Part shown: in pieces, positions 1 through 64,000 of the stretch
How positions within the stretch are numbered: position 1 is the stretch's first letter
Layout: every line of letters starts with the position of its first letter
Source: a virus
Strand: one strand, 5' to 3'
Virus record (IMG/VR): IMGVR_UViG_3300007735_000797
Coordinates: 1-64,000 of that record
Length of the DNA stretch: 64,000 bases
The notes under the pieces: model-generated
What the model saw: the letters and a program-made list of their open reading frames with translations, nothing else
Told to the model about the DNA's origin: nothing
Databases searched by the model: none
Translations under genes and position numbers: made by a program

Positions 1-15
1 GAGCGATGCATTCAT
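1..15 (-). CDS. Start of a truncated minus-strand gene
   Basis: Only five codons (M-N-A-S-L) are inside the window. The start is supported by an AAAGGGA ribosome-binding site 8 bases upstream and by the promoter-like repeat at 73-101 followed by a leader hairpin, the same layout that precedes the other minus-strand gene groups of this GC-rich module. Function cannot be judged. Confidence 0.45.
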
Positions 16-51
16 GATTCTATTCCCTTTGCCGTTCCGGACGGCTACCGT

Positions 52-68
52 GCAAGCGACGCGCTTGC
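52..68 (-). other. Leader hairpin after repeat copy 1
   Basis: A perfect 7-bp stem (GCAAGCG/CGCTTGC) with a 3-base loop lies between the promoter-like repeat and the start codon at 15. The leaders after the other two repeat copies also contain self-complementary GC-rich segments (around 1222-1236 and 3208-3226), so a hairpin leader is a shared feature of these transcription units. Confidence 0.5.
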
Positions 69-72
69 ATAT

Positions 73-101
73 ACTATATCGGCAGTGTGCATACTAGACT
101 T
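73..101 (-). promoter_or_regulatory. Promoter/operator-like repeat, copy 1
   Basis: Copy 1 of a repeat also found at 1260-1293 and 3248-3281. The block TATCGG(C/T)AGTGTGCATACTAGACTT is shared by all three. Each copy lies 60-80 bases upstream of the first gene of a minus-strand group, which suggests a phage promoter or operator. No textbook sigma70 -35/-10 pair is obvious. Copies 2 and 3 contain an imperfect 20-bp palindrome centred on ATAT; this copy is degenerate in its left arm. Confidence 0.55.
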
Positions 102-151
102 AAACCATACCAAATAAACCACAAATAAACCACAAGAAACCACGCGGGGTC

Positions 152-226
152 CTATCAGCATTTAGAGCAAAGCTCTAAATGCTGAGGCCTCAGCACTGAG
201 TGGCAGGGCCACTCAGTGCTGATAGA
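152..226 (-). repeat. Multi-hairpin cluster 1
   Basis: Two perfect hairpins stand back to back: 155-168/172-185 (14-bp stem, AAA loop) and 190-204/208-222 (15-bp stem, 3-base loop). The whole is bracketed by inverted CTATCA/TGATAG sequences that could close a junction. It follows the 3' end of the minus-strand gene at 276-647. A cluster with the same bracket lies at 1360-1443. It could be a structured 3' RNA, a set of terminators or processing signals, or a cruciform DNA site. Confidence 0.6.
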
Positions 227-264
227 TCCGCAAACCCCCGCCCATACAGGCGCGGGGGAGCGGA
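227..264 (-). terminator. GC-rich hairpin after gene 276-647
   Basis: The stem CCCCCGC (235-241)/GCGGGGG (252-258) is extended by TCCGC (227-231)/GCGGA (260-264). It lies 11 bases past the stop codon on the minus strand. It has no U tract, so it may stabilise the 3' end rather than terminate transcription. The equivalent element at the next locus is 1448-1482. Confidence 0.45.
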
Positions 265-275
265 TTGGAGGATGA

Positions 276-647
276 TCAGCCCACCTGAACGATGGTGGGG
301 TTGTTCGCAGCGTAGCGAACGCGGTTGAGAGCGTTGCGCTCGACTCCGTTGATGATCTTCTTCTTGAAGGCCGCGCGAGTGGTGGTAGAGACATTCGTGG
401 ACAGGCCGATGTGGAGGGTCACCACTTCCTCACTGATGGTATCCCAGATACCATTCTCGGAGTCCACGATGGACAGGAACTTGAGGCGCACCATCCATTC
501 CTTGACATTTTCTTTCGTGATCTTGCCGAGATCCACGGCCATGGTGGCCCAGATCAGGTGGTAGGTGTCCACGGCCATGGTGCCGTTCTCGCGGAAGCAC
601 ACCGAACCGGAGTTGTGAATGCGGTCGAGATTGTAGTTGAGAGCCAT
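276..647 (-). CDS. Hypothetical protein, 123 aa
   Basis: Function is not recognised. The protein is soluble, with no membrane segment or signal peptide. Its middle is rich in Val and Trp and its C-terminus is basic and Asn-rich. The start is supported by an AAAGGAAAG ribosome-binding site 5-6 bases upstream. It is the last gene of the minus-strand unit that begins at the repeat at 1260-1293, and it is separated from the upstream gene by a strong G/C hairpin at 676-700. Codon use is GC-rich, unlike the AT-rich virion genes of this phage, which suggests a different origin or a different expression regime. Confidence 0.7.
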   Translation of the reverse strand: MALNYNLDRIHNSGSVCFRENGTMAVDTYHLIWATMAVDLGKITKENVKEWMVRLKFLSIVDSENGIWDTISEEVVTLHIGLSTNVSTTTRAAFKKKIINGVERNALNRVRYAANNPTIVQVG

Positions 648-675
648 GAAACTTTCCTTTCAAAGTTGAAGGGTA

Positions 676-700
676 GGGGAGGGGGAACGCCCCCCTCCCC
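676..700 (-). other. Intergenic GC hairpin
   Basis: A 10-bp stem GGGGAGGGGG/CCCCCTCCCC lies between the stop of the gene at 713-1189 and the ribosome-binding site of the gene at 276-647. Similar G-run hairpins occupy the gaps at 1776-1800, 2272-2298 and 2708-2731. They may be attenuators, mRNA processing sites or stabilisers. The G-runs could also form a quadruplex. Confidence 0.55.
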
Positions 701-712
701 GTCGCCATCGTA

Positions 713-1189
713 TCACTCGGGGAGGTTGGCCTCCCACGCCTTGAGGTAGGCCACGAAGGCCTCGGTCGAGTCCTTGCCGGGGCTGAACTCACCCTGCGCG
801 TTGATGCGCCCGAACCACTTGGACGCGGGATTGCCGTACTCACCGACGCTGAAGGAGACCGAGCCACGGTTGCTCGGGTTCGCGCGGAATGAATCCAACG
901 CGGTGTACCGCCCCGTGATCGTGAGGCCGTCCACGACGATCACGAACTTGCGAGCCTTGCGGTCGGCACGGCGCATGGCCGCGACGATGCGGGGGAACTT
1001 GAGGGCTTCCTCAGCCCCCGGAGTCGGGGTGCAGAGGCGGTCGATCCACTGGCCCTGCTTGACGCTCACGCGGTTGCCGACAATCGCCTGCGCGAGGGAG
1101 AGCGCGAATGGCGCGGTGCGTCCCCCGCGCGCAGCGAGGGCGGTGAGGGTGGAGAGGGCTTCGGACGCGGGGGTAGTGAAGTTGGTCAC
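713..1189 (-). CDS. Hypothetical protein, 158 aa
   Basis: Function is not recognised. The N-terminal part (residues 5-45) is Ala/Leu-rich and probably helical. The central part is very basic (around residues 70-82) and is followed by a VIVVDG strand. The C-terminus ends in a short helix. The start is a GTG codon preceded by a TGGAG sequence about 11 bases upstream; no ATG fits. It is the first gene after the promoter-like repeat at 1260-1293 and is followed by the gene at 276-647 across a strong hairpin. Codon use is GC-rich like its neighbours. Confidence 0.65.
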   Translation of the reverse strand: MTNFTTPASEALSTLTALAARGGRTAPFALSLAQAIVGNRVSVKQGQWIDRLCTPTPGAEEALKFPRIVAAMRRADRKARKFVIVVDGLTITGRYTALDSFRANPSNRGSVSFSVGEYGNPASKWFGRINAQGEFSPGKDSTEAFVAYLKAWEANLPE

Positions 1190-1259
1190 GGTTCAAGGCT
1201 CCAATGGGCAGGGCGGTTGCCACCGTCCCGCGCGGGACTGCCGTGGCTTGCGTTGCCTG

Positions 1260-1293
1260 CACTACTAATATCGGTAGTGTGCATACTAGACTT
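1260..1293 (-). promoter_or_regulatory. Promoter/operator-like repeat, copy 2
   Basis: Nearly identical to copy 3 (3248-3281). The 20 bases at 1260-1279 form an imperfect palindrome with CACTAC/GTAGTG arms centred on ATAT, followed by a conserved TGCATACTAGACTT. It lies 71 bases upstream of the GTG start at 1189. The palindrome suggests an operator for a dimeric regulator, or a promoter read on the minus strand. Confidence 0.6.
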
Positions 1294-1359
1294 GAGCAAC
1301 CAGAAAGAATTCGGGAAGAAACCACAAGAAACCACGACGCACTATCGGACGCTGGGGAT

Positions 1360-1443
1360 CTATCATCTAATGGCTACGCCATTAGATGATGTGGCAGCTG
1401 CGCTGCCACTCAGCATTCGATGTGAAACATCGAATGCTGATAG
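1360..1443 (-). repeat. Multi-hairpin cluster 2
   Basis: Three perfect hairpins in a row: 1362-1374/1378-1390 (13 bp), 1391-1398/1402-1409 (8 bp) and 1410-1422/1428-1440 (13 bp). They are enclosed by inverted CTATCA (1360) and TGATAG (ending 1443). The stem sequences differ mostly from cluster 1 but the plan, the bracket and the AGCATT(T/C) stem start are the same. In minus-strand RNA it would form a compact multi-way junction. It stands 3' of the gene at 1490-1699. Confidence 0.6.
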
Positions 1444-1447
1444 AACA

Positions 1448-1482
1448 CACACCCCCACCCATACAACTCGGGTGGGGGTGTG
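1448..1482 (-). terminator. GC-rich hairpin after gene 1490-1699
   Basis: A perfect 13-bp stem CACACCCCCACCC (1448-1460)/GGGTGGGGGTGTG (1470-1482) with a 9-base loop starts 7 bases past the stop codon at 1490. It occupies the same place as the hairpin at 227-264 relative to the gene end and the multi-hairpin cluster. There is no U tract. Confidence 0.5.
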
Positions 1483-1489
1483 GACGGTG

Positions 1490-1699
1490 TTAATGTGCCA
1501 TCCGCTTCAGGTACTCCGGAGCGGGTTCGATTGTGAACGCTGCGCCCTTGTCGATAGCGTCAGCCACATCGGGCGTGACGCTCGCAAAGGCGCAGTCGCA
1601 GTCCAGCAACTCGCCGCACCCGGCCCGGTCGTGCCGCTCCACAATCTGCCCTGCCCCACGGCACGCGGGACAGGTGTGGAGGGCTTCCAACACCCACAC
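1490..1699 (-). CDS. Small cysteine-motif protein (zinc-finger-like)
   Basis: The N-terminal half has a C-P-A-C-x-G-x-G motif, followed about 15 residues on by C-G-E-L and a C-D-C motif. This pattern resembles one repeat of a DnaJ-type or other small zinc-binding module, so metal binding is likely; the partner is unknown. The first conventional start is GTG at 1699, but no ribosome-binding site precedes it. The reading frame stays open back to an ATC codon at 1738, which lies 9 bases after an AAAGG site exactly where neighbouring genes have their ATG. The real protein may therefore begin there (82 aa). Confidence 0.5.
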   Translation of the reverse strand: MWVLEALHTCPACRGAGQIVERHDRAGCGELLDCDCAFASVTPDVADAIDKGAAFTIEPAPEYLKRMAH

Positions 1700-1754
1700 C
1701 CCGTTGGGGTATGGGGGTGAAATTCTAAAGTAAGCGATAGCCGCCTACCTTTCT

Positions 1755-1800
1755 GCCCCGTTTCGGGGCGGTTGGGGGAGGGGGGCCGAAGCCCCCTCCC
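1755..1800 (-). other. Paired intergenic hairpins
   Basis: Two stems separate the genes at 1812-2228 and 1490-1699: GCCCCG/CGGGGC (1755-1769) and a G-run stem (1776-1786/1791-1800) with a TTCG loop on the minus strand. The second has the C(UUCG)G form known to make exceptionally stable tetraloops. Confidence 0.55.
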
Positions 1801-1811
1801 GTGCGTGAGGG

Positions 1812-2228
1812 TTAGCGGGTCGGCGCGTTGGCCGTCACCACGTTCGGGTGGAAGCGGCGAACCGCTTCCCTGAAGTAGGCCCGATAACGACAGGCCGACT
1901 CCTTCCCCGAGTACGATGAGAACCAAACGGACCCGTCGTTGAAGATCCACCCGATGGGGTGGGTGACATCCTTCTCTCCGTCGAGGGTGGAGAGAACTTC
2001 CAAGGTGAGGAGGATGTCATCCTCACGCTTGAACACCTCCACAAACTCCGGTGGAGGAACGATGCCGGGGCAATGCGCCCCGGTGCGGACCCAGAGGAGT
2101 CCGCGACGGACTCCGCCGTACACCCGCCCAGCGCGGGTGAGGGTGAGGATCGCCACCGCCATTCCGGTGGGATCCTCGACGGTGGCATCCAAGAGTTGGT
2201 ATGCCGACTTGATGGTGGACATCTTCAT
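1812..2228 (-). CDS. Hypothetical protein, 138 aa
   Basis: Function is not recognised. Beta-rich predicted stretches (residues 20-50 and 70-105) contain a G-W-I-F-N-D-G-S-V-W motif, and the C-terminus is basic and Arg-rich. No signal peptide or membrane segment is visible. The start is supported by an AAAGGAAGG ribosome-binding site about 10 bases upstream. It is the third gene of a minus-strand unit starting at the repeat at 3248-3281, and it is flanked on both sides by strong GC hairpins. Confidence 0.68.
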   Translation of the reverse strand: MKMSTIKSAYQLLDATVEDPTGMAVAILTLTRAGRVYGGVRRGLLWVRTGAHCPGIVPPPEFVEVFKREDDILLTLEVLSTLDGEKDVTHPIGWIFNDGSVWFSSYSGKESACRYRAYFREAVRRFHPNVVTANAPTR

Positions 2229-2245
2229 GGTCCACCTTCCTTTCT

Positions 2246-2298
2246 GCCCCCTGCGGGGGCAAGTTGGTTGTGGGAGGGGGGAAACGCTCCCCCCTCCC
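2246..2298 (-). other. Paired intergenic hairpins
   Basis: GCCCCC/GGGGGC (2246-2260) and a 10-bp G-run stem (2272-2281/2289-2298) fill the gap between the genes at 2307-2687 and 1812-2228. The arrangement is the same as at 1755-1800. Confidence 0.55.
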
Positions 2299-2306
2299 GG
2301 TTTGGT

Positions 2307-2687
2307 TCAGGGCCACGCCTCGACACGCGAGGTCTTCCACGGGGGGGTCATGCCCCACTTCTTCGACATCTCGTACTGCCACCGAGACATCCAATCCGTT
2401 CCCCGGTACTCCATCTCCATCTGGGAGCGGGAGGAGGGAACCCAGTCATCCTCGGCGGTCAACTTGAACCACCTTCGGTTGACCTGAATATGACACCCCT
2501 GCATGAATCGGCAGGGCCGCGTGATGCCCAGTTCACGCTGCATGGTCTCCATCGTGGCACTGTAGCCCATGGGACCATCCGTGTATTCCCACGCTTCGCA
2601 GATAGCCTCCTCGGTGGATCTACCTTCGACCTTGAATTCCACGACCTTCCCTGCCTCCACGTGGAAGCGGATTTCGTAAGTCTTCAT
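2307..2687 (-). CDS. Hypothetical protein, 126 aa
   Basis: Function is not recognised. The N-terminus (Y-E-I-R-F-H-V-E, V-V-E-F-K-V-E-G) predicts two beta strands followed by a helix. The second half is rich in Trp and Met with several W-x-x-R/K elements. The ATG at 2687 is chosen over an in-frame TTG two codons upstream because the AAAGGAA site stands 8 bases before the ATG. It is the second gene of the unit starting at the repeat at 3248-3281. Codon use is GC-rich. Confidence 0.66.
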   Translation of the reverse strand: MKTYEIRFHVEAGKVVEFKVEGRSTEEAICEAWEYTDGPMGYSATMETMQRELGITRPCRFMQGCHIQVNRRWFKLTAEDDWVPSSRSQMEMEYRGTDWMSRWQYEMSKKWGMTPPWKTSRVEAWP

Positions 2688-2707
2688 TTCCAATTCCTTT
2701 CAGTTGT

Positions 2708-2731
2708 GGGAGGGGGCCGAAGCCCCCTCCC
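2708..2731 (-). other. Intergenic UUCG hairpin
   Basis: A perfect 10-bp stem (2708-2717/2722-2731) closes a TTCG loop read on the minus strand, giving C(UUCG)G. It lies between the genes at 2747-3169 and 2307-2687. Confidence 0.6.
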
Positions 2732-2746
2732 GGTTCGTGGTTGGGT

Positions 2747-3169
2747 TCAGTACTGCACCGATGCCGACACGGCACCGAGTGCGATGCGAATCTGCGCGGG
2801 GCGCAGAATCTTCGGCTTCGCGGCATTGAATGCCGCGATGATCGCTTCGGATTCAGCATCCAACGGGATGCTGAAGTCGGATCCGCGACCGCCGCTGATC
2901 ATGGCGTGAAAGTCGCGGATCCGGGCGTGACGAACGCTCGGCAGCATCCCCATGAGGAGGTGCGCCACGAACAGGGGATAGTTCGTGTGCGATGACGCCT
3001 TCATGATCGGATCTCCCTGCGTTGCCTCCCCCGATGCCGTGACCTGAACACGCACCCCCATGGGAGTGTGGGGGGTGAGGGTGAGGGAGGCCGCAGCCTC
3101 ACGGATGATGTTGCGTGCGACCTCATCCGAGAGGATGAGGGTCGCGGACGATGCAAATGGGGTCACCAT
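2747..3169 (-). CDS. Hypothetical protein, 140 aa
   Basis: Function is not recognised. The N-terminal half is Ala/Thr/Val-rich with alternating strands. The middle holds a hydrophobic segment (Y-P-L-F-V-A-H-L-L-M-G-M-L), too polar at its edges for a clear membrane span. The C-terminal part is Ala-rich. The ATG follows a TTGGAG site at about 10 bases. It is the first gene of the longest minus-strand unit in the module, 79 bases downstream of the repeat at 3248-3281. Confidence 0.66.
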   Translation of the reverse strand: MVTPFASSATLILSDEVARNIIREAAASLTLTPHTPMGVRVQVTASGEATQGDPIMKASSHTNYPLFVAHLLMGMLPSVRHARIRDFHAMISGGRGSDFSIPLDAESEAIIAAFNAAKPKILRPAQIRIALGAVSASVQY

Positions 3170-3247
3170 GGTAGGTGTTCTCCAATGTCAGGTCGCTCGC
3201 GTCACTCACACGCACCGTGCGTGTGTGGCGTGCGCTTGCGTTCCGGA

Positions 3248-3281
3248 CACTACTAATATCGGTAGTGTGCATACTAGACTT
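3248..3281 (-). promoter_or_regulatory. Promoter/operator-like repeat, copy 3
   Basis: This copy carries the same 20-bp imperfect palindrome (3248-3267) and conserved right flank as copy 2. It heads the minus-strand unit 3169 to 1490. A hairpin with CACACGCAC arms lies in the leader near 3208-3226. It marks the right edge of the GC-rich module; from about 3460 onward the sequence becomes AT-rich. Confidence 0.6.
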
Positions 3282-3428
3282 TAGCACCTATCGATATTCT
3301 CGCAGAAATATTCCTGTCCGACTAGTCAGATCGACCGTGGAACCTTGCACAGACCCCGGGGCTAGCCCACCCCCCTCAAAAATCTCAAAAAGGGTCCCTC
3401 CCCAAAACCTCCCCCAAAAATTAAAAAT

Positions 3429-3451
3429 GGGTCCCCCCTATAGGATCCCCC
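3429..3451 (+). repeat. Cassette stem-loop GGGTCCCC...GGATCCCC, copy A
   Basis: First clear copy of an approximately 23-bp element found at 3429, 3957, 4168 and 4516, with degenerate forms near 3392, 4131, 6096 and 6198. Its ends GGGTCC and GGATCCC can pair with a one-base bulge. It stands just upstream of a late promoter and a start codon, and probably acts as a terminator or spacer between gene cassettes. Confidence 0.6.
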
Positions 3452-3455
3452 ATTC

Positions 3456-3462
3456 ATAAATA
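3456..3462 (+). promoter_or_regulatory. Late promoter ATAAATA
   Basis: A T4-type late promoter core (T4 consensus TATAAATA) lies 5 bases before the ATG at 3468. Confidence 0.6.
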
Positions 3463-3467
3463 AAAGT

Positions 3468-3947
3468 ATGAATTGGTTTAGAGACTTATCGGAATCTTAC
3501 ATCTATCTCACAGAATCACAATTTTGGCCTGATTGGGCTAGATCTGGTTCTATGATAAGCGCAATACAAAAAAATAAAACAAATAAATCTGAATCCGTTG
3601 TTGGTCATATTGCTCATATTGAGAAGCATCCAGAATTTCCTGAAGAGGGATATCTTGCTCATATTATGACTGATGGTGGTCATGTTCATACTTTCTTTAT
3701 GGATAGAAGATCAGGAACACCTAGAAGGGGAGATAGAGTAGAATTATTTCCTTACTTACAAAAAATTCCCGGAGCAGCTTCCACGCCAAGATTAGATTTG
3801 GCAGGAGCTGAATATGAAAGATATCAGGGTAGAGCACAAGACGTAGGAACTCATGCTGATACTGGTGAGCCTATAATTGGAACTATTGAAGGTCCAGCTG
3901 CAACAGCTGTTTTTAAGTTTTATGATTACATGAAAAAGGAACTCTAA
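3468..3947 (+). CDS. Hypothetical protein, 159 aa, possible capsid-targeted
   Basis: Function is not recognised. The N-terminus carries two (L/I)-x-E sites (D-L-S-E at 6-9 and Y-L-T-E at 13-16), the cleavage pattern of the T4 prohead protease gp21, so it may be packaged like the neighbouring proteins; its fit to the targeting consensus is looser. The middle is His-rich (G-H-I-A-H, G-G-H-V-H) with a probable beta fold. It is an isolated cassette flanked on both sides by GGGTCCCC stem-loops, with its own late promoter. Confidence 0.7.
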   Translation: MNWFRDLSESYIYLTESQFWPDWARSGSMISAIQKNKTNKSESVVGHIAHIEKHPEFPEEGYLAHIMTDGGHVHTFFMDRRSGTPRRGDRVELFPYLQKIPGAASTPRLDLAGAEYERYQGRAQDVGTHADTGEPIIGTIEGPAATAVFKFYDYMKKEL

Positions 3948-3956
3948 ATTAAAAAT

Positions 3957-3980
3957 GGGTCCCCCCTTTAGGATCCCCCA
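3957..3980 (+). repeat. Cassette stem-loop, copy B
   Basis: Same element as at 3429-3451, placed 10 bases after the stop codon of the preceding gene. A CCCAAATAATTC stretch follows, but no gene starts there. The 223 bases from 3981 to 4203 hold no gene. Confidence 0.6.
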
Positions 3981-4044
3981 GTTCCCAAATAATTCTTACA
4001 AAAACACCCACAATACAGAGACTATCTGTTACAAATAGAGAAGT

Positions 4045-4073
4045 ATGTCGAAAAAAATTAAATAAATCGACAT
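4045..4073. other. Inverted repeat in a gene-free gap
   Basis: A perfect 7-bp stem ATGTCGA (4045-4051)/TCGACAT (4067-4073) has a 15-base A/T-rich loop. A further TCGACAT copy lies at about 4096-4102. Within the gene-free stretch 3981-4203 this is the only structure seen apart from a degenerate cassette element near 4131. Confidence 0.4.
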
Positions 4074-4167
4074 GTTATCTGGACATGTTTAAGGGATCGA
4101 CATAGAGTAGTACCCCCTTTTCTTTTTCATGGGTCTCCCCGTCACCTCCAAAGTAAAAAATAAATTT

Positions 4168-4190
4168 GGGTCCCCTCCATAGGATCCCCA
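4168..4190 (+). repeat. Cassette stem-loop, copy C
   Basis: Near-identical to copy D at 4516-4538. It is immediately followed by a late-promoter-like CTAAATAA and the ATG at 4204. Confidence 0.62.
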
Positions 4191-4191
4191 C

Positions 4192-4199
4192 CTAAATAA
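4192..4199 (+). promoter_or_regulatory. Late-promoter variant CTAAATAA
   Basis: TAAATA core 5-10 bases before the start at 4204, in the same position as the other late promoters of this region. The first base of the consensus ATAAATA differs. Confidence 0.45.
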
Positions 4200-4203
4200 T
4201 ATC

Positions 4204-4506
4204 ATGAAGCTTTCAAAAATACTAATCGTGATCTTTCTCTGTATTTCTCTACTTACATCTCCTGTAGTAGCATCTTCTCAAGTAAAAATAATTCCAATTC
4301 AGGACATTCTCTTTCTTGTTCCTGATTTTGATGATGCTCCTGACTTCAATCTAAATCAAGGTATTACTCAATCTGGTAATTTTATTGGAAACAAAAAACC
4401 AACAAAATTAACAAAAGAAAAAGAAAAAGAACTCTTGGAGCTTCTACAAGAATTCTTTCCGGGTTCGAAACTCAAAATTTGGAATGGTAATTTAATAGTT
4501 CGATAA
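4204..4506 (+). CDS. Small secreted protein with signal peptide, 100 aa
   Basis: Residues 1-24 form a classic Sec signal peptide: Lys-containing start, a hydrophobic core of about 14 residues (I-L-I-V-I-F-L-C-I-S-L-L) and an A-S-S cleavage region. The mature part has about 75 residues, with a Lys/Glu-rich helix near residues 68-82 and a short beta C-terminus. It therefore probably acts in the periplasm or outside the infected cell; its target is unknown. It is a stand-alone cassette with stem-loops on both sides and its own late promoter. Confidence 0.7.
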   Translation: MKLSKILIVIFLCISLLTSPVVASSQVKIIPIQDILFLVPDFDDAPDFNLNQGITQSGNFIGNKKPTKLTKEKEKELLELLQEFFPGSKLKIWNGNLIVR

Positions 4507-4515
4507 TCTTTTCAT

Positions 4516-4538
4516 GGGTCCCCTCCATAGGATCCCCC
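4516..4538 (+). repeat. Cassette stem-loop, copy D
   Basis: GGGTCC/GGATCCC arms as in copies A-C. The late promoter TATAAATA begins 4 bases after it and the next start codon is at 4555. Confidence 0.62.
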
Positions 4539-4541
4539 GGC

Positions 4542-4549
4542 TATAAATA
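4542..4549 (+). promoter_or_regulatory. Late promoter TATAAATA
   Basis: Exact match to the T4 late consensus, 5 bases before the ATG at 4555. Confidence 0.7.
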
Positions 4550-4554
4550 ATTCC

Positions 4555-5658
4555 ATGCTCTCTTTCGCTCAATATTTAAATGAAGCCTTAAGTGACATAC
4601 AAAGGCTATATGTTAAAGATGTTATGTACCCCATGGGTAGACCTTCACCGGAAACGAGAAGTACTGAGTATTCTGATTCTTTGTTTGGCATGGACCCAAA
4701 TTCTATAAGAGGTCCTTTTAAAGATGGAACTGTTTTAGATAATGGCAATACAGTTGTTTTTGATATGCCGAAAGAAGGGTTAAAATTTGATGCGCCCACT
4801 TGGCTTAAAGGCCATTTAGATTATATGGGTTATGATGTTCATGATTATAAAAATGGATTAGCGATACGAAAAGGTGGAACTCGCCCAATAAAAATTGGAA
4901 AATTATTCTCAAAAGAATTAGAACCACCTAAAGATTTAGATAATATGAGTGTTGATGAAATTAATGAGTATCAATCTAGAAAAAAGAATCATACTGGTTT
5001 TGGGAAATGGTACAACTCCGATGATATGCGAGTTTTGGCTAATACCGATTTGCAAATTTTAATATCTAGAGATCCATATAAAGTGGCAGAAATGTCAACC
5101 AACAAACAAAGAATTAATAGTTGTATGAATTTAGGTATTTGCCCCCAAAGAGATATTGAAGGTAAGTCCAATTTAGTTATTGATGGTAGATTTGTTGATT
5201 TAAATAAAGAATTTAATATAAATCCTGATGATCCTCGGCGTACTGGACAAAATGCTCATTACGTCGAAAGTGCTCTTCATGCTGGAGCACATATTGCATA
5301 TCTTATAGCTGCTGGGGATCATGATTTAAAAAATCCTTTTGCTAGGGTTTTACTTGAACCTTTTCATTCAAATATTTCTAGCTCATTAAGTTCGATCAAT
5401 AAACTTAATAAGTATCGGGGAGTATTTGATCAATTGCAAGTTCAAAATGATACTATACTAAGAGTATCGCCAAAAATTTATAGCTCTCCAACAATACGCT
5501 ATTCTGATGTTATAAATCGTTTTAAAGATATCATAAATGGCGAATTGATAAGAAGAATGCCCGGTAAACGAGGAACTGTATATCATATTGATCCATTACT
5601 TTACAAAGATCATGACATCACACATCATTTTGGTTTAGGGTATGTGGATCATAAATAA
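4555..5658 (+). CDS. Capsid-targeted protein, short paralogue, 367 aa
   Basis: It starts with M-L-S-F-A-Q-Y-L-N-E|A, matching the T4 internal-protein targeting signal (M-K-T-Y-Q-E-F-I-A-E|A) with a predicted gp21 cut after residue 10. The rest is homologous to the first half of the protein at 7631-9946: shared blocks are D-N-G-N-T-V-V-F-D-M-P, R-D-P-Y-K-V-A-E-M-S, S-C-M-x-L-G and A-G-D-H-D-L-K-N-P. The same blocks resemble an uncharacterised family of large-phage virion proteins. Function is unknown. It has its own late promoter. Confidence 0.75.
   Translation: MLSFAQYLNEALSDIQRLYVKDVMYPMGRPSPETRSTEYSDSLFGMDPNSIRGPFKDGTVLDNGNTVVFDMPKEGLKFDAPTWLKGHLDYMGYDVHDYKNGLAIRKGGTRPIKIGKLFSKELEPPKDLDNMSVDEINEYQSRKKNHTGFGKWYNSDDMRVLANTDLQILISRDPYKVAEMSTNKQRINSCMNLGICPQRDIEGKSNLVIDGRFVDLNKEFNINPDDPRRTGQNAHYVESALHAGAHIAYLIAAGDHDLKNPFARVLLEPFHSNISSSLSSINKLNKYRGVFDQLQVQNDTILRVSPKIYSSPTIRYSDVINRFKDIINGELIRRMPGKRGTVYHIDPLLYKDHDITHHFGLGYVDHK
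5651..5657 (+). promoter_or_regulatory. Late promoter ATAAATA inside a gene end
   Basis: The promoter core lies within the last codons and stop of the preceding gene and 5 bases before the ATG at 5663. Confidence 0.62.
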
Positions 5659-5662
5659 TTCC

Positions 5663-6085
5663 ATGCTCTCTTTTAAACAATACATTACTGAAGTAGAAAA
5701 CTGGGATTCCCAAATGACTGGGGATGGGCAAGGAAGTCTTTATTCAGTAAAGCATTTGTATGATTACGCTAATCAAGTAGCTGGAGAACCAGTCATGCTT
5801 CCCATCAAGCATACTGATGGAATAGAGTGGTGGCATAAATCATATTCTTTGGAAAATCCTGACCATGTGGAGAGAATGCAAAATGCCGATACAACATTCC
5901 CAGTATTGGCCATTGAAACTGGAGAGGATCAATATACTGTCGCAGATGGTTTGAATAGAATCATGAAAGCTCACAGTGTTGAAGGAAAGACACATGTTCC
6001 TGCTATGGTTTTGTCGAGGGAACAATTTGATGATTTTAACTACATGACGAGAAGAATAAAAAATATCGCAAGATCTGCTGGGTAA
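5663..6085 (+). CDS. Capsid-targeted protein, 140 aa, ParB-like character
   Basis: The start at 5663 gives M-L-S-F-K-Q-Y-I-T-E|V, a capsid-targeting-like N-terminus. An in-frame ATG 21 bases upstream would lie inside the previous gene and remove this match. The body contains P-V-M-L-P-I-K-H, then T-V-A-D-G-L-N-R-I-M-K-A-H and H-V-P-A-M-V-L-S. This order resembles the ParB/sulfiredoxin-like fold (D-G-x-H-R/N-R), but the match is too short to be sure. Own late promoter at 5651-5657. Confidence 0.7.
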   Translation: MLSFKQYITEVENWDSQMTGDGQGSLYSVKHLYDYANQVAGEPVMLPIKHTDGIEWWHKSYSLENPDHVERMQNADTTFPVLAIETGEDQYTVADGLNRIMKAHSVEGKTHVPAMVLSREQFDDFNYMTRRIKNIARSAG

Positions 6086-6095
6086 AAATAAAAAT

Positions 6096-6120
6096 GGGTC
6101 CCCTGCCAAAGATTCCTCCC
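6096..6120 (+). repeat. Degenerate cassette stem-loop
   Basis: GGGTCCCC is kept but the right arm is GATTCCTCCC. A second degenerate copy (GTGTCCCCTCCC) lies near 6198. Between them is an A/T-rich 80-base stretch with no gene. Confidence 0.4.
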
Positions 6121-6222
6121 AAAATAAAAAAAGGAATCTTTTGGTTCTTCTTTTTCTTTTTTGCAACTTGTTATTTGGTGGCCGTTTTTTCTTCTATGTG
6201 TCCCCTCCCATGGTTCCATTTG

Positions 6223-6230
6223 TATAAATA
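6223..6230 (+). promoter_or_regulatory. Late promoter TATAAATA
   Basis: Consensus late promoter 67 bases upstream of the start at 6297. It is farther from its gene than the others, which leaves room for a short leader. Confidence 0.6.
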
Positions 6231-6296
6231 AAGTAAATGGTTTGAGATGATACCACGGGGCGTGTTGTGCTCTTTTTCCACACAAAGGAGCTACAG

Positions 6297-7001
6297 ATGT
6301 CACACAGTCATAAAGGTTGTTCTGGTTGCGAAGAGTTATCAGAAAAATTAGAAAAAGAAAAACAAGAAAAACACAATAGTTGCAAAGAGGCTCTATTAGC
6401 CCATCAAACAAAAATTACTGGTCTTGAAAAGAAACTTTTCGCCATGACCATTGCTGGAGCAGTTGCTACAGCAGTGATTGGTAAAGAGCTTGTGGATAAG
6501 ATCATGGACAGCCTCAATCAGGTTCAGGAAGTTCAGCAGAAGCTTGAGGAGACTGTTGGAGGGGGTGAGAAGAGCGTTGGCCTTGTGATGCCTTCTAATG
6601 GCATTCAAAGACCATACCAGTTCTATAACTCTGGTGGTTCTTCTGTAAATTTATTTAATAAAACTTCTTACATGGACTATCCCGGATTTGCTCCAGAACA
6701 AGAAGATGAGTCAACACCATCTTCATTCGTTCCTGTTTGGGCCTCTGCGATTGCAAGGAACAAATCAAATTCACAAAAATTTGAAATGACTTTGCCACCT
6801 CAAAATGAAATTGAAAATTTTGATTTTACTCAGATTTCGATTTCAGACCCACCAGTTATTTCACTTGCCAGCATTGATTCCTCTGCTGTTGACTTTCAAG
6901 ATGCTCCCAGCTTTCGAATGGCTGCGTCTGTGGTCCCAGAGCCATCAACCATTTCAGTCTTTTTAGCACAGTCATTTTTCAACCAAAGGAGAAGATCTTG
7001 A
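6297..7001 (+). CDS. PEP-CTERM-like protein with coiled coil, 234 aa
   Basis: The start at 6297 is fixed by an AAAGGAG site 6 bases upstream. Residues 10-46 form a charged coiled coil with paired Cys; 47-62 are a hydrophobic span (A-M-T-I-A-G-A-V-A-T-A-V). A second coiled coil follows, then a Ser/Pro-rich region. The C-terminus is V-P-E-P-S-T, about 12 mostly hydrophobic residues and R-R-R. That is the layout of the PEP-CTERM sorting signal recognised by exosortase in some Gram-negative bacteria. It overlaps the next gene, which ends in a related signal. It is a likely surface protein; its role is unknown. Confidence 0.72.
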   Translation: MSHSHKGCSGCEELSEKLEKEKQEKHNSCKEALLAHQTKITGLEKKLFAMTIAGAVATAVIGKELVDKIMDSLNQVQEVQQKLEETVGGGEKSVGLVMPSNGIQRPYQFYNSGGSSVNLFNKTSYMDYPGFAPEQEDESTPSSFVPVWASAIARNKSNSQKFEMTLPPQNEIENFDFTQISISDPPVISLASIDSSAVDFQDAPSFRMAASVVPEPSTISVFLAQSFFNQRRRS

Positions 7002-7618
7002 TCAGAGAAACAGTAGCAGCACTTGTCATCACATCGTCCGCATCCGCAAATTTAGTCAATGGTGGTTTTGAGAGCTTTCCCGCATGGGGCTACAGTTTTT
7101 ATTCTGGAACAGATCCTCAAAGTGGCTGGGCAACTACTGCACCAGACAACTTGATTGAAGTCTGGGAAAATGGATTTCTAGGAGTTCCTGCCTATGAAGG
7201 AAATTCCTTTGCAGAATTAAATGCAAATTATGCTTCTACCCTATACCAGAATGTAAATGGACTCGGTGACTTCAATCAAATCAATTGGCATTTTGCTCAC
7301 CGTGGAAGAGATGGTGTTGATACCATGCGCTTGACCATCACCGATTTTGGTACAGATCAGACTGCTGGTGGTGGAGATGATACCGTTTTATTTCAACAAG
7401 AATTTTCTGCTGATAACACAGCATGGCAAGTTCACGTCGGAACTATTACTTCAATTGGCAATCTGACTAGCTTTGCATTTGAAGCGGTGAATGCAGTTGG
7501 TGGAAGCACACAAGGCAATCTAATCGACTGGTGCGGGTTCGGAACAAATGCAGTTCCTTCACCCGGATGCTTGGTTTTGTTGGGCTTTGCTGGTCTGTTT
7601 AACTATAGAAGAAGATAG
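6998..7618 (+). CDS. Exported protein with PEP-CTERM-like tail, 206 aa
   Basis: It starts at TTG (overlapping the previous stop) with an AAAGGAG site 6 bases upstream. Residues 1-18 form a short signal-peptide-like segment ending A-S-A. The mature protein begins N-L-V-N-G-G-F-E, a common opening of choice-of-anchor beta-sandwich domains in PEP-CTERM proteins, and continues as a Gly/Asp-rich beta domain. The end, V-P-S-P-G-C plus a hydrophobic stretch and Y-R-R-R, resembles the P-A-P-G-A-L variant typical of planctomycete sorting signals. It is translationally coupled to the preceding gene. Confidence 0.75.
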   Translation: MIRETVAALVITSSASANLVNGGFESFPAWGYSFYSGTDPQSGWATTAPDNLIEVWENGFLGVPAYEGNSFAELNANYASTLYQNVNGLGDFNQINWHFAHRGRDGVDTMRLTITDFGTDQTAGGGDDTVLFQQEFSADNTAWQVHVGTITSIGNLTSFAFEAVNAVGGSTQGNLIDWCGFGTNAVPSPGCLVLLGFAGLFNYRRR

Positions 7619-7619
7619 C

Positions 7620-7626
7620 ATAAATA
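7620..7626 (+). promoter_or_regulatory. Late promoter ATAAATA
   Basis: It begins just after the stop of the preceding gene and ends 4 bases before the ATG at 7631. Confidence 0.62.
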
Positions 7627-7630
7627 TGGT

Positions 7631-9946
7631 ATGCTATCCTTTTATAAATTTTTAACTGAAGCACTAACCGCCAATCAAAAATATTGGGTTGATCACTTTG
7701 TTGATTGGCAAAATCCATTAAAGAGGTCTGTCGATTTTTCAAATCATCTTTTTGATAAAGACAATCCAATCGGCGGTGGTACTGTAATGGACAATGGTAA
7801 CACAGTGGTGTTTGATATGCCGACAGAAGGATTAAAGCTACAAGCACCAGCTTATCTTGCCGATCATTTAGACAACTTGGGATATGATGTTCACGACTTC
7901 AAAGCTGGATTAGCTGTTAGAAAAGGACACACTCGCCCAATTTCAATTGCAAAGGTTTTATCTCAACCAATCGCAGAACCAGAAGGCATTCCATATGAAG
8001 CGGCTCATCCGGCATGGCGAGATCATAGAGAAAAAAGTCTTCAACAAAAGCGAATCTTGGATGAATACAATCGTGATGATGTTCGTGTTGCTATGAGGTC
8101 GCCTTTACAGATTGTCATAACAAGACATCCTTATAAAGTTGCCGAGATGTCTTCAAACAAACCAAGATGGACAAGCTGCATGGCACTTGGTACTTGTCCA
8201 GATGTTGATATTGAGGGGCAAGAACCACCAGAGCGAGAATATGGCGAACCCTTCTATAATGAAATGCCCGGATATCAAGAACCCGGATCAAATGCCAAAT
8301 ATGTTAAGAAAGCACTTACGGGTGGAGCACATATGGCATATTTGATTACGGCTGGAGACCATGATTTAAAAAATCCTTTAGCCAGAATCATGCTTGAGCC
8401 ATTTCATAGCGAGGATATGAAAGATAAAATCTATAGAGCGCAAAATCCCATAGGTTATGACTATAAAGATGTTTCATGGGAAGAAGTGAAGCCCAAACAT
8501 ACAATATTAAGAGCTTCGCCTGTTACATATGCCTCTAGTAATTTAAAAAGTAATGGCAAGTCATTAATAGATGCATTTAAGCATACTTTAGATTTTCATT
8601 TATCCGAAAAGATGCCATTGAAGTCATATCAAGATAATGTTCACAAATATTATATCGAACCAATTTTATATCGTGATCACGATGATCGTGAGATACTTCC
8701 ATCTTCTGAAACTACCAATCGTGTATTAAAAATGGCATCTTCTCCATTTGAACATCATCAATTAGAAGCACTTGAAGATCCAGAAGTACACAGAGCTTTA
8801 CTAGCTTATACATTAGACAATCCAATTTATGGTAACACTGTTGATGATAGAGTAAGTCATGATATATTCAGATCTCCCCACGAAGCTGTAGTTTTAAAGG
8901 CACTTGAAAAAGTTCCATCATTGTTGAAAAATAGAATATCTTTGACAAGACTTTCGTATTCGAAACATAAAGCAGTAAGAAGTAAAGCTTTTGAATTTGC
9001 TGATTTGATGGATCCTCATGAACTTATTCGATCTCCACATGAAGAATTTGCTCTAAAGGGATTGGATTATATAAATTCATATTTAGAACGAGCAAGTCCA
9101 TTTGATCAAACAGCAGCAAAATATTTAAGATTAGCTATACATTCGCCTCATGACAAAGTATTTGATTCAATTATCAATAATCCAAATGCCCAAAAACAAT
9201 TAAATTTTCATAGTCTTTTAATTGGGCAATTGCATGATAATGATGATGCAAAATCATTGAAATCTTTTAATAAACTAATGAGTGATGTCAAAGATGGAAC
9301 TATAAAGTCTGAGAGTGTTTTAGATAATATAGCACACTCAGCCATAACTGCTGCTCCTACTATCCCAGTATTGGAAGCTGCGGCAAATGAACCATCGTTG
9401 ATTGATCGTCTTGTTCCCGGTTCTGAACTACATAGAGTATTTACCTTCGCAAGAACAGAATATGATCCGCAGCGTAAAAAAGTATTTACAGATCTTTCTA
9501 TAAAATTGGCAAAGTCTGATGCATTCCACAAAACGCCATATTATCACCAACATGAGCGCGATAATGTAAGTGATGATGTGGGAGGAATTCCTTCTGTTTT
9601 ATCGGAAATGGCTGTAAGAAATTTAGGTGCTGCCTTGATTAGCGATTCGGAAGAGGTAAGAAACGAAGCATTAAAACATAAAGATTTAGGGAAAATATTA
9701 AAAGATAGACGATTATTTTCTGAGATTAGATTTAATTTTTATGAACCTGATCACAAAAACACTGCAATGGCAATCTACAACCATCCAGACTTCAATTCAA
9801 AAGATATGGAATTTGAAATACGAAATTCTGTGCATGATGAAATCAAATCCGATCCTAGAGGATTTACCACAAATCCTTTGTTAGATACGGTTGAAGATGT
9901 TTTTGGAAGAAGATCGGCAAGAAGTAGATTTAGAATGGAAGGTTGA
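7631..9946 (+). CDS. Capsid-targeted protein with helical repeats, 771 aa
   Basis: The N-terminus M-L-S-F-Y-K-F-L-T-E|A matches the capsid-targeting pattern. Residues about 15-370 are homologous to the protein at 4555-5658 (shared D-N-G-N-T-V-V-F-D-M-P, H-P-Y-K-V-A-E-M-S and A-G-D-H-D-L-K-N-P). Residues about 370-740 are a helix-rich tandem array with recurring R-S-P-H-E/S-P-H-D and A-L-E motifs, likely HEAT-like repeats. The result is a large scaffold-type internal protein of unknown activity. It is the biggest packaged candidate in the locus, with its own late promoter. Confidence 0.75.
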   Translation: MLSFYKFLTEALTANQKYWVDHFVDWQNPLKRSVDFSNHLFDKDNPIGGGTVMDNGNTVVFDMPTEGLKLQAPAYLADHLDNLGYDVHDFKAGLAVRKGHTRPISIAKVLSQPIAEPEGIPYEAAHPAWRDHREKSLQQKRILDEYNRDDVRVAMRSPLQIVITRHPYKVAEMSSNKPRWTSCMALGTCPDVDIEGQEPPEREYGEPFYNEMPGYQEPGSNAKYVKKALTGGAHMAYLITAGDHDLKNPLARIMLEPFHSEDMKDKIYRAQNPIGYDYKDVSWEEVKPKHTILRASPVTYASSNLKSNGKSLIDAFKHTLDFHLSEKMPLKSYQDNVHKYYIEPILYRDHDDREILPSSETTNRVLKMASSPFEHHQLEALEDPEVHRALLAYTLDNPIYGNTVDDRVSHDIFRSPHEAVVLKALEKVPSLLKNRISLTRLSYSKHKAVRSKAFEFADLMDPHELIRSPHEEFALKGLDYINSYLERASPFDQTAAKYLRLAIHSPHDKVFDSIINNPNAQKQLNFHSLLIGQLHDNDDAKSLKSFNKLMSDVKDGTIKSESVLDNIAHSAITAAPTIPVLEAAANEPSLIDRLVPGSELHRVFTFARTEYDPQRKKVFTDLSIKLAKSDAFHKTPYYHQHERDNVSDDVGGIPSVLSEMAVRNLGAALISDSEEVRNEALKHKDLGKILKDRRLFSEIRFNFYEPDHKNTAMAIYNHPDFNSKDMEFEIRNSVHDEIKSDPRGFTTNPLLDTVEDVFGRRSARSRFRMEG

Positions 9947-9962
9947 TAATAGATCTGTAAAT

Positions 9963-9970
9963 CTAAATAA
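9963..9970 (+). promoter_or_regulatory. Late-promoter variant CTAAATAA
   Basis: TAAATA core 4-9 bases before the ATG at 9974; same variant as at 4192. Confidence 0.5.
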
Positions 9971-9973
9971 TAT

Positions 9974-10570
9974 ATGCGAACTTTTATCCAATATCTTTTT
10001 GAAGCAAAGGACATTGACCCTTATGTAAATGTACGTCCTTCTTATGCTATTGAATCTCCTTGGTACACCAATTCTCGCCAAGTATCTTTAGATGACAAAG
10101 GTAGAGAGATACCCTCCGAAAAATATGAAGGTATTCCGGGTACTGGACCATATTCAGATATTCAATCAAGGGATGTAAAAAATTCTACGAATAGCATATT
10201 CAATGAACTAAAAGATCATTTGCACAATTCAAGAATGCAGTCTTGGGAAATGGGAGATAGACAAGGGCCGATGCCAACACAAGAAGGATCGCAAGATGCT
10301 GCATATTCTTTAATTTCAAATTTTAAAGCACTTCCAATAATTAGAAAAATTTTAAGAGAAAAGCATAAAAAATCTGGTGGAAGTTCCATTCAAGTTGAAA
10401 CAAGACTCACGCGCTTGGATACTCAACTTGAAGATATGGCCTACGCACATCCACAGTTTAATTTGTGGGCACAAGCAAATAGTGATATGATCGCGGCTAA
10501 TCTAGCTAAAGGCGGTCACATCACCGACCACATCGATCAATTCATGGCAACTCAAAAACAGAAAATATAA
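9974..10570 (+). CDS. Capsid-targeted protein, 198 aa
   Basis: It begins M-R-T-F-I-Q-Y-L-F-E|A, a good capsid-targeting match with a predicted gp21 cut after residue 10. The remainder is soluble and helical, with a basic stretch (I-R-K-I-L-R-E-K-H-K-K) near residue 120; no known domain is recognised. The next gene starts one base after its stop and also carries a targeting segment, so the two are probably made together. Confidence 0.7.
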   Translation: MRTFIQYLFEAKDIDPYVNVRPSYAIESPWYTNSRQVSLDDKGREIPSEKYEGIPGTGPYSDIQSRDVKNSTNSIFNELKDHLHNSRMQSWEMGDRQGPMPTQEGSQDAAYSLISNFKALPIIRKILREKHKKSGGSSIQVETRLTRLDTQLEDMAYAHPQFNLWAQANSDMIAANLAKGGHITDHIDQFMATQKQKI

Positions 10571-10571
10571 C

Positions 10572-11417
10572 ATGAAATCATTTTCCGAATTTTTAACTGA
10601 AGATATTGAACTACTTATTGAAAATGAAGGTAGAGTAAATTTTTTTGGAGTAGATCATTTAGGTGCGGATGCTAAAGAAATAATAAGAGCAGTTGAAAGA
10701 GTACAAACAAAAACTCCTAACCTCAAAGGAAAAATAATTTTTAAAGAGGGTGCAAAACATATTAACATATTTCAGATCGATAGTGAAGGACGCGAAAAAC
10801 TATTAGGGGGTTTTAGTATGGGTCGCGGGAAATCTGGACCTCAAGGTCCATTAATTAGAAAAATAGAAACTGCATTATTTGGTGAAACATATCCACAACG
10901 AATGTCTCGCCTGAGAAGTGAACGCTCTAGCCGTTTAACAACCGCAATACCCACACCAGACTCTGTACAGTCATTAGAAGATCGCCTAACCCTGTTGCGT
11001 GGGCTTCCTAGAAAAGAAGGAAGCGACAGAACTAAGAGAGTGGATGATTCTATTACAAGAATAGAAGCTAGACTTGAAAAGGCAAAAACTTCAGTAAGTG
11101 CTGCCATGACTCCAGCCAAACCAACACAAACACCAACCCCAAGAAGAGCATTTACTTCGAAGGATGTTTTAACTGCTCTTGGAATGGGAACCGTTGCTAC
11201 CGCATTAGGAAATGTTTGGGATGCAGCTGGTGCTTTGGTGACTCAGCCTTCTATACAAGATAGAATGACGGCAGAGGAAGATGCCCAAACTGATCTTGGT
11301 CTAGGATTTAATCTAGGCTCTGATGGGGAACTAGAAGCCGATCCAGCAGGATTTAAAGCAGTGAGGGATAGACAGAAGAGGGGTGAGAATTATCCACCCA
11401 CTCTATTCCCGAGATGA
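10572..11417 (+). CDS. Capsid-targeted protein, 281 aa
   Basis: The N-terminus M-K-S-F-S-E-F-L-T-E|D matches the capsid-targeting pattern. Residues 15-100 are a compact alpha/beta region of unknown type. Residues 110-180 are Arg/Glu-rich and probably coiled coil. A small hydrophobic segment (V-L-T-A-L-G-M-G-T-V-A-T-A-L-G) near residues 200-214 could touch membranes. The tail is acidic. It is co-transcribed with the gene at 9974-10570 and ends against the convergent gene at 11418. Confidence 0.7.
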   Translation: MKSFSEFLTEDIELLIENEGRVNFFGVDHLGADAKEIIRAVERVQTKTPNLKGKIIFKEGAKHINIFQIDSEGREKLLGGFSMGRGKSGPQGPLIRKIETALFGETYPQRMSRLRSERSSRLTTAIPTPDSVQSLEDRLTLLRGLPRKEGSDRTKRVDDSITRIEARLEKAKTSVSAAMTPAKPTQTPTPRRAFTSKDVLTALGMGTVATALGNVWDAAGALVTQPSIQDRMTAEEDAQTDLGLGFNLGSDGELEADPAGFKAVRDRQKRGENYPPTLFPR

Positions 11418-12665
11418 TTATTTACCTTTAGTTTTGTTTTCTTGAGCCTTTTTCTTTTCAGCTTCAAGCCTTTCTCTTTCTGCTCTTACCTTATCAATCA
11501 TACCAGCGGATTTTTTTGATTCTCTAGCTTCTTTAGCTTGCGTTTCCACATCAAAGGCATTTTGTACAGCTTTATCTTCTGCTTGTTTCATCATATCAGC
11601 TAGTTCTTGTTTGCTCATCGTAATTGTCTCTTCCGGCGTTTTAGTTTGTTTTGGTTCTTGCTTCGCTGGAAGTTCTTGTTTTGGTGCTGCTTGTGCTGTT
11701 GCAGTTTGTTTTTGAGCATTTGGATTTTCTGGAATTTTTAATTCCTGCCCGATGCCAATTTTATTAGGATTTGGTATTTGATTTAATTTCGCTAAATCAT
11801 CAACGGTTATCTTATAACCTCTTTCCTTCGAAAGTTTTTGTGCTATGACACCCAAAACATCTCCCTCTTGAACTTTATATGCTCCATTACCGACTTGTGG
11901 CTCTGGTACATTTTCTGTTTGTGGCGGTGGCATCTGGGGTGGTGTTTGTGTTGCCCTCGCAGTTTTTAATAAAGCAGTAATAGTTTTTTCCTCTTCGGGA
12001 TATCTTGATTGTGTTACAGCATTTTTTATCTCCTGACTATTACCCGATGCTAATATTTTATCTCTTCTAATTTCAAATACATTTTTAGTAATAGCAAAGG
12101 GACAATTTTTTTTGCCGTCTGGGCATCTAGCCCTTGCGTCTAAAAATATTCGTGGACCGCCTGATTGACCATGCTGTACATTTGTAGAATAAAACAACTC
12201 ATTCAAACCTTCATTTGTTTCAATAAGATTTCCTAATTCTGAATCTTTTTTCTTTAGATTTTTTAAAGGTTCTTCGTAATATCTAATATCTGTAAATGTT
12301 TGAGCTGCCTTCGATAACAAATCTGCATGGGATTTAGATAAATTTCTCCATTGATTTGCGAATGCTCCATTATAATCACCAAAATCTGTGAGACCTATTA
12401 AAGATCTTAATGGTGAATCTTCTGGTTCATTAGTTTTAATATAATTAACAAAATCTTCAGGAGTTCCCACTGCACTGGCAAACTGATGTGTACCATAACT
12501 AACTCCTCCCTTGTCGCCTGTACCGCGAGATATAGTTCCTATTCCTTGGTTACTTTCATATTGTTGACTAACATAACCAAGTTTCCGTTTTGGTGGAGTT
12601 TGTTTCTTCGATTCCATCAAATTTAAAATAAACTTGTATTGTCTGTCTATAGAAAAGTAGTGCAT
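11418..12665 (-). CDS. LysM protein with hydrolase-like N-domain, 415 aa
   Basis: The N-terminal domain (about residues 30-230) opens Y-V-S-Q-Q-Y-E-S-N-Q-G, T-I-S-R-G, G-G-V-S-Y-G-T-H-Q-F-A-S, a block seen in chitosanase/lysozyme-like modules of some phage and VgrG-linked proteins. A Pro-rich linker leads to one LysM domain (about 262-312) that should bind peptidoglycan. The tail is a Lys/Glu coiled coil. The start is uncertain: 12665 follows the upstream stop closely, and an ATG at 12617 is also possible. It probably degrades cell wall, either packaged or in lysis. Confidence 0.65.
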   Translation of the reverse strand: MHYFSIDRQYKFILNLMESKKQTPPKRKLGYVSQQYESNQGIGTISRGTGDKGGVSYGTHQFASAVGTPEDFVNYIKTNEPEDSPLRSLIGLTDFGDYNGAFANQWRNLSKSHADLLSKAAQTFTDIRYYEEPLKNLKKKDSELGNLIETNEGLNELFYSTNVQHGQSGGPRIFLDARARCPDGKKNCPFAITKNVFEIRRDKILASGNSQEIKNAVTQSRYPEEEKTITALLKTARATQTPPQMPPPQTENVPEPQVGNGAYKVQEGDVLGVIAQKLSKERGYKITVDDLAKLNQIPNPNKIGIGQELKIPENPNAQKQTATAQAAPKQELPAKQEPKQTKTPEETITMSKQELADMMKQAEDKAVQNAFDVETQAKEARESKKSAGMIDKVRAERERLEAEKKKAQENKTKGK

Positions 12666-12669
12666 AGTT

Positions 12670-13392
12670 TTATTCCAGTGTAAGTTCTTTGTCGAGTGCG
12701 CGATTAGCAGCATTGCGAAGCTTGTCAATATAGCCACGGCTACGAAGTTCCTTGAACAACAAGTTTTCCATAGAAAACTCTCCTCCAGATTCAAGTCCTT
12801 CGTCACGCATATTGCTGATTTTCTTGAGTAGTGATCTATAAAGAGTTTCATCAGTTGACTCAGTTTCAATCAAATGATCTATTTTTTGCATGTAGGATTC
12901 TACTTTCTTTGTGAGAAAGCTATCCTTTTCAAAATTTAGATCTTTATATTTGGGTTTAGATACCCATTGGTCATTAAGTAGAGAATAAACACCCTGATCT
13001 TTGTGGGTCACTTGGGTTATGGGTTGTGCAAATATTTCAACATCTGCCCCATAAACCTTGATTTTATGAGATAGACTCCAGATGGTTTTTTTATCTTTAA
13101 AATAATCAAGAATTAAATCCTTGTCCATTTCAAAAAAGGTGGGGTCAATTACTAAATGGATATCCAAATCTGAATTATTTGTATAATTGTAATTGGCATT
13201 TCCCCCTGTCATGACGATATCAATAATAGCTTCTTCCGGGACGTTGGCAAATTTGGCCCATTTGTAGCCTATCTTGGTCAATGTCTTTTTGACCTGTGGT
13301 TTGAGCGTTTCTCCATCCCAGTAAATAGGATTGAGTTTATTGTGGTACTCAAGAGTTAATTTTTCATTTAATAGGGACAAGAAGTTCATCAT
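12670..13392 (-). CDS. Nucleotidyltransferase-fold protein, capsid-targeted, 240 aa
   Basis: Residues 61-77 read M-T-G-G-N-A-N-Y-x(5)-N-S-D-L-D, the polymerase-beta-type nucleotidyltransferase signature (G-G/S, then D-x-D; D75 and D77). The third acidic residue is in G-A-D-V-E-I-F (D117). The enzyme should transfer a nucleotide to a protein, RNA or small molecule; the substrate is unknown. The N-terminus M-M-N-F-L-S-L-L-N-E|K fits the capsid-targeting pattern, so it may be injected with the DNA, as T4 Alt (an ADP-ribosyltransferase) is. Late promoter at 13395-13401. Confidence 0.75.
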   Translation of the reverse strand: MMNFLSLLNEKLTLEYHNKLNPIYWDGETLKPQVKKTLTKIGYKWAKFANVPEEAIIDIVMTGGNANYNYTNNSDLDIHLVIDPTFFEMDKDLILDYFKDKKTIWSLSHKIKVYGADVEIFAQPITQVTHKDQGVYSLLNDQWVSKPKYKDLNFEKDSFLTKKVESYMQKIDHLIETESTDETLYRSLLKKISNMRDEGLESGGEFSMENLLFKELRSRGYIDKLRNAANRALDKELTLE

Positions 13393-13394
13393 GA

Positions 13395-13401
13395 TATTTA
13401 T
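13395..13401 (-). promoter_or_regulatory. Late promoter ATAAATA (minus)
   Basis: Read leftward, ATCATAAATATC lies immediately before the start at 13392. It faces a second late promoter for the opposite strand only 6 bases away. Confidence 0.6.
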
Positions 13402-13407
13402 GATTAC

Positions 13408-13414
13408 ATAAATA
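13408..13414 (+). promoter_or_regulatory. Late promoter ATAAATA (plus)
   Basis: ACATAAATACT lies 5 bases before the ATG at 13420 and is divergent from the promoter at 13395-13401. Confidence 0.62.
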
Positions 13415-13419
13415 CTAGT

Positions 13420-13683
13420 ATGGAAAACAAAACAGCTGTCTCTGTAGTATCTTCAACCACTGGATTGACATTAGGACAAATCCCGAAGCACCGTTCTGTA
13501 TTGATTAGCACCGTTACTAGCGGTGCAGCCGGACTTACGCTTTCATTTATGGATAACACTGGCTCTCCATCAAATCAATTTAACATGCATGTTGATGGGG
13601 ATGTAAATGGACCAGTTTTACTACCACTTCGAATCACTGGTTTGACCGCAACTGCTGCTGTTAGCGTAGCATTCCTCACCTAA
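13420..13683 (+). CDS. Small probable virion protein, 87 aa
   Basis: A beta-rich, Thr/Val/Gly-rich protein without charged clusters, a composition typical of small capsid decoration or tail proteins; no family is recognised. It is expressed alone from a late promoter and closed by a strong terminator at 13688-13711, an arrangement that suits a protein needed in many copies. Decoration is an inference. Confidence 0.65.
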   Translation: MENKTAVSVVSSTTGLTLGQIPKHRSVLISTVTSGAAGLTLSFMDNTGSPSNQFNMHVDGDVNGPVLLPLRITGLTATAAVSVAFLT

Positions 13684-13687
13684 TAAA

Positions 13688-13711
13688 AAAACCCCGCTTT
13701 CGCGGGGTTTT
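13688..13711. terminator. Bidirectional rho-independent terminator
   Basis: The stem CCCCGC/GCGGGG (13692-13697/13702-13707) has a 4-base loop and is flanked by AAAA and TTTT, so it works for the plus gene at 13420 and can also act on leftward-converging transcripts from 13730. Confidence 0.85.
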
Positions 13712-13729
13712 ATTAAGATGCCTTTTTAA

Positions 13730-14038
13730 TTAAAGGCGAGTCTTTGCCTTGGAGCAAGTATTTGAGCAATTGTCAATACGCTCATGGAGCGAGTCAGTCT
13801 GTTGCCACATGCTACGGCGAAGCTCATCAATATTTTCAGTGTGAGTTCGATCTGTGTGGCTACGCTCAAGTGAGCAGACTTCCTTTGATAGCCGACGAAT
13901 TTCTGCAACGAGCAGGAATCCAGTCAGTCCAGCAAATGACCAAACAAGCGGAGCCTTTGCGTTATCAAGGTGTAGAATCAGAGCAGCGAACGCGGTAAAA
14001 ACAGCAAGCCAACGATAAGTAAAAACATTATTGTGCAT
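13730..14038 (-). CDS. Small membrane protein with coiled coil, 102 aa
   Basis: Two hydrophobic segments (about residues 9-24 and 29-46) are joined by a short charged turn and followed by a charged helical tail of about 55 residues with heptad character and three Cys. It is an inner-membrane protein with the tail probably in the cytoplasm. The layout would fit a holin or membrane regulator, but no family match is evident. An AAAAGGAG site lies 7 bases before the ATG. Its start overlaps the end of the small gene at 14028-14177. Confidence 0.65.
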   Translation of the reverse strand: MHNNVFTYRWLAVFTAFAALILHLDNAKAPLVWSFAGLTGFLLVAEIRRLSKEVCSLERSHTDRTHTENIDELRRSMWQQTDSLHERIDNCSNTCSKAKTRL

Positions 14039-14177
14039 TTAAATTCTCCTTTTGAATAATAAAATTTACAACCGAAACGATCTGATCTAGTTTCTTATTC
14101 TCTAGAATAAGATTTACTTTGATCTTTTCAACCTCTTGCTTGAGTTCTAGTATTAGCTTTTTTTCTTCATCAGTCAT
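14028..14177 (-). CDS. Tiny coiled-coil protein, 49 aa
   Basis: An ATG at 14177 opens a 49-codon frame rich in Lys, Glu, Leu and Ile with heptad spacing, a single amphipathic helix. It overlaps the next gene's start by 11 bases, so the two are probably coupled. A TGAGGAC sequence lies about 12 bases upstream, a weak site. Function is unknown. Confidence 0.5.
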   Translation of the reverse strand: MTDEEKKLILELKQEVEKIKVNLILENKKLDQIVSVVNFIIQKENLNAQ

Positions 14178-14197
14178 AACTATACTTAGTCCTCAAA

Positions 14198-14270
14198 TGG
14201 GTAGGGTGGGGGTCGAACCCACACATCAACCGTTATAAGCGGTTGGTTCTGCCGATTGAACTACCTACCC
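14198..14270 (-). tRNA. tRNA-Ile (UAU)
   Basis: A full cloverleaf: acceptor GGGTAGG/CCTACCC, D stem GTTC/GAAC, anticodon stem AACCG/CGGTT with loop CTTATAA (anticodon UAU, reads AUA), and a T arm with GTTCGACC. CCA is not encoded. It supplies the decoder for AUA, a codon common in this AT-rich phage. Confidence 0.9.
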
Positions 14271-14275
14271 AATTA

Positions 14276-14347
14276 CAGTACCCGAAGTACTGGCGATCTA
14301 GTCCTCGCTTTCCCGTTAGGGCGGAACGATTTGTGCTTTGTCGTTCC
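14276..14347. other. Two hairpins in the tRNA-adjacent gap
   Basis: CAGTAC/GTACTG (14276-14292) and a 7-bp stem GGAACGA/TCGTTCC (14323-14347) with an 11-base loop fill the gap between tRNA-Ile and the gene at 14359-14625. They may be processing signals or terminators for the minus-strand transcript. Confidence 0.4.
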
Positions 14348-14358
14348 CTATTATGCCA

Positions 14359-14625
14359 TCATTCTACTGAAGATGGTTCCTCTGTCAAGAGAATTTTGCA
14401 TTTTTGGTTCGTTGCATGTCCAGAAGGAGTCAAAACCAAATAATTGCTCTTCTGGCGATCAGTATCGTCACCAAGCCGATAGTTGATCTGAGAGCCGCCA
14501 AGCCCCTTGGTAAGGTCTTGCACCCCCTGCCCAGTCATCTGGGCTAGGATTGCCTTGGCGGCTGAAATAGCGGCCTCCTGAGAGGCCACCTCAAGTGGAA
14601 TATCAATGTGAATGCGATATGCCAT
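14359..14625 (-). CDS. Hypothetical protein, 88 aa
   Basis: Starts M-A-Y-R-I-H-I-D-I-P. The ATG shares a base with the stop of the upstream gene (TAATG), so translation is coupled; an upstream in-frame ATG would overlap that gene and lacks support. An N-terminal strand is followed by an Ala-rich helix (A-A-I-S-A-A-K-A-I-L-A) and a Gly-rich turn. Function is not recognised. Confidence 0.6.
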   Translation of the reverse strand: MAYRIHIDIPLEVASQEAAISAAKAILAQMTGQGVQDLTKGLGGSQINYRLGDDTDRQKSNYLVLTPSGHATNQKCKILLTEEPSSVE

Positions 14626-14816
14626 TAGTCGATAAGAAGCTTCTTGGCGTTTTCGGATGGAATCCAATCAGTCGAACCATCCTCATACCGAACAAAATAC
14701 TCAACTTCTTCGGTGATCATACCATTCTTGGTCTTGATCTTCTCTGACTGGCTTCCCATAATGGTGCAAGCCTTGTTGTTTTGTGAATTTACTACTTGTT
14801 CGCCGTGCTTGTACAT
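14625..14816 (-). CDS. Hypothetical protein, 63 aa
   Basis: The ATG at 14816 follows a GGAGG ribosome-binding site by 6 bases. The sequence alternates short strands (E-Q-V-V-N, K-A-C-T-I-M, V-E-Y-F-V-R-Y-E-D-G-S-T-D-W-I-P), which resembles a small SH3/Tudor-like barrel; a specific family is not recognised. A good sigma70-type promoter at 14851-14879 precedes it. It is coupled to the gene at 14359-14625. Confidence 0.65.
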   Translation of the reverse strand: MYKHGEQVVNSQNNKACTIMGSQSEKIKTKNGMITEEVEYFVRYEDGSTDWIPSENAKKLLID

Positions 14817-14817
14817 G

Positions 14818-15213
14818 TTAAACCTCCAATTCTTGAAAACCTTCGTCATCAGTATACCAGATCTCATCGAAGAAGTCAACACACCATGTCAGACAATGCT
14901 TACACGGCTTTGAATTCCTCAATTCATGAAACCGATTCATACGAAAATTGATCAGTTTCAGCTTTTTGTCACCCTTCTTGTATGATTTAGGCAACTTATT
15001 GAATGCATCCAGTTCAGAATGGACACAATCAATGACATAACCATACTTACGAGCAAGTGGATGAGTCTTGAACTGATTAGTTCCGATTGAAACTAGCTTA
15101 TTCTTGTGGAAGATCAGGCTTACATGCTTCTTCTGTCGCTGCATTTCCAGACAAATCGGCATCGTTTGCTCTAAAATATCGTTTAGCTTCGTACTCAATT
15201 TTGGAATAATCAT
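14818..15213 (-). CDS. Cytidine-deaminase-like zinc protein, 131 aa
   Basis: It contains H-S-E-L-D (an H-x-E zinc/catalytic motif) and, about 40 residues later, K-P-C-K-H-C (P-C-x-x-C). Together these are the zinc-site signature of the cytidine/deoxycytidylate deaminase fold. The protein is short (131 aa versus 150-190 for phage dCMP deaminases) and the spacing differs from classic dCMP deaminase, so the substrate could be a nucleotide, a nucleoside or a base in nucleic acid. It overlaps the gene at 15098-15418. Confidence 0.65.
   Translation of the reverse strand: MIIPKLSTKLNDILEQTMPICLEMQRQKKHVSLIFHKNKLVSIGTNQFKTHPLARKYGYVIDCVHSELDAFNKLPKSYKKGDKKLKLINFRMNRFHELRNSKPCKHCLTWCVDFFDEIWYTDDEGFQELEV
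14851..14879 (-). promoter_or_regulatory. Sigma70-type promoter
   Basis: TTGACT (14874-14879), a 17-base spacer and TATACT (14851-14856), read leftward. The same TGGTATACTGATG -10 context recurs at 16113 and, with a small change, at 16623. It would drive the gene at 14816 and downstream. Confidence 0.65.
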
Positions 15214-15418
15214 AAGTAGTCGCCTTTGACCCGACTATCTTCTCATTATAGTATTTCTCTACGAAAACATCAACCACCAAAGGGTAATGTTTTACAACAT
15301 TTCGTGCTTTTTCACGAATTTCTTTTGGTACTTTTGGTGTTTGCTTTGGGTCAAGAAGACTATAGATGAATTCTTTGCACCTCTGCAATGCATAAATTTC
15401 TTCTTCTAAGGTTGACAT
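15098..15418 (-). CDS. Hypothetical protein, 106 aa
   Basis: Starts M-S-T-L-E-E-E-I-Y-A-L. An in-frame ATG upstream would run into tRNA-Gly and is rejected. Helical N-terminus (residues 3-22), then a conserved-looking R-E-K-A-R-N-V-V-K-H-Y-P block of the kind seen in small phage and bacterial proteins of unknown function. The C-terminus overlaps the deaminase-like gene by about 115 bases, an unusually long overlap for this phage, so the true end or the neighbour's start may differ. Confidence 0.6.
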   Translation of the reverse strand: MSTLEEEIYALQRCKEFIYSLLDPKQTPKVPKEIREKARNVVKHYPLVVDVFVEKYYNEKIVGSKATTYDYSKIEYEAKRYFRANDADLSGNAATEEACKPDLPQE

Positions 15419-15420
15419 AA

Positions 15421-15491
15421 TGCGAGTAATGGGATTCGAACCCATAAAGATACTTTGGAAGAGTACCATGTTACCGTTACATCATACTCGC
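15421..15491 (-). tRNA. tRNA-Gly (UCC)
   Basis: Acceptor GCGAGTA/TACTCGC, D stem ATGT/ACAT, anticodon loop CTTCCAA (UCC, reads GGA), T arm ATGGG-TTCGAAT-CCCAT. CCA is not encoded. Confidence 0.9.
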
Positions 15492-15497
15492 AACAAA

Positions 15498-15568
15498 TTG
15501 GAGATCCTAGATTCGAACTAGGACAAACTGAGTCAGAGTCAGTTGTGCTACCGTTACACTAATCTCCA
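15498..15568 (-). tRNA. tRNA-Gln (CUG)
   Basis: Acceptor TGGAGAT/ATCTCCA (the U1-A72 pair is typical of tRNA-Gln), D stem GTGT/GCAC, anticodon stem ACTGA/TCAGT with loop CTCTGAC (CUG, reads CAG), and a T arm with TTCGAAT. Confidence 0.85.
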
Positions 15569-15570
15569 CT

Positions 15571-15686
15571 GGGAATCCATATGGGATTTGCACCCATTTT
15601 CTAGTTTTATCGGTTAATTAAATAAACCGTTTTACACTAGAGCGAGTCTTGTCAACTCCGCGTGTTCCTACCACGCCGATGGAACC
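15571..15686 (-). other. tRNA-like sequence, degenerate or interrupted
   Basis: It lies exactly where another tRNA is expected. It has a perfect T arm (15581-15597, loop TGCAAAT as in the neighbouring tRNA-Arg) and a 3' acceptor-like ATGGATTCC. The 5' side pairs only partly. The middle holds CTAG...CTAG enclosing a CGGTT/AACCG hairpin (15611-15628). No standard anticodon arm can be drawn. It may be a decayed tRNA, a tRNA with an insertion, or another structured RNA. Confidence 0.35.
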
Positions 15687-15691
15687 ATAAA

Positions 15692-15766
15692 CATTCCCGA
15701 CAGGATTTGCACCTGTGACCTAATGCTTAGAAGGCATTTGCTCTAATCTAACTGAGCTACGGGAAT
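15692..15766 (-). tRNA. tRNA-Arg (UCU)
   Basis: Acceptor ATTCCCG/CGGGAAT, D stem GCTC/GAGC, anticodon stem AATGC/GCATT with loop CTTCTAA (UCU, reads AGA), T arm ACAGG-TGCAAAT-CCTGT. AGA is the main Arg codon in the AT-rich virion genes of this phage. Confidence 0.9.
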
Positions 15767-15772
15767 ATGTCT

Positions 15773-16090
15773 TTACTCACTGAGTCGAAGACCGCTACCT
15801 AGAATCGGTCCAGATCCCATATTGCCTGTAAAGATACCAGTTGAAGCCTCAATATACTTGGCTTCCATTTCCTTGACTGGTTCAGTTTCGAACACCACAA
15901 AGATGTCAGAAATTTCAAGACCATCGCCATGATTTGCATATGGCATATATGGAGCAAAACCAATCTTCCCATCACCAACAGGAATCAGAATAAATGGCTT
16001 CTGAATCGTGTAGGATGCTGTAGTTTCATCAAATGAAACCTTGCCGATAAGTTCTTCACCACTAGAAAGACGTAGAATAAGTGTTTGCAT
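15773..16090 (-). CDS. Sm-like small protein family, 105 aa
   Basis: The opening L-R-L-S-S-G-E-E-L-I-G-K-V and the following beta pattern match a small family common in T4-like marine phages that resembles an Sm/Lsm barrel; its molecular role is not established. The truncated gene at 63952 begins with a related K-L-K-S-G-E-E-I, so the phage has at least two members. Its own promoter (16113-16140) and an AAAGGAA site precede it, inside the end of the upstream gene. Confidence 0.6.
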   Translation of the reverse strand: MQTLILRLSSGEELIGKVSFDETTASYTIQKPFILIPVGDGKIGFAPYMPYANHGDGLEISDIFVVFETEPVKEMEAKYIEASTGIFTGNMGSGPILGSGLRLSE

Positions 16091-16583
16091 GTTCTTTTTC
16101 CTTTATTGCATCAGTATACCAAAACGGACAGGGATTGCAAGACCACTTGGCGAATTTACTTTTTTCGCCAACATAGTATGCACGATATGCTCGGACAGCA
16201 TCGTCAGATACCTTGTATTTATCAGGCATTGCCTGAGCAAATGGGGTAAGGTCTTTGTTGATAAAGTCCGGTCGCATTTGAAACATTTCGTAGATAAGAG
16301 GCTCAGATTTGTGCTGACGCTCATATCGTTGACTATAGTAATAGCAGAGACTGCGAGCGTGAGTTGCAAGCCATTCGTAATTGGCAGAAGATTCGGCAAC
16401 CCACTGGGTGCATGGATGATTTACAAAACACTTCTTGTAGAGTGGAAGGTTGTGTGGATTGTTAGAAAGATGATGAACTGTAGAAAGCATTTGAGCACTT
16501 TCAAGAATCATCTTTACAACATGCTTATCGCACATGTAACTGGCTGCAATTACTGGGTCATTGTCAAGCACAAAAATATTCAT
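16062..16583 (-). CDS. Conserved phage protein (CDKHVVKM family), 173 aa
   Basis: The blocks C-D-K-H-V-V-K-M-I-L-E, H-P-C-T-Q-W-V, L-T-P-F-A-Q-A-M-P-D-K-Y and A-Y-R-A-Y-Y-x-G-E-K belong to a protein recurrent in T4-like and other large phages and some bacteria. Its function is, to my knowledge, unassigned. The many conserved His, Cys, Asp and Trp residues suggest an enzyme acting on nucleic acid or nucleotides, but this is speculation. The start directly abuts the stop of the upstream gene. Confidence 0.65.
   Translation of the reverse strand: MNIFVLDNDPVIAASYMCDKHVVKMILESAQMLSTVHHLSNNPHNLPLYKKCFVNHPCTQWVAESSANYEWLATHARSLCYYYSQRYERQHKSEPLIYEMFQMRPDFINKDLTPFAQAMPDKYKVSDDAVRAYRAYYVGEKSKFAKWSCNPCPFWYTDAIKEKEHANTYSTSF
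16113..16140 (-). promoter_or_regulatory. Sigma70-type promoter
   Basis: TTGCAA (16135-16140), a 16-base spacer and TATACT (16113-16118) read leftward with TGG in front of the -10, inside the end of the gene at 16062-16583. It drives the gene at 16090 and probably the tRNA cluster. Confidence 0.6.
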
Positions 16584-16829
16584 TTATTGATCCGGGGGTT
16601 TGGGTTTAGTCAAGAACTTGTCAGTATATACCAGACTGACACCCGGTATCTTAGTCATATCGTTTGCATAGTCAATAGCTTTTTTGTGAAGATCTGAATT
16701 TAGTTCTTCAATGTAAGTAGTGTAATTGGTGAAGTACATTACTAGCCAAAGCATGAGTAATTCTTCATCAGACATCTTATTTACATTAATATTTTTCATA
16801 AGTTCTTCTGAATCACCAAACATGTTCAT
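16584..16829 (-). CDS. Hypothetical protein, 81 aa
   Basis: A helical small protein with an aromatic/hydrophobic centre (E-L-L-M-L-W-L-V-M-Y-F-T-N-Y), not long enough to be a convincing membrane span, and a Pro/Lys-rich tail. It overlaps guaC by 4 bases and abuts the next gene, so it belongs to the guaC operon. Function is not recognised. Confidence 0.6.
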   Translation of the reverse strand: MNMFGDSEELMKNINVNKMSDEELLMLWLVMYFTNYTTYIEELNSDLHKKAIDYANDMTKIPGVSLVYTDKFLTKPKPPDQ

Positions 16830-17851
16830 TCTCCAAAAACTTTGTTATATTGGTTGTTAACTCTTACGAATTGTGCGTTGGTGTGTAGATCGTTTAGATT
16901 TCTCGCACCAACATATGTGCAAGCAGATCGAACTCCACCCATAATTTCTTTAACTGTGTTAGCCACTTCGCCGCGCTCTTCAACGATAATCTTCTTACCT
17001 TCAGCACATCGATAATCGGGTCGATGATTATAGTGATTTGTCATAGCATGTTCGGATGCCATTCCATAGAACGTAGGAACTGACTTACCTTGAGTATAGT
17101 CGTATTCCCATCCACCAGACTCATCGTGGCCTGCTAGCATACCTCCAAGCATGACCATCTTAGCACCAGCGGCGAAAGCCTTGGCGACATCACCGGGATG
17201 TACGCACCCACCATCCGCGACTATACCCGAGAACCCCGGCAGACTCTTTGCACCTTCGACGCAATTGTGGACTGCCGAAAACTGGGGATACCCGACTCCG
17301 GTCATCTTGCGTGTCGTACATGCGCTGCCGGGGCCGATTCCAACCTTTACAAAGTCTGCTCCTTCGTTCCATAGTGCTTCTACTCCTTCTTGGGTGACTA
17401 CATTTCCTGCAATAATATTTACACGATCTCCGTACTTACTACGAATGTTTTTTACCAGTACTTTGAAATTATCGATATAACCATTGGCTACATCAATACA
17501 AACAAATCGGAAAAAGTTTTCCTTTTCCATAAGTTTATAAAAAGTCTGTTGTGATGGAGTATCCATACCAATAGTTGGTACTGAGAAATACTGCACATCT
17601 TTTGCCAGAGATTCTAGATCATTTGTGCTGTAGTGCTTGTGCAGACACGTTAGCCACATATGCTTGGTCAAGGCTTCGGCCATATTCAGAGTTCCCGTCG
17701 TAGCCATGTTAGCTGCTACAATAGGAACACCTGTCCATGGAATTCTTCCGATGGTTCTAAGTAGAGACACATCGGATCTGGAATTGACCTTAGATGCTTG
17801 TGGAACGATCAGGACATCAGAGTAATCTAGTTGGGTTTCTTTGATTTGCAT
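16826..17851 (-). CDS. guaC: GMP reductase
   Basis: Converts GMP to IMP with NADPH and release of ammonia. The family is clear from G-I-G-P-G-S-A-C-T-T-R-K-M-T-G-V-G-Y-P-Q (catalytic Cys178), D-G-G-C-x-x-P-G-D-V-A-K-A, G-G-M-L-A-G-H-x-E-S-G-G and R-x-A-E-G-K. These follow GuaC rather than IMP dehydrogenase, and no CBS domains are present; 341 residues is the normal GuaC length. It is rare in phages and probably shifts guanine nucleotides toward the adenine branch to suit AT-rich DNA. A strong sigma70-type promoter at 17863-17891 precedes it. Confidence 0.92.
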   Translation of the reverse strand: MQIKETQLDYSDVLIVPQASKVNSRSDVSLLRTIGRIPWTGVPIVAANMATTGTLNMAEALTKHMWLTCLHKHYSTNDLESLAKDVQYFSVPTIGMDTPSQQTFYKLMEKENFFRFVCIDVANGYIDNFKVLVKNIRSKYGDRVNIIAGNVVTQEGVEALWNEGADFVKVGIGPGSACTTRKMTGVGYPQFSAVHNCVEGAKSLPGFSGIVADGGCVHPGDVAKAFAAGAKMVMLGGMLAGHDESGGWEYDYTQGKSVPTFYGMASEHAMTNHYNHRPDYRCAEGKKIIVEERGEVANTVKEIMGGVRSACTYVGARNLNDLHTNAQFVRVNNQYNKVFGE

Positions 17852-18321
17852 AGTTGCTTGAGATTATACCACACTGTCTGTGAAATTCCAAGCAATGACT
17901 TCATGAAATTCTTAACTGAGAACTTTCCCCGTACTGGTTTCCAAAGTTTCTTTGGACATGTGGCACCAGCAACAGTTAACTTTACAGTTAACCTTGCTCT
18001 TGGGTTCATTCCACAACCGCATAGTTTGCAATATCCTATCGGATCTTGTGGGGATTTAGCAAGACCGGGACAGCTGAGGCACTGTTCTTTTCTGGCCTCA
18101 AATACTTTCTTGGATACTTCTGTAGTAAACGCGCTGTTTAATTCAAATATAAAATATGAAATTATTTTTTTTAACTTATTTGATAATTTAAATGTTTTAA
18201 TTATTTTGTTTTTTTGGTTTGCATTTATCAATATCAACGGAGAGTAAATATTTTTATTTTCTGGATTTTTAATAGAAGGTAATTTAGAATTAAATTTTTC
18301 TATTACTCTAAATTTTTTCAT
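17827..18321 (-). CDS. Zinc-ribbon-like protein, 164 aa
   Basis: The ATG at 18321 overlaps the upstream stop (ATGA), which fixes the start. The N-terminal 75 residues are very Lys/Asn-rich. The middle holds C-x2-C, then C-K-L-C-G-C-G-M and later A-T-C-P-K-K-L-W: a compact zinc-binding module like the DUF6171-type ribbons (C-x2-C...C-G-C...C-P-x-K-W). The C-terminus is basic. It is co-transcribed with the giant cysteine-rich protein upstream and may be a virion or nucleic-acid-binding factor. Confidence 0.6.
   Translation of the reverse strand: MKKFRVIEKFNSKLPSIKNPENKNIYSPLILINANQKNKIIKTFKLSNKLKKIISYFIFELNSAFTTEVSKKVFEARKEQCLSCPGLAKSPQDPIGYCKLCGCGMNPRARLTVKLTVAGATCPKKLWKPVRGKFSVKNFMKSLLGISQTVWYNLKQLCKSKKPN
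17863..17891 (-). promoter_or_regulatory. Sigma70-type promoter of guaC
   Basis: TTGGAA (17886-17891), a 17-base spacer and a perfect TATAAT (17863-17868), read leftward, 12 bases before the guaC ATG and within the coding region of the gene at 17827-18321. Confidence 0.7.
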
Positions 18322-21300
18322 TGCTTGATTCTCCAGCAACCAATAAGACCTTGTTCTCTTGCCCAGTTCGCAAAATCTAAATTATCTTGTTGATTTAATG
18401 CATTTTCATGAACAAATATATTATTACCACCACAATCACTACAATCATATTGAGAATTAGAAGTAAATGGATCAAGTCCATCTAAGCAATTTCTACAACA
18501 TCCTGTTGTTGTATCTAATGGAGTATCTGGGTCGTTAAGATCAAAACATTTTTCATTAGTAGAATCAAAATTATCACAATAAACACTTATATTGGGAGGA
18601 GTATAATCATCCGGATCAGGAGCAACATAGCAGAATCCATTAACAAGATAATCATTGACATTATTGCATGTAACACCATTATATAATGATGTATTTAATT
18701 GACACGGTGCATTTATATTTGTAAATTTTCCTAGCCCATCACTATACAATTTCAACCCGGCACATAAAGATATAGCAATATAATTGCAAATATAATTATG
18801 CTCTGTGCGTGGATTGTTCAATTGACTTTCAAATTCACCATAATTATAAGTTGATGGTCCTGATTGGCATTCAAAGGATTGTATTGTGCCTATATCACTG
18901 GCTAAACATGATTGTTTGGGAATCACAATATCTTTAATAACTCCAGTAAAAAATCCACCGCACGCGCAAAAATTACCTTTATATCGGTTGATCATTGCTT
19001 CATTTGTCATTCCTATAAAATTTAATTGTTCTTTAGTTACATTGAATAAAATTTTTGAACAATCGAATTGATTATCTGAAGTATAAATTAATTGGTTGTT
19101 ATGGTCTGGAATGCATAAGCCCCAAGTTACTCCTCCAAATGGATATGGATCGGGCGCAACTGAATTAAATTCTGGAGTTATAGATTGAGAATTTAAATAT
19201 GATCCCGGAACATTATCATATCCATCTTGTTGTGGTGTTATAACTGGGGCACCAGTTGCTGGACTAATGTCGTATCTTCCGGAAAATGCACTTGAAAATG
19301 CTAAAACCATACCTTTTTCAGCACTGTATTGGCCAAAATCAAAAGTTGTAGGCTTTCCGGCTTCTACCCAATCTTTAAATGCTTCTTGTGGATATTTCGG
19401 ACTTCTACACCAGATAGATGCTATATTTTGACAATTTTCATCAAAATTTACAGACATTCCACATCCACCACATTTACTTACTAATTCACAGCATTCTGAA
19501 TTGAACATTCCAGTAAAATTTGCGTATGGAATGCTATATGGATATGATGGTGCAGCTTCCCAAAATTTTTGCGGAGGTAAACCAAATGGCCATTCAGTTA
19601 TATCACCCTGAGCTGTGATTGCTCTATGTACTTGTACATTTGTGTTTTCGCAAAAATCATATTGAATTGTATCGTCGCACTCATATGTTACAGGTTCTAC
19701 ATTAAAACCAAAAACATCATCAGGCACAGTATTTGGATCGGTTCTTCTGAACGCTATTGGACCATACCAGCCAAAATCATATGAAATAATATCAATGTCA
19801 TTATTATATGGTATTTGAGTTGAACTTGCAAGATCGGTTTCTACAAAAACACCAGCACATCCAGATGTTTTTGTGCCAAATCCAGCACCACCAACAAGTG
19901 GGGACGCAGAACAAGAAGCATTAAAAGATTTAAATCTTGCATCATTCCAAAGATATTCGTTTGTAGAAGAACAAGGCCGTCCCCAACATACCGCACAATT
20001 ATCTTTAGTTTTTGTCAGAGGAATATTAAAAGTGGTGTTTTTATAATTATCTTTTTCTTCTTCTGTTCTTTTTATTACTCTATGCGGGGTCACCGTGGTG
20101 TCCCACTTCATTTCTCTACTTTGATAGCGAACAAATGATACTTCATTTCTCCCAGCCGGTCTAACTTCAAAATATTGCTCAGTACCAGCACTACCGGGAC
20201 AATCTACGGCACTGCCATTCACTACCTGAATTGGATTACTATGAGTTCCTAAAAATACATCTGGGTGTTGAGAATATGTTGATCTTCCACAATAAGGATC
20301 ATTTACCCACCCGGTTTGAATTGGTCCAATAGGAGAAACACAACCTTCTCTAATACAATTTGTTCCCGGATTCCATGCAAAATCAAAATCACCCCTATCT
20401 CCATCAACTGGAACAGTGCAATTGTTTAATTGTGAATGAGCTAAAACTCTTGAAAATGATGGCCATTCAAGCAAACTTTCTGGCCCTTGTACATATCCAT
20501 ATTTTCTAAAAAACCAGTTATTTTCCGGTCTAGATAGTGTATTAAACGCACCACCTGTTTCATCTGGATCTGTGTCATCTGGTTCGCTTGTTGTGGGTGG
20601 CGGCCCAGCCTGTTGAACTAATCCTTGACCCCATGCTGCAAATTCCCATCTTCCGGGCTGCACAAGCATGTAAGTATATGTTATTTGAGATAATTTTGCT
20701 ATTAGTCCTATTTTTCTTGCATTTCTTGTAGGTTCATCATCATCTGGATAACTCGTATCCCAAATTTTATTAATAGGGTTAAATACATTTACATATTTCA
20801 TGGCTTGTAAATTTTTTAACTCTTCATTTACATCGCCATTTTCATCCTTAAACATACATTCGGCATCCGGATTGAAATTTGATATTATTTCATTAATATC
20901 AAATGGCATAAAAACATTTACTAATTCATTTCCTTCTAATTCATCAAATAATCCATTTACGGATAAAGCTCTTCGTCTTTTGCGGACAGGTCCTAATGGC
21001 AAAGGGAATGATTTTTCAATATAGTTAGATCGTTCATACTCAGGCAAATTTCTAAAAGATTGTATTAATTCAGCAGAAGTTCCATTTATTGGTACAGGTC
21101 TTTCAATTTCTAATTCTCCGAAAAGATCAAAGGTAATACCAGTTAATCCCAATGATTCTCTATAATAACTTTCAGCTATTATTATTTCTTCATAAGCTTC
21201 TTGTCTCCAATCCTTGACTAAAATATTTTGAAATCTTCTTCTAGTCAATTCATTAATATATTCACGAACAAAATAAATTGCTGTTCCATCCGGATAAGGT

Positions 21301-22532
21301 TGATCGGGGAATGGAGCAAAATTACCTATTGGATTATTAAAATATGCAGTAAAAGACCGCATAAAAGTAATTAAACTGTCTTTATCGAAAAAGGCTGCTG
21401 AAGATGGATCTTCAAGAAGAAATTCATCAATATCAAATTCAAAAAATGGTATTGCAGAACAGCCGTAAATAAATCTTCTAGGTATTATGTAACTCAGAGG
21501 ATATGTTATTTGTAAATCACCTAAATCAGGATAACATGCATTGGCTTCTCCTAATCCCCAATGGTGTTCGCATTGAATAAATGCGAGTATTTGCGCTCTT
21601 AGAGGTGTTTTATAAATTCCACCTTCTAAAAAACCACTTGGTTCCGTTAATGGCTGTCCTTGTGAAAAATAATTCACAGGTGTTGTAAATGGATATGGGT
21701 CGCCTTCGTTGTAAGAAAATATTTGCCATGCCCATGGATAATGTTCCTTCATTATTCTTCTTCTATATGGAGATACTCCCATTTTATTACAATAATTTCT
21801 TATTTCTTCAGAACCATATCCGGCATTTGAAGCAATGGTTAGTGTCACACAACATCTATCTTCTGCTTCTGTTGAGCAAGGATAACCAACTTCTTTAGAA
21901 GGTCCGGAAACAAAAGGACCGAGCAAGGATCCTGTAAAAAATAAATCTTCAAAGAAATTAACGCCTAATCCTATACCGGCCTTCAAAGTGGTAAAAAATG
22001 CTGCAAATCCGTTATCTGAAGGATCTTTGCCGCCTCCGTAATAAGTTTGTGCTGTATCAAATCTGCCCTCAGATTTAGCATCATCACCCTCATCTAATTC
22101 ATTGGGTATTAATGTGCCATTACATGCATCTCCCTGAAGTATTCTACTTTTATGTAAATTTGTATTTGGTGAGACTGTTTCATTTCCCGGTCCACCAAAT
22201 TGGGACGCACTAACATATTCGGTTGATTCACATTCTGGTACGTTAGTGGTGTAGTTAAGCATATATGAAGGATTCCACCAAATCCAATATGCACCCATAT
22301 TCTTATATTCAAATTTTATTAATGGATCATTTAAAGTTGAATTAACTGGTGCAGCTCCAACATCAATTCCTTGATATAAAACTAAATCATCATTTGGATC
22401 AATTGGATTGCCAGACCAAGGCGTGATCCTATCTCCCCACATGCAGCTACTACAGCAAACATCTGGACATCCAGTTGGAGGGGGTGGTGGAGATTTAGTA
22501 GTTCCGCAGCAACAAGTAGATAAAAAAGTCAT
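18318..22532 (-). CDS. Giant cysteine-rich protein, 1404 aa
   Basis: No family is recognised. It starts with a run of Cys (C-C-C-G-T-T), a P-P-P-P-P stretch and C-x-x-C/C-C clusters, and contains many further Cys motifs (S-K-C-G-G-C-G-M, C-C-R-N-C-L, C-S-D-C-G-G) spread over the whole length, amid Tyr/Asn/Pro/Gly-rich sequence. The composition and size fit an extracellular appendage or adhesin stabilised by metal or disulfides, most likely a tail fibre or baseplate-attached protein. It is translationally coupled to small genes on both sides. Confidence 0.65.
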   Translation of the reverse strand: MTFLSTCCCGTTKSPPPPPTGCPDVCCSSCMWGDRITPWSGNPIDPNDDLVLYQGIDVGAAPVNSTLNDPLIKFEYKNMGAYWIWWNPSYMLNYTTNVPECESTEYVSASQFGGPGNETVSPNTNLHKSRILQGDACNGTLIPNELDEGDDAKSEGRFDTAQTYYGGGKDPSDNGFAAFFTTLKAGIGLGVNFFEDLFFTGSLLGPFVSGPSKEVGYPCSTEAEDRCCVTLTIASNAGYGSEEIRNYCNKMGVSPYRRRIMKEHYPWAWQIFSYNEGDPYPFTTPVNYFSQGQPLTEPSGFLEGGIYKTPLRAQILAFIQCEHHWGLGEANACYPDLGDLQITYPLSYIIPRRFIYGCSAIPFFEFDIDEFLLEDPSSAAFFDKDSLITFMRSFTAYFNNPIGNFAPFPDQPYPDGTAIYFVREYINELTRRRFQNILVKDWRQEAYEEIIIAESYYRESLGLTGITFDLFGELEIERPVPINGTSAELIQSFRNLPEYERSNYIEKSFPLPLGPVRKRRRALSVNGLFDELEGNELVNVFMPFDINEIISNFNPDAECMFKDENGDVNEELKNLQAMKYVNVFNPINKIWDTSYPDDDEPTRNARKIGLIAKLSQITYTYMLVQPGRWEFAAWGQGLVQQAGPPPTTSEPDDTDPDETGGAFNTLSRPENNWFFRKYGYVQGPESLLEWPSFSRVLAHSQLNNCTVPVDGDRGDFDFAWNPGTNCIREGCVSPIGPIQTGWVNDPYCGRSTYSQHPDVFLGTHSNPIQVVNGSAVDCPGSAGTEQYFEVRPAGRNEVSFVRYQSREMKWDTTVTPHRVIKRTEEEKDNYKNTTFNIPLTKTKDNCAVCWGRPCSSTNEYLWNDARFKSFNASCSASPLVGGAGFGTKTSGCAGVFVETDLASSTQIPYNNDIDIISYDFGWYGPIAFRRTDPNTVPDDVFGFNVEPVTYECDDTIQYDFCENTNVQVHRAITAQGDITEWPFGLPPQKFWEAAPSYPYSIPYANFTGMFNSECCELVSKCGGCGMSVNFDENCQNIASIWCRSPKYPQEAFKDWVEAGKPTTFDFGQYSAEKGMVLAFSSAFSGRYDISPATGAPVITPQQDGYDNVPGSYLNSQSITPEFNSVAPDPYPFGGVTWGLCIPDHNNQLIYTSDNQFDCSKILFNVTKEQLNFIGMTNEAMINRYKGNFCACGGFFTGVIKDIVIPKQSCLASDIGTIQSFECQSGPSTYNYGEFESQLNNPRTEHNYICNYIAISLCAGLKLYSDGLGKFTNINAPCQLNTSLYNGVTCNNVNDYLVNGFCYVAPDPDDYTPPNISVYCDNFDSTNEKCFDLNDPDTPLDTTTGCCRNCLDGLDPFTSNSQYDCSDCGGNNIFVHENALNQQDNLDFANWAREQGLIGCWRIKQ

Positions 22533-22696
22533 AATTCAGCTTCAATTTTTTCAATCGTATCTCGTAGAGTCTTCATTTCGTTGGCAAGCGCACGCCAATC
22601 TTTTGTCTCTAGGAGATAGTCTTCGTATATATCAATGCAAGAATGCGCTTTTTTGATTATTGTAAGAAGAGATTCTTTAAGTTCTTGCTTGTCCAT
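22529..22696 (-). CDS. Small helical protein, 55 aa
   Basis: A 55-codon frame from the ATG at 22696 ends by overlapping the start of the giant gene (ATGA). The sequence is a charged helix pair (L-K-E-S-L-L-T-I-I-K-K and A-L-A-N-E-M-K-T-L-R-D-T-I-E-K-I). It lies directly downstream of the gene at 22700-23479. It could be a chaperone or assembly partner of the giant protein, judged only from position. Confidence 0.6.
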   Translation of the reverse strand: MDKQELKESLLTIIKKAHSCIDIYEDYLLETKDWRALANEMKTLRDTIEKIEAEL

Positions 22697-22699
22697 ATA

Positions 22700-23479
22700 C
22701 TATGTATTTTCATTATCTTCCCTCGTCACGATTGGAATCACATTTGTTTTAACTTCTGGTGCTTCAGTAATTTTGATTTTATTTCTTTTTACTTTCAATC
22801 CAGCACTGGTGATTTCTATGGGATTTTGTTTTACTTCAGTTTCTAATGGCTGTTGCGGTTGAATAGCACCAAACGGTTTGCCCTCTTCTTTGGCACGATT
22901 GATAAGATCAACAATGTTGAGCATTCGTTCATTTTTCTTCTCTTCTTTTTGTGTTTTATCAACTTGAACATCTATGCTCTCTATAGTTCTATAATAAAAA
23001 CTTCTATAGAATCTCAAATCCATATCAAAGACAGTTATAAGACCTGACTTTGGATATGGGGTTTCTATGATTGATGATTTCAGCCGAGAATTAACTCTCG
23101 GAACTCTAAGTTTTCCGAAGAACCTAGCTTTACCTGTTCTGCCAGCGTTACCCAAGTTGGTATTTCTGGTACAGGTCATGATTCTGGTTTGTCCGTTTGT
23201 GATTTTTCTAAAAGTCACAACACAAATATACTTTTCAAGTGCTTCCATCAATTCTGCCATTGACAAAGAATCAGATGGAGCATAGTCAGAATCGGTTTGA
23301 GCAATTTTAAAAATTTCTCCATCCAACCGTTCCAATTTTATTTCTAAACTAGAAGCATCCTCTTCAGACTCTTCTTGTTTATTTTGTTCTTGTTGATCTG
23401 GAAATATTGATGATAGATCCAGCCCGTTGGTAAGAGGTTTTACTTTATCAAACGGATCAGGTTGTTGGTCTGGGGGCAT
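22700..23479 (-). CDS. SH3-barrel-like protein, 259 aa
   Basis: The start at 23479 is set by GGAGG 6 bases upstream; it overlaps the previous gene by 23 bases. The N-terminus (1-60) is acidic and disordered. Residues 75-165 hold two blocks, Y-I-C-V-V-T-F-R-K-I-T-N-G-Q-T-R-I-M-T-C and F-D-M-D-L-R-F-Y-R-S-F, the strand pattern of small SH3-like (DUF2693-type) phage proteins. The C-terminal part is Lys/Glu-rich. The role is unknown; it sits in a virion gene block. Confidence 0.6.
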   Translation of the reverse strand: MPPDQQPDPFDKVKPLTNGLDLSSIFPDQQEQNKQEESEEDASSLEIKLERLDGEIFKIAQTDSDYAPSDSLSMAELMEALEKYICVVTFRKITNGQTRIMTCTRNTNLGNAGRTGKARFFGKLRVPRVNSRLKSSIIETPYPKSGLITVFDMDLRFYRSFYYRTIESIDVQVDKTQKEEKKNERMLNIVDLINRAKEEGKPFGAIQPQQPLETEVKQNPIEITSAGLKVKRNKIKITEAPEVKTNVIPIVTREDNENT

Positions 23480-24419
23480 TTGTACCTCCAGTTGTATTGG
23501 TTGGAACCACAGGCACTCCACCAAAGAATTGGTTATACCGATCTGTTAAATCAAATCCCTCTGGTACTCTATTTTTTAGATCAACTGGAGTATGATATTG
23601 TGATGGGGCTTCTGATTCCTTAGTCCCAGTTTCTTTGAATGGCTGCGACACTTTGAATATTTTTTCTACAACATAAGGAGATGCGAGTGTATCAGTTGGT
23701 CCTGCGGCCATATTGGCAAGGGTTTTTAGTTCAAAATCTCTGACTTCTGGTGTTACGTCACCAGTCTTATATTTTCCAAATGCTTCTTGTCCGCTAGCTG
23801 CATTTAATTCTGATGCTGCTTTTGTGTAGTCTGAAGTTCCGAAAACTAAATTATATACTTTAGATCCTGCTAAAGCACCACCACCATAAGTACCAGCGGT
23901 TTTAAGATATTCCTTAATATTTTTTGTAGGAATTTCTACTCCACTTTTTAATTTTATAGAATCTGGTAAAATCTTGTCAACCAAACTAGATTGTGCTGAT
24001 TGTATCAATAATTGGCCAATTATAGATCCGGTGACAGATTTAAAATTTTCTTCATGCTTCTTTCTGAATGTAGCAGGAGAATTTGCATCAGATACTTGTA
24101 GTGCTTGATAAATTTTATCGAATTTATCCATTTTAGTGATATCCATAATATCGATAAAATCTACAGGAGAATTACCGATATTTAAATCACTTCTTACGGA
24201 TAGAGTGTCTGGAGATTGTGTTTGTTTTTGCCCAGTGAATTTACCGCTATATGGATCAATACCCATACTTCGTAAAGCTTTAGTTCTTGCATTCTCTGTC
24301 TCTGGGCTATATGGTGTGCTGCCAGATTGCGAAGGGACCGATTCTGGTTCTTGAATAGTTAGAAGTTTAAATGGATCAAATTCTTCTTGTTCAGTAATGT
24401 GCTTGCCAGATATACTCAT
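23457..24419 (-). CDS. Probable virion-associated protein, 320 aa
   Basis: Not recognised. The N-terminal 90 residues are Ser/Pro/Gln-rich and likely disordered. The middle is helical, with a short Gly/Ala segment (T-Y-G-G-G-A-L-A-G-S-K-V) that could be membrane-active. The C-terminus ends in a Thr/Asn/Pro-rich tail. It overlaps genes on both sides by a few bases in a block of late minus-strand genes, so a virion role is inferred from position only. Confidence 0.6.
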   Translation of the reverse strand: MSISGKHITEQEEFDPFKLLTIQEPESVPSQSGSTPYSPETENARTKALRSMGIDPYSGKFTGQKQTQSPDTLSVRSDLNIGNSPVDFIDIMDITKMDKFDKIYQALQVSDANSPATFRKKHEENFKSVTGSIIGQLLIQSAQSSLVDKILPDSIKLKSGVEIPTKNIKEYLKTAGTYGGGALAGSKVYNLVFGTSDYTKAASELNAASGQEAFGKYKTGDVTPEVRDFELKTLANMAAGPTDTLASPYVVEKIFKVSQPFKETGTKESEAPSQYHTPVDLKNRVPEGFDLTDRYNQFFGGVPVVPTNTTGGTNAPRPTT

Positions 24420-24781
24420 TTTGCATAATCCATGAAAATAGTCTTATTAAACTGACTTATATTTTCTTCCTTTGCCGCATATCCCAAAATCATGTGATGG
24501 GCAATTATTAGCTTTTCAAGATCGTTGTCATTCTTATTTAAAGTGATTGAAACTTTTTCTGGAGCTAGCATTACTTCAAAATGTAAAAGACCTCGTAAAG
24601 CTATGGCAAGATTCTTTTCATTTAAGTGTTGTTTATTTGAATCTATAGTCGAAATCTGAAGAGTATCGGTTTCTTCAAAATAGGAAAGTAAAAATACGAT
24701 ATCTTGGTATCCAGTTTCGACCTGTGTGCCAGATACTGTTTTGTAATAGAATCCTTTAGGGTGTTTTTTGAAGTTTATCAT
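24416..24781 (-). CDS. Hypothetical protein, 121 aa
   Basis: A small alpha/beta protein: N-terminal strands (K-G-F-Y-Y-K-T-V, V-F-L-L-S-Y-F), a central Leu-rich helix and a C-terminal helix. No domain is recognised. The late promoter at 24794-24800 lies inside the end of the upstream gene. It overlaps the next gene by 4 bases, suggesting co-expression with the two downstream genes. Confidence 0.6.
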   Translation of the reverse strand: MINFKKHPKGFYYKTVSGTQVETGYQDIVFLLSYFEETDTLQISTIDSNKQHLNEKNLAIALRGLLHFEVMLAPEKVSITLNKNDNDLEKLIIAHHMILGYAAKEENISQFNKTIFMDYAK

Positions 24782-24782
24782 G

Positions 24783-26012
24783 TTAGTTCGTTATATTTAT
24801 GGTTTTTCTTGAGGCAACCGCGTCTGTCGAATGTCTGACTGTTATTTTGTCTGGGAATGTGGATGTTACATTTAAAATAACGAACGAACCATTTTTACCC
24901 GGTACTCCATAATAAGATGTATTTGAATTTATTAAAGCTTGCTCAGTAGTATCTAAAGTTAAAGATTCAAATACTAAAGAATAACCATAGTTACTTGAGT
25001 GTGATGTATCAAATTTGTAAATTATATTGCGTCTTAGAGTGGGGAAATTGGTTAAATTATTGGCGTAGATTATTCCAATACCACTTACACTTATCTTATA
25101 AATCTGATCGAAATTGGTTCCCAAAACTACATTAGTAGCTAAAGCAGATCCAGTTTCACATGAGCCGCCAACCGAGAATACATCTTCCGTATATGCCGAT
25201 GGATACTTAAATTGTCTTAAATACGACTGAAGTTCGGTTTGATTTTCAAAACATTCAAGGAAAGCACCTTCGCTATCATAAAGCTTGGAAGATCCAGTTT
25301 CGGTGGCATCAGATGATTTTGAAAGATCATTAATACCTCGCATGAAAACTTTGAACTGAAGCTGTTCACCAATATAGCTTTCATTGACAACAGAATCGGT
25401 TAGGAAGAGTAATTCCTCTCCATTGTCCAATGTTTTAATATAAGACACTCCAATATATCCGGGATTTAAGGTCGATCCTTCAATACTAATAAAATCACCA
25501 TAATACATTCCGAGATTCTTAAGAAGTTCTGTGCCGAGAACATTTCGAACAACATTGTACGTTGTTCCAGACAACCCGGCCAATCTATTAAATTGGGGTG
25601 GCTCTAAAAAGTAATCTCTATTGTATTTTGTGATTTCATTGTCAATACCCTGAATGGTTACAACATTTGCAATCACTATGTTGTTTACATAGGAGTCAAG
25701 AGTATATGTTCCACCCAGATTAGCATCTATAACTTCAGCTTCATTCAAATATTCTGCATTTGAAATAGTGAATGTATATCCGGCAGTCAACCCGCCAAAA
25801 AATAGAGCTAATTCCTCAAAATCGCTATCTTGAAGGCATTCGTTATAATCAATAAGTACTTTATTGTAATTATCAAAATAAACGAACTGAGGACTGCACC
25901 TAAGCCGTTTATTATACAAGCTATACTCATCTGATTGTAAAAGTTCGATGCCATATAAGGTAGCACCGCGCACTTCTACGAAGGCATAACTTGAGGGTGA
26001 TGAAAAATGCAT
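24783..26012 (-). CDS. Probable tail or baseplate protein, 409 aa
   Basis: The opening A-F-V-E-V-R-G-A-T-L-Y-G-I-E-L-L and the Tyr/Asn/Ser/Thr-rich, beta-dominated sequence resemble tail-fibre or baseplate proteins; no specific family is recognised. It lies 3 bases downstream of the gene at 26016-27080 and probably forms an appendage with it. Confidence 0.55.
   Translation of the reverse strand: MHFSSPSSYAFVEVRGATLYGIELLQSDEYSLYNKRLRCSPQFVYFDNYNKVLIDYNECLQDSDFEELALFFGGLTAGYTFTISNAEYLNEAEVIDANLGGTYTLDSYVNNIVIANVVTIQGIDNEITKYNRDYFLEPPQFNRLAGLSGTTYNVVRNVLGTELLKNLGMYYGDFISIEGSTLNPGYIGVSYIKTLDNGEELLFLTDSVVNESYIGEQLQFKVFMRGINDLSKSSDATETGSSKLYDSEGAFLECFENQTELQSYLRQFKYPSAYTEDVFSVGGSCETGSALATNVVLGTNFDQIYKISVSGIGIIYANNLTNFPTLRRNIIYKFDTSHSSNYGYSLVFESLTLDTTEQALINSNTSYYGVPGKNGSFVILNVTSTFPDKITVRHSTDAVASRKTINITN
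24794..24800 (-). promoter_or_regulatory. Late promoter ATAAATA (minus)
   Basis: Read leftward, CCATAAATATAAC lies 12 bases before the start at 24781 and within the 3' end of the gene at 24783-26012. Confidence 0.55.
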
Positions 26013-26015
26013 TTT

Positions 26016-27080
26016 TTAGTATGCTAGGTAATATACTGTAGTAGCTGCTGTGTCAGACTTTACAAACAAGTTATAAGGATTGCTTATTTCGATAAACAAC
26101 TTTTCTCCGGGATCCATTTGGAAACCCGTAGCACCTGTGTTGCCAGTAACATAAACCGAATATCTATTCGATGCTGCTGACTTGATTTGAACTCCGTAAG
26201 TCACCCCAATGCTGGTGATTGAGGTCAATCTTTGGAAAGAAGTCGTAGTAGCCAATGATCCGGTTGACACGGTTGAGACCAACTCGGGCATGGTCTTAAT
26301 TTTGCCTGTGCCACCAGAAAGATATGTGCTGATGTTGGCTACATTTGTATTAATCGTATTACCAAGATAAGCAGCGTTTGTGCTTATTGTTGACAGCGTG
26401 GATTCTATCGTAGTACCAGTTACAATAACTGGATTACCACCTGTGTATCCTTGGACCTTTAAAGGTGATGATACATCATTTATTACTGCAACCGTGGAGG
26501 CTAAATTTGCAGTAATGCTGAATGATCCACCAGCCAAAGAAACGTAAAGGGCATTCACGCCAGTGCTTGTGTCAATCGATGCGGAGGCAGTAGTATTACC
26601 GCCAATTATCCTTGAAAACATCGGAAAAGCAACACTGGCTGACCGGACGTAACCACCTCCACCAGAAGTGAAGGTATCGGCAAGAGTATTTACTAGAACA
26701 CCAAATGTAGTACCAGATCCTGTATTAAGAGAATTTGAAATGGTTGTTAGCTTGGTGTTTGCCCCAGAATCGGTGACCGATACTGCGGCTCCAGAAATAC
26801 CAGCAACTTCAAGATATGTGCCAGAAACATTTCTGACATAGGCGTTTGATACTGCATTTAAAGTCAATCCACTTGTAATTCCGTATAGAGAAACGGGAAG
26901 TGGACTTGTAGCACTCACTCTATTGGTTGTAGTATCACTTCCCCATGCAATTTTATTTACTTGAACATGGTGGGTGAGGAATGTGCCAGCGTCCCCGGTT
27001 GTGCCATAATCCGTGGCAATGCTTGCAGTATTTCCTCCAGATGCTACAATAGTTACATTATCGTCAGTATCAGCTGCCAT
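26016..27080 (-). CDS. Probable fibre-like virion protein, 354 aa
   Basis: Very rich in Ser, Thr, Gly, Ala and Val with few charges. Regular strand-turn repeats such as T-K-L-T-T-I-S-N-S-L and V-S-V-T-D-S-G are typical of trimeric phage fibres or tail decoration. A GGAG site lies 6 bases before the ATG. It is divergent from the gp33 gene with only 35 bases between, so both promoters must lie there or overlap coding sequence. Confidence 0.6.
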   Translation of the reverse strand: MAADTDDNVTIVASGGNTASIATDYGTTGDAGTFLTHHVQVNKIAWGSDTTTNRVSATSPLPVSLYGITSGLTLNAVSNAYVRNVSGTYLEVAGISGAAVSVTDSGANTKLTTISNSLNTGSGTTFGVLVNTLADTFTSGGGGYVRSASVAFPMFSRIIGGNTTASASIDTSTGVNALYVSLAGGSFSITANLASTVAVINDVSSPLKVQGYTGGNPVIVTGTTIESTLSTISTNAAYLGNTINTNVANISTYLSGGTGKIKTMPELVSTVSTGSLATTTSFQRLTSITSIGVTYGVQIKSAASNRYSVYVTGNTGATGFQMDPGEKLFIEISNPYNLFVKSDTAATTVYYLAY

Positions 27081-27115
27081 TTTATCTCCAGTTTCAGTAA
27101 TATATAGGTTATATA

Positions 27116-27343
27116 ATGCTCATAGATATATCACACAAAAATGAATTTTCTAAAAAAGTGGAAGATTACGCTCTTAAACACAATTCCACGTATTTGGATG
27201 CCGTGTTGAACATTGCTCAGGAATATAATATCGAACCAGAAGCAGCTGCAAAGCTGATTTCTAAACCGATAATCGAAAAGCTTTCGGCTGAAGGCAAGGA
27301 ACTAAATCTTGTTAAAAACAACAAGTCTAGACTTCCTTTTTAA
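27116..27343 (+). CDS. 33: Late transcription accessory protein gp33
   Basis: In T4, gp33 links the sliding clamp gp45 to host RNA polymerase and co-activates late promoters with gp55. This 75-aa protein shows the family core: T-Y-L-D-A-V-L-N-I-A-Q-E-Y-N-I-E-P-E-A-A-A-K-L-I (split here around residues 24-48), then I-I-E-K-L-x-x-E-G-K-E-L-N-L. Its hydrophobic end R-L-P-F resembles clamp-binding tips. It is next to gene 32, near which gene 33 also lies in T4. Short marine-phage versions are common. Confidence 0.75.
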   Translation: MLIDISHKNEFSKKVEDYALKHNSTYLDAVLNIAQEYNIEPEAAAKLISKPIIEKLSAEGKELNLVKNNKSRLPF

Positions 27344-27372
27344 ATTCTTTACTGTATCATACTCTCATTAGG

Positions 27373-27389
27373 CCAAGGTAGTCCCTTGG
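27373..27389 (+). promoter_or_regulatory. Hairpin over the gene 32 ribosome-binding site
   Basis: CCAAGG (27373-27378) pairs with CCTTGG (27384-27389). The right arm reaches into the G-rich ribosome-binding region (27388-27396) of gene 32. In T4, gp32 represses its own translation through a 5' structure, so this hairpin is a candidate operator. Confidence 0.45.
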
Positions 27390-27402
27390 GGAAAGGTTTT
27401 AT

Positions 27403-28269
27403 ATGTCAAATTTCAGTGATTTCAAAAAGCGTTCTAAGTCAAGCATCGAAGATCTTACCAAGAAGATTGAGGATCTAAACAAGGAAGCATCCTACAAGGA
27501 TGATCGATTCTGGAAGCCAGAAGTCGATAAGGCTGGTAATGGCTATGCCGTTATTCGCTTCCTTCCTGCTGCTCCCGGAGAAGACATTCCATGGGCAAAG
27601 GTCTACTCTCACGCCTTCCAAGGCAAGGGTGGATGGCTCATTGAGAATTGCCCAACCACAATTGGTCAGAAGTGCCCAATCTGCGAAGGTAACAGCGAAC
27701 TCTGGAACAGCGGTATCGAAAAGGACAAGGATATCGCTCGTAACCGTAAGCGCAAGCTTTCTTACATCTCAAACATTCTAGTTGTCAGCGATCCGGCTAA
27801 TCCGGCCAATGACGGTAAGATGTTCCTCTATAAGTATGGCACCAAGATCTTCGGTAAGATTCAGGAGGCCATGCAGCCACAGTTCAAGGATGAAGAGGCC
27901 ATCAACCCATTCGACTTCTGGAAGGGTGCTAACTTCAAGCTTAAGATCCGCAAGGTTGCTGGATTCATCAATTACGATAAGTCAGAGTTTGATTCTCAGT
28001 CAGAACTCTACCGTGGTGATGATGAGAAGCTTGAGTCGCTGTGGAAGAACCTTAACAAGCTTAATGAGTTTGTGAATCCAGCCGAGTTCAAGAATTATGA
28101 AGATCTCAAGAAGAAGATGAATGATGTTCTTGGTGGTGATCTTCGTGATATCGGTGCTCAGTCAAAGACCATTGAAGATGAAGATGCTCCATCTCCATCA
28201 AAGCGGTCTGGTCCTTCTGATTCAGAAGACGCGATGGCTTATTTTGAGCGTCTGTCGCGGGAAAATTAA
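27403..28269 (+). CDS. 32: Single-stranded DNA-binding protein gp32
   Basis: Coats ssDNA in replication, recombination and repair. The N-terminal basic region (F-K-K-R-S-K-S-S) corresponds to the T4 cooperativity domain. The core has the zinc site H70, C83, C91, C94 (T4: H64, C77, C87, C90) followed by aromatic and Lys-rich OB-fold strands. The C-terminus is acidic (E-D-E-D-A-P, D-S-E-D-A) as needed for partner contacts. The 288-residue length is near T4's 301. Codon use is GC-richer than in the flanking genes, as expected for high expression. Confidence 0.95.
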   Translation: MSNFSDFKKRSKSSIEDLTKKIEDLNKEASYKDDRFWKPEVDKAGNGYAVIRFLPAAPGEDIPWAKVYSHAFQGKGGWLIENCPTTIGQKCPICEGNSELWNSGIEKDKDIARNRKRKLSYISNILVVSDPANPANDGKMFLYKYGTKIFGKIQEAMQPQFKDEEAINPFDFWKGANFKLKIRKVAGFINYDKSEFDSQSELYRGDDEKLESLWKNLNKLNEFVNPAEFKNYEDLKKKMNDVLGGDLRDIGAQSKTIEDEDAPSPSKRSGPSDSEDAMAYFERLSREN

Positions 28270-29036
28270 TAACTTAAAGTTCTCCAACTAACGTCAAGAA
28301 CTTTTTGCATCTGCAATATCAACCCGGAGTCGCCAATACTATTGAGGCTCCGGGTTGATTGTTCATTTCGGAGGGGTTGAACATTTCTTTGTCCAAGAAT
28401 AGCAGGCATAGACTGTGGTATGGCTGCTTCCCCTTTATCTGATATAAATTCTTGTGGGTCAAACTTTTCTTGATTTATCTTTATTGGATTTCCGGATTGA
28501 ATGGTCTTCAATTCCTGAATTTTTTGCATTATAACTTCTTCAAGATCTTCCTTTTGCTCATAGTATGGCAGTTGTTCTGATCTTGATTCTACTTTGATTT
28601 TATCCTGCTCAGGCATATTTTTTTGAGCCTGACGGTCTTTCTTTTCCTGAACAGATAATTCCTTTTCGCTTGTATTTAATTTTAATTGCTTAACCTTTGG
28701 TGGCGGTGGTGTCTTATCTTCAGTTTCTTTTGGAGAAACCTCTGTCACCTTTTCTTTGATTGCATCTTCGTCTGTATTCTTCTCTCCAGAAACGTCATTG
28801 GTTGACTTAACTGATTCCGCTTCGGCTTTGTAAGACGAAGATTTCAGATTAGATATCTTAGTTTCAATCTCTTGAAGCTTTTTATCATAAACATCTTGGC
28901 TGATTTTTTTGTTGTCTAGATCTTCTGCTAGTTGTTCTTTTTCTTTTTCCAACAAGCCAACTTCGTCTTCAGGCTTTGGAGAAGTTTCAGTTAGCATCAT
29001 TTTAAAGAAATTATTTGGTTTGTTTTCTTCAATCAT
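28266..29036 (-). CDS. Coiled-coil protein downstream of gp26, 256 aa
   Basis: Long Lys/Glu/Gln-rich coiled coil (about residues 20-75), a Thr/Lys/Pro-rich middle and a Gln-rich C-terminus; no family is recognised. The N-terminus contains N-F-F-K-M-M-L-T-E|T, which resembles the capsid-targeting/gp21 cleavage motif but 7 residues further in. It overlaps the stop of the gp26 frame extension (ATGA). The position suggests tail-hub assembly, the motif suggests head packaging; undecided. Confidence 0.6.
   Translation of the reverse strand: MIEENKPNNFFKMMLTETSPKPEDEVGLLEKEKEQLAEDLDNKKISQDVYDKKLQEIETKISNLKSSSYKAEAESVKSTNDVSGEKNTDEDAIKEKVTEVSPKETEDKTPPPPKVKQLKLNTSEKELSVQEKKDRQAQKNMPEQDKIKVESRSEQLPYYEQKEDLEEVIMQKIQELKTIQSGNPIKINQEKFDPQEFISDKGEAAIPQSMPAILGQRNVQPLRNEQSTRSLNSIGDSGLILQMQKVLDVSWRTLSY
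28318..28359. terminator. Long inverted repeat, possible gene 32 terminator
   Basis: A perfect 12-bp stem ATCAACCCGGAG (28318-28329)/CTCCGGGTTGAT (28348-28359) begins 49 bases after the gene 32 stop, inside the end of the convergent gene. A TTG-TTC-ATTT stretch follows. It probably ends gene 32 transcription. Confidence 0.5.
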
Positions 29037-29233
29037 GACAGTTCATTAAATCCTTTCGCGGATGCTGCCTTAAGTTTCTTTTCTGTTTGATATGCCTTAA
29101 TTTGAGATATGAATACATCTAATTCCCAAGGCATCATTCTTTCAATCTCAGATAGTGGGATTTCATGTTTGTAGATAAGATTGAAAAATTTTACATACTT
29201 ATCTACTAAATTTTCACTATCGAGAATTAAGAA
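29033..29233 (-). CDS. Minus-one frame extension of gp26
   Basis: A 66-codon frame continues gp26 in the -1 frame and has no ATG, GTG or TTG start of its own in a useful place. It encodes a helical segment (N-L-V-D-K-Y-V-K-F-F-N-L-I-Y-K-H-E, then I-P-L-S-E-I-E-R-M-M-P-W-E-L-D-V-F). It is best explained as the tail of a gp26 frameshift product made at the T8 run, like the G/GT tail chaperones of other phages. It is followed by an ATGA overlap with the next gene. Confidence 0.65.
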   Translation of the reverse strand, partial: FLILDSENLVDKYVKFFNLIYKHEIPLSEIERMMPWELDVFISQIKAYQTEKKLKAASAKGFNELS

Positions 29234-29898
29234 AAAAAACGCAGATGTTCTCCTATTATTGCAGTTCTTGAAACCCCATCTGATGTTGTATAGCCAACTT
29301 CAAAATACAATTCAGGATTGTTTTCAATAAATTGTTTTATTTTATTATACTCATCAATTTTTAAATTTTGTAAAACATCGACTCTTTCCTCTAAGGGGAG
29401 GTTGTCCATAATGAAATATTCATCTGTTCTTTCAAAAGATTTTACATGTAGTGCAATCTTTTCTTCAGATGTTAATTCCTTTGATATGCAATCTTTGGCC
29501 TTTATGCTTTCAAATGTCACAATTTCGCCATTACCAATCATTAAGGTTTTGCCTTCTATAAGACTTATTTTATGATCTAAAACATTAAGACTTATTTTAT
29601 GCTTTTCTTGCGTTGTGGGGCATGTAATTTCCAAATCAAGTTGTTCGCCCATTGATTTAGCTCTCAAGAAAAGAAAACATTGTTCAACAAGAGCTAATTC
29701 GGCCTTTGCATTAAGTGGCGTGTCGAAACAATCGTTAATTAAATCCAAAACAGTTTTAATTATAAGATCATTTCTAGATTCCTCTTTTATAATTGCCAAG
29801 TTTTTTTCGTCCTTGACTAAGAACGGTCTGAAGTAATGCTCTTTTCCATTAAGCAATTTAGCTTTATATTTTGGTAATCTATTTTCAAAGTATGACAT
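29227..29898 (-). CDS. 26: Baseplate hub / tail assembly protein gp26
   Basis: Belongs to the T4 baseplate (gp26) family: F-R-P-F-L-V-K-D-E-K near the N-terminus, L-F-L-R-A-K-S-M-G-E near residue 80, an I-T-C-P-T-T strand, and a C-terminus ending H-L-R-F-F-S. Length (223 aa) is close to T4 gp26 (208). In T4 it takes part in building the central hub of the baseplate. Its end carries the slippery T8 run that can extend it by 66 residues. Genes for a tube-like protein and gp4 lie upstream. Confidence 0.75.
   Translation of the reverse strand: MSYFENRLPKYKAKLLNGKEHYFRPFLVKDEKNLAIIKEESRNDLIIKTVLDLINDCFDTPLNAKAELALVEQCFLFLRAKSMGEQLDLEITCPTTQEKHKISLNVLDHKISLIEGKTLMIGNGEIVTFESIKAKDCISKELTSEEKIALHVKSFERTDEYFIMDNLPLEERVDVLQNLKIDEYNKIKQFIENNPELYFEVGYTTSDGVSRTAIIGEHLRFFS
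29233..29239 (-). promoter_or_regulatory. Programmed -1 frameshift slippery site T-TTT-TTT
   Basis: On the minus strand the last gp26 codons are CGT TTT TTT TCT TAA. The heptamer T TTT TTT is in the correct phase for simultaneous -1 slippage, three bases before the stop codon, and leads into the 66-codon extension. Confidence 0.65.
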
Positions 29899-29905
29899 AT
29901 AATCC

Positions 29906-30478
29906 TCAATTATTTTTAAATGTATAAGTTCTAAAATTAAATTCTACAGTTGCAAACATAACAGCATTTTTTTCTGCTTCTCCAAATTCTAACGGAAAAA
30001 TTCCAATAGGATATGCTTCAGAGAAAATAAATGTAGATGAAACTTTATCCTGCAAATTCAGAGATACAAGAATTACTTGTCCGAGTATAGATGTATAATC
30101 ATTTACATAGGTATAACGATTACCAGCAAACCCTGTCCCGCTACCATTTAACTTTGATCCATCGTTAACAATACTTTCTACCCAATCATTAATAGCTTTA
30201 TAGTTTGTCCATTTAGCATCAACTGCCATAGTCAATAGCAAGGAACTTGTTTTATCAAAGTCAAAATTTACAGGCACATTTCTACCAATATTTGGACCGC
30301 TAGTAAAATCTCCAATGACTCCTACTGATTTGTTTGGAAACTTAACTGAAAATATTGGTATTGAATTGGCAACTTCTTGCCCATTTCTTGTAATGCTTAC
30401 TTCAAAGCGGTTGCTTCTTTGTAGTCCATAGGTCTCTACTTTATTTTTTATGTAATTTATTGAGCTGTTAATTTGCAT
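29906..30478 (-). CDS. Tail-tube-like protein, 190 aa
   Basis: Opening Q-R-S-N-R-F-E-V-S-I and V-K-F-P-N-K-S-V-G-V-I, then A-I-N-D-W-V and a final beta segment, follow the gp19-type tail-tube fold. Related proteins lie at 54383, 54913 and 61465. Being beside gp26 rather than the main tube genes, it may be a baseplate tube-initiator ring (as gp54/gp48 are in T4) rather than the shaft. It overlaps gp4 by 11 bases. Confidence 0.65.
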   Translation of the reverse strand: MQINSSINYIKNKVETYGLQRSNRFEVSITRNGQEVANSIPIFSVKFPNKSVGVIGDFTSGPNIGRNVPVNFDFDKTSSLLLTMAVDAKWTNYKAINDWVESIVNDGSKLNGSGTGFAGNRYTYVNDYTSILGQVILVSLNLQDKVSSTFIFSEAYPIGIFPLEFGEAEKNAVMFATVEFNFRTYTFKNN

Positions 30479-30905
30479 TGAATAACGTCTTTTCTGTTAG
30501 AATTTTAAATTTCCAATTGTTCTTCTCACATAAAACTTTAGTAGCATTCCATTTAGCCTCATTGACTAGATATTGGATCTTAGCTTCCATATAAGTCTTA
30601 CTAGCTTTCTTCTTTTTTTCTGGGCTTTTGGTTTGTTTATTTGGCTTAACCTCTATGATAAAGACTTGCTGTTTTCCATTTTCTTCTGTAAGAATGATAA
30701 AGTCTGGATAGTAGGTATGTACTTTCTTGTCAATAGGTGAAAGGTAGGGTATTTTAATCTTTTCATATCCCCACTTCTTGACTGTTGCAGTCTCATCTAA
30801 ATATTTGCAAAACTTTCTTTCCCATAAAGATTTCGTATAAACATGCGTAGTTCCACCCATATATTTATGGGGATTGGAAAGCAAAATTTTTGTTTTATAC
30901 GGCAT
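30468..30905 (-). CDS. 4: Head completion nuclease gp4
   Basis: T4 gp4 (gp50/65) completes filled heads before tail joining and carries a nuclease-like fold. Matching blocks: S-L-W-E-R-K-F-C-K-Y-L-D, I-K-I-P-Y-L-S-P, Y-Y-P-D-F-I, F-I-I-E-V-K-P-x-K-Q (E-x-K active site), and W-K-F-K-I-L-T-E-K-x-L at the C-terminus. The start at 30905 gives 145 aa (T4: 150); upstream ATGs would overlap the divergent gene more deeply and add nonconserved residues. Confidence 0.88.
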   Translation of the reverse strand: MPYKTKILLSNPHKYMGGTTHVYTKSLWERKFCKYLDETATVKKWGYEKIKIPYLSPIDKKVHTYYPDFIILTEENGKQQVFIIEVKPNKQTKSPEKKKKASKTYMEAKIQYLVNEAKWNATKVLCEKNNWKFKILTEKTLFNAN

Positions 30906-30925
30906 ACAATATCTATACATAAAGC

Positions 30926-31687
30926 ATGGGAGTTTATAGATATCCATTAGCATATGCAGCCGAAAATCCTTTCTGGATCTATTTTTCGGCAGCTGATTAT
31001 TCTGTCAGAGCACAAAATAGAACTAGAGCTGGAGTGGCTTCTAGGGCTGTAGAGACAGTTATATTACCTCTCCCTATGGTCTATAATCTTGAGACTAAGC
31101 ATATGTTCAACGAAGAACTTAGCTTTGTCGGTCCACACCTAAGTGTTGCTGGTATGGCAAACTCCGGTGGACCATTAGCACTGACCGAAAGAATCGCATC
31201 ATCAGTCTTTGGCTTTGTCGAACCTTTAGTAGCTACTGAAAGCTATAGACGTTTTTCAAATATCACTGAATTGGCTATTTTGTCAGAAGCCAGAAGATCA
31301 TTCCAGTTTCAATATTTATTTGTTCCAAAAAATACACAAGAAGCAGATGTGGTATGGACTATTTGCGATTTATTTAATACGATGTCTTATCCAGTCAGTG
31401 GAGGGGTTCCTGAAAAGGCGTATCCGCCACCGCTTTGGAGAATAGCTGGAAATAATTATAGAGTTACATCACAGTGGTTACAGGAACCATTGGTTTGCGT
31501 GTTGGCTGCTGTTGCAGTCAGCCCGATTCCTCAGCAAGATGCATATGTGCCTCGTTATAGAATCGATGGAAGCCCAGTGGCTACAAGACTATCGTTGACC
31601 TTTACAGAATTTGAACCCGGAACAAGAATTCCCGGTGCTCTTGGTGGTATTAGAAGCAAGTCTGAAATTGCGGCAGGATTAGGCTAA
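30926..31687 (+). CDS. 48: Baseplate tail-tube cap gp48-like
   Basis: It resembles the T4 gp48/gp54 C-terminal domain: F-Q-F-Q-Y-L-F-V-P-K-N-x-x-E-A, the dyad of I-C-D-L-F-N-T-M-S-Y-P and P-P-P-L-W-R-I-A-G, P-L-V-C-V-L-A-A-V-A-V, and S-L-T-F-T-E-F-E-P-G. The protein is shorter (253 aa) than T4 gp48 (364). It caps the baseplate hub and starts the tube. A CATAAAGC late-promoter-like sequence lies directly before the ATG. It begins the long plus-strand virion operon. Confidence 0.65.
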   Translation: MGVYRYPLAYAAENPFWIYFSAADYSVRAQNRTRAGVASRAVETVILPLPMVYNLETKHMFNEELSFVGPHLSVAGMANSGGPLALTERIASSVFGFVEPLVATESYRRFSNITELAILSEARRSFQFQYLFVPKNTQEADVVWTICDLFNTMSYPVSGGVPEKAYPPPLWRIAGNNYRVTSQWLQEPLVCVLAAVAVSPIPQQDAYVPRYRIDGSPVATRLSLTFTEFEPGTRIPGALGGIRSKSEIAAGLG

Positions 31688-32388
31688 TGAAACTCAATAT
31701 CAAAAATACTTTTACTTTATCAAAAATAGAAGGTAATAAAGATATCAAGATAGCTGATATATTTGGAAAAATCAAATTTCCAGAAGCTACAGTAGAATCC
31801 TTTAAACCAGCTGAGTACTTTTCCCCAGAACAAGTATCGTATGCCAAGTATGGTGATTCCAATAAAAGTCTTCAGATATTACAAAAATCAAATATAGTAA
31901 ATCCAAAATCAGATTTACCAAAGACAAAATATTTTATTACTAAAGAATTGAACTCTTCATATTATATTTTACATTCTTTTACTAATATACAAATAGGCGA
32001 TATATTTGTAAAAAAAGTTGGATCCTTTTTTGATCCGACAAATAATTTTTTTGTTATTACTTCAATTCAAAAATTAAGCGATAACTTTAGAAATATTGCT
32101 ATTTCAACTAAATACAAAGGAAAATTGGATGCAACGACTGATGCTGTTTTAGTAATCAGAAACGGTTCTATTATAGATGACAGCTCTATTACTGCAAGCA
32201 GTACAAAAAATAAATTTCCACTAAATTTTGTTTCCGACGATGGCGGAAAGGTTGAAAAATATAATTGGATTACAATACAATCTCATTTTATAGGATCAAA
32301 AACGACATACGCATTTGCTGATACATATTCATCGACCGAGAGCCAAGTATCTACTAATCTCAGTACATTTACATTGAACAGAATATAA
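31687..32388 (+). CDS. Baseplate wedge protein, possibly gp53
   Basis: Residues about 40-70 (E-Y-F-S-P-E-Q-V-S-Y-A-K-Y-G-D-S-N-K-S-L, then Q-I-L) recall the LysM-like segment of T4 gp53 (Y-x-Y-G-D...I-L). The rest, a Ser/Thr/Lys-rich beta region, gives no match. Position between gp48-like and hub genes supports a baseplate role. It overlaps the preceding gene by one base. Confidence 0.5.
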   Translation: MKLNIKNTFTLSKIEGNKDIKIADIFGKIKFPEATVESFKPAEYFSPEQVSYAKYGDSNKSLQILQKSNIVNPKSDLPKTKYFITKELNSSYYILHSFTNIQIGDIFVKKVGSFFDPTNNFFVITSIQKLSDNFRNIAISTKYKGKLDATTDAVLVIRNGSIIDDSSITASSTKNKFPLNFVSDDGGKVEKYNWITIQSHFIGSKTTYAFADTYSSTESQVSTNLSTFTLNRI

Positions 32389-32389
32389 T

Positions 32390-34786
32390 ATGCTTCCGAA
32401 TTTTATTAAAATAAGAGAGATATCTTTTTATCATTATAGTACAGATGCCTTTGAATTAGTATTGAGTGGTGATACTGATATCGGTGATCCAACATTTACA
32501 TTTGTTAGCGATTCTGTCTCAAGATCCATGTTTGAACGACTGGAATTCAGTAGTGGAATTGACAACATTTATGCAAATGGAATATTAGTGTTAAGGGATC
32601 GCGGTGATATAGTCGGCAAATTAAATCCATCTGGTAAAGATATTATTAAAGTTGTTATCACTTCCGATGATGATGCATCTGAAGAAATTGAACAATATTA
32701 TGTGGCATCAGAATGCTCATATTCAAGCGGAGCTACAGATAGAAAACATACCAAACTTGTTACATTTAAACTTCTTTCATTGAATCTTTATAGAAATGAA
32801 AGAGCCATTAATAGCCAAAATATAACTGAACTCAAATATGGATTTATTGACAATAGCAATTTGATGTTCAATAGAATATGTAATAACGCTGGATTTTATT
32901 ATTCGGATACCGGAACAGGTCCATCGACAAGAACTTGTTATTATCTAAAAAATAAGAATCTGATTTATCCAAATAACAGAGTTACTGATGACAGCCCAAT
33001 GTCACATTTACTTTATATGAGTAAATATGCATTACCAGAAAATCCAGAGAATAATTATCCCTCTTATTTTGTGTATGATGATGCAAATACAAGTTTACAA
33101 TTTAAAAATATAATTCCAGAGGATCCAGAAGCTGTTACTTATGAAAAGAAGTTTATTATTGGTAATATTAATACCATTCAAGATAAAGAAGTACCCTTTG
33201 AAATTAAACCAACTAAGCAATTTTCGTTTTCGGAACTTATTAATTCTGGAGCATTAAGTTCATATTACGAATGTGTTTTCCCAGATTTTTATAAACCTTA
33301 TATTGATTTTTTGGGAAATACAGAATATATCAAAACTAATATAGAATATAATATTACCGATTTAAATCCAGATTTTGCAAATTTGTGTTCTGTCAATGAC
33401 CGAGGATTATCTTATACTTTGTTGGATGAAGTAATTGATGGCGTTAGTTTCTTTTATAGTGCGTATATACCAACAAAAAGATTCGTGGATAACAAACCCT
33501 ATGGTTATTATGATACAACTTATTTAAATTTGCCATATGAACCAGTTTTTAATGTTTATGCGAATATAGATTCTCCAAAAACCACTCTTAAAATTTATCA
33601 AACAATGTTTGATATTTTCCCTTATACAGATGATTTCTTAAATTCAACCAATGCTCCCGGAATAACTTCCAGCAAGGCAATGGTTTCTAAGATAGTCCAA
33701 ATATTGGACAGTGTTGAGAATGCCAAGAAAACGTATCACGAAACAATTACTCTCAAGGAGCAATATAATGTTTTTAAATACGTTCTTTGTTGTTTAGAGG
33801 GTGAAGGACCTGATGATGGTGCAGCATTTGATGCAGTTGTCAAATACAATAGAGTACTGACAAATAGTTCAGATACTAAGCATCCGGTATATCTTTATAC
33901 ATTTAAAGAAGTAGAATTTGTACCCATCGATTTTAATGTTTTCTTTAGCGGATATGATACCTCTTTATCTGGAATCACAATTATAGGTGGCTCTTTAGCA
34001 GGAGTTACCATTCAAGGTATCACTCTTGATATTTCAAAATATGATACCTTCTATTGGCCTACTGGAGCTGTCACTACAATTTTTGATATTACTTTGGGTA
34101 TGGCTGGTGTAGCAGATGCAGCCAAAAAGCATAATATACATTATATTCTTGCGGGTAAGAAGGATGGACGTTCTGGATATTGTTTCAATACAAATGAAAT
34201 GATGAATTTTCATATCAATCCAGAATCGCTTGGAAATACTTACACTTATTTTAACAATGGTATTACATTGGGTGCGACTGGATTCTATTACGGGGGATCT
34301 GGATACGATCTATCCCTTAAGCAACTGATTCTTCGAACCAATACAAGCGGTACGATTGTTGATACCTTTGCCTTCAATGATTATAGAATTATGCCCATTG
34401 GCTGTAATAAACAAAATTGGTCAATTGAAAATGGCGGTGAATATACTGATCCACCAGTTCAAGCTAATAATACTAAATGTAATATTCGTTCAAGGCATCA
34501 TGTAACCAAAATAACACAGAAAAACATTACAGGTCTTAATGGACTAACAGGACTGACTTACACCTGTGTCGGTATAACTGCATTAGTAGCTGGTGTCACC
34601 CAAAATTTAACAATTTGCCCAAATACAAAGTATTATTTGTTCGATGTTCAAAATGCAATAGATGGTTTCTGCGGTATTGAGTGCGAACAGAGTGACAATA
34701 CAAATCCAATATTTGGAATTCAAAGCACTCAATCTGATCCGTTTAGTTTCATCAAACCATTACCTACAGGTTATACAGCAATATGA
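32390..34786 (+). CDS. Baseplate hub protein gp27-like, N-terminal component
   Basis: The first 150 residues (S-R-S-M-F-E-R-L-E-F-S-S-G, G-I-L-V-L-R-D-R-G-D-I-V-G-K-L, I-K-V-V-I-T-S) match the first beta-barrel of gp27-type hub proteins, which form the trimeric ring under the tail tube. The remaining 650 residues are Tyr/Asn-rich. It is much larger than T4 gp27 (391 aa). The missing C-terminal barrel appears to be in the next gene, whose start overlaps by 4 bases. Confidence 0.55.
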   Translation: MLPNFIKIREISFYHYSTDAFELVLSGDTDIGDPTFTFVSDSVSRSMFERLEFSSGIDNIYANGILVLRDRGDIVGKLNPSGKDIIKVVITSDDDASEEIEQYYVASECSYSSGATDRKHTKLVTFKLLSLNLYRNERAINSQNITELKYGFIDNSNLMFNRICNNAGFYYSDTGTGPSTRTCYYLKNKNLIYPNNRVTDDSPMSHLLYMSKYALPENPENNYPSYFVYDDANTSLQFKNIIPEDPEAVTYEKKFIIGNINTIQDKEVPFEIKPTKQFSFSELINSGALSSYYECVFPDFYKPYIDFLGNTEYIKTNIEYNITDLNPDFANLCSVNDRGLSYTLLDEVIDGVSFFYSAYIPTKRFVDNKPYGYYDTTYLNLPYEPVFNVYANIDSPKTTLKIYQTMFDIFPYTDDFLNSTNAPGITSSKAMVSKIVQILDSVENAKKTYHETITLKEQYNVFKYVLCCLEGEGPDDGAAFDAVVKYNRVLTNSSDTKHPVYLYTFKEVEFVPIDFNVFFSGYDTSLSGITIIGGSLAGVTIQGITLDISKYDTFYWPTGAVTTIFDITLGMAGVADAAKKHNIHYILAGKKDGRSGYCFNTNEMMNFHINPESLGNTYTYFNNGITLGATGFYYGGSGYDLSLKQLILRTNTSGTIVDTFAFNDYRIMPIGCNKQNWSIENGGEYTDPPVQANNTKCNIRSRHHVTKITQKNITGLNGLTGLTYTCVGITALVAGVTQNLTICPNTKYYLFDVQNAIDGFCGIECEQSDNTNPIFGIQSTQSDPFSFIKPLPTGYTAI

Positions 34787-35490
34787 AACAATTTAAAAGA
34801 ATATTAACGCATTTTTTACATGAAGTACATGATCACGATGAGCGATTTTCTGAAATTGAACAATATATTTGTGCTAATCCGGATGCAGTCAATAATCAAC
34901 CAAGAGATATAGAAGATTGTATTGCAAAATTTCCTAAATTAAGTGCATATAAGCCAACAACCCCAGAGCCGCTTAATTCAACAATAGAACAATTGTTTGC
35001 AAATGCTTCAGAGTGTTCTGGAATATCCAGTATGTTGGGAACTACTTATTGGGGATGTGAATGGGGACACCCAACATCATCAATTTCTTGTGATTGCCCA
35101 TATGTTAGCGTACCCTTTTTCACCTACATGGCACACAAAAAATTAACAGCATCTTTCTACAACACTCCGTTAAAGACACCGATGCTTCGTGCTGCCTTTG
35201 AAACTTTATTAAAAGCTAGAAAAATAACAGTAACAGTTAGAGGTAATTTTTCATTTGATATTGGTCAAATTATAGAGATAGAGGATAATAGGCCTGTTAC
35301 AAAAGAGAACGAATCTATTACCCAGTCTGGATTCTCTGGTAAATGGCTAATACTAAATGTCAAACACGTTTTTAATAGAGATTACCACTATGAATGTGAG
35401 CTGGATTGCGCTTCATATGATCTTATAACAGCTGAACTTAATCTCTTACAGTCAGGCGATGTGTCAGGACTAGGAATCATAAATAGCTAA
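34783..35490 (+). CDS. Hub C-terminal barrel-like protein, 235 aa
   Basis: Residues about 145-215 (K-I-T-V-T-V-R-G-N-F-S-F-D-I-G-Q-I-I-E-I-E, S-G-K-W-L-I-L-N-V-K-H-V-F) resemble the second barrel of gp27-type hub proteins (T-V-x-G-N-x-x-L-x-x-G-x-x-V ... G-x-Y-x-I). The N-terminal half holds several Cys in a C-x(n)-W-G-C-E-W, C-D-C-P cluster that may bind metal or iron. Translationally coupled to the preceding hub gene. Confidence 0.55.
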   Translation: MKQFKRILTHFLHEVHDHDERFSEIEQYICANPDAVNNQPRDIEDCIAKFPKLSAYKPTTPEPLNSTIEQLFANASECSGISSMLGTTYWGCEWGHPTSSISCDCPYVSVPFFTYMAHKKLTASFYNTPLKTPMLRAAFETLLKARKITVTVRGNFSFDIGQIIEIEDNRPVTKENESITQSGFSGKWLILNVKHVFNRDYHYECELDCASYDLITAELNLLQSGDVSGLGIINS

Positions 35491-35491
35491 T

Positions 35492-35866
35492 ATGGCAAAA
35501 GATTTTGATTTAAATCTTACAGTATCGGCAAAAAGCAAAGATTTTGTGCTTTTGAATACCACTTCTGCCTTGAATCAAACAATAACAAATTTGGTCAATG
35601 TTCGTACTGGGGATATTATTTCAGATTTTTCAGTCAATTCTCCCCTATCTAGTTTAAATTATTCGGTAGATCCAATTTATAGAGAATATTATCTTTCTCT
35701 CATTCCAGATTTTTTGACCCACATTACAAATGGGGAGATAGCTGAAGCTGAAATAACAACAAACAGCGTTACAAATAATAAAGTATCATTGGATTTGCGT
35801 TATAAGACCAAGTCTAATGCTTCGGGAAGAGCAAATACAGTCAAAATAGAACAGAATTTATACTAA
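35492..35866 (+). CDS. 25: Baseplate wedge protein gp25-like
   Basis: A 124-aa protein (T4 gp25: 132) with N-L-V-N-V-R-T-G-D-I-I-S-D-F-S-V-N-S-P-L, corresponding to the gp25/gpW 'N-L-L-x-T-x-x-G-E' block, and a beta C-terminus. The gene lies immediately before gp6, as gp25 does in many T4-like marine phages. gp25 nucleates the sheath on the wedge. Sequence support is modest; context is good. Confidence 0.6.
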   Translation: MAKDFDLNLTVSAKSKDFVLLNTTSALNQTITNLVNVRTGDIISDFSVNSPLSSLNYSVDPIYREYYLSLIPDFLTHITNGEIAEAEITTNSVTNNKVSLDLRYKTKSNASGRANTVKIEQNLY

Positions 35867-35867
35867 A

Positions 35868-37553
35868 ATGGCAATTACCACCAATAATCTTGACATATCA
35901 GCATTGGATTTTGATTCAATTAAATCCGATCTTAAAACTTATTTACAAACCCAAACGGAAATTGGTAAAGATATAGGGTTTGAAACAGGTTCTGTCTCTG
36001 ATTCTTTGCTGTCTGTGCTATCGTATAATACTCTTTATTATGCCTATTACATCTATGCGCTATATCAAGAAACAAGCGTTGAGAATGCGACCAAGATTTC
36101 TTCTATTGAAAATATATTAAAGGGTATTGGATATACTGCACCGGGGTATAAATCTGCAACTGCAAATTTAAGATTGACCCACAAATCAGGTGCCTCCGCA
36201 ACATCTGTATTTAAATTTGATGTATTTAGCGCGAGTAATGAATTTGGGAAGAAATCATTTATTTATACTGGAAACGATCAAACTCTTTCCAGCGGATATA
36301 TCGATATTCCAGTAACTGAAGGTGCAATTGTAAGTGAAGTTCATTTTTTAGATGCAAATCAAACATACATTGAATTAGACGATACCAACATTGATATAGC
36401 TAATATTTTTGTTTCTGTTAGCGGAAGTTATTGGACAAATGCTGCTTACTTTACAGGAACCCCCACAAGCTCTTCGCAAGTGTTCTTTGTAGAAAAGGTT
36501 GGAGGAAAGTATAGAGTTGTTTTTGGTGGCTCTAGACAGGATTCAAGGCTAAATGCCGCAGGATCAATCCCCTCAACTTCAGAACAAATAGTAGTTTACT
36601 ATATTCGTTCAAGTGGTACATCTGGCAATAATTGTAAGGTATTTACATCTACGAATTCAAATTATACAATTACTACTAATATAAATTCTGCTGGTGGATT
36701 AAATCAAGTTGACATTGAATATTTGCGAGAAGTATCTCCGCTTATATTTGGACTAAATCCAACAAATAAAAGAATAGTAACTATTAATGATTTGAAAGGC
36801 TATATTGGCACTCATTCTACATATGATACTACCAAGGATATTGATACGAATATATCAGTTTGGAACGGTGCAAATACAAATCTAAAAGAATTTGGAACGT
36901 GCTATTTTTCAATCATTAATTCAACAACCACGATTGGTAATCAGATAATTTCTGATGTTGCTGATTATAAAGCTGGAAATATAACCGTCAAGTATGTCGT
37001 TCCAAAGACTGTCAGTCTTGCAGTTACAATAGCTGCTAAATATCTACCAAAAACAAAGAAGACTGCGGCTCAATTGAAATCGGGAATCGAATCTGCTTTA
37101 ACTGTTTACGATGTCAATGAATTTTTCAATAGTGTTAATTCAGAAGATTTATTGGCCATAATGAGAACTGTGGATTCTTCTCTTTCAACCAATCAAACAA
37201 CAATTTCGATGACAGCAACCTATGTTCATAGCTTGACCAGCGGAATAAATTTTGGATTTGAAAATGAAATTATCAGTTTCAATACTGAATTGTTCTCCTC
37301 AAAATATGGATCAGTAAAACTTACAAGCTCAACAGTAGCTGACATTACTGGTTTTTACAAGATTCAAATGAAAAATTCTTCAGACGTTTTCATGGATTAT
37401 GTCGGAAGATTCAATCCAAAAACAGGTGTAATTTCTCTAAAGAGTTCCTTTAATGCTACGAGTATAACATTCAACTTCGTAGTAAAGGACATAGAAGCGG
37501 TTAAGAATTTTGTTGTTGATCCTACATTTACAGTAACAACAGAAATACTATGA
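35868..37553 (+). CDS. 6: Baseplate wedge protein gp6
   Basis: Central ring protein of the baseplate (J family). Diagnostic N-terminus: L-D-F-D-S-I-K-S-D-L-K-T-Y-L, G-S-V-S-D-S-L-L-S-V-L-S-Y-N-T-x-Y-Y-A-Y, and I-L-K-G-I-G-Y-T-A-P-G. Later V-D-I-E-Y-L-R-E-V-S-P and N-R-R/K-I-V-T-I-N-D-L. Length 561 aa (T4: 660). It binds gp7 and gp53 in T4; it overlaps the following structural gene by 4 bases. Confidence 0.88.
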   Translation: MAITTNNLDISALDFDSIKSDLKTYLQTQTEIGKDIGFETGSVSDSLLSVLSYNTLYYAYYIYALYQETSVENATKISSIENILKGIGYTAPGYKSATANLRLTHKSGASATSVFKFDVFSASNEFGKKSFIYTGNDQTLSSGYIDIPVTEGAIVSEVHFLDANQTYIELDDTNIDIANIFVSVSGSYWTNAAYFTGTPTSSSQVFFVEKVGGKYRVVFGGSRQDSRLNAAGSIPSTSEQIVVYYIRSSGTSGNNCKVFTSTNSNYTITTNINSAGGLNQVDIEYLREVSPLIFGLNPTNKRIVTINDLKGYIGTHSTYDTTKDIDTNISVWNGANTNLKEFGTCYFSIINSTTTIGNQIISDVADYKAGNITVKYVVPKTVSLAVTIAAKYLPKTKKTAAQLKSGIESALTVYDVNEFFNSVNSEDLLAIMRTVDSSLSTNQTTISMTATYVHSLTSGINFGFENEIISFNTELFSSKYGSVKLTSSTVADITGFYKIQMKNSSDVFMDYVGRFNPKTGVISLKSSFNATSITFNFVVKDIEAVKNFVVDPTFTVTTEIL

Positions 37554-38233
37554 TTTTATTTTTTAATCCAGAAACACAAGGACTGACCGTATCTTTCGAT
37601 GCGAGTTATTACATTGCTGAACTGGAAAATTACATAGCAACAACATTTAAAAGCACTACTCCACCAACAAATAAAATTTTTGTTGAGGAGTATTTTCCCC
37701 AATGGATAAGAGAACAGCATAACAAAAATCCTGTTAGATTCGTTAGTTTTTTACAAAACTATTATGACTGGCTTTTTACTGTTGTATCCGGTGATGGATT
37801 TGGTGCTGATTACGAACTTGAAAAGTTATTAGGTATTAGAGAATGCCCATTTGATTCGGTTGATGAATTAATTTATCTCTATGCTAATGATTTTCATGGC
37901 ATATCATATACTACGACTCAAGTAGAGAATTTCAGACCTTTTATTGAAAACATCCAAAAGAAATATCTTTCTGTAAAAGGTACAGACTCATCCTATGAAT
38001 ATTTTATTAAAGAAATTTACGGATTCACTGCTGGAGTTACGGCCAATTATTCTAATACTACTTTTGTACTAAATTCTACTAATATTGGACCGACTAACAA
38101 AATTCAAGACAAGACTTCTGAAAATACATATACTGTCAAAATCGATGTCAGCTCAACAGCTGCCACTGCTGCTGACAAGAAGACAATAGAAGAATCATTC
38201 AATATTTTAGGATATAAGACATTGGTAATCTAA
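37550..38233 (+). CDS. Baseplate or tail structural protein, 227 aa
   Basis: The pattern E-Y-F-P-Q-W-I-R-E-x(6)-P-V-R-F-V-S-F-L-Q-N-Y-Y-D-W-L and later Y-L-S-V-K-G-T-D-S-S-Y-E-Y-F-I-K-E-I-Y-G-F is the recurrent N-terminal module of large structural (gp7-region) proteins in T4-like marine phages, where it probably anchors a protein to the wedge. Here it stands alone, without the usual long C-terminal part. Confidence 0.65.
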   Translation: MILFFNPETQGLTVSFDASYYIAELENYIATTFKSTTPPTNKIFVEEYFPQWIREQHNKNPVRFVSFLQNYYDWLFTVVSGDGFGADYELEKLLGIRECPFDSVDELIYLYANDFHGISYTTTQVENFRPFIENIQKKYLSVKGTDSSYEYFIKEIYGFTAGVTANYSNTTFVLNSTNIGPTNKIQDKTSENTYTVKIDVSSTAATAADKKTIEESFNILGYKTLVI

Positions 38234-38234
38234 C

Positions 38235-38963
38235 ATGGCAAACACCCCATTCAATTCAAATGACTTTCCGTTAAAGCAATCGCCTTACTATAGCAGAACA
38301 TATGATTCTGATGTCGGTACTACTTTCGGATTTTCAAATCATCAAATGGTAGCTTTCCAACCCGGAAATCCACTACAAGCTTCTGAATTGAATGAATTAC
38401 AAGAAAAGCGTCTTCTTGACAACACTCTAAATTTTGAAATGTTGGGAGCATGGGCGAAGGAATGCTTTAGCAATAATTTAGATTTCCCTAAGTGGGATGG
38501 GGCAATTCCTCTATATCCAAAGACTGATACTATTGGATCTGATACTAAGCTAATCGGTATTACTCAAATTGGAATAAACGCTTTACAAGTTCAATTTAGA
38601 ACTGGCTGGTATCTAGTTAAGACTGATGCTGGTTTAAGAACTTGGGTTCATTACGATAATTCTCCAGCTACTGTGAGTTCCTTTGTATTAGCACCAGCTA
38701 CAAATTATTACATTGGATTTTCAAAGACAGAAGGATATACCGGGGCTACGGTCAGCAATGATTTGGGAGACAATTCAGACGGGACTTCGGATCCAAGTAT
38801 ACCCGGAGCAGATCGTTATATCGTTGGTCTTGGTTCTGTAATGTACAGTACAGTTTCTGGGTTTACAGGAAATTTTGAACCAGTGTTTAGTTATTATAAT
38901 AGTGGTTTGACAGGTGTTACTAACAGTGCTACATATCTTAACGGATTAACATTCCATCCGTAA
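38235..38963 (+). CDS. Virion protein with baseplate-anchor motif, 242 aa
   Basis: The segment M-V-A-F-Q-P-G-N-P-L-Q-A-S-E-L-N-E-L-Q-E occurs near the start of several wedge-attached or fibre proteins of T4-like phages and may dock to the baseplate. Downstream is a beta-rich Gly/Thr/Tyr region that may be a short-fibre or receptor module. It begins one base after the preceding stop; function beyond virion structure is not known. Confidence 0.6.
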   Translation: MANTPFNSNDFPLKQSPYYSRTYDSDVGTTFGFSNHQMVAFQPGNPLQASELNELQEKRLLDNTLNFEMLGAWAKECFSNNLDFPKWDGAIPLYPKTDTIGSDTKLIGITQIGINALQVQFRTGWYLVKTDAGLRTWVHYDNSPATVSSFVLAPATNYYIGFSKTEGYTGATVSNDLGDNSDGTSDPSIPGADRYIVGLGSVMYSTVSGFTGNFEPVFSYYNSGLTGVTNSATYLNGLTFHP

Positions 38964-38975
38964 TGGAGGTGAATT

Positions 38976-39557
38976 GTGAGTTGTGGTTGTAATAAAGGTA
39001 AAGATAATAATGGTAACAAAGTGAGAATTTTTAGAGATATTTCATCTGGAAAAACTGATGTAAAAAAGCTTTATACGATGATTCAAGGGTTTGCCTTAGC
39101 ATATGCCTCTAGGGGATTGTCTAAAGAAAAAGCTCCAAAAGAAATCAAGCAGCTTAGAGTATTGAGTTGTTTTGGGAATGAATCTTCTGGCGGCGAATTG
39201 CCTCCATGTCAACATCTAAAGCCATCCTCAACTGAAGGTAAGTTTTATTGCGGTGGCTGTGGATGTGGAGACAAAAAGGCCACTTGGCTCAATGGAACTG
39301 CCGAGGAATATTCAAAATTAGATTTTCCTTTCTTGTCTTGCCCGTTGGCCATGCCGGGATTCTCAAATTATAAGCAGAGCAATCCAGACGAAGCAAACGA
39401 GCCTATAACAAGAAAGTTCTATATTGAAAATATGGACTTTACAGATGTACAAGAGGTTGAAGTTACACAACATGAATTTGACCCTGCCTCTTTAGGATTG
39501 TCAAAACAAGTAACTCAAGATGAACTAAAAAACATCTTTAAGAAAAAATCCGACTGA
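38976..39557 (+). CDS. Cysteine-rich metal-binding protein, 193 aa
   Basis: A GTG start preceded by GGAGGT at 5 bases. The N-terminus S-C-G-C-N-K-G and a central cluster (P-P-C-Q-H-L, Y-C-G-G-C-G-C-G, L-S-C-P-L-A) give at least eight Cys plus one His, consistent with a zinc or Fe-S site. Several T4-like marine phages carry a Cys-rich protein at about this place. It may be a virion or assembly factor; function is unknown. Confidence 0.6.
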   Translation: MSCGCNKGKDNNGNKVRIFRDISSGKTDVKKLYTMIQGFALAYASRGLSKEKAPKEIKQLRVLSCFGNESSGGELPPCQHLKPSSTEGKFYCGGCGCGDKKATWLNGTAEEYSKLDFPFLSCPLAMPGFSNYKQSNPDEANEPITRKFYIENMDFTDVQEVEVTQHEFDPASLGLSKQVTQDELKNIFKKKSD

Positions 39558-39581
39558 ATCTAATGCAGCATACATAATAGT

Positions 39582-40388
39582 ATGCCAGCATTAAATTCCA
39601 GAGAATCTTTAATAGATTACGCTTTTAGAGCTTTAGGATCACCTGTAATCGAAATAAATGTCGATATGCAGCAAGCCTATGACAGGCTTGACGATGCGCT
39701 CCAGTTCTTTGCCGAGAGGCATTTTGACGGGGTGGATCGTTGCTATTTTGATTATGTTGTCACTCAGCAAGACGTAGATCGTAAATATATCAATACGGAT
39801 GCCTTTGGTCCCATGGTCGGGGCTGATGCGTCTGGCCGTCCAGATGGGCGAGATATATTATCGATAATTAGAATTTTTCCTTTCGGTACTCATAGTTCAA
39901 ATAATTTTTTTGACATTCGCTACCAGCTAGCATTGAATGACTTCTTTGGTATTAATACCAATCTTAACACAAGCGGTGCTGCTCCAGTAGCAACTTATGA
40001 TATTGCCAAACGATATATCCGTCTGATCGAAATGATGTTTGATCCGGAAAGAGCTATTCGTTTTTCCAAGGTTACAAACAAGCTTCAAATCGAAACCGAT
40101 TGGACAGAAATGAAGGCTGGAACCCATTTGGCGGTTGAAGCTTATGTCCTCTTAGACCCAGAAAGATACACAGAAATCTATAACGACATTCTTCTAAAGA
40201 AGTATGTAACGGCTCTTATCAAGAGACAATGGGGCGCAAATCTTTCAAAGTTTGATGGTGTTCAGCTTCCCGGTGGCATTGTCACCAGAGGATCCTCAAT
40301 TTTTGGAGAAGCAATTCAGGAAATTGCAATACTTGAAGAACAAGTAAGATCCGCTTATGAGTATCCACCTGACTTCATGACAGGATAA
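39582..40388 (+). CDS. 13: Neck protein gp13
   Basis: Forms the neck ring with gp14 that lets tails join DNA-filled heads. Strong family blocks: R-E-S-L-I-D-Y-A-F-R-A-L-G-S-P-V-I-E-I-N, D-D-A-L-Q-F-F-A-E-R-H-F-D-G-V, F-D-I-R-Y-Q-L, I-K-R-Q-W-G-A-N-L-S-K-F and Q-L-P-G-G-I-V. 268 aa, near the usual marine-phage length (T4: 309). A CATAATAG late-promoter variant lies just before the ATG. Confidence 0.92.
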   Translation: MPALNSRESLIDYAFRALGSPVIEINVDMQQAYDRLDDALQFFAERHFDGVDRCYFDYVVTQQDVDRKYINTDAFGPMVGADASGRPDGRDILSIIRIFPFGTHSSNNFFDIRYQLALNDFFGINTNLNTSGAAPVATYDIAKRYIRLIEMMFDPERAIRFSKVTNKLQIETDWTEMKAGTHLAVEAYVLLDPERYTEIYNDILLKKYVTALIKRQWGANLSKFDGVQLPGGIVTRGSSIFGEAIQEIAILEEQVRSAYEYPPDFMTG

Positions 40389-40390
40389 AA

Positions 40391-41308
40391 ATGGCAACTA
40401 ATCCTTACTTCAGAGACAATTATTCTGGTGAGCAGAATGTAACCGAGTCCATCGTGATCGAAACAATCAAGATGATGGGTAAAAATTGTTTCTACATTCC
40501 TAGAGAATATAACAACATCTCTGTTCTTTATGGAGAAGATCCTTTATCTTCCTTTACAAATAAAATTGAGATAGAGATGTATCCCGCTACAGTCAATGGC
40601 TTCGGTGGTGCAGGCGATCTTGCCTCAAGATTTGGAATTGAAGTTAAGGATGACGTTACTTTAGTAGTTTCTAAAAAACGATTCACTAAAGAAGTAACTG
40701 AAAGATTCAATACAATCACACGCCCTAGAGAAGGGGATTTGATTTACTTTCCTTTATCTAAAACATTTTTTGAAATAAATTTTGTAGAACACGAAACGCC
40801 ATTCTATCAACTAGGAAAGCTTTATACATTTACTTTATTCTGCGAAACCTTCGTCTTCTCACACGAAGAATTCAATACAGATTCTCCATTGGATTCTATT
40901 ATGGATCGCTCAAAGGAAACTTATTCATTGTTTATCAATGAAGCTGGTGGTACTTTCATGAATGAATTTACTATTGGCGATAAGCTTTACCAAAACGGAT
41001 TTACATTTGGATCTTCGCCAAAGACTGCTGCTATTGTAAATTATAATACCAGAGTGAAACAACTTACGCTATCTCCGATTAAAGGAACATTTGTGTCGGG
41101 TGATATCGTGGTTTCTAATGAGTTTGGAATAACTGCTTCTATGACTGGGGCAACATCATCTAATGTTGTCACATATTTCAATACAGAAACAGACAACATT
41201 TCTGATATTGATAATCCATTTGACATGCTTGTGCAAGATTATTACGCTGGAGTCACACCAAGTTTGATTGACTATAGTGAAGATAATCCGTTTTCAGAGG
41301 GTATTTAA
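40391..41308 (+). CDS. 14: Neck protein gp14
   Basis: Second neck ring protein. N-terminal N-P-Y-F, then E-T-I-K-M-M-G-K-N-C-F-Y-I-P-R-E and Y-G-E-D-P-L are typical of gp14, followed by R-P-R-E-G-D-L-I-Y-F-P-L and the P-F-Y-Q-L-G-K-L-Y block. 305 aa (T4: 256). Directly downstream of gp13 and upstream of terminase, in canonical T4 order. Confidence 0.9.
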   Translation: MATNPYFRDNYSGEQNVTESIVIETIKMMGKNCFYIPREYNNISVLYGEDPLSSFTNKIEIEMYPATVNGFGGAGDLASRFGIEVKDDVTLVVSKKRFTKEVTERFNTITRPREGDLIYFPLSKTFFEINFVEHETPFYQLGKLYTFTLFCETFVFSHEEFNTDSPLDSIMDRSKETYSLFINEAGGTFMNEFTIGDKLYQNGFTFGSSPKTAAIVNYNTRVKQLTLSPIKGTFVSGDIVVSNEFGITASMTGATSSNVVTYFNTETDNISDIDNPFDMLVQDYYAGVTPSLIDYSEDNPFSEGI

Positions 41309-41725
41309 ATGTCTGATATAACAAACAAAGAACAACTCAATAATTTTCTAGAAATAACTAATCCAAAAACTTTGAAGCAAGAATCTTCTATAGTGAAGAA
41401 AAATGTAGAAGATGACTATGAATATGCTAGAGATAACATTAGAGAGATTCTAGAGAAGGGCAAAATGGCTTTAGATGGCATTCTTCAGGTTGCTCAGGAT
41501 GGAGACTCCCCCAGAGCATACGAAGTCGCTACAAATATGCTCAAGGCTCTCTCAGAGATCAATAAAGATCTCATGGATGTCCATGTTAAGGTCAAGGATA
41601 GTGAAAAAACCACAATTAAGCAAACCAATAACGCTATTTTTGTGGGTTCTACCTTAGATCTTCAAGACATGATAAATAAAGAAAGAAGCTCAAAGAAAGC
41701 GATAATACAGGACAACAATGTTTGA
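41309..41725 (+). CDS. 16: Terminase small subunit gp16
   Basis: Recognises DNA and stimulates the large subunit in packaging initiation. Typical helical core: E-D-D-Y-E-Y-A-R-D-N-I-R-E-I-L-E-K-G, L-Q-V-A-Q-D-G-D-S-P-R-A-Y-E-V-A and L-S-E-I-N-K-D-L-M. 138 aa (T4: 164). It overlaps the next gene by 8 bases. Confidence 0.9.
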   Translation: MSDITNKEQLNNFLEITNPKTLKQESSIVKKNVEDDYEYARDNIREILEKGKMALDGILQVAQDGDSPRAYEVATNMLKALSEINKDLMDVHVKVKDSEKTTIKQTNNAIFVGSTLDLQDMINKERSSKKAIIQDNNV

Positions 41726-44700
41726 TTCATTTTATAACGATTGCATTAAAAAGAACACGATAGCATTTGCTTCGTTATTTAACAACATCTATGTGAATAG
41801 AGAGGACACAGAGGAATCTAAAAAAATAAAAGTACCTCTAGTATATGGCGGTAAGGAAAAGTATGTAAGTCGCCTTCAAAATCCGTCTAGTATTTCTGAA
41901 AAAGATAAGCTTCAAATAACTCTTCCCATGATGAGTTTTGATATGTCTAATCTGCAATACGATACGCAGAGACATAGAAACAAACTTGAATTCAACAAGC
42001 TTTTTTATCAAGAAGAAGGTGAGACTAAAGCCAAAATTAAAATAGGCGAATATCCTTGCTTGATGCAATTTAATCTTGCAATTTACACTCGTAATATTGA
42101 AGAAAATTTTCAAATTATTGAGCAAATTGCACCCTATTTCACGCCTGAATATATTCTTACTCTAGATTTTGATAAGACTTTGACTAGAGGTATTGATATT
42201 CCGATTAATCTAGTTGCATCAAAGATCGGAAATGACTATGAAGGTGGATTTGGCAATCGTAGAGCTGTAGTAAGTACCTTACAATTTGTAATGCGTACCT
42301 ATTTGTTTGGTCCTGAGCGAGAAGCAACGCCAATTCTTACAACTGATTTTAATCTTAATACCCAAGACAGCTTTTTACAATTTATTACAGATGTTCAAGT
42401 CAATGATGACTTATATCTTAACAATCAATCTATTACAGTTACTTGGAGGCAGGGAGGTATTTTCCCCAGAAATCCAACTATCGTAATTACAAATCTTACA
42501 AACTACACCCAAGAAATAGTCTACGATCCAGAAACATTTGACGTTGGCGATGGAACTAATAGTGTTACATTTCCTATACCAGCTTCTGCTCCTTTGCTAC
42601 AACAGTTATATGTAAGAGTATTTTTGGGCACAGTATCAGATAATTCGCCAGCATTTGAAATTAGATCAGCTGCTGGAAATATTTCCTTGTTACGGTTGGC
42701 TAATTTTTCTGGGACAACTTTTAATGATTTGATGTCATCCAACCACTATTTCTTTACTCAAAGTGGTGTGACACAATTTCCAAGAGGCAACAATCTTGTC
42801 TTGGCTTATAATTATGGCTCATATAGCGATCTTAACATTAAAACGCCCGGATTACTTGAATATTATCGTGCATTTGGCTTAACATTTAGAGCAAATACAA
42901 TTGACAATCCACAAATTCCATTTGGTAGCGTTATACACAACGGCATGTGGGCTGGTATAAGTTATGATCAGAACAGAGTTTTGCCTTGTTTAACAATTTA
43001 CATGAGACCCGGAGCCAATGTAAATTTATATGCAAACCAAGGTGATGGGGTGTTCGGCACAACACAAGGATCATTAGCAAATAGAAGAACAAGTGAGGAT
43101 ATGTTCCAAGCAACATATGGTTCTCAATCTTATTATATTAATGGATTTTGGGGATGGAATGGAACTACAAGTACTATAAGTATTGGATCATATCCAACAG
43201 CTGGCATTACAATAGAGAGTGGTTTTAGTGGATATATTTTTGACAAAAATAATCAAAATAGATATCCCGACACCGGAAAATATTCAACTGGTGTAACTCA
43301 TTCTCAAGCAGGCCCATCAATAAGAACATTATTTGATCCAACATTTACTCAAAAGTTATATCCAAATCGTGGGGCAACAGGTCTAAGAGCTTGGCAAATT
43401 ACTGCCTTTGGTAGTAATAATCCAGCTGATTTATTTTTTGATTCAAATGTAATTTCTGGTTCGACTCTACCGATTTTTACTGCCAATCCCAATTTGTCCG
43501 GTTCTGATTTTAATTATCTTGATAACAATGATAAGATGAGATTTGGAACGTATATGGACTGTTATAGAATAGCCCATAATGGAAACACATATTTGATTCC
43601 ATCTCCATTTACTGCAAATCTTGTTACAGATATGCTTGGGTTTACTGCATATAAATCGACTGGATTTACAGGCAGAGAAGAATTTGCTGGTAAGTTTGGA
43701 ACAACCTATGTGGGAGGATGGAATAAATTATTTGATTTTGTTTATGCTGGAAAAAATATAAATGGTGTTACGTTTACCCCACCCACTCCATGCGTGGATA
43801 TTATTTTCAATGATCATGAACTTAGATGGGGACTGGGTTTGGGTGCTGATGCCTTGATGATATGGAGATTCATGCTTTTGGTTGATGGGTTGACAACTGC
43901 TTGGATCAATAGAGTCAAACAAGATGAATTCTGGCCAAATCTTCAGGCCAAATATGCAGAATATCCCGGCCTGTCTTTTGACAGAATCTTTGATAATATG
44001 AAAAATTCATTTATTCAGTTTACATCAGGACCTTTATCGAGAAAAGGTCTTCATGGAGGAATTCAGTTTTCTACTGATGCATTGCCATTGAATGAATTTT
44101 ATGACAATGAGGTTAGAAAATATTGGTATGGACTTCAGGAAACAAGCGAAAGAAGAAGTCCGGGATGCAAATTTGCTCCAGTTCATGTAAACAGAATTCC
44201 TAAATTAAAATCAGCTGCTCGTTTTAATGATGTAACAATTCAGAGCTTTTCTCAAGGAGTAACATTACCATACGAATTAATATATCATTATCCTTATGGT
44301 TATCCTTATACTTTCTCAAATTATCAGGGAAGATATAGAAGAACAGGTTATGGCCCTACACCATCTAATCCAATAGCATTACAAGGTGTAACAAATATAG
44401 TCATAAATCTAAATCCAACGGTACAACAAGTAAATATATCATCTGATAAGCTTGTTCCTTGGTTTATTGAGGACTCCGTTGGACAAACTGGTACAGCTTT
44501 TAATGTAGGTATTTCATATAATCAAACATATTTTGAAACAAACCAATTACCTACTACATTGGGGAACGGTACTTTTGTATCTTTCTTTGGTAAATATCAA
44601 GAACCTTCACTCTGGCCTACGGCGGGAAGATCTTTATCAGAAAAATATGAACCATTTTTTGCAATAAAACACGAATCAAAAGAAATTCGTGGCGTAATTG

Positions 44701-45788
44701 AAGAAAATATGAGTCATGGGGTTTCTGGAATATTCATCTATAATAATATTTTATTTAATAGAGTAACATATCATGTTCCACATGGATATGAAAACAGTTG
44801 GTTTATGGATAGTTTACCTTCAGTTGCAAATAATTTTGCTAGAGGATTTACTTATAATGATCCTGCAATATTTTCAAAAACAGATTTTAGTGGGGTTGAT
44901 CAAAGACAAAATCCAAATTACCAACCGATAAATTTTTATCATTCTTATAACGAAAATATATTCATATCAAAATTATTAACACCGCTTCCACTTAATATTT
45001 TAAATCAAGCTGTAATTTTCCAAGGACCTATAACAAATGAAAATGATTCTAGTGCTGGGTATTACGGAATTCACCCTAAATCTTGGAACAATTTTAAATA
45101 CAATGATGAGATTTTATTAAATCATATTTTATGGGATATAGAAGTTGCTACCCATGGAAGAACATATGAATATCTTTCTTCATCTGATGATATTTCAATG
45201 GAAGAAGCTTTAAGATATGAGGTTGGAGGATTTAATATCTCTAAATTGAATCCGGCTTTAGTTAGCAAAGTTAGATTGTTGGGTGTTACTGGGTCTGATC
45301 AAAATTTAATCTTACACAGAATTACTCTACCAATTCCATATATTTTAACAACTGATTATGCAAAACCAGAACAGGGTTCATATTACGATAATTGGTATAA
45401 TAATCATTTTGCTCAAAATGTTTTAGCCACAAGTGTCGATCCTTCCACTGGAACAACCCTTGATAACATTAATCTTATCACGACTGGAAATAGAGATTTA
45501 GACTTCTATACTAAGTCTGTTGTAACAGAATCAAACGGTTCTCACTCATGGAGTACACTTAGAACTGATAATAACATCAGACGTTTCAGTGTTGATGTTT
45601 TTGCTGGGACTCAATTAGTTGGAAACTTAGTACCAAGCAAATACTATCCAATGGGTGTTTGGTTGGTTACTGATGAAGTATCAATATTACCAGACGGAAC
45701 CACGTTTAATAATTACAACTTAACTTTCCAATATCGTGATGCTGGTCCAATGGTTGATGGAATTACTACTGCACCTTATAGAACATGA
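41718..45788 (+). CDS. 15: Sheath terminator gp15 fused to giant extension, 1356 aa
   Basis: Residues 1 to about 205 are a full gp15-type domain: L-F-N-N-I-Y-V, I-K-V-P-L-V-Y-G, L-Q-I-T-L-P-M-M-S-F-D-M, E-Q-I-A-P-Y-F-T-P-E-Y, I-P-I-N-L and D-Y-E-G-G-F. T4 gp15 (272 aa) caps the sheath and tube at the neck. Here it continues for about 1150 residues of Tyr/Asn/Gly-rich, beta-type sequence with no stop, ending near a F-Q-Y-R-D-A-G-P-M-V-D motif. The extension may form a collar, whisker or neck appendage. It overlaps gp16 and gp17 by a few bases. Confidence 0.85.
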   Translation: MFDSFYNDCIKKNTIAFASLFNNIYVNREDTEESKKIKVPLVYGGKEKYVSRLQNPSSISEKDKLQITLPMMSFDMSNLQYDTQRHRNKLEFNKLFYQEEGETKAKIKIGEYPCLMQFNLAIYTRNIEENFQIIEQIAPYFTPEYILTLDFDKTLTRGIDIPINLVASKIGNDYEGGFGNRRAVVSTLQFVMRTYLFGPEREATPILTTDFNLNTQDSFLQFITDVQVNDDLYLNNQSITVTWRQGGIFPRNPTIVITNLTNYTQEIVYDPETFDVGDGTNSVTFPIPASAPLLQQLYVRVFLGTVSDNSPAFEIRSAAGNISLLRLANFSGTTFNDLMSSNHYFFTQSGVTQFPRGNNLVLAYNYGSYSDLNIKTPGLLEYYRAFGLTFRANTIDNPQIPFGSVIHNGMWAGISYDQNRVLPCLTIYMRPGANVNLYANQGDGVFGTTQGSLANRRTSEDMFQATYGSQSYYINGFWGWNGTTSTISIGSYPTAGITIESGFSGYIFDKNNQNRYPDTGKYSTGVTHSQAGPSIRTLFDPTFTQKLYPNRGATGLRAWQITAFGSNNPADLFFDSNVISGSTLPIFTANPNLSGSDFNYLDNNDKMRFGTYMDCYRIAHNGNTYLIPSPFTANLVTDMLGFTAYKSTGFTGREEFAGKFGTTYVGGWNKLFDFVYAGKNINGVTFTPPTPCVDIIFNDHELRWGLGLGADALMIWRFMLLVDGLTTAWINRVKQDEFWPNLQAKYAEYPGLSFDRIFDNMKNSFIQFTSGPLSRKGLHGGIQFSTDALPLNEFYDNEVRKYWYGLQETSERRSPGCKFAPVHVNRIPKLKSAARFNDVTIQSFSQGVTLPYELIYHYPYGYPYTFSNYQGRYRRTGYGPTPSNPIALQGVTNIVINLNPTVQQVNISSDKLVPWFIEDSVGQTGTAFNVGISYNQTYFETNQLPTTLGNGTFVSFFGKYQEPSLWPTAGRSLSEKYEPFFAIKHESKEIRGVIEENMSHGVSGIFIYNNILFNRVTYHVPHGYENSWFMDSLPSVANNFARGFTYNDPAIFSKTDFSGVDQRQNPNYQPINFYHSYNENIFISKLLTPLPLNILNQAVIFQGPITNENDSSAGYYGIHPKSWNNFKYNDEILLNHILWDIEVATHGRTYEYLSSSDDISMEEALRYEVGGFNISKLNPALVSKVRLLGVTGSDQNLILHRITLPIPYILTTDYAKPEQGSYYDNWYNNHFAQNVLATSVDPSTGTTLDNINLITTGNRDLDFYTKSVVTESNGSHSWSTLRTDNNIRRFSVDVFAGTQLVGNLVPSKYYPMGVWLVTDEVSILPDGTTFNNYNLTFQYRDAGPMVDGITTAPYRT

Positions 45789-47419
45789 GTAAAAAACATA
45801 AAGGTTATTTAGGTAATTCAAACCTCAAAGAGGCTGGAATCCATATCGATTATACCCCTGAACAAGTTCAGGAGTATATTAAATGTGCAAAAGATCCAAT
45901 TTATTTCATCAAAAACTATATTAAAATCGTTTCACTTGATAAGGGTTTAGTACCTTTTGATCTTTATGATTATCAGGAAGATATTGTTCAAAAAATGCAC
46001 GATAACAGATTTATCATCGCAAAGCTTCCTCGTCAGTCAGGTAAATCTACCACAATGGTATCATACATTTTACATTATATTCTGTTTAATCAGAGTATGA
46101 ATGTGGCTATTCTGGCAAATAAAGGCTCAACTGCTAGAGAAATTCTCAGTAGACTCCAATTAGCATATGAGTATCTTCCAAAGTGGTTGCAGCAAGGCGT
46201 AGTAGAATGGAATAAAGGATCGTTAAAATTAGAAAACGGATCTAAAATTATCGCATCCACTACCTCTGCCTCAGCAATTCGTGGTGGATCGTTTAACATG
46301 ATCTTTTTAGACGAATTTGCTCACGTTCCAAATAATGTTGCTGAAGAATTCTTTAGTTCAGTCTTCCCAACTGTAACTTCAGGCCAAACAACCAAAGTAT
46401 TAATGGTCAGTACTCCAAATGGTATGAATATGTTCTACCATTTCTGGAAGAACGCTATTAAGAAGGACGGAGAGCCGGGTAAGAACGAGTATGTGCCCAT
46501 TGAAGTAAACTGGAGGCAGATACCCCTTTATCCCGGAGGACCGATGAGAGGGGCTGAATGGCGGCAGCAAATGATCGATCAGACTAGCGAGATGCAGTTT
46601 GAAAGTGAATTTGAATGTTCTTTCTTAGGTTCATCAAACACTCTTATTTCGACATATAAACTCAATACGCTAGTTTACAACCAGCCATTTGAGCGCAGAC
46701 CCGGTGGCCTTAGCATTTACAAACCGCCCCATGAAGACGGTATTTACTTCTGTGTTGTGGATACATCTAGAGGTCAGGGGCACGATTATAGTGCTTTTGT
46801 GATTATAGATGGAAACACAAAGCCATTTGAGGTGGTAGCTGTTTATAGAAATAATGTAATTTCTCCTTTCGATTTTCCTATCGAAGTTTACAACGCTTGT
46901 ACAGAATATGGTAATGCCCATTGTTTAGTTGAAATTAATGATGTTGGATCTCAGGTAACAGAAATTTTACACAGAGATTATGAATACGAAAACCTAATTT
47001 CAACCCAATATATGGGTCGAGCTGGTCAAAAAATCTCTTTAGGATTCGGTAGAGGTCAAAAACAATTTGGTGTTAGAACTAGCACAGCACTTAAAAAGAT
47101 CGGGTGTGCTGCTCTTAAAAATTTAATTGAATGTGATAAATTGGTATTTTCAGATCAGGACATGGTTTCTGAGCTTTATACCTTTATCTCAAAGGCAAAC
47201 TCATACCAAGCTGATGATGGCTACAACGATGACTTAGTCATGTGTTTAGTTTTATTTGGATGGCTAACAAGACAGGTTTACTTCGAAGATTTGCTGGATT
47301 TAAAGAACAAGAAAATAATAAATACAGAGGAACAACAAGAAAATCATATGTTCGTTGCAGATATGGATGAGAGGGAAGATATGAAATTTGGTGGCGACTT
47401 ATGGTTTGAGGTAAAATAA
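45785..47419 (+). CDS. 17: Terminase large subunit gp17
   Basis: Packaging motor ATPase and nuclease. The Walker A region L-P-R-Q-S-G-K-S-T (residues 81-89), Walker B M-I-F-L-D-E-F (D176, E177), coupling motif S-T-P-N-G (209-213), and RNase H-like nuclease start C-V-V-D-T-S-R-G (D326) are all visible in order. 544 aa (T4: 610). It sits between gp15 and the sheath genes as in T4-like genomes. Confidence 0.96.
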   Translation: MSKKHKGYLGNSNLKEAGIHIDYTPEQVQEYIKCAKDPIYFIKNYIKIVSLDKGLVPFDLYDYQEDIVQKMHDNRFIIAKLPRQSGKSTTMVSYILHYILFNQSMNVAILANKGSTAREILSRLQLAYEYLPKWLQQGVVEWNKGSLKLENGSKIIASTTSASAIRGGSFNMIFLDEFAHVPNNVAEEFFSSVFPTVTSGQTTKVLMVSTPNGMNMFYHFWKNAIKKDGEPGKNEYVPIEVNWRQIPLYPGGPMRGAEWRQQMIDQTSEMQFESEFECSFLGSSNTLISTYKLNTLVYNQPFERRPGGLSIYKPPHEDGIYFCVVDTSRGQGHDYSAFVIIDGNTKPFEVVAVYRNNVISPFDFPIEVYNACTEYGNAHCLVEINDVGSQVTEILHRDYEYENLISTQYMGRAGQKISLGFGRGQKQFGVRTSTALKKIGCAALKNLIECDKLVFSDQDMVSELYTFISKANSYQADDGYNDDLVMCLVLFGWLTRQVYFEDLLDLKNKKIINTEEQQENHMFVADMDEREDMKFGGDLWFEVK

Positions 47420-50400
47420 ATGGCTGAATTAACACACTCACATAACATTAGCGGAACTCTTATAGGCCTTACACCCGGAAGTGCTCCTTTAACCGTTGGA
47501 TTAACCTTTTCTGTTGATGGTGTGTCATTCTCCTCTGTAAATTTTGATCTTCGCATTGATGTAGATACTTTTGATTTAAGTGTTCCTTATACTTCTATTG
47601 ATACTTTTAGAGAATTAAATGGAAGTTCAGAAGTTCTAATTGCAAATAATTCAAATGGACTTATTGTTAGTAACACTGGAACTACATGGAACCATTTTAT
47701 TGGAATTACATTATATTCCCCGCAACAAAATATTTTTAATGCCGGATTAGCAAATCAAATGCTAGCTGGTGATTTACATTATCGAACAAGAGCAAATAAT
47801 TTTTCTTTAAAATATGGAGCGTTTGGTCAAACAGGAAGTGGCCAAATAGCAGAAGTCGCATCATCAACAAGAGGCGAAACACTTTCATTTAGACCATTTA
47901 ATATTGTTTCGGCTACAAATGGAGTTGCAGGATCCACTCTCGGATTAACTTTACAATCTGCTAATATTCAAAGATATTATGTTGGTATTGGTACTGGTGC
48001 AACATTTTTTGGTATTGTTTCATTACTAGGATGCACCAATGGTATTAATTTAAATTCTTCTAATTTAACATCTACACAAATTTCAGAAATAAATGCTGAT
48101 TACTTAGATCCTAATATTTCTGGTACTGATTCAAAATTCAATACACTCAGAAGAATTATTGATAATTCTGGTACAACAATATTCAATACTTCTTATACAG
48201 AATTTGTAGTGCCAAAACATATTCCGACTGGAAGTTATTATTTAATGCCAATCCCAAATTCATTTTTTGGACTTCCGGCATTTAGCAATGACGAATCCTT
48301 TACAGCTTCGGGACAAAATATTAATTTATCACAAACAAATATTAATATTACAAATAATATATCTTCTGGGTTGACTGGAGTTTATAGTTTATCATCTGGT
48401 GTAACGCATTTTACAACGGCAATATCAACAAGACTTCCAATTGTATCACAAGCCTTTTCTAATGTAGATTTTGCTGATAAAACTTTTTCGATATTTGATC
48501 CAATAACATTTAATTTAGTTACATCTCCCTATGGAATTACAAATAATTTAACAGGAAATACGTTTCATAAGTTAGATTATGGCTTTAATAATAGAGGAAC
48601 AACTAACTATGGAGGTGCTTTAACGGATAATCCTGTATCTCATGTACCACCATTATTTGGATTTATTCCTATTGGATTAACTATTGGAAATACTCTAACT
48701 GTATTATTAGATGGTATTACATTTTACGAAAAAATTTATAATCCATATAATGTTAATTTTAATAATACATCACTTGCACATTTTTATACAAGTGAAAGTA
48801 CTATACAAAATAATAAACGTTTTATACGTTTAATAAATGAATCTGGCGATTTAGCTGCTAAAAGAAATTTAAATCACATCAATAGAGCATTTTATAGAGT
48901 TGATTTTAATAATCATGCTAATCCTTGGGGATTTACTGGATTTACTTTTGGTCAAGGATCTACACAAAGCCAATTAAAGGTATTTTACGGTAATCCTGCA
49001 AATGGTATATCATTTATTCTACCAATAAATACAGGCTCACCAGCAGACTTTTACTCGTTAACCGGGCAAGACGTTTTTATTCCGATTCAAGGCACTGCTA
49101 GTGGATCTACATTGACCCCGGGAGCTTCTGTTGAAATACACTATCAAAATAGACCACTTGGGTATCTAGAAAAATTAAATTTATATAATGCATCTGGTAA
49201 TTTTGCTTTAGGAATTACTATTGCGGATAATAGAACCTTTATTCCAAAAAACACAACTGAATTGGGATATATAAGAAAAAACTTTGATCAATCTAATGTT
49301 GAAACTTTTATTGTCCCAAATTTAAATAGTGTTGGATCTACTGGAACTGCAAGAATATCATTTATTAGAGGGGATGGAGTAAGTTTTGAATTTGGCTCAA
49401 CTCCGATCACAACTCCATTTAGAACATTTTCACCTATACACACGATAGGAAATATTTCTGGACTGACGTTAATCGCAACTGGGGTTACACAATCAACAAG
49501 CCCAACAAGCTTTACAAGATTTATTGCTCCTGCTGTTGATTTAATGCGAATAACTGTAAATCATGGCCTAACAAATCTTGAGTCCGGAATAATTGGAAGA
49601 AATAATATCCACAGTAGATATTATATGCAATCAAATGTTGATAATTTTTTAACTGATGGTAGTTTCTATAGAGGTTATTTGAGTTTTATACTTGATTCTG
49701 TCGGTCCAGAAAATGTTGTAAATAATGGTATTAGTGTTACAAATCGTACATTGCGTTCTTTTAGAGAAGCTGCTTTAGAACGTGCTAATAACATAAATGC
49801 TATAAATGGCATTTCTTTGAGTATTCCTTTGAGAAATTTTCAAGGTGTTATCACTGAAGGTTGGCCATTCGATACAATTGAAGGTAATAGTTCATTAACT
49901 CAATTGATGAACTATTTTAATGGCCCACCATTGACCGAGGCTCAATTATCAGCAGTTGCAGACACATTTAATTATCCTCAATATGATACCGGGTTTACAC
50001 TTATGTTTGATCAGGGTGACAGTCCGGATGAGACTTTTAATAACGGGGAATGGTTTCTTGCAAATCCTCAATCGTTCTTAAGATATTCCAGTGGCAGCAC
50101 GTTCTTCCCATCAACTGCATTTAGTTTTGATAATACCACGATAAGCTTTCCACACTACATTTTCTATGACTATAGAATTACTGGTGTGACTTTATCATCT
50201 ACATCTTCTGTTCAATCGCAACAATCATTAACAACAACAATAACTGTACAAGATTTACCTCACGCATCAATTTTTGATGGATTAAGACTATCAGTTCTTA
50301 ATGGTACTTCTGAAGTGTTTACAAAAAATTTATTATATACAACTTCTAGCAGTAATGATTATAGAATACCCGGTTATTCTGGGTTAGGTGTAACAAATTA

Positions 50401-51802
50401 TGCTGCTTATTATACAACTACTCCAAGGGCAATAACTGGTATTTTTGTAGGTAGTGGAGTTACGTTAGGGGGAATAACTATTAGTCCCCCAGCAACTGGT
50501 TGGCCAGCTTCTGCGACTCTTACTGTAAGAGTAAGTCCAATATTTAAATCATTTATTAATATTACAAGTGATGTTGATGTTTTACGGACTAATTCTTATG
50601 TTAGAGATACATCATTCTCAACTGCTGCTCAACCAACAACTGGTGGGGGTGGTGGTGGATCGTCTAGTGGATCCGTAAGCGTATCAGAATCTGTTGTTAC
50701 TGGTGTCGCTTTCACCTCAACCGAAAACGATTTCTATGCAGGATTCCTCTGTGGTACTACTGCTTATAATATTATTACAAATAATAGTACTGCTTCGTAT
50801 TCAGTACTAACCAGTAGCAGCACAGCCTACGCCAACGCCAAGGCTGCGTTTGATGCTGGAACTCTAACGTCAAACACTTCAACAGACATTGAAATTCATT
50901 CTTTACTTAACTATATGGATTACGGTGGAAACATAATTGTTGCCCCAACAATTGATGGATTGTTAGGAAGCAATTATGAATATGATGTAGTATTTGCTGA
51001 AGACAATAAGAGATATGGTGAATTGATGCGTATTGGTTCTGAAAAGAATCATGCAATTGTTATTGTTGGAACCTCCCTTGAAGAGGATGCAGCCTCATTT
51101 GCAGCTCCAGCATATACTAATCTCAATTCAGCAGGGCTTGTTGATGGATTGACCTATATGACAACTGCAAATAAGGGTGAATATGTGTTCTCAGTGCTAG
51201 GATACAAGAATAGAACCCGTTTCTATGGTTCCGGAACTGATACTGTTCGCCTTTATCTGTCCTCTGATGTTGCAGGCGCATATGCTCGTTCGTATGTAGA
51301 GAATAAATACCACTTATCAAGCTCTGGTTCGATTAGAGGCGGAATCAAAACTTATTCAAATATTACTCCAACTATTGTAGATCGTGATCTCTCTGGCTAT
51401 TACACCAGAGGTATCAACACAATCTACATTCCAAGCGGTACAAACAGAGCTGCTATTTGGGGAGATGCCACTGGTATTACTACAGGAAACGAAGTATATA
51501 GAAAGTCGGCTTCAATCTCCAAGAACACTAGCACAATTAAGAGAGAATTCAAGAAGATCTTTGAAGACTTCCAATTTGAACAAAATAATGCTGGTACAAG
51601 AGCACAATTCGTTTCAAGAGCAACTACTGTTCTTGATAAGTTGCAATCTGTTGGTGGCCTTGCTTCTTACACGTTAATTTGCAATGAAACAAACAATACC
51701 CCAACTGTAATTGCACAGAAGAGATTGGTTGTTGACTTGACAATAGTACCGAATAATTCAATCGAATCTATAGTCTTGAATTTTGTTCTTAATCAAATCT
51801 AA
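47420..51802 (+). CDS. 18: Tail sheath protein with giant N-terminal extension, 1460 aa
   Basis: The last approximately 370 residues are a sheath C-terminal domain: L-N-Y-M-D-Y-G-G, Y-V-F-S-V-L-G-Y-K, F-E-D-F-Q-F-E-Q-N-N-x-x-T-R, Y-T-L-I-C-N-E-T-N-N-T-P, R-L-V-V-D-L-T-I-V-P. A Gly/Ser linker near residues 1073-1088 joins it to about 1070 residues of beta-rich Asn/Thr/Gly/Ser sequence unlike T4 gp18 domains I-III. It may decorate the outside of the sheath. It starts right after the terminase stop and is followed by two more sheath-type genes. Confidence 0.8.
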   Translation: MAELTHSHNISGTLIGLTPGSAPLTVGLTFSVDGVSFSSVNFDLRIDVDTFDLSVPYTSIDTFRELNGSSEVLIANNSNGLIVSNTGTTWNHFIGITLYSPQQNIFNAGLANQMLAGDLHYRTRANNFSLKYGAFGQTGSGQIAEVASSTRGETLSFRPFNIVSATNGVAGSTLGLTLQSANIQRYYVGIGTGATFFGIVSLLGCTNGINLNSSNLTSTQISEINADYLDPNISGTDSKFNTLRRIIDNSGTTIFNTSYTEFVVPKHIPTGSYYLMPIPNSFFGLPAFSNDESFTASGQNINLSQTNINITNNISSGLTGVYSLSSGVTHFTTAISTRLPIVSQAFSNVDFADKTFSIFDPITFNLVTSPYGITNNLTGNTFHKLDYGFNNRGTTNYGGALTDNPVSHVPPLFGFIPIGLTIGNTLTVLLDGITFYEKIYNPYNVNFNNTSLAHFYTSESTIQNNKRFIRLINESGDLAAKRNLNHINRAFYRVDFNNHANPWGFTGFTFGQGSTQSQLKVFYGNPANGISFILPINTGSPADFYSLTGQDVFIPIQGTASGSTLTPGASVEIHYQNRPLGYLEKLNLYNASGNFALGITIADNRTFIPKNTTELGYIRKNFDQSNVETFIVPNLNSVGSTGTARISFIRGDGVSFEFGSTPITTPFRTFSPIHTIGNISGLTLIATGVTQSTSPTSFTRFIAPAVDLMRITVNHGLTNLESGIIGRNNIHSRYYMQSNVDNFLTDGSFYRGYLSFILDSVGPENVVNNGISVTNRTLRSFREAALERANNINAINGISLSIPLRNFQGVITEGWPFDTIEGNSSLTQLMNYFNGPPLTEAQLSAVADTFNYPQYDTGFTLMFDQGDSPDETFNNGEWFLANPQSFLRYSSGSTFFPSTAFSFDNTTISFPHYIFYDYRITGVTLSSTSSVQSQQSLTTTITVQDLPHASIFDGLRLSVLNGTSEVFTKNLLYTTSSSNDYRIPGYSGLGVTNYAAYYTTTPRAITGIFVGSGVTLGGITISPPATGWPASATLTVRVSPIFKSFINITSDVDVLRTNSYVRDTSFSTAAQPTTGGGGGGSSSGSVSVSESVVTGVAFTSTENDFYAGFLCGTTAYNIITNNSTASYSVLTSSSTAYANAKAAFDAGTLTSNTSTDIEIHSLLNYMDYGGNIIVAPTIDGLLGSNYEYDVVFAEDNKRYGELMRIGSEKNHAIVIVGTSLEEDAASFAAPAYTNLNSAGLVDGLTYMTTANKGEYVFSVLGYKNRTRFYGSGTDTVRLYLSSDVAGAYARSYVENKYHLSSSGSIRGGIKTYSNITPTIVDRDLSGYYTRGINTIYIPSGTNRAAIWGDATGITTGNEVYRKSASISKNTSTIKREFKKIFEDFQFEQNNAGTRAQFVSRATTVLDKLQSVGGLASYTLICNETNNTPTVIAQKRLVVDLTIVPNNSIESIVLNFVLNQI

Positions 51803-51808
51803 TAAATA
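51802..51808 (+). promoter_or_regulatory. Late promoter ATAAATA
   Basis: Overlaps the preceding stop codon and ends 4 bases before the ATG at 51813, so the second sheath gene can be expressed separately. Confidence 0.6.
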
Positions 51809-51812
51809 GTAT

Positions 51813-52946
51813 ATGCCGATTACCACAACCACACAATCAAACACATTTAACATCACCCCAGTATCTGCTACAGATCACTATACTGGGTTTTTGTGTTCCA
51901 CATCGACATATAATTTATTAGGAACAACTGCTGATTCATTTACGAATCTTGAAACTATTTCAGACTCTATTTCTACATTAGCGGGAAGAACAAGCTATAC
52001 CAGTATTACCACAAATAGTCTAGTTGACAGAGAAATCCATTCAATATTTAATTGCATGGAATATGGTGGTAAAATGGTTATTTCTGGGACTACTGCTGGA
52101 CTAGCCTTATCGTCAGCTAAAATTTCAGAAGTTATAGCCGAGGATACCTCTAGATACAGCGACGTAATTAGTGTAGCCAAAGCTAGACTGAATTGCAATG
52201 CAATTATTGGTTCTGACAGAGATCAGAGTGGGGACTACACCACTCCTGATCAAGCATCAATTATATCCTCAGTATCAACTCAATTGGGGTCTACTGGCAC
52301 AACAGCAATTTCTTATCTCGCAGCCACAATTATTGGTTATAAGGAAAGGCCAAGATTCTACACAGGTAGTTCATCCTCTACAAGCGCAATTACAATTTTC
52401 CTTGTGTCTGATGCTGCTGGAGCAAATGCTAGAGCGTCAGCACAATCAAAACCATATTTAACCTCTGCTGGTGTTTATAGAGGAGAACTTTTAAATTATA
52501 CAAATGTTACCCCTAAGCTCTCGTTTACATCATCAACAACACTAGCCTCAAGAGGAATTAATTATTATAATTATCTCCAATCAAAGGGTAAATATTATCT
52601 TTGGGGCGATGAAACAGGATTTAGAGATAGCACAAGTGCTAAAAGTTCTTATGGTTTCTCCAAAGCATTCCTTTATATTAACCGCGAAGTAACTTCCATA
52701 TTGGATGATTATGTCTTTGAATTTAATGATGCTACCACTAGGTCAGCAATCAAATCAAAGATGCAGAATATACTTGATCCGATGATTTCAAGCGGTTCTT
52801 TGGTAAGTTATACTTTGATTTGCGACGAAACTAATAATCCACAAACAGTAATCAATCAGAGACAGCTTAAAGTAGATCTAACAATAGTACCAAATCTACC
52901 AGTTAAGAGCATTACTTTAAGCTTTAGCATATCTCTGTTATCATGA
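51813..52946 (+). CDS. 18: Tail sheath protein, second paralogue, 377 aa
   Basis: Homologous over its whole length to the C-terminal domain of the preceding protein: D-H-Y-T-G-F-L-C, F-N-C-M-E-Y-G-G, A-A-T-I-I-G-Y-K-E-R-P-R-F-Y, Y-V-F-E-F-N-D-A-T-T-R, Y-T-L-I-C-D-E-T-N-N, L-K-V-D-L-T-I-V-P. It lacks the long N-terminal extension, so it is a minimal sheath subunit (T4 gp18 has 659 aa). It may be the main building block. Own late promoter; it overlaps the next gene by 4 bases. Confidence 0.82.
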   Translation: MPITTTTQSNTFNITPVSATDHYTGFLCSTSTYNLLGTTADSFTNLETISDSISTLAGRTSYTSITTNSLVDREIHSIFNCMEYGGKMVISGTTAGLALSSAKISEVIAEDTSRYSDVISVAKARLNCNAIIGSDRDQSGDYTTPDQASIISSVSTQLGSTGTTAISYLAATIIGYKERPRFYTGSSSSTSAITIFLVSDAAGANARASAQSKPYLTSAGVYRGELLNYTNVTPKLSFTSSTTLASRGINYYNYLQSKGKYYLWGDETGFRDSTSAKSSYGFSKAFLYINREVTSILDDYVFEFNDATTRSAIKSKMQNILDPMISSGSLVSYTLICDETNNPQTVINQRQLKVDLTIVPNLPVKSITLSFSISLLS

Positions 52947-54355
52947 ACATAGTTAACTACGGACAAACTACAGTACCAAGCGATTTTAAAATTCTCGCTT
53001 TTGTATCTCCATTAACGCAAAGTGTTTTGTCCGGAATAACTACTTCAAGTCTTGGGTCTGATCAATTAACATATGTAGAGTCGTTAGAAGATTTTGTAGA
53101 TACTTTATTTGGTTATACTGCTATAACTTTTCAAGCTGGATCAGGAGCAACTGCTGAGAAAATAACGGATGTGGAGTTACATGGCATAATGACGATGCTT
53201 GAATATGGAGCATCTGTATATGTTATGAATACTACTGGTTTAACAGAATCAGGTGCATATACAACAAAAAATATTCAAAGCGTTATTAACTCGACAGGTG
53301 CAGGGTGCATTGTTAACAATGTATTTGATGGATTGACTGGTTCTGGGTTTACTGGAATACAAGATACTCCAATAATAATTCAAAATACAGATTTTGAACA
53401 AAGATTATTAAATTATTTTATCACAGAAGTTAATGATCCCGGAAATACAGCTGGAACCCCCTTTACATATAACGATCAGCTGGGCGAAATATATGCCAAT
53501 TTTCAAGATGACATTCAGCCATCTGATACATTTACAGAATTATTTCCTTCATTAGGTAAGTTTGCTTATGATACATTTCCATCGGCAGTTTATGGAACTT
53601 CAGAATATAATAATTTTATCGTATCCAACGGAAAATTAATCGATCAAAATATTATAGAGCTTTTGGGTATTAAGATAAGAAATAGATGTATCAATCCAGA
53701 GACAAACCCAGAATCTACAAGTGAACTTTGGACTAAAATTCCGGTTCCGATGGTTTATGATCTAGCTGGTCAGTTTTCAAGGCTTAATTTAGCCGGAACT
53801 CCATGGAGCAGCACATCAAATTTCTTGGTAGGTCCATTGCTTAATATTGTTCAAGACGATGGTGAATATGTTTTGCCGTTTTCGGATAGCAATTCAGTGG
53901 CTGAGTTTAAAAATACCATCACCGGACTTATCAATAATAGAATAAATTATGCAACTTTCTATAGTTTTGACGGAATTTATGGTTGCTATTTCTTAAGTGA
54001 TCTGACTTGCGAATCTCAAACTGATAATTCGGCTCCATTTACGCTGGCTCAAAGCGAAAAAAGCGTTTATTTTGTAAACATTACAAAGTATATTAAAACT
54101 AAAATTTCATCAATTTGTGAAAATTATGTGTTTGAACTAAACAATGAGATAACTCGTTTACAGTTAACATCTGAAATATTAACCTTCATGAATGGATTGC
54201 TGTCTGACGGAGCTATTAATAACTTTAATATTGTTGCGGATGATACAAATAACACATTTGAAGATCGTATAAATAGAAGGTTGAGGGTAGATGTATCCTA
54301 TACAACTAATCCAACAAATGATTTTGTGGAGCAATCAATAATTATCATACCTTAA
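52943..54355 (+). CDS. 18: Tail sheath protein, third paralogue, 470 aa
   Basis: A sheath-type protein by H-G-I-M-T-M-L-E-Y-G-A, the late I-C-E-N-Y-V-F-E-L-N-N-E-I-T-R block, N-I-V-A-D-D-T-N-N and R-L-R-V-D-V-S-Y. It carries a different middle region (around residues 130-330) from the other two. Three tandem sheath genes followed by two tube genes is the arrangement seen in Afp/PVC-type contractile injection systems; a specialised ring near the baseplate or neck is possible. Confidence 0.8.
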   Translation: MNIVNYGQTTVPSDFKILAFVSPLTQSVLSGITTSSLGSDQLTYVESLEDFVDTLFGYTAITFQAGSGATAEKITDVELHGIMTMLEYGASVYVMNTTGLTESGAYTTKNIQSVINSTGAGCIVNNVFDGLTGSGFTGIQDTPIIIQNTDFEQRLLNYFITEVNDPGNTAGTPFTYNDQLGEIYANFQDDIQPSDTFTELFPSLGKFAYDTFPSAVYGTSEYNNFIVSNGKLIDQNIIELLGIKIRNRCINPETNPESTSELWTKIPVPMVYDLAGQFSRLNLAGTPWSSTSNFLVGPLLNIVQDDGEYVLPFSDSNSVAEFKNTITGLINNRINYATFYSFDGIYGCYFLSDLTCESQTDNSAPFTLAQSEKSVYFVNITKYIKTKISSICENYVFELNNEITRLQLTSEILTFMNGLLSDGAINNFNIVADDTNNTFEDRINRRLRVDVSYTTNPTNDFVEQSIIIIP

Positions 54356-54382
54356 AATACATAGATAATAGGGTAGAAAACG

Positions 54383-54916
54383 ATGAGCAACGCAAATTCA
54401 CTAAGTTATTTTAAACAAAAATTCAACGGTGGTACTCGCCAAAATCGATTTGAGGTTGAGGGACAATGGCCGAATATTTCGGAAAATCCCAAAACATGCT
54501 TTCATATTGTTTCTGCAAGTATGCCACAGTCAGATGTTGGCATAATTCAAATTCCTTACAGAGGAAGAGTTTTAAATATAGCTGGAGATAGAGAATATGA
54601 AGCTTGGAACTTAGTGATTTATGATGACACAGGTACTAATTCTTTATGGAAAGCATTTACAAGTTGGTCTAACATAATTAATAAAATTTCTGGAAATACC
54701 ATAAATCCTCAAAATGTAAATTTTAGAAATGTAAAAACTAATTGGAAAGTAAGACAACTTAATACAACTAACAATGGAACTATTCGTGAACTTGAGTTGT
54801 TGGGTTGTTGGCCAGCTTCTGTAGGAGCTTTAAATTTCAATGCTTCAAATGTTAATCCTGTTGTTTTTAATGTAACTATGAATTACGATCAATTTAGGAT
54901 AACAAAATACTCATGA
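54383..54916 (+). CDS. 19: Tail tube protein gp19, first copy
   Basis: N-terminus with F-K-Q-K-F-N-G-G-T-R-Q-N-R-F-E-V-E-G and Y-R-G-R-V-L-N-I-A-G-D-R-E-Y-E-A-W: the gp19 tail-tube family (T4: 163 aa; here 177). Polymerises as hexamer rings to make the tube inside the sheath. A TACATAGATAATAGGG late-promoter-like sequence precedes it. It overlaps the second copy by 4 bases. Confidence 0.85.
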   Translation: MSNANSLSYFKQKFNGGTRQNRFEVEGQWPNISENPKTCFHIVSASMPQSDVGIIQIPYRGRVLNIAGDREYEAWNLVIYDDTGTNSLWKAFTSWSNIINKISGNTINPQNVNFRNVKTNWKVRQLNTTNNGTIRELELLGCWPASVGALNFNASNVNPVVFNVTMNYDQFRITKYS

Positions 54917-55488
54917 GCTGCGATAGCAAAATTTCAACTTTCAGAGATGCATTCGCATCATTCCCAAGAGGAAACAGATATTCCATTTCAGGTCAAATTC
55001 CCAATTCAAATAATGGATGGGGTAATGATAATACTGGTGGATTTCATATTCATGCTTTGGCATTGAATGTTCCTCCAGCAAATCTTACAACTCTTCGATA
55101 CAATTATAGAGGTAGAACCCTCAAAAATCCCGGAGATAGACTATTTCCATTTTGGAATGTCACTATTTTGGACGATACAGGGACTGATACCGTGTGGGAA
55201 GCGTTCCACAAATGGAGTAACAGTATCAATGATCATGATTCAAATTTAAGAACTACCTCCGCTTCAAGCTATGATTCTTATAAGCAGAATGGATGGATAG
55301 TTAAGCAATTAGGTCTCAACGGAGATACGATTAAAAGCGTAACTCTTGACGGTTGCTTTCCTTACATTGTTGGACCAATTGAGCTTGATATGAATCAAAA
55401 AAATACCGTTTGTCAATTTAGCATGGTAATAGCATACGATAGCGTGGTTGATGTGTTTACAAAAGACGGAACAATTAATATTAATTAA
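54913..55488 (+). CDS. 19: Tail tube protein, second copy
   Basis: Clearly related to the first copy: F-P-R-G-N-R-Y-S-I-S-G-Q-I-P, Y-N-Y-R-G-R-T-L-K-N-P-G-D-R-L-F and W-N-V-T-I-L-D-D-T-G-T-D-T-V-W. Yet it is diverged enough (191 aa) to suggest a distinct position in the tube. Translationally coupled to the first copy and followed by the portal gene. Confidence 0.83.
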   Translation: MSCDSKISTFRDAFASFPRGNRYSISGQIPNSNNGWGNDNTGGFHIHALALNVPPANLTTLRYNYRGRTLKNPGDRLFPFWNVTILDDTGTDTVWEAFHKWSNSINDHDSNLRTTSASSYDSYKQNGWIVKQLGLNGDTIKSVTLDGCFPYIVGPIELDMNQKNTVCQFSMVIAYDSVVDVFTKDGTININ

Positions 55489-55499
55489 TAGGATTTATT

Positions 55500-57041
55500 A
55501 TGGCACTATCTGATATTTTAGGTTTTAGTTTTGGTAAGAAGAAAGGCAAAGAGGTTGAAGGTGATCAGTCGATTGCTTCCCCGATGCCACCAGAAGATTA
55601 TGATGGCAGTTATCTAGTAGAAACTGGTGGGGTTTATGGTACTTACATTGACTTCACTGGTAATGCGAGAGATGATGGTGCATTTATTGCCCAATATAGA
55701 AACATGTCTCTCTACCCAGAAGTTGATACGGCAATTGATGAAATTGTAAATGAGACTATCGTATTAGGAACAGATCGTAAACCTATTAAATTACAGCTTG
55801 ATAAGCTTAATCTTTCAGATAGCATCAAATCAAAGATTCACAAAGAATTCGATCACCTTTTAAAGATTTTAGATTTCAAAGGCAAGTGCTATGAAATTTT
55901 TCGTAGATGGTATATCGATGGAAAAATTTATTATTACATTGAAATCGATAACGATAATCCACAACAAGGTATAAGAAAGCTTATACCACTTGATCCAATC
56001 AAAATCAAGAAGATCAAGAATCTAAAGAAAAATCAAAAACGAGTTGGTTCTGCTATAGTTCCTCTTATTCAGGAAGTAGAGGAATATTATCTTTATACAG
56101 ATACTAACAAAGATTCTTTGATATCAACAGGACCAACAGGCCTTAGATTATCTACGGATTCTATTTGCTATGCCCACTCTGGTTTAGTTGACATGAACAC
56201 CAAGAGAGTTGTCGGCTACCTACAAAAGGCAATTCGAACAATGAACATGTTGCGTCAGCTAGAAGACGCAATCGTTGTTTATAGAATTTCACGCGCACCA
56301 GAACGTCGTATCTTTTATATCGATGTCGGTAATTTGCCAAAGCAAAAGGCAGAACAATATGTCCGTGAATTGATGAATAGATATCGCAATCGAATGATCT
56401 ACAATCAGGCCACTGGTGAAATCAAGGATGACCGTAATCATATGGCCATGCTTGAAGATTACTGGATGCCAAGAAGAGAGGGTGGTAGAGGCACGGAAAT
56501 CTCTACCCTTGATGGCGGTCAGAACCTCGGTGAAATGACCGATGTTGAATATTTTAAGCGTAAACTATATCAATCATTAAATATTCCTGCATCAAGATTA
56601 GCTGGCGACAACCAGTTTAACATGGGTCGATCTGCTGAAATCACAAGAGATGAAGTAAAATTCTTCAAGTTCATCGAAAGAATCCGTTTACGCTTCTCGG
56701 TTCTATTCTTGAATTTACTAAAGGTACAGTTGGTTCTCAAAGGAATTATTACTGTAGAAGATTGGGATGACATGTATTCTGATATTGAGTTTGAATTCAA
56801 TACAGATTCATATTTTAATGATATCAAGGATGCAGAAGTTCTTGCTAGCAGATTGGATCTTGTAGCAGCCGCCGAGCAATACATTGGTAAATATTTTTCT
56901 ACCGATTACATTCGTAAAAATATTTTGAAGCAATCTGATGAAGAAATTGAACTCATAAATACTCAGATGCAGTTTGATATTTTGAAGATGCAACAAGCTG
57001 CGGCAGCTCAACAACAGCAAATGCAACAGGAGCAACAATGA
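55500..57041 (+). CDS. 20: Portal protein gp20
   Basis: Twelve-subunit portal through which DNA is packaged and ejected. Diagnostic blocks: Y-R-N-M-S-L-Y-P-E-V-D-T-A-I-D-E-I-V-N-E, R-R-W-Y-I-D-G-K-I-Y-Y, A-I-R-T-M-N-M-L-R-Q-L-E-D-A, Y-R-I-S-R-A-P-E-R-R-I-F-Y-I-D-V-G-N, E-I-S-T-L-D-G-G and L-N-I-P-A-S-R-L. 513 aa (T4: 524). The C-terminus is a Gln-rich tail. Confidence 0.96.
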   Translation: MALSDILGFSFGKKKGKEVEGDQSIASPMPPEDYDGSYLVETGGVYGTYIDFTGNARDDGAFIAQYRNMSLYPEVDTAIDEIVNETIVLGTDRKPIKLQLDKLNLSDSIKSKIHKEFDHLLKILDFKGKCYEIFRRWYIDGKIYYYIEIDNDNPQQGIRKLIPLDPIKIKKIKNLKKNQKRVGSAIVPLIQEVEEYYLYTDTNKDSLISTGPTGLRLSTDSICYAHSGLVDMNTKRVVGYLQKAIRTMNMLRQLEDAIVVYRISRAPERRIFYIDVGNLPKQKAEQYVRELMNRYRNRMIYNQATGEIKDDRNHMAMLEDYWMPRREGGRGTEISTLDGGQNLGEMTDVEYFKRKLYQSLNIPASRLAGDNQFNMGRSAEITRDEVKFFKFIERIRLRFSVLFLNLLKVQLVLKGIITVEDWDDMYSDIEFEFNTDSYFNDIKDAEVLASRLDLVAAAEQYIGKYFSTDYIRKNILKQSDEEIELINTQMQFDILKMQQAAAAQQQQMQQEQQ

Positions 57042-57439
57042 AGCATAGACTAAAAAAGATTGTTTTTGAGTCCTTGGACAAGAACAAACTCCAATTTAAT
57101 ATTAAAAATGAGCTTTCTTTTAGAGTTAGCCAATTAATAAACGAAAAAATGCTTTTTGAGCAGAACAGAATGCTACAAAAATGCACTCCAAAAGTTTCGA
57201 CCGATTCTATGGTTAGATTTGTTTCTGTAATTAAGGAATCCCTACAATCCAAATATCCTATAGACATTAAATTAAACAACGGCGAAAATATAACTATTAA
57301 TAGCAAAGAAGGGCAGAAGTTGGCTATTTTGTTTGATAATCTAAATGAAAATAACCGTGTCAAAATGACTTCTTCGCTATTTGAGAATAGCAAAAACTAC
57401 AAAAATATTTTAGATTTCAGCAAAAATATAAGGAAATAA
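57038..57439 (+). CDS. Prohead-region protein, 133 aa
   Basis: Lies in the place of T4 gene 67 (prohead core) between portal and protease but is not clearly similar. A basic, helical N-terminus (K-H-R-L-K-K-I-V-F-E|S) contains an I-V-F-E site that gp21 might cut; Lys/Asn-rich throughout. A core protein is a reasonable inference from position. It overlaps gp20 by 4 bases. Confidence 0.55.
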   Translation: MKHRLKKIVFESLDKNKLQFNIKNELSFRVSQLINEKMLFEQNRMLQKCTPKVSTDSMVRFVSVIKESLQSKYPIDIKLNNGENITINSKEGQKLAILFDNLNENNRVKMTSSLFENSKNYKNILDFSKNIRK

Positions 57440-57440
57440 A

Positions 57441-57749
57441 ATGTCATCAAAGAAAATTTTCAAACAAATCCTTGAAGAGAATGTAGTCGGAGCTAGAAAC
57501 TCCGTCCGTGAAATGCTTTATTCTAAGCTAAAACAAAGACTCAATGAAAAGTATATTGAAGTATCAAGAACATATTTCAATGAAGGTAAAATGGAAGATG
57601 TTGATGGCGATGGTCAGGTCGGTAATGATACCGAAGACGCTATTGCTACCAAGTTCATGAAGATGGGAATGCCTCAAGATAAAGCAGTTGCAAAGGCAAA
57701 GAGCATAACTGCTAAAAAGGGCAGCAAAGATAAGAAGAACAAAAAATGA
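57441..57749 (+). CDS. 68: Prohead core protein gp68-like, with Ca-loop motif
   Basis: A 102-aa basic protein just upstream of gp21 as in T4 (gp68: 141 aa). Helical N-terminus with R-E-M-L-Y-S-K-L-K-Q-R-L. The middle has D-V-D-G-D-G-Q-V-G-N-D-T-E-D, a D-x-D-x-D-G calcium-binding-type loop. The C-terminus is Lys-rich. Likely a core component degraded by gp21; the Ca-type loop is worth noting because it is not known from T4 gp68. Confidence 0.6.
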   Translation: MSSKKIFKQILEENVVGARNSVREMLYSKLKQRLNEKYIEVSRTYFNEGKMEDVDGDGQVGNDTEDAIATKFMKMGMPQDKAVAKAKSITAKKGSKDKKNKK

Positions 57750-58393
57750 AGTTAATCACCGAAACAATTGAAAATGTTCGTGTAATAACTGAAAGCGTCG
57801 ATGGAAATAACAAGAATTATTTCATCGAAGGTATCTTCATGCAAGCTGATACCAAGAATAGAAATGGTAGAACTTACCCCAAGCCTATTCTTATGAATGA
57901 AGTTAGACGTTATATCAACGAACATGTCAATAATAAGAGAGCCTTCGGTGAACTAAACCATCCAACTGGTCCTTCTGTCAATCTAGACAGAGTCTCACAT
58001 CTTATCACAGAACTCCACGAACGTGGAAATGATGTTTATGGTAAGGCTAAAATTCTTGATACCCCAACCGGAAAAATTGTTAAGAGTCTTTTAGGAGAAG
58101 GCGTTCAGCTTGGAGTTTCTTCAAGAGGAATGGGTTCTCTAAAGAAGACCAAAGAAGGTGTCAATCAAGTACAAGAAGACTTCATGCTTGCTGCGGTTGA
58201 CATTGTAGCAGATCCTTCTGCTCCACATGCGTTTGTCAACGGCATAATGGAAGGTAAAGAATGGGTATGGAGTAATGGTGTTCTTAAAGAACAGACCATC
58301 TCCAACTATAAGAAAGAAATTCTAAAGACTCCAAGCAAGCAACTTCAAGAAAAAGTTCTTAAGACATTTGAACACTTTTTAAGAAATCTATGA
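57746..58393 (+). CDS. 21: Prohead core protease gp21
   Basis: Serine protease that cleaves scaffold, capsid and internal proteins at (L/I)-x-E sites. Active-site regions: G-E-L-N-H-P-T-G-P (His72) and L-G-V-S-S-R-G (Ser125/126). Acidic sites D-I-V-A-D-P-S-A-P-H-A-F follow. 215 aa (T4: 212). It is central to the proposed packaging of the (L/I)-x-E-tagged proteins encoded at 3468-13392. Coupled by short overlaps to neighbours. Confidence 0.94.
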   Translation: MKLITETIENVRVITESVDGNNKNYFIEGIFMQADTKNRNGRTYPKPILMNEVRRYINEHVNNKRAFGELNHPTGPSVNLDRVSHLITELHERGNDVYGKAKILDTPTGKIVKSLLGEGVQLGVSSRGMGSLKKTKEGVNQVQEDFMLAAVDIVADPSAPHAFVNGIMEGKEWVWSNGVLKEQTISNYKKEILKTPSKQLQEKVLKTFEHFLRNL

Positions 58394-58881
58394 ATTACTT
58401 AGAGCAAACATATTTAAAACAAATCAATCAACTTCAAGAAGAGTTGAATGTTTTAAAACATCAAGAAAAAACATTGTCTGAACAATCTACATTTGAATCA
58501 CAAGCAGATGTAGAAACTTATGCAAAAACTGCACTCGATTCTTTAAGTCCAGAAAACTTAGTTCGTGATGCCGCAAGTGCATTAGTAGGATCAATGGCAG
58601 TTAAAAATGTATTAGGTCAAGTAAATTTAAAGCAAATTCTTCAAAAAAATATGCAAGATTTTATGAGAGGAACTTTAGAATATAGTTTAGGCGATATTGG
58701 AAATTCGCTCGCAAATACTTTAGTCAACGCTGCTGGTAGGAATCCTTTCCAACTTGCTAAGGCAATTAGCGTGACTCGTTACAATCCATATGCAATTTTT
58801 GATCCCACAGAAAGAAATGATGGTACGCGAAGAGCTAATCCACAAAATATAGATTCATTGTTAGCTAATGAATCAGATTAA
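58390..58881 (+). CDS. Prohead-region protein, 163 aa
   Basis: A predicted coiled coil at residues 5-35 (L-K-Q-I-N-Q-L-Q-E-E-L-N-V-L-K) is followed by an Ala/Leu/Gly-rich helical part with D-A-A-S-A-L-V-G-S and N-S-L-A-N-T-L-V-N-A-A-G. Sits between gp21 and gp22, where T4 has no gene, so it is probably an additional core or virion component. Not recognised further. Confidence 0.55.
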   Translation: MNYLEQTYLKQINQLQEELNVLKHQEKTLSEQSTFESQADVETYAKTALDSLSPENLVRDAASALVGSMAVKNVLGQVNLKQILQKNMQDFMRGTLEYSLGDIGNSLANTLVNAAGRNPFQLAKAISVTRYNPYAIFDPTERNDGTRRANPQNIDSLLANESD

Positions 58882-58887
58882 TAAATA
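58881..58887 (+). promoter_or_regulatory. Late promoter ATAAATA before gene 22
   Basis: Begins at the last base of the preceding stop; a GGAG site follows 4 bases after the promoter, and the ATG is at 58902. Confidence 0.62.
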
Positions 58888-58901
58888 ATTTAGGAGAAAA
58901 T

Positions 58902-59954
58902 ATGAGAAACAGAAAAAAATATATCGAAGATGAAATTCTAAGCGAAGAGATGGAAGATGAGACTGAGGAAGAAGAAATGGATGATTCCGAGGAACAAATG
59001 GATGATGATTCCGAAGATGAAGATACTTCTTCTAACCCCGGCAAAAAGGCAGCTGGATTCGTTGACTTTGATGTTAACGGAATGGGCAGCATGGATGCTA
59101 ATGGCGGTAGAGTATTCATTCAAACAGATCCAAGAATGGATCCAAACATGGCCAATCTTGCTCCCTACAACCAAATGACTATTGCTACCCCCAAGGTATC
59201 ACCTGTTCAGATGAAGGAAGCATTTGACGCAATCTTTGCGGATGCTGCTCTTTCAGAAGAAGTTGTAAACAAGCTACAGACCGTATTTGTTGCTGCACTC
59301 AACGAAAAAGTTGAAGAGCACGCTAAGAACACAACCAAGATTCTTGCCGAGCAATACGAAAAGAATCTTGAAATCATGGCAGGAACATTGGCTGAAAAGC
59401 TTGATGAGTATCTTGGCTATGTCGTTGAAGAATGGATGGACGAGAACAAGGTTGAAGTAGAACGCGGCATTAAGACTCAGGTTGCTGAAAATTTCATTCG
59501 TGGTCTAAAAAATCTATTCGAAGCACATTACATTGATGTTCCAGAAGAGAAGTACAACCTTGTCGATGAACTATTTGAACAGAATGATGAATTGACAAGA
59601 ACCATGAACAAGGTCATTAATGAAAACATGAACCTCAAGAAGGAAAGTGTTGCCAATAAGATCTCAAGCATCTTCCTAGAAGAATGCCATGGATTAACCG
59701 ATACACAAGTCGAAAAACTAGGCTCGCTTGCTAAGGGTCTCGATTTTGATGGAGAAAATTCATTTAGAGGTAAGCTACAATCGCTCAAGGAAGCTTATTT
59801 CTTCAGAAAACAAGAAGCCAGACCAGCTCCAGTAGCTCCAGTAGCTAGTCCAGTAATGGATCTACATGAGATGGTTCAGCCGACTGCGCCAACTATAGAC
59901 AATGAAACCGTCGCTCAAGTGGCTAGAGCAATGAGTAGACATATTAAGAAATAA
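58902..59954 (+). CDS. 22: Prohead scaffold protein gp22
   Basis: Major scaffold of the prohead core, destroyed by gp21 on maturation. The N-terminus is strongly acidic (runs of Glu/Asp over residues 8-42). The diagnostic helical part has Y-L-G-Y-V-V-E-E-W-M-D-E-N-K-V-E-V-E-R-G-I and G-L-K-N-L-F-E-A-H-Y-I-D-V-P-E-E-K. 350 aa, longer than T4 (269) as in many marine relatives. Codon use shifts to GC-richer codons, as in gp23. Confidence 0.93.
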   Translation: MRNRKKYIEDEILSEEMEDETEEEEMDDSEEQMDDDSEDEDTSSNPGKKAAGFVDFDVNGMGSMDANGGRVFIQTDPRMDPNMANLAPYNQMTIATPKVSPVQMKEAFDAIFADAALSEEVVNKLQTVFVAALNEKVEEHAKNTTKILAEQYEKNLEIMAGTLAEKLDEYLGYVVEEWMDENKVEVERGIKTQVAENFIRGLKNLFEAHYIDVPEEKYNLVDELFEQNDELTRTMNKVINENMNLKKESVANKISSIFLEECHGLTDTQVEKLGSLAKGLDFDGENSFRGKLQSLKEAYFFRKQEARPAPVAPVASPVMDLHEMVQPTAPTIDNETVAQVARAMSRHIKK

Positions 59955-59967
59955 TAAGGATTTAACC

Positions 59968-59973
59968 TAAATA
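59968..59973 (+). promoter_or_regulatory. Late-promoter variant TAAATA before gene 23
   Basis: CCTAAATAACACAGG: the core plus a CAGGAG ribosome-binding site precede the ATG at 59993. Confidence 0.5.
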
Positions 59974-59992
59974 ACACAGGAGAAAAATAAAA

Positions 59993-61396
59993 ATGTTCGA
60001 AGATTCAACACCGTATGATATTTTAACTGAAAAGTGGAACCCCGTCCTAAATCACGACGCAGTTCCCGCTATTGAAGATGTATACAAGAAGAAAGTAACC
60101 GCAGTCCTTCTTGAGAACCAAGAAGCTGCTATGCGTCAGCAGTATCTAACCGAAACTTCAGCCAATGCTATTGGTGGTGGTTTCGCTCTTAACACCAATG
60201 CCAATCCCAACACCAATCTAGCTGGTTATGACCCAATCCTAATCAGCCTCGTTCGCCGCGCCATGCCAAACCTCATGGCCTACGACATCGCTGGTGTTCA
60301 GCCCATGACCGCTCCTACTGGACTCATTTTTGCAATGAGATCTAAGTATGACGGTCAGGGCGGAAATGAAGCTCTATTCGCTGAACCATTTGCTAAGTTC
60401 AGCGGTTCAGGTGCAACCTCAGCTGGTGCTGCAACTGATACAGATCCAACTGCTGGTGTAGCTCCAGTAAGTTTCTCTGGACTAACTGTTACTAAGGCTT
60501 CAATTTTTGGACATGAGTTCCAAGCATTAAACACAGCTAGAGCTGAAGGTTTAGGAGAATCTGCTTCTAATGTATTTAAAGAAATGGCATTTGCTATCGA
60601 CCGTATTGCCGTAACTGCTAAGACTCGCGCTCTAAAGGCAGAGTATACCACTGAGCTTGCTCAGGACCTTAAGGCTGTTCACGGACTTGACGCTGAAACC
60701 GAACTCGCCAACATCCTAAGCACTGAAATTCTTGCTGAAATGAACCGCGAGCTTATCCGCAACATTTATCACGTTGCCAAGCTTGGTTGCCAGCAGTCAG
60801 ATCTTTTCTACAAGTCATCATCACCCGGTACTGGTGGTGCATATGACCTAGCTCTCGACTCAGACGGTCGTTGGAGCGCAGAACGCTTCCGTGGCCTCAT
60901 GTTCCAGATTGAACGTGAAGCTAACCTAATTGCTAAGGACACTCGTCGCGGTAAGGGTAACTTCATCGTCTGCTCATCAGACGTTGCTTCAGCCCTCACC
61001 ATGGGTGGCTTCCTCCAGTTGACCCCAGCTCCTGCTACCCAGCTTGAAGTTGATGATACTGGAAACACCTTCGCTGGTATTCTAGCTGGTAAGATGCGCG
61101 TTTACATTGACCCCTACAGCAGCGCAACCCAGAACTTTGTCTGCGTTGGCTATAGAGGTGCAAGCCCCTACGACGCTGGTCTCTTCTACTGCCCATACGT
61201 TCCACTCCAGATGGTTCGTGCAGTCGATCCTGACACCTTCCAGCCCAAGATTGGCTTCAAGACCCGCTACGGCATGGTCCAGAACCCATTCGTCCGCGTT
61301 TCTGGTTCACCAGACGGCGCAAACATGTCCGAAGGTAAGAATCAGTACTATAGACTCTTCGCAGTCACCAACCTCCACGGTAACACTGGTAACTGA
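59993..61396 (+). CDS. 23: Major capsid protein gp23
   Basis: Forms the hexamers of the head. Family blocks: P-N-L-M-A-Y-D-I-A-G-V-Q-P-M-T-A-P-T-G-L-I-F-A-M, then the R-G-K-G-N-F-I-V-C-S-S-D-V and Y-R-G-A-S-P-Y-D-A-G-L-F-Y-C-P-Y regions. A gp21 maturation site is likely after Y-L-T-E (residues 51-54), just before the A-I-G-G-G-F region, the same L-T-E|x pattern as in the capsid-targeted proteins. 467 aa (T4: 521). GC-rich codons mark high expression. A strong terminator follows at 61421. Confidence 0.97.
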   Translation: MFEDSTPYDILTEKWNPVLNHDAVPAIEDVYKKKVTAVLLENQEAAMRQQYLTETSANAIGGGFALNTNANPNTNLAGYDPILISLVRRAMPNLMAYDIAGVQPMTAPTGLIFAMRSKYDGQGGNEALFAEPFAKFSGSGATSAGAATDTDPTAGVAPVSFSGLTVTKASIFGHEFQALNTARAEGLGESASNVFKEMAFAIDRIAVTAKTRALKAEYTTELAQDLKAVHGLDAETELANILSTEILAEMNRELIRNIYHVAKLGCQQSDLFYKSSSPGTGGAYDLALDSDGRWSAERFRGLMFQIEREANLIAKDTRRGKGNFIVCSSDVASALTMGGFLQLTPAPATQLEVDDTGNTFAGILAGKMRVYIDPYSSATQNFVCVGYRGASPYDAGLFYCPYVPLQMVRAVDPDTFQPKIGFKTRYGMVQNPFVRVSGSPDGANMSEGKNQYYRLFAVTNLHGNTGN

Positions 61397-61420
61397 TAAG
61401 TTTCTATAAAAGGAAATGAG

Positions 61421-61449
61421 AAGGGAGAGGAGAAATCCTCTCCCTTTTT
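61421..61449 (+). terminator. Rho-independent terminator after gene 23
   Basis: An 11-bp perfect stem AAGGGAGAGGA (61421-61431)/TCCTCTCCCTT (61436-61446) with a GAAA tetraloop, followed by TTT. Placed 24 bases after the gp23 stop. Confidence 0.88.
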
Positions 61450-61464
61450 CATTATACATACATT

Positions 61465-61986
61465 ATGGCGCAAGCTGATTATCCAGTTAATATTAGTCAA
61501 CTTAATAGAAATTTTTATACCTTTAAGTTGTCTAGAATACCTACTACAACCTTCTTTTTACAGAAGGTTACTTTGCCGGGTATTCTATCCCCAAATTTTG
61601 ATCAGCCAACCACATTAGGTGTTCCAGTAAAAAGACCACTTGGAACCTATAATTTCGCAAATCTTGATATTGAATTTATTGTAGATGAAAATATGACTAA
61701 CTGGTTGGAGATTTATAGATGGATGAGAAATATAGGTAATCTTGATTCGGATTGCACTTATAATATTCCCGAAAATAAATTTACATCAACTGGAACTCTT
61801 ATCATTCAGAAGAGTTCATATACAGCAAATATTACTACCACCTTCTTTGATATATTTCCTATATCATTGGGGGGAATTGGCTTTGATACTACACTTCCAG
61901 CATCCGAGCCAGCAAGAGTAAGTGCATCATTTGCCTATACATACTATAGCTTTAGTCCAGATCCGGGAAATACTACTTTAGATTGA
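61465..61986 (+). CDS. Tube/baseplate-like virion protein, 173 aa
   Basis: The pattern F-Y-T-F-K-L-S-R-I-P-T-T, Q-K-V-T-L-P-G, then F-I-V-D-E-N-M-T-N-W-L-E-I-Y-R-W-M, belongs to a family of T4-like marine phage proteins related to tail-tube folds (gp19/gp3-type). It stands alone between gp23 and uvsY. Whether it joins the tube, the baseplate or the neck cannot be told. Confidence 0.6.
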   Translation: MAQADYPVNISQLNRNFYTFKLSRIPTTTFFLQKVTLPGILSPNFDQPTTLGVPVKRPLGTYNFANLDIEFIVDENMTNWLEIYRWMRNIGNLDSDCTYNIPENKFTSTGTLIIQKSSYTANITTTFFDIFPISLGGIGFDTTLPASEPARVSASFAYTYYSFSPDPGNTTLD

Positions 61987-62003
61987 TTTTATTTATATTT
62001 GTG

Positions 62004-62009
62004 TATACT
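62004..62009 (+). promoter_or_regulatory. Possible early/middle promoter of uvsY
   Basis: TATACT 6 bases upstream of the uvsY ATG, with a TTTATT stretch further up but no convincing -35. It differs from the late ATAAATA type, as expected for a recombination gene. Confidence 0.35.
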
Positions 62010-62015
62010 TAAATT

Positions 62016-62450
62016 ATGAATTTTGATGAACTAAAAGAACAGGTCGAAAAAGATCTTAAGATCGATATCACAGAACTTGCTCAAGAATCTGTAATAACAC
62101 CGCAGATTCACAACAAGTATTTGTTATTTTTCAAAAAATACAAAGAAGAACTTTCTGCCGATGAACGAACCATGAAAGTATTAAGAAAATACAAATGGCT
62201 TTATTACATGGGAAAGTTGAGCAGAGAAGAATTACAGAATCTCAAATGGGAACCATTTGAATTAAATATTCTCAAGACAGACGTAGATAAGTTCATCGAA
62301 GCTGACGATGACATTATCAATCTTGAAGGAAAAATTGCAGAAAAGAAAGAAATGGTCAATTATCTTGATGGTGTCATTAAGATTGTAAATGGTCGCCAAT
62401 GGAATATTAGATCCGCTATTGATTGGATTAAATTCACAAATGGACAATGA
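62016..62450 (+). CDS. uvsY: Recombination mediator UvsY
   Basis: Loads the UvsX recombinase onto gp32-coated ssDNA. It matches the family in the Lys-rich middle, L-K-T-D-V-D-K-F-I-E-A-D-D-D-I and the C-terminal R-Q-W-N-I-R-S-A-I-D-W-I-K-F. 144 aa (T4: 137). It overlaps uvsW by 11 bases. Confidence 0.88.
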   Translation: MNFDELKEQVEKDLKIDITELAQESVITPQIHNKYLLFFKKYKEELSADERTMKVLRKYKWLYYMGKLSREELQNLKWEPFELNILKTDVDKFIEADDDIINLEGKIAEKKEMVNYLDGVIKIVNGRQWNIRSAIDWIKFTNGQ

Positions 62451-63933
62451 AATTAAAATAGAAGCTGTTGATGATGCATTCATCAAGATACGATGTCCAA
62501 AGGATATCGCTAAAGAGCTTAATACCTATTTTACATTCACAGTTCCTAATCACAAATACAATCCATCATTTAAAAAGAGATTATGGGATGGTAAGATTCG
62601 TCTTTATAACCTTGCTAGTCAGCGAATTTACAAGGGAATGCTTCCATATGTTAAAAAGTTCTTCGATGATCGGCATTATCCTTATAAAAATGAAATCATT
62701 GAAGACACTACTTACATTGAAGAAGATCACATCCGCAAATTCATAACCGATTATCTTAAGGTATCAAGTGGCGGAAAAATTATAACTCCCCACGATTATC
62801 AAATTAATGCAGTAACTCATGGAATTAGAAACAAGAGAGCATTACTTCTTTCTCCAACTGGTTCCGGCAAATCATTAATAATTTATTCATTAATTCGATA
62901 CTTTATTGATAATATGCCAAAGGATAAAAGTATCTTAATTGTTGTGCCTACCACAAGTCTGGTTGCTCAATTATATAATGACTTTGCAGACTACTCTAAA
63001 TTAAATGGCTGGGATGTTAAGGCAAATGTTAAAAAGATATATGCTGGGGAGTCTAAAGTTATTGACAAAAAAGTAATTATCTCTACATGGCAAAGTATCT
63101 TCAGAGAGAATGAAAAATTTTTTGATAACTTTCATGCTGTCATAGGCGACGAATGTCATTTATTCAAAGCAAAATCTCTTTCCATGATTATGGAAAAGAT
63201 GAAAAACTGCCCAGTTCGTTTTGGTCTTTCGGGAACACTTGATAACACTAAAGTTCATAAATTTATAATCGAAGGGCTATTTGGACCTCTTTATAGAGTT
63301 ACTACTACTAAGTCTCTAATTGAGAAGGATGTATTAAGTAATATTAATATCAATTGCTTAATCTTTAAGTATCCTCTTGAAGAATGTAATAAGGTAAAAA
63401 GAGTAGATTACAGAGATGAATTAGATTTTATATTTTCAAGTGAAAAAAGATACAACATGATACATCAGCTATGTAAATCCTTAAAGGGAAATACATTGGT
63501 ACTTTTCAGTCATGTAGAAACGCATGGAAAAAAATTGTACGATATGATGAAGGATTTTGATAAGAGTGTTTTCTATATTTCAGGAGAAGTTCCTCTTGAT
63601 GAGAGAGAATTTATACGACAAAAGATTGATACTCTTGAAGATAGCATTCTAATAGCATCATATGGTACATGTTCTACTGGCATTAATATTAAGAACATTC
63701 ATAACATTGTTTTCTCGTCCCCATCGAAATCTGTTGTTCGTGTTCTTCAGTCTATTGGCCGAGGATTGAGAAAAGCTGATAATAAAACACATATGACTTT
63801 ATATGATTTGGTAGATGATTTGAGATATAAGAAATATACAAATCATACATTCAACCATTTCATTGAACGATTGAAGATTTATGAAAATGAAAAATTTCCT
63901 TTCAAGCTCATAAATCTCAATCAAGATTCATAA
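62440..63933 (+). CDS. uvsW: Recombination DNA-RNA helicase UvsW
   Basis: Superfamily 2 helicase that resolves recombination intermediates and R-loops and switches off origin-dependent replication late in infection. Visible motifs: P-T-G-S-G-K-S (motif I), G-D-E-C-H-L-F (motif II, DExH), F-G-L-S-G-T-L (motif III), and S-I-G-R-G-L-R-K (motif VI). 497 aa (T4: 503). The start inside the end of uvsY is chosen because it begins the conserved sequence M-D-N-E-I-K. Confidence 0.94.
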   Translation: MDNEIKIEAVDDAFIKIRCPKDIAKELNTYFTFTVPNHKYNPSFKKRLWDGKIRLYNLASQRIYKGMLPYVKKFFDDRHYPYKNEIIEDTTYIEEDHIRKFITDYLKVSSGGKIITPHDYQINAVTHGIRNKRALLLSPTGSGKSLIIYSLIRYFIDNMPKDKSILIVVPTTSLVAQLYNDFADYSKLNGWDVKANVKKIYAGESKVIDKKVIISTWQSIFRENEKFFDNFHAVIGDECHLFKAKSLSMIMEKMKNCPVRFGLSGTLDNTKVHKFIIEGLFGPLYRVTTTKSLIEKDVLSNININCLIFKYPLEECNKVKRVDYRDELDFIFSSEKRYNMIHQLCKSLKGNTLVLFSHVETHGKKLYDMMKDFDKSVFYISGEVPLDEREFIRQKIDTLEDSILIASYGTCSTGINIKNIHNIVFSSPSKSVVRVLQSIGRGLRKADNKTHMTLYDLVDDLRYKKYTNHTFNHFIERLKIYENEKFPFKLINLNQDS

Positions 63934-63936
63934 ATA
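63930..63936 (+). promoter_or_regulatory. Late promoter ATAAATA
   Basis: Overlaps the end of uvsW and is followed by GGAGG and the ATG at 63952. Confidence 0.6.
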
Positions 63937-63951
63937 CTAATGGAGGTCATT

Positions 63952-64000
63952 ATGGATTTAGACTACAAGATCTTTAAGTTGAAAAGTGGTGAAGAAATAA
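63952..64000 (+). CDS. Start of an Sm-like family protein (truncated)
   Basis: Sixteen codons only, M-D-L-D-Y-K-I-F-K-L-K-S-G-E-E-I. The K-L-x-S-G-E-E start matches the protein at 15773-16090, so it is probably a second member of that Sm-like family. A GGAGG site at 63942-63946 supports the start. Confidence 0.55.
   Translation, partial: MDLDYKIFKLKSGEEI

Follow-up and report, generated by a model that had tools for sequence, protein, structure and literature searches.

At positions 3468 to 13392 of the window (the whole stretch of DNA that was analysed, 64,000 nt of a 100,042-b record), we found what is probably a block of late genes of a T4-like phage whose products share a ten-residue leader. 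This leader is the same as the label that directs proteins into the T4 head, and the proteins therefore probably travel with the DNA in the capsid and reach the host cell at infection. We estimate a probability of about 80% that the locus is a group of late genes coding for internal proteins of the head, in which a capsid-targeting sequence (CTS) like that of T4 IPIII forms the N-terminus of each product. The seven ORFs of the initial annotation are all present where it had placed them and are listed here together with a lysozyme gene:

3468 to 3947, plus strand: 159-aa orphan, a weaker candidate, with an extended IPI-type leader MNWFRDLSESYIYLTE (F4, L7, and LTE ending at residue 16)
4555 to 5658, plus strand: 367-aa CTS protein, MLSFAQYLNE, paralogue of 7631
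5663 to 6085, plus strand: 140-aa CTS protein, MLSFKQYITE, phrog_17560 (E 1e-12; unknown function)
7631 to 9946, plus strand: 771-aa CTS protein, MLSFYKFLTE, first ~350 residues in common with 4555
9974 to 10570, plus strand: 198-aa CTS orphan, MRTFIQYLFE, 28 nt 3' of 7631
10572 to 11417, plus strand: 281-aa CTS protein, MKSFSEFLTE, with a C-terminal module of ~106 aa, PAGFKAVRDRQKRGE
11418 to 12665, minus strand: VgrG3-like lysozyme domain and LysM, with a possible extended leader MHYFSIDRQYKFILNLME
12670 to 13392, minus strand: 240-aa CTS protein, MMNFLSLLNE, pol-beta-type nucleotidyltransferase, phrog_36119

Six ORFs (4555, 5663, 7631, 9974, 10572, and 13392 on the minus strand) match the motif M-x-x-[FY]-x-x-[FYL]-[LI]-x-E exactly. 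The initial annotation had proposed its enrichment as a check, and the enrichment is strong: among the record's 703 ATGs that are followed by an open frame of 60 codons or more, six matches were seen against 0.11 expected by chance (Poisson p ~2e-9). Outside the locus, the record has a single looser match, at an internal ATG (57209). An (L/I)-x-E site closing the first 9–16 residues had been noted in at least seven genes, six of which carry the full motif exactly; in 3468 the LxE lies at residues 14–16 and does not end at residue 10. The same rule applied to the T4 ORFs of at least 60 aa retrieves IPII and IPIII and no others. The leader of T4 IPI is longer (MKTFKEF...TITE, ending at 19), and leaders of this longer kind are found in 3468 and in the lysozyme gene, whose start was set at the ATG 4 nt past the nucleotidyltransferase stop and which is a possible eighth member of the set. 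The preferred start of the third gene, 5663, is the ATG after the first one of its ORF (5642).

Mutagenesis in T4 assigned targeting to residues 4 and 7 of the leader and processing to residues 8 and 10 (PMC9026906). In 20 distinct decamers from CTS-bearing nucleotidyltransferases, the most conserved positions are 1, 4, 7, 8, and 10, a result that is partly circular because a relaxed version of this motif rule had served to select the decamers. Across 80 environmental loci with the nucleotidyltransferase gene, the motif occurs 35 times, compared with 0–4 times when its positions are permuted and 0–2 times when they are shifted; exchanging just the overlapping FY and FYL classes gives 39 matches. 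Cleavage of the leader is not universal in this family, since the leader is shortened in the nearest sequenced cyanophage relatives of the nucleotidyltransferase (MKKLISE, MNLESFLEQ), and many environmental relatives retain residues 4 and 7 but have no LxE (MKTYRDLKLTL).

The genome also encodes the following head-assembly proteins, one of them a candidate:

57441 to 57749, plus strand: prohead-core candidate (gp67 position), assigned by its position between portal and gp21
57749 to 58393, plus strand: gp21 prohead protease (PF03420, E 8e-44), with GELNHP and GVSSRG motifs in common with T4
58902 to 59954, plus strand: gp22 head scaffolding protein
59993 to 61396, plus strand: gp23 major head protein, with YLTE at residues 51–54 aligned with the T4 cleavage site FLTE

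The earlier claim that the phage has gp21 and a gp23 with a matching L-T-E site was thus borne out. Identity of this gp23 to those in the phage collection is below 60% throughout. The YLNE, YITE, FLTE, and YLFE of the array leaders resemble the phage's own gp23 site.

Late-promoter-like sequences (NATAAATA) lie 2–5 nt 5' of five genes:

3455 to 3462, plus strand: late-promoter-like CATAAATA, 5 nt 5' of the 3468 ATG
4542 to 4549, plus strand: late-promoter-like TATAAATA, 5 nt 5' of the 4555 ATG
5650 to 5657, plus strand: late-promoter-like CATAAATA, 5 nt 5' of the 5663 ATG
7619 to 7626, plus strand: late-promoter-like CATAAATA, 4 nt 5' of the 7631 ATG
13395 to 13402, minus strand: late-promoter-like CATAAATA, 2 nt 5' of the nucleotidyltransferase's first Met codon

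The remaining two, 9974 and 10572, are close 3' neighbours of 7631. A late promoter 2–8 nt 5' of the ATG was found for 4 out of 6 CTS ORFs of this genome and for 5 of the 99 others; in related environmental phages, one at 3–8 nt precedes 12 of 34 CTS ORFs versus 24 of 1,215 others (p 2e-11). On this sequence evidence, the CTS genes are putative late genes. A stretch of 23 nt that covers the promoter and the start of the coding sequence is identical in 4555 and 5663 (the block at 4543–4565, which overlaps the 4542 promoter, is repeated exactly at 5651), as expected if the leaders resembled each other because a promoter-plus-start block was copied by recombination, their residues having no function in targeting. 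Yet the remaining leaders are alike in residues and not in DNA, with different codons, the residue pattern recurs across unrelated phages, and motif proteins are listed among the virion proteins of a relative, which makes copying the least probable of the readings considered here. Hairpin repeats (GGGTCCCC...GGATCCCC) at 3429, 3957, 4168, and 4516, with a diverged copy at 6096, were considered as cassette boundaries and set aside: they fold as single strands no better than shuffled sequences, with the sole exception of 6096 (z -2.1).

We used the published virion mass spectrometry of cyanophage S-CREM2 (PMC10665884, Table 3) for comparison. According to this table, all four S-CREM2 motif proteins of at least 60 aa are in the virion, versus 48 of 182 others (p 0.006, n=4), and outside the structural region the contrast is 4 out of 4 versus 11 out of 113 (p 2e-4, n=4). 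Among the proteins detected is gp156, a relative of the window's nucleotidyltransferase (PMC10665884). The authors proposed encapsidation, and the passages of their paper on virion proteins do not discuss a targeting sequence (PMC10665884). The S-CREM2 proteomics does not tell the head interior from other sites, and the array proteins could also be tail or surface components of the virion, or co-purify with it, the leader having another role. This is very improbable, given that the leader matches the T4 head-interior tag position by position and also the phage's own gp23 cleavage sequence. The initial reading of the leaders as T4-type capsid-targeting signals is therefore supported by the conserved positions, the gp21 gene and gp23 site, the late promoters, and the tabulated virion proteins of a relative.

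In the mechanism that we propose, the leader (chiefly residues 4 and 7) would pull the protein into the prohead core during head assembly, and gp21 would cleave it after Glu10, so that the mature body stays beside the DNA in the head. At infection, this body would go into the host with the genome and be active before phage gene expression. Proteins that enter with the DNA act ahead of any host response. Packaging and cleavage are strongly suggested by T4 and by the proteomics of S-CREM2, and delivery is inferred from T4 alone; a role of the cargo in anti-defence or host takeover is plausible in view of relatives with ADP-ribosyltransferases and a SAM hydrolase.

In the nucleotidyltransferase, the GG/S...DxD signature and third acidic residue (G63, G64, D75, D77, and E119) are invariant in 50 sequences, and the enzyme is predicted to be catalytically intact. 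Its match to PF01909 is below the cut-off, 38 of the 50 family members match at E <= 0.01, and its Foldseek matches, CD-NTase and ANT, have low TM-scores. The lysozyme is predicted to cut peptidoglycan, and the 5663 protein weakly resembles ParB/Srx-like proteins (SbnI; E 0.33 and 0.043). We found no family match for the 3468 protein, no matches among annotated phages for 9974 and 10572, and no convincing match with PADLOC. These bodies bear on whether the array proteins are instead components of the head core or scaffold, targeted and cut like gp67 and gp68, serving head size or shape and then staying inside or being degraded, and not delivered as active proteins. The gp21 site is indeed common to prohead-core proteins, and T4 IPIII has a role in head assembly as well as in host infection (PMC9026906, PMC9391042). 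However, enzymes and orphans make up most of the bodies, among them a lysozyme and a nucleotidyltransferase whose catalytic triad is invariant, relatives have ADP-ribosyltransferase, cytidylyltransferase, and kinase domains, and the gene set differs among phages, which is not the case of core proteins. We regard a core function as unlikely and retain the interpretation as internal proteins that are probably delivered.

The bodies had been described as unrelated, which does not hold for 4555 and 7631, a pair of paralogues with 46% identity. Their body is also present in Dickeya and Erwinia jumbo phages, there without CTS, and its first residue in these is the one that follows the predicted cut, with A11-L12 invariant in five proteins. 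Tag and body are separable modules. A kinship of this family with a CTS family having a WC motif (L109, L110) was rejected, because hhalign aligned the leader alone, and structure prediction for 4555 and its paralogue gave no usable model (pLDDT 37). Close relatives of 5663, 7631, 10572, and the 4555/7631 pair among viral contigs were from the same phage or absent. A sister contig is 100% identical to the window over the compared stretches and starts at window position 7065, so 3468, 4555, and 5663 are known from one assembly. The first ~3.3 kb of the window's assembly are foreign-looking (60% G+C), and a search among phages gave no match for the first 3.4 kb.

The block adds further members to an already known T4 system, and its wider spread is more interesting. 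In the 735-kb phage record LR756501.1, ~15 ORFs start with exact tags, one of them containing the same nucleotidyltransferase, and the pattern matches 18 times versus 2 for the reversed pattern. We lean slightly towards the view that the T4 tag serves as a portable loading signal of general use, in phages far removed from the enteric ones and as large as this 735-kb phage, that sequence alone defines a large class of injected effectors, and that new cargo arises when tag and late promoter are joined to new bodies. Injected phage proteins have mostly been identified by mass spectrometry, and most phage proteins have no known function. A leader that can be read from sequence, and that was checked on the table of a published proteome, allows candidate injected proteins to be listed in uncultured phages, including the largest.

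Several known systems invite comparison. In SPN3US-like giant phages the head ejection proteins, and in P1 the Dar proteins, are likewise carried in the head and delivered. Jumbo phage JA29 differs from the array: we found no T4-type leader in its proteins and no PF03420 match in its record. Among the non-structural proteins detected in S-CREM2 virions, a SAM hydrolase, an APH-like kinase, a cytidylyltransferase, and gp156 all bear CTS or CTS-like leaders as in the array, although most of the cargoes are others than those of the window. T4 Alt is a large injected ADP-ribosyltransferase packaged via an N-terminal propeptide; similarly, a relative (L098) has a CTS-bearing ADP-ribosyltransferase, and the C-terminal module of 10572 recurs (E 1e-18) in another phage (L089), in a CTS-bearing protein that is ADP-ribosyltransferase-like, whereas the domain search of the window's own proteins found no such domain. 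T4 IPI acts against the GmrSD restriction enzyme. IPIII is required on strain ECOR17 (PMC9391042), and both IPI and IPIII indicate that injected proteins can determine host range (PMC9391042 for IPIII). The array shares with IPI, IPII, and IPIII the 10-residue leader, its conserved positions, the LxE that gp21 cuts in T4, the adjoining genes, and the variation between phages (PMC9026906), and differs from them in forming a single block of six to eight genes, with bodies of up to 771 aa, some of which carry enzyme domains.

The exact capsid-targeting tag of T4 type, M-x-x-[FY]-x-x-[FYL]-[LI]-x-E, opens six ORFs of the window, named here by start position (4555, 5663, 7631, 9974, 10572 and, on the minus strand, 13392), against a chance expectation of 0.11 among the 703 ATGs opening 60 codons, given the genome's own amino-acid composition. 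This bears out the proposed enrichment at protein starts. The initial annotation had ascribed (L/I)-x-E leaders to at least seven genes: of the seven listed, six have the exact tag, and 3468 has only a longer leader. The latter and the lysozyme gene (11418-12665, minus) have extended leaders like that of T4 IPI, with F4 and then a late LxE; judging from sequence, they are weaker candidates for tagged proteins, of the IPI type, than the exact matches. In T4, the exact rule retrieves IPII and IPIII and no other ORF of at least 60 aa. Scanning T4 with the DNA pattern of the tag adds gp61.1 (NC_000866, 18966-19130), a 54-aa protein of unknown function whose N-terminus, MKTFKEFIKE, is a full leader and which is possibly an overlooked internal protein.

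Residues 4 and 7 of the T4 leader serve targeting, and 8 and 10 processing (PMC9026906). Among 20 distinct leaders from the family of the tagged pol-beta-type nucleotidyltransferase (12670..13392, minus), Met1 and residues 4, 7, 8 and 10 are conserved and 2, 3, 5, 6 and 9 vary, a result that is partly circular because a looser form of the rule picked these leaders. The same phage does encode gp21 and a gp23 with a matching L-T-E site, as had been claimed: gp21 retains the T4 motifs GELNHP and GVSSRG, and gp23 has YLTE aligned to the T4 cleavage site FLTE. Gene order from 55.5 kb is T4-like (portal, gp67-position gene, gp21, gp22, gp23, tail tube protein, UvsY, UvsW-like helicase). We strongly infer that the tagged proteins are internal head proteins, packaged and cleaved; by analogy with T4, they are most likely delivered with the DNA.

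The strongest independent evidence for capsid targeting comes from the published virion proteome of cyanophage S-CREM2 (PMC10665884). All 219 annotated genes were translated and scanned with a slightly looser rule, M..[FYLW]..[FYLIVMW][LIV].E. In these data, the motif proteins of at least 60 aa are all in the virion (4/4; p 0.006 overall, 2e-4 outside the structural region):

SAM hydrolase, leader MKDFDSFLEE, in virion
gp13, leader MKDLHSFLTE, in virion
APH-like kinase, leader MKRFDAFLTE, in virion
cytidylyltransferase, leader MKNFSSFLTE, in virion

A fifth match, a 55-aa ORF, was not detected in the virion. The virion proteins also include gp156, which is related to the nucleotidyltransferase of the window and has a leader shortened to MKKLISE. 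In the virion protein gp12 (7704-10313, minus), labelled Cas9 by annotation, residues 19-25 read FASFMAE and resemble a leader; its gene sits within a run of virion genes, gp12-gp15.

A scan for the nucleotidyltransferase gathered 80 environmental loci, in which 26 nucleotidyltransferase genes have a full leader by a looser version of the rule. The exact tag occurs at 35 first ATGs in the flanks, the nucleotidyltransferases themselves counted in; permuted motifs gave 0-4, apart from 39 when the two overlapping aromatic classes were swapped, and shifted motifs gave 0-2. Arrays of tagged genes recur (locus L109 has five consecutive ones, L111 four and L110 several), and the tagged cargo of the environmental loci includes:

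ADP-ribosyltransferase (PF03496, E 5e-10)
cytidylyltransferase-like domain
phage lysozyme with LysM
DUF6321
tag-nucleotidyltransferase-lysozyme fusion

This fusion has its counterpart in the window: there, the lysozyme gene starts 4 nt past the nucleotidyltransferase stop. Many nucleotidyltransferases (L027-L034, L040-L065 and others) begin MKTYRDLKLTL or MKSFQDLRLTL, retaining residues 4 and 7 and lacking LxE, a sequence pattern as if of targeting without cutting. In the 735-kb phage LR756501.1 (L116-L127, L013:1065-2699), exact T4-type leaders open about 15 ORFs, one of which contains the nucleotidyltransferase that the window also carries; a protease search there gave only sub-threshold S77 matches. 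The structure model of the window's enzyme has a pLDDT of 90, with low confidence at residues 1-8; its D75/D77/E119 triad is invariant in 50 relatives, and the predicted fold is nearest to CD-NTases and aminoglycoside adenylyltransferases, with low TM-scores.

Tags and bodies appear modular. Relatives of the 4555/7631 body occur without a leader in jumbo phages Atu_ph07 and JA29, and the alignment starts at the residue following the predicted cut. Genes 4555 and 5663 share 23 identical nt over promoter and first codons and have unrelated bodies. A module matching the last ~106 residues of 10572 (pair E 1e-18) also closes a tagged protein in another phage, weakly assigned as ADP-ribosyltransferase-like (E 0.002). 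A PAGF[KR]AV motif is common to three tagged proteins (window 10572-11417 C-terminus, L089:14254-15417, L089:2704-3276), two of which have the ~106-aa module.

Five genes have the late-promoter-like sequence NATAAATA 2-5 nt ahead of their ATG: 3468, 4555, 5663, 7631 and the nucleotidyltransferase, whose start could be Met1 or Met2 because its spacing is just 2 nt. Among environmental genes, a predicted late-type promoter stands 3-8 nt before the ATG in 12/34 tag genes versus 24/1,215 others. The promoter-adjoining tag genes would give leaderless or nearly leaderless transcripts. In LR756501.1, a TTTATATATAG-like sequence, not NATAAATA, is found just upstream of several tagged ORFs.

The full record has 100,042 b, of which the window covers the first 64 kb. 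A 113-kb sister contig is identical from position 7065 on in the stretches compared, and lacks 3400-6300, a paralogous match excepted. The first ~3.3 kb may be an assembly chimera: G+C is 60% there versus about 35% elsewhere, positions 1-3300 had no match among annotated phages, and phage-typical composition and promoters begin at ~3.4 kb. Two ORFs at 6297-7618 have PEP-CTERM-like C-terminal tails, VPEPST...RRRS in one and VPSPG...LFNYRRR in the other (weak family match, NF038125, E 0.21), which are uncommon in phages and a possible hint of the host.

A limited literature search, with partial coverage, found no description of the tag in cyanophages or environmental phages. Compared with T4, the system itself is the same, and the member proteins of the window are new.
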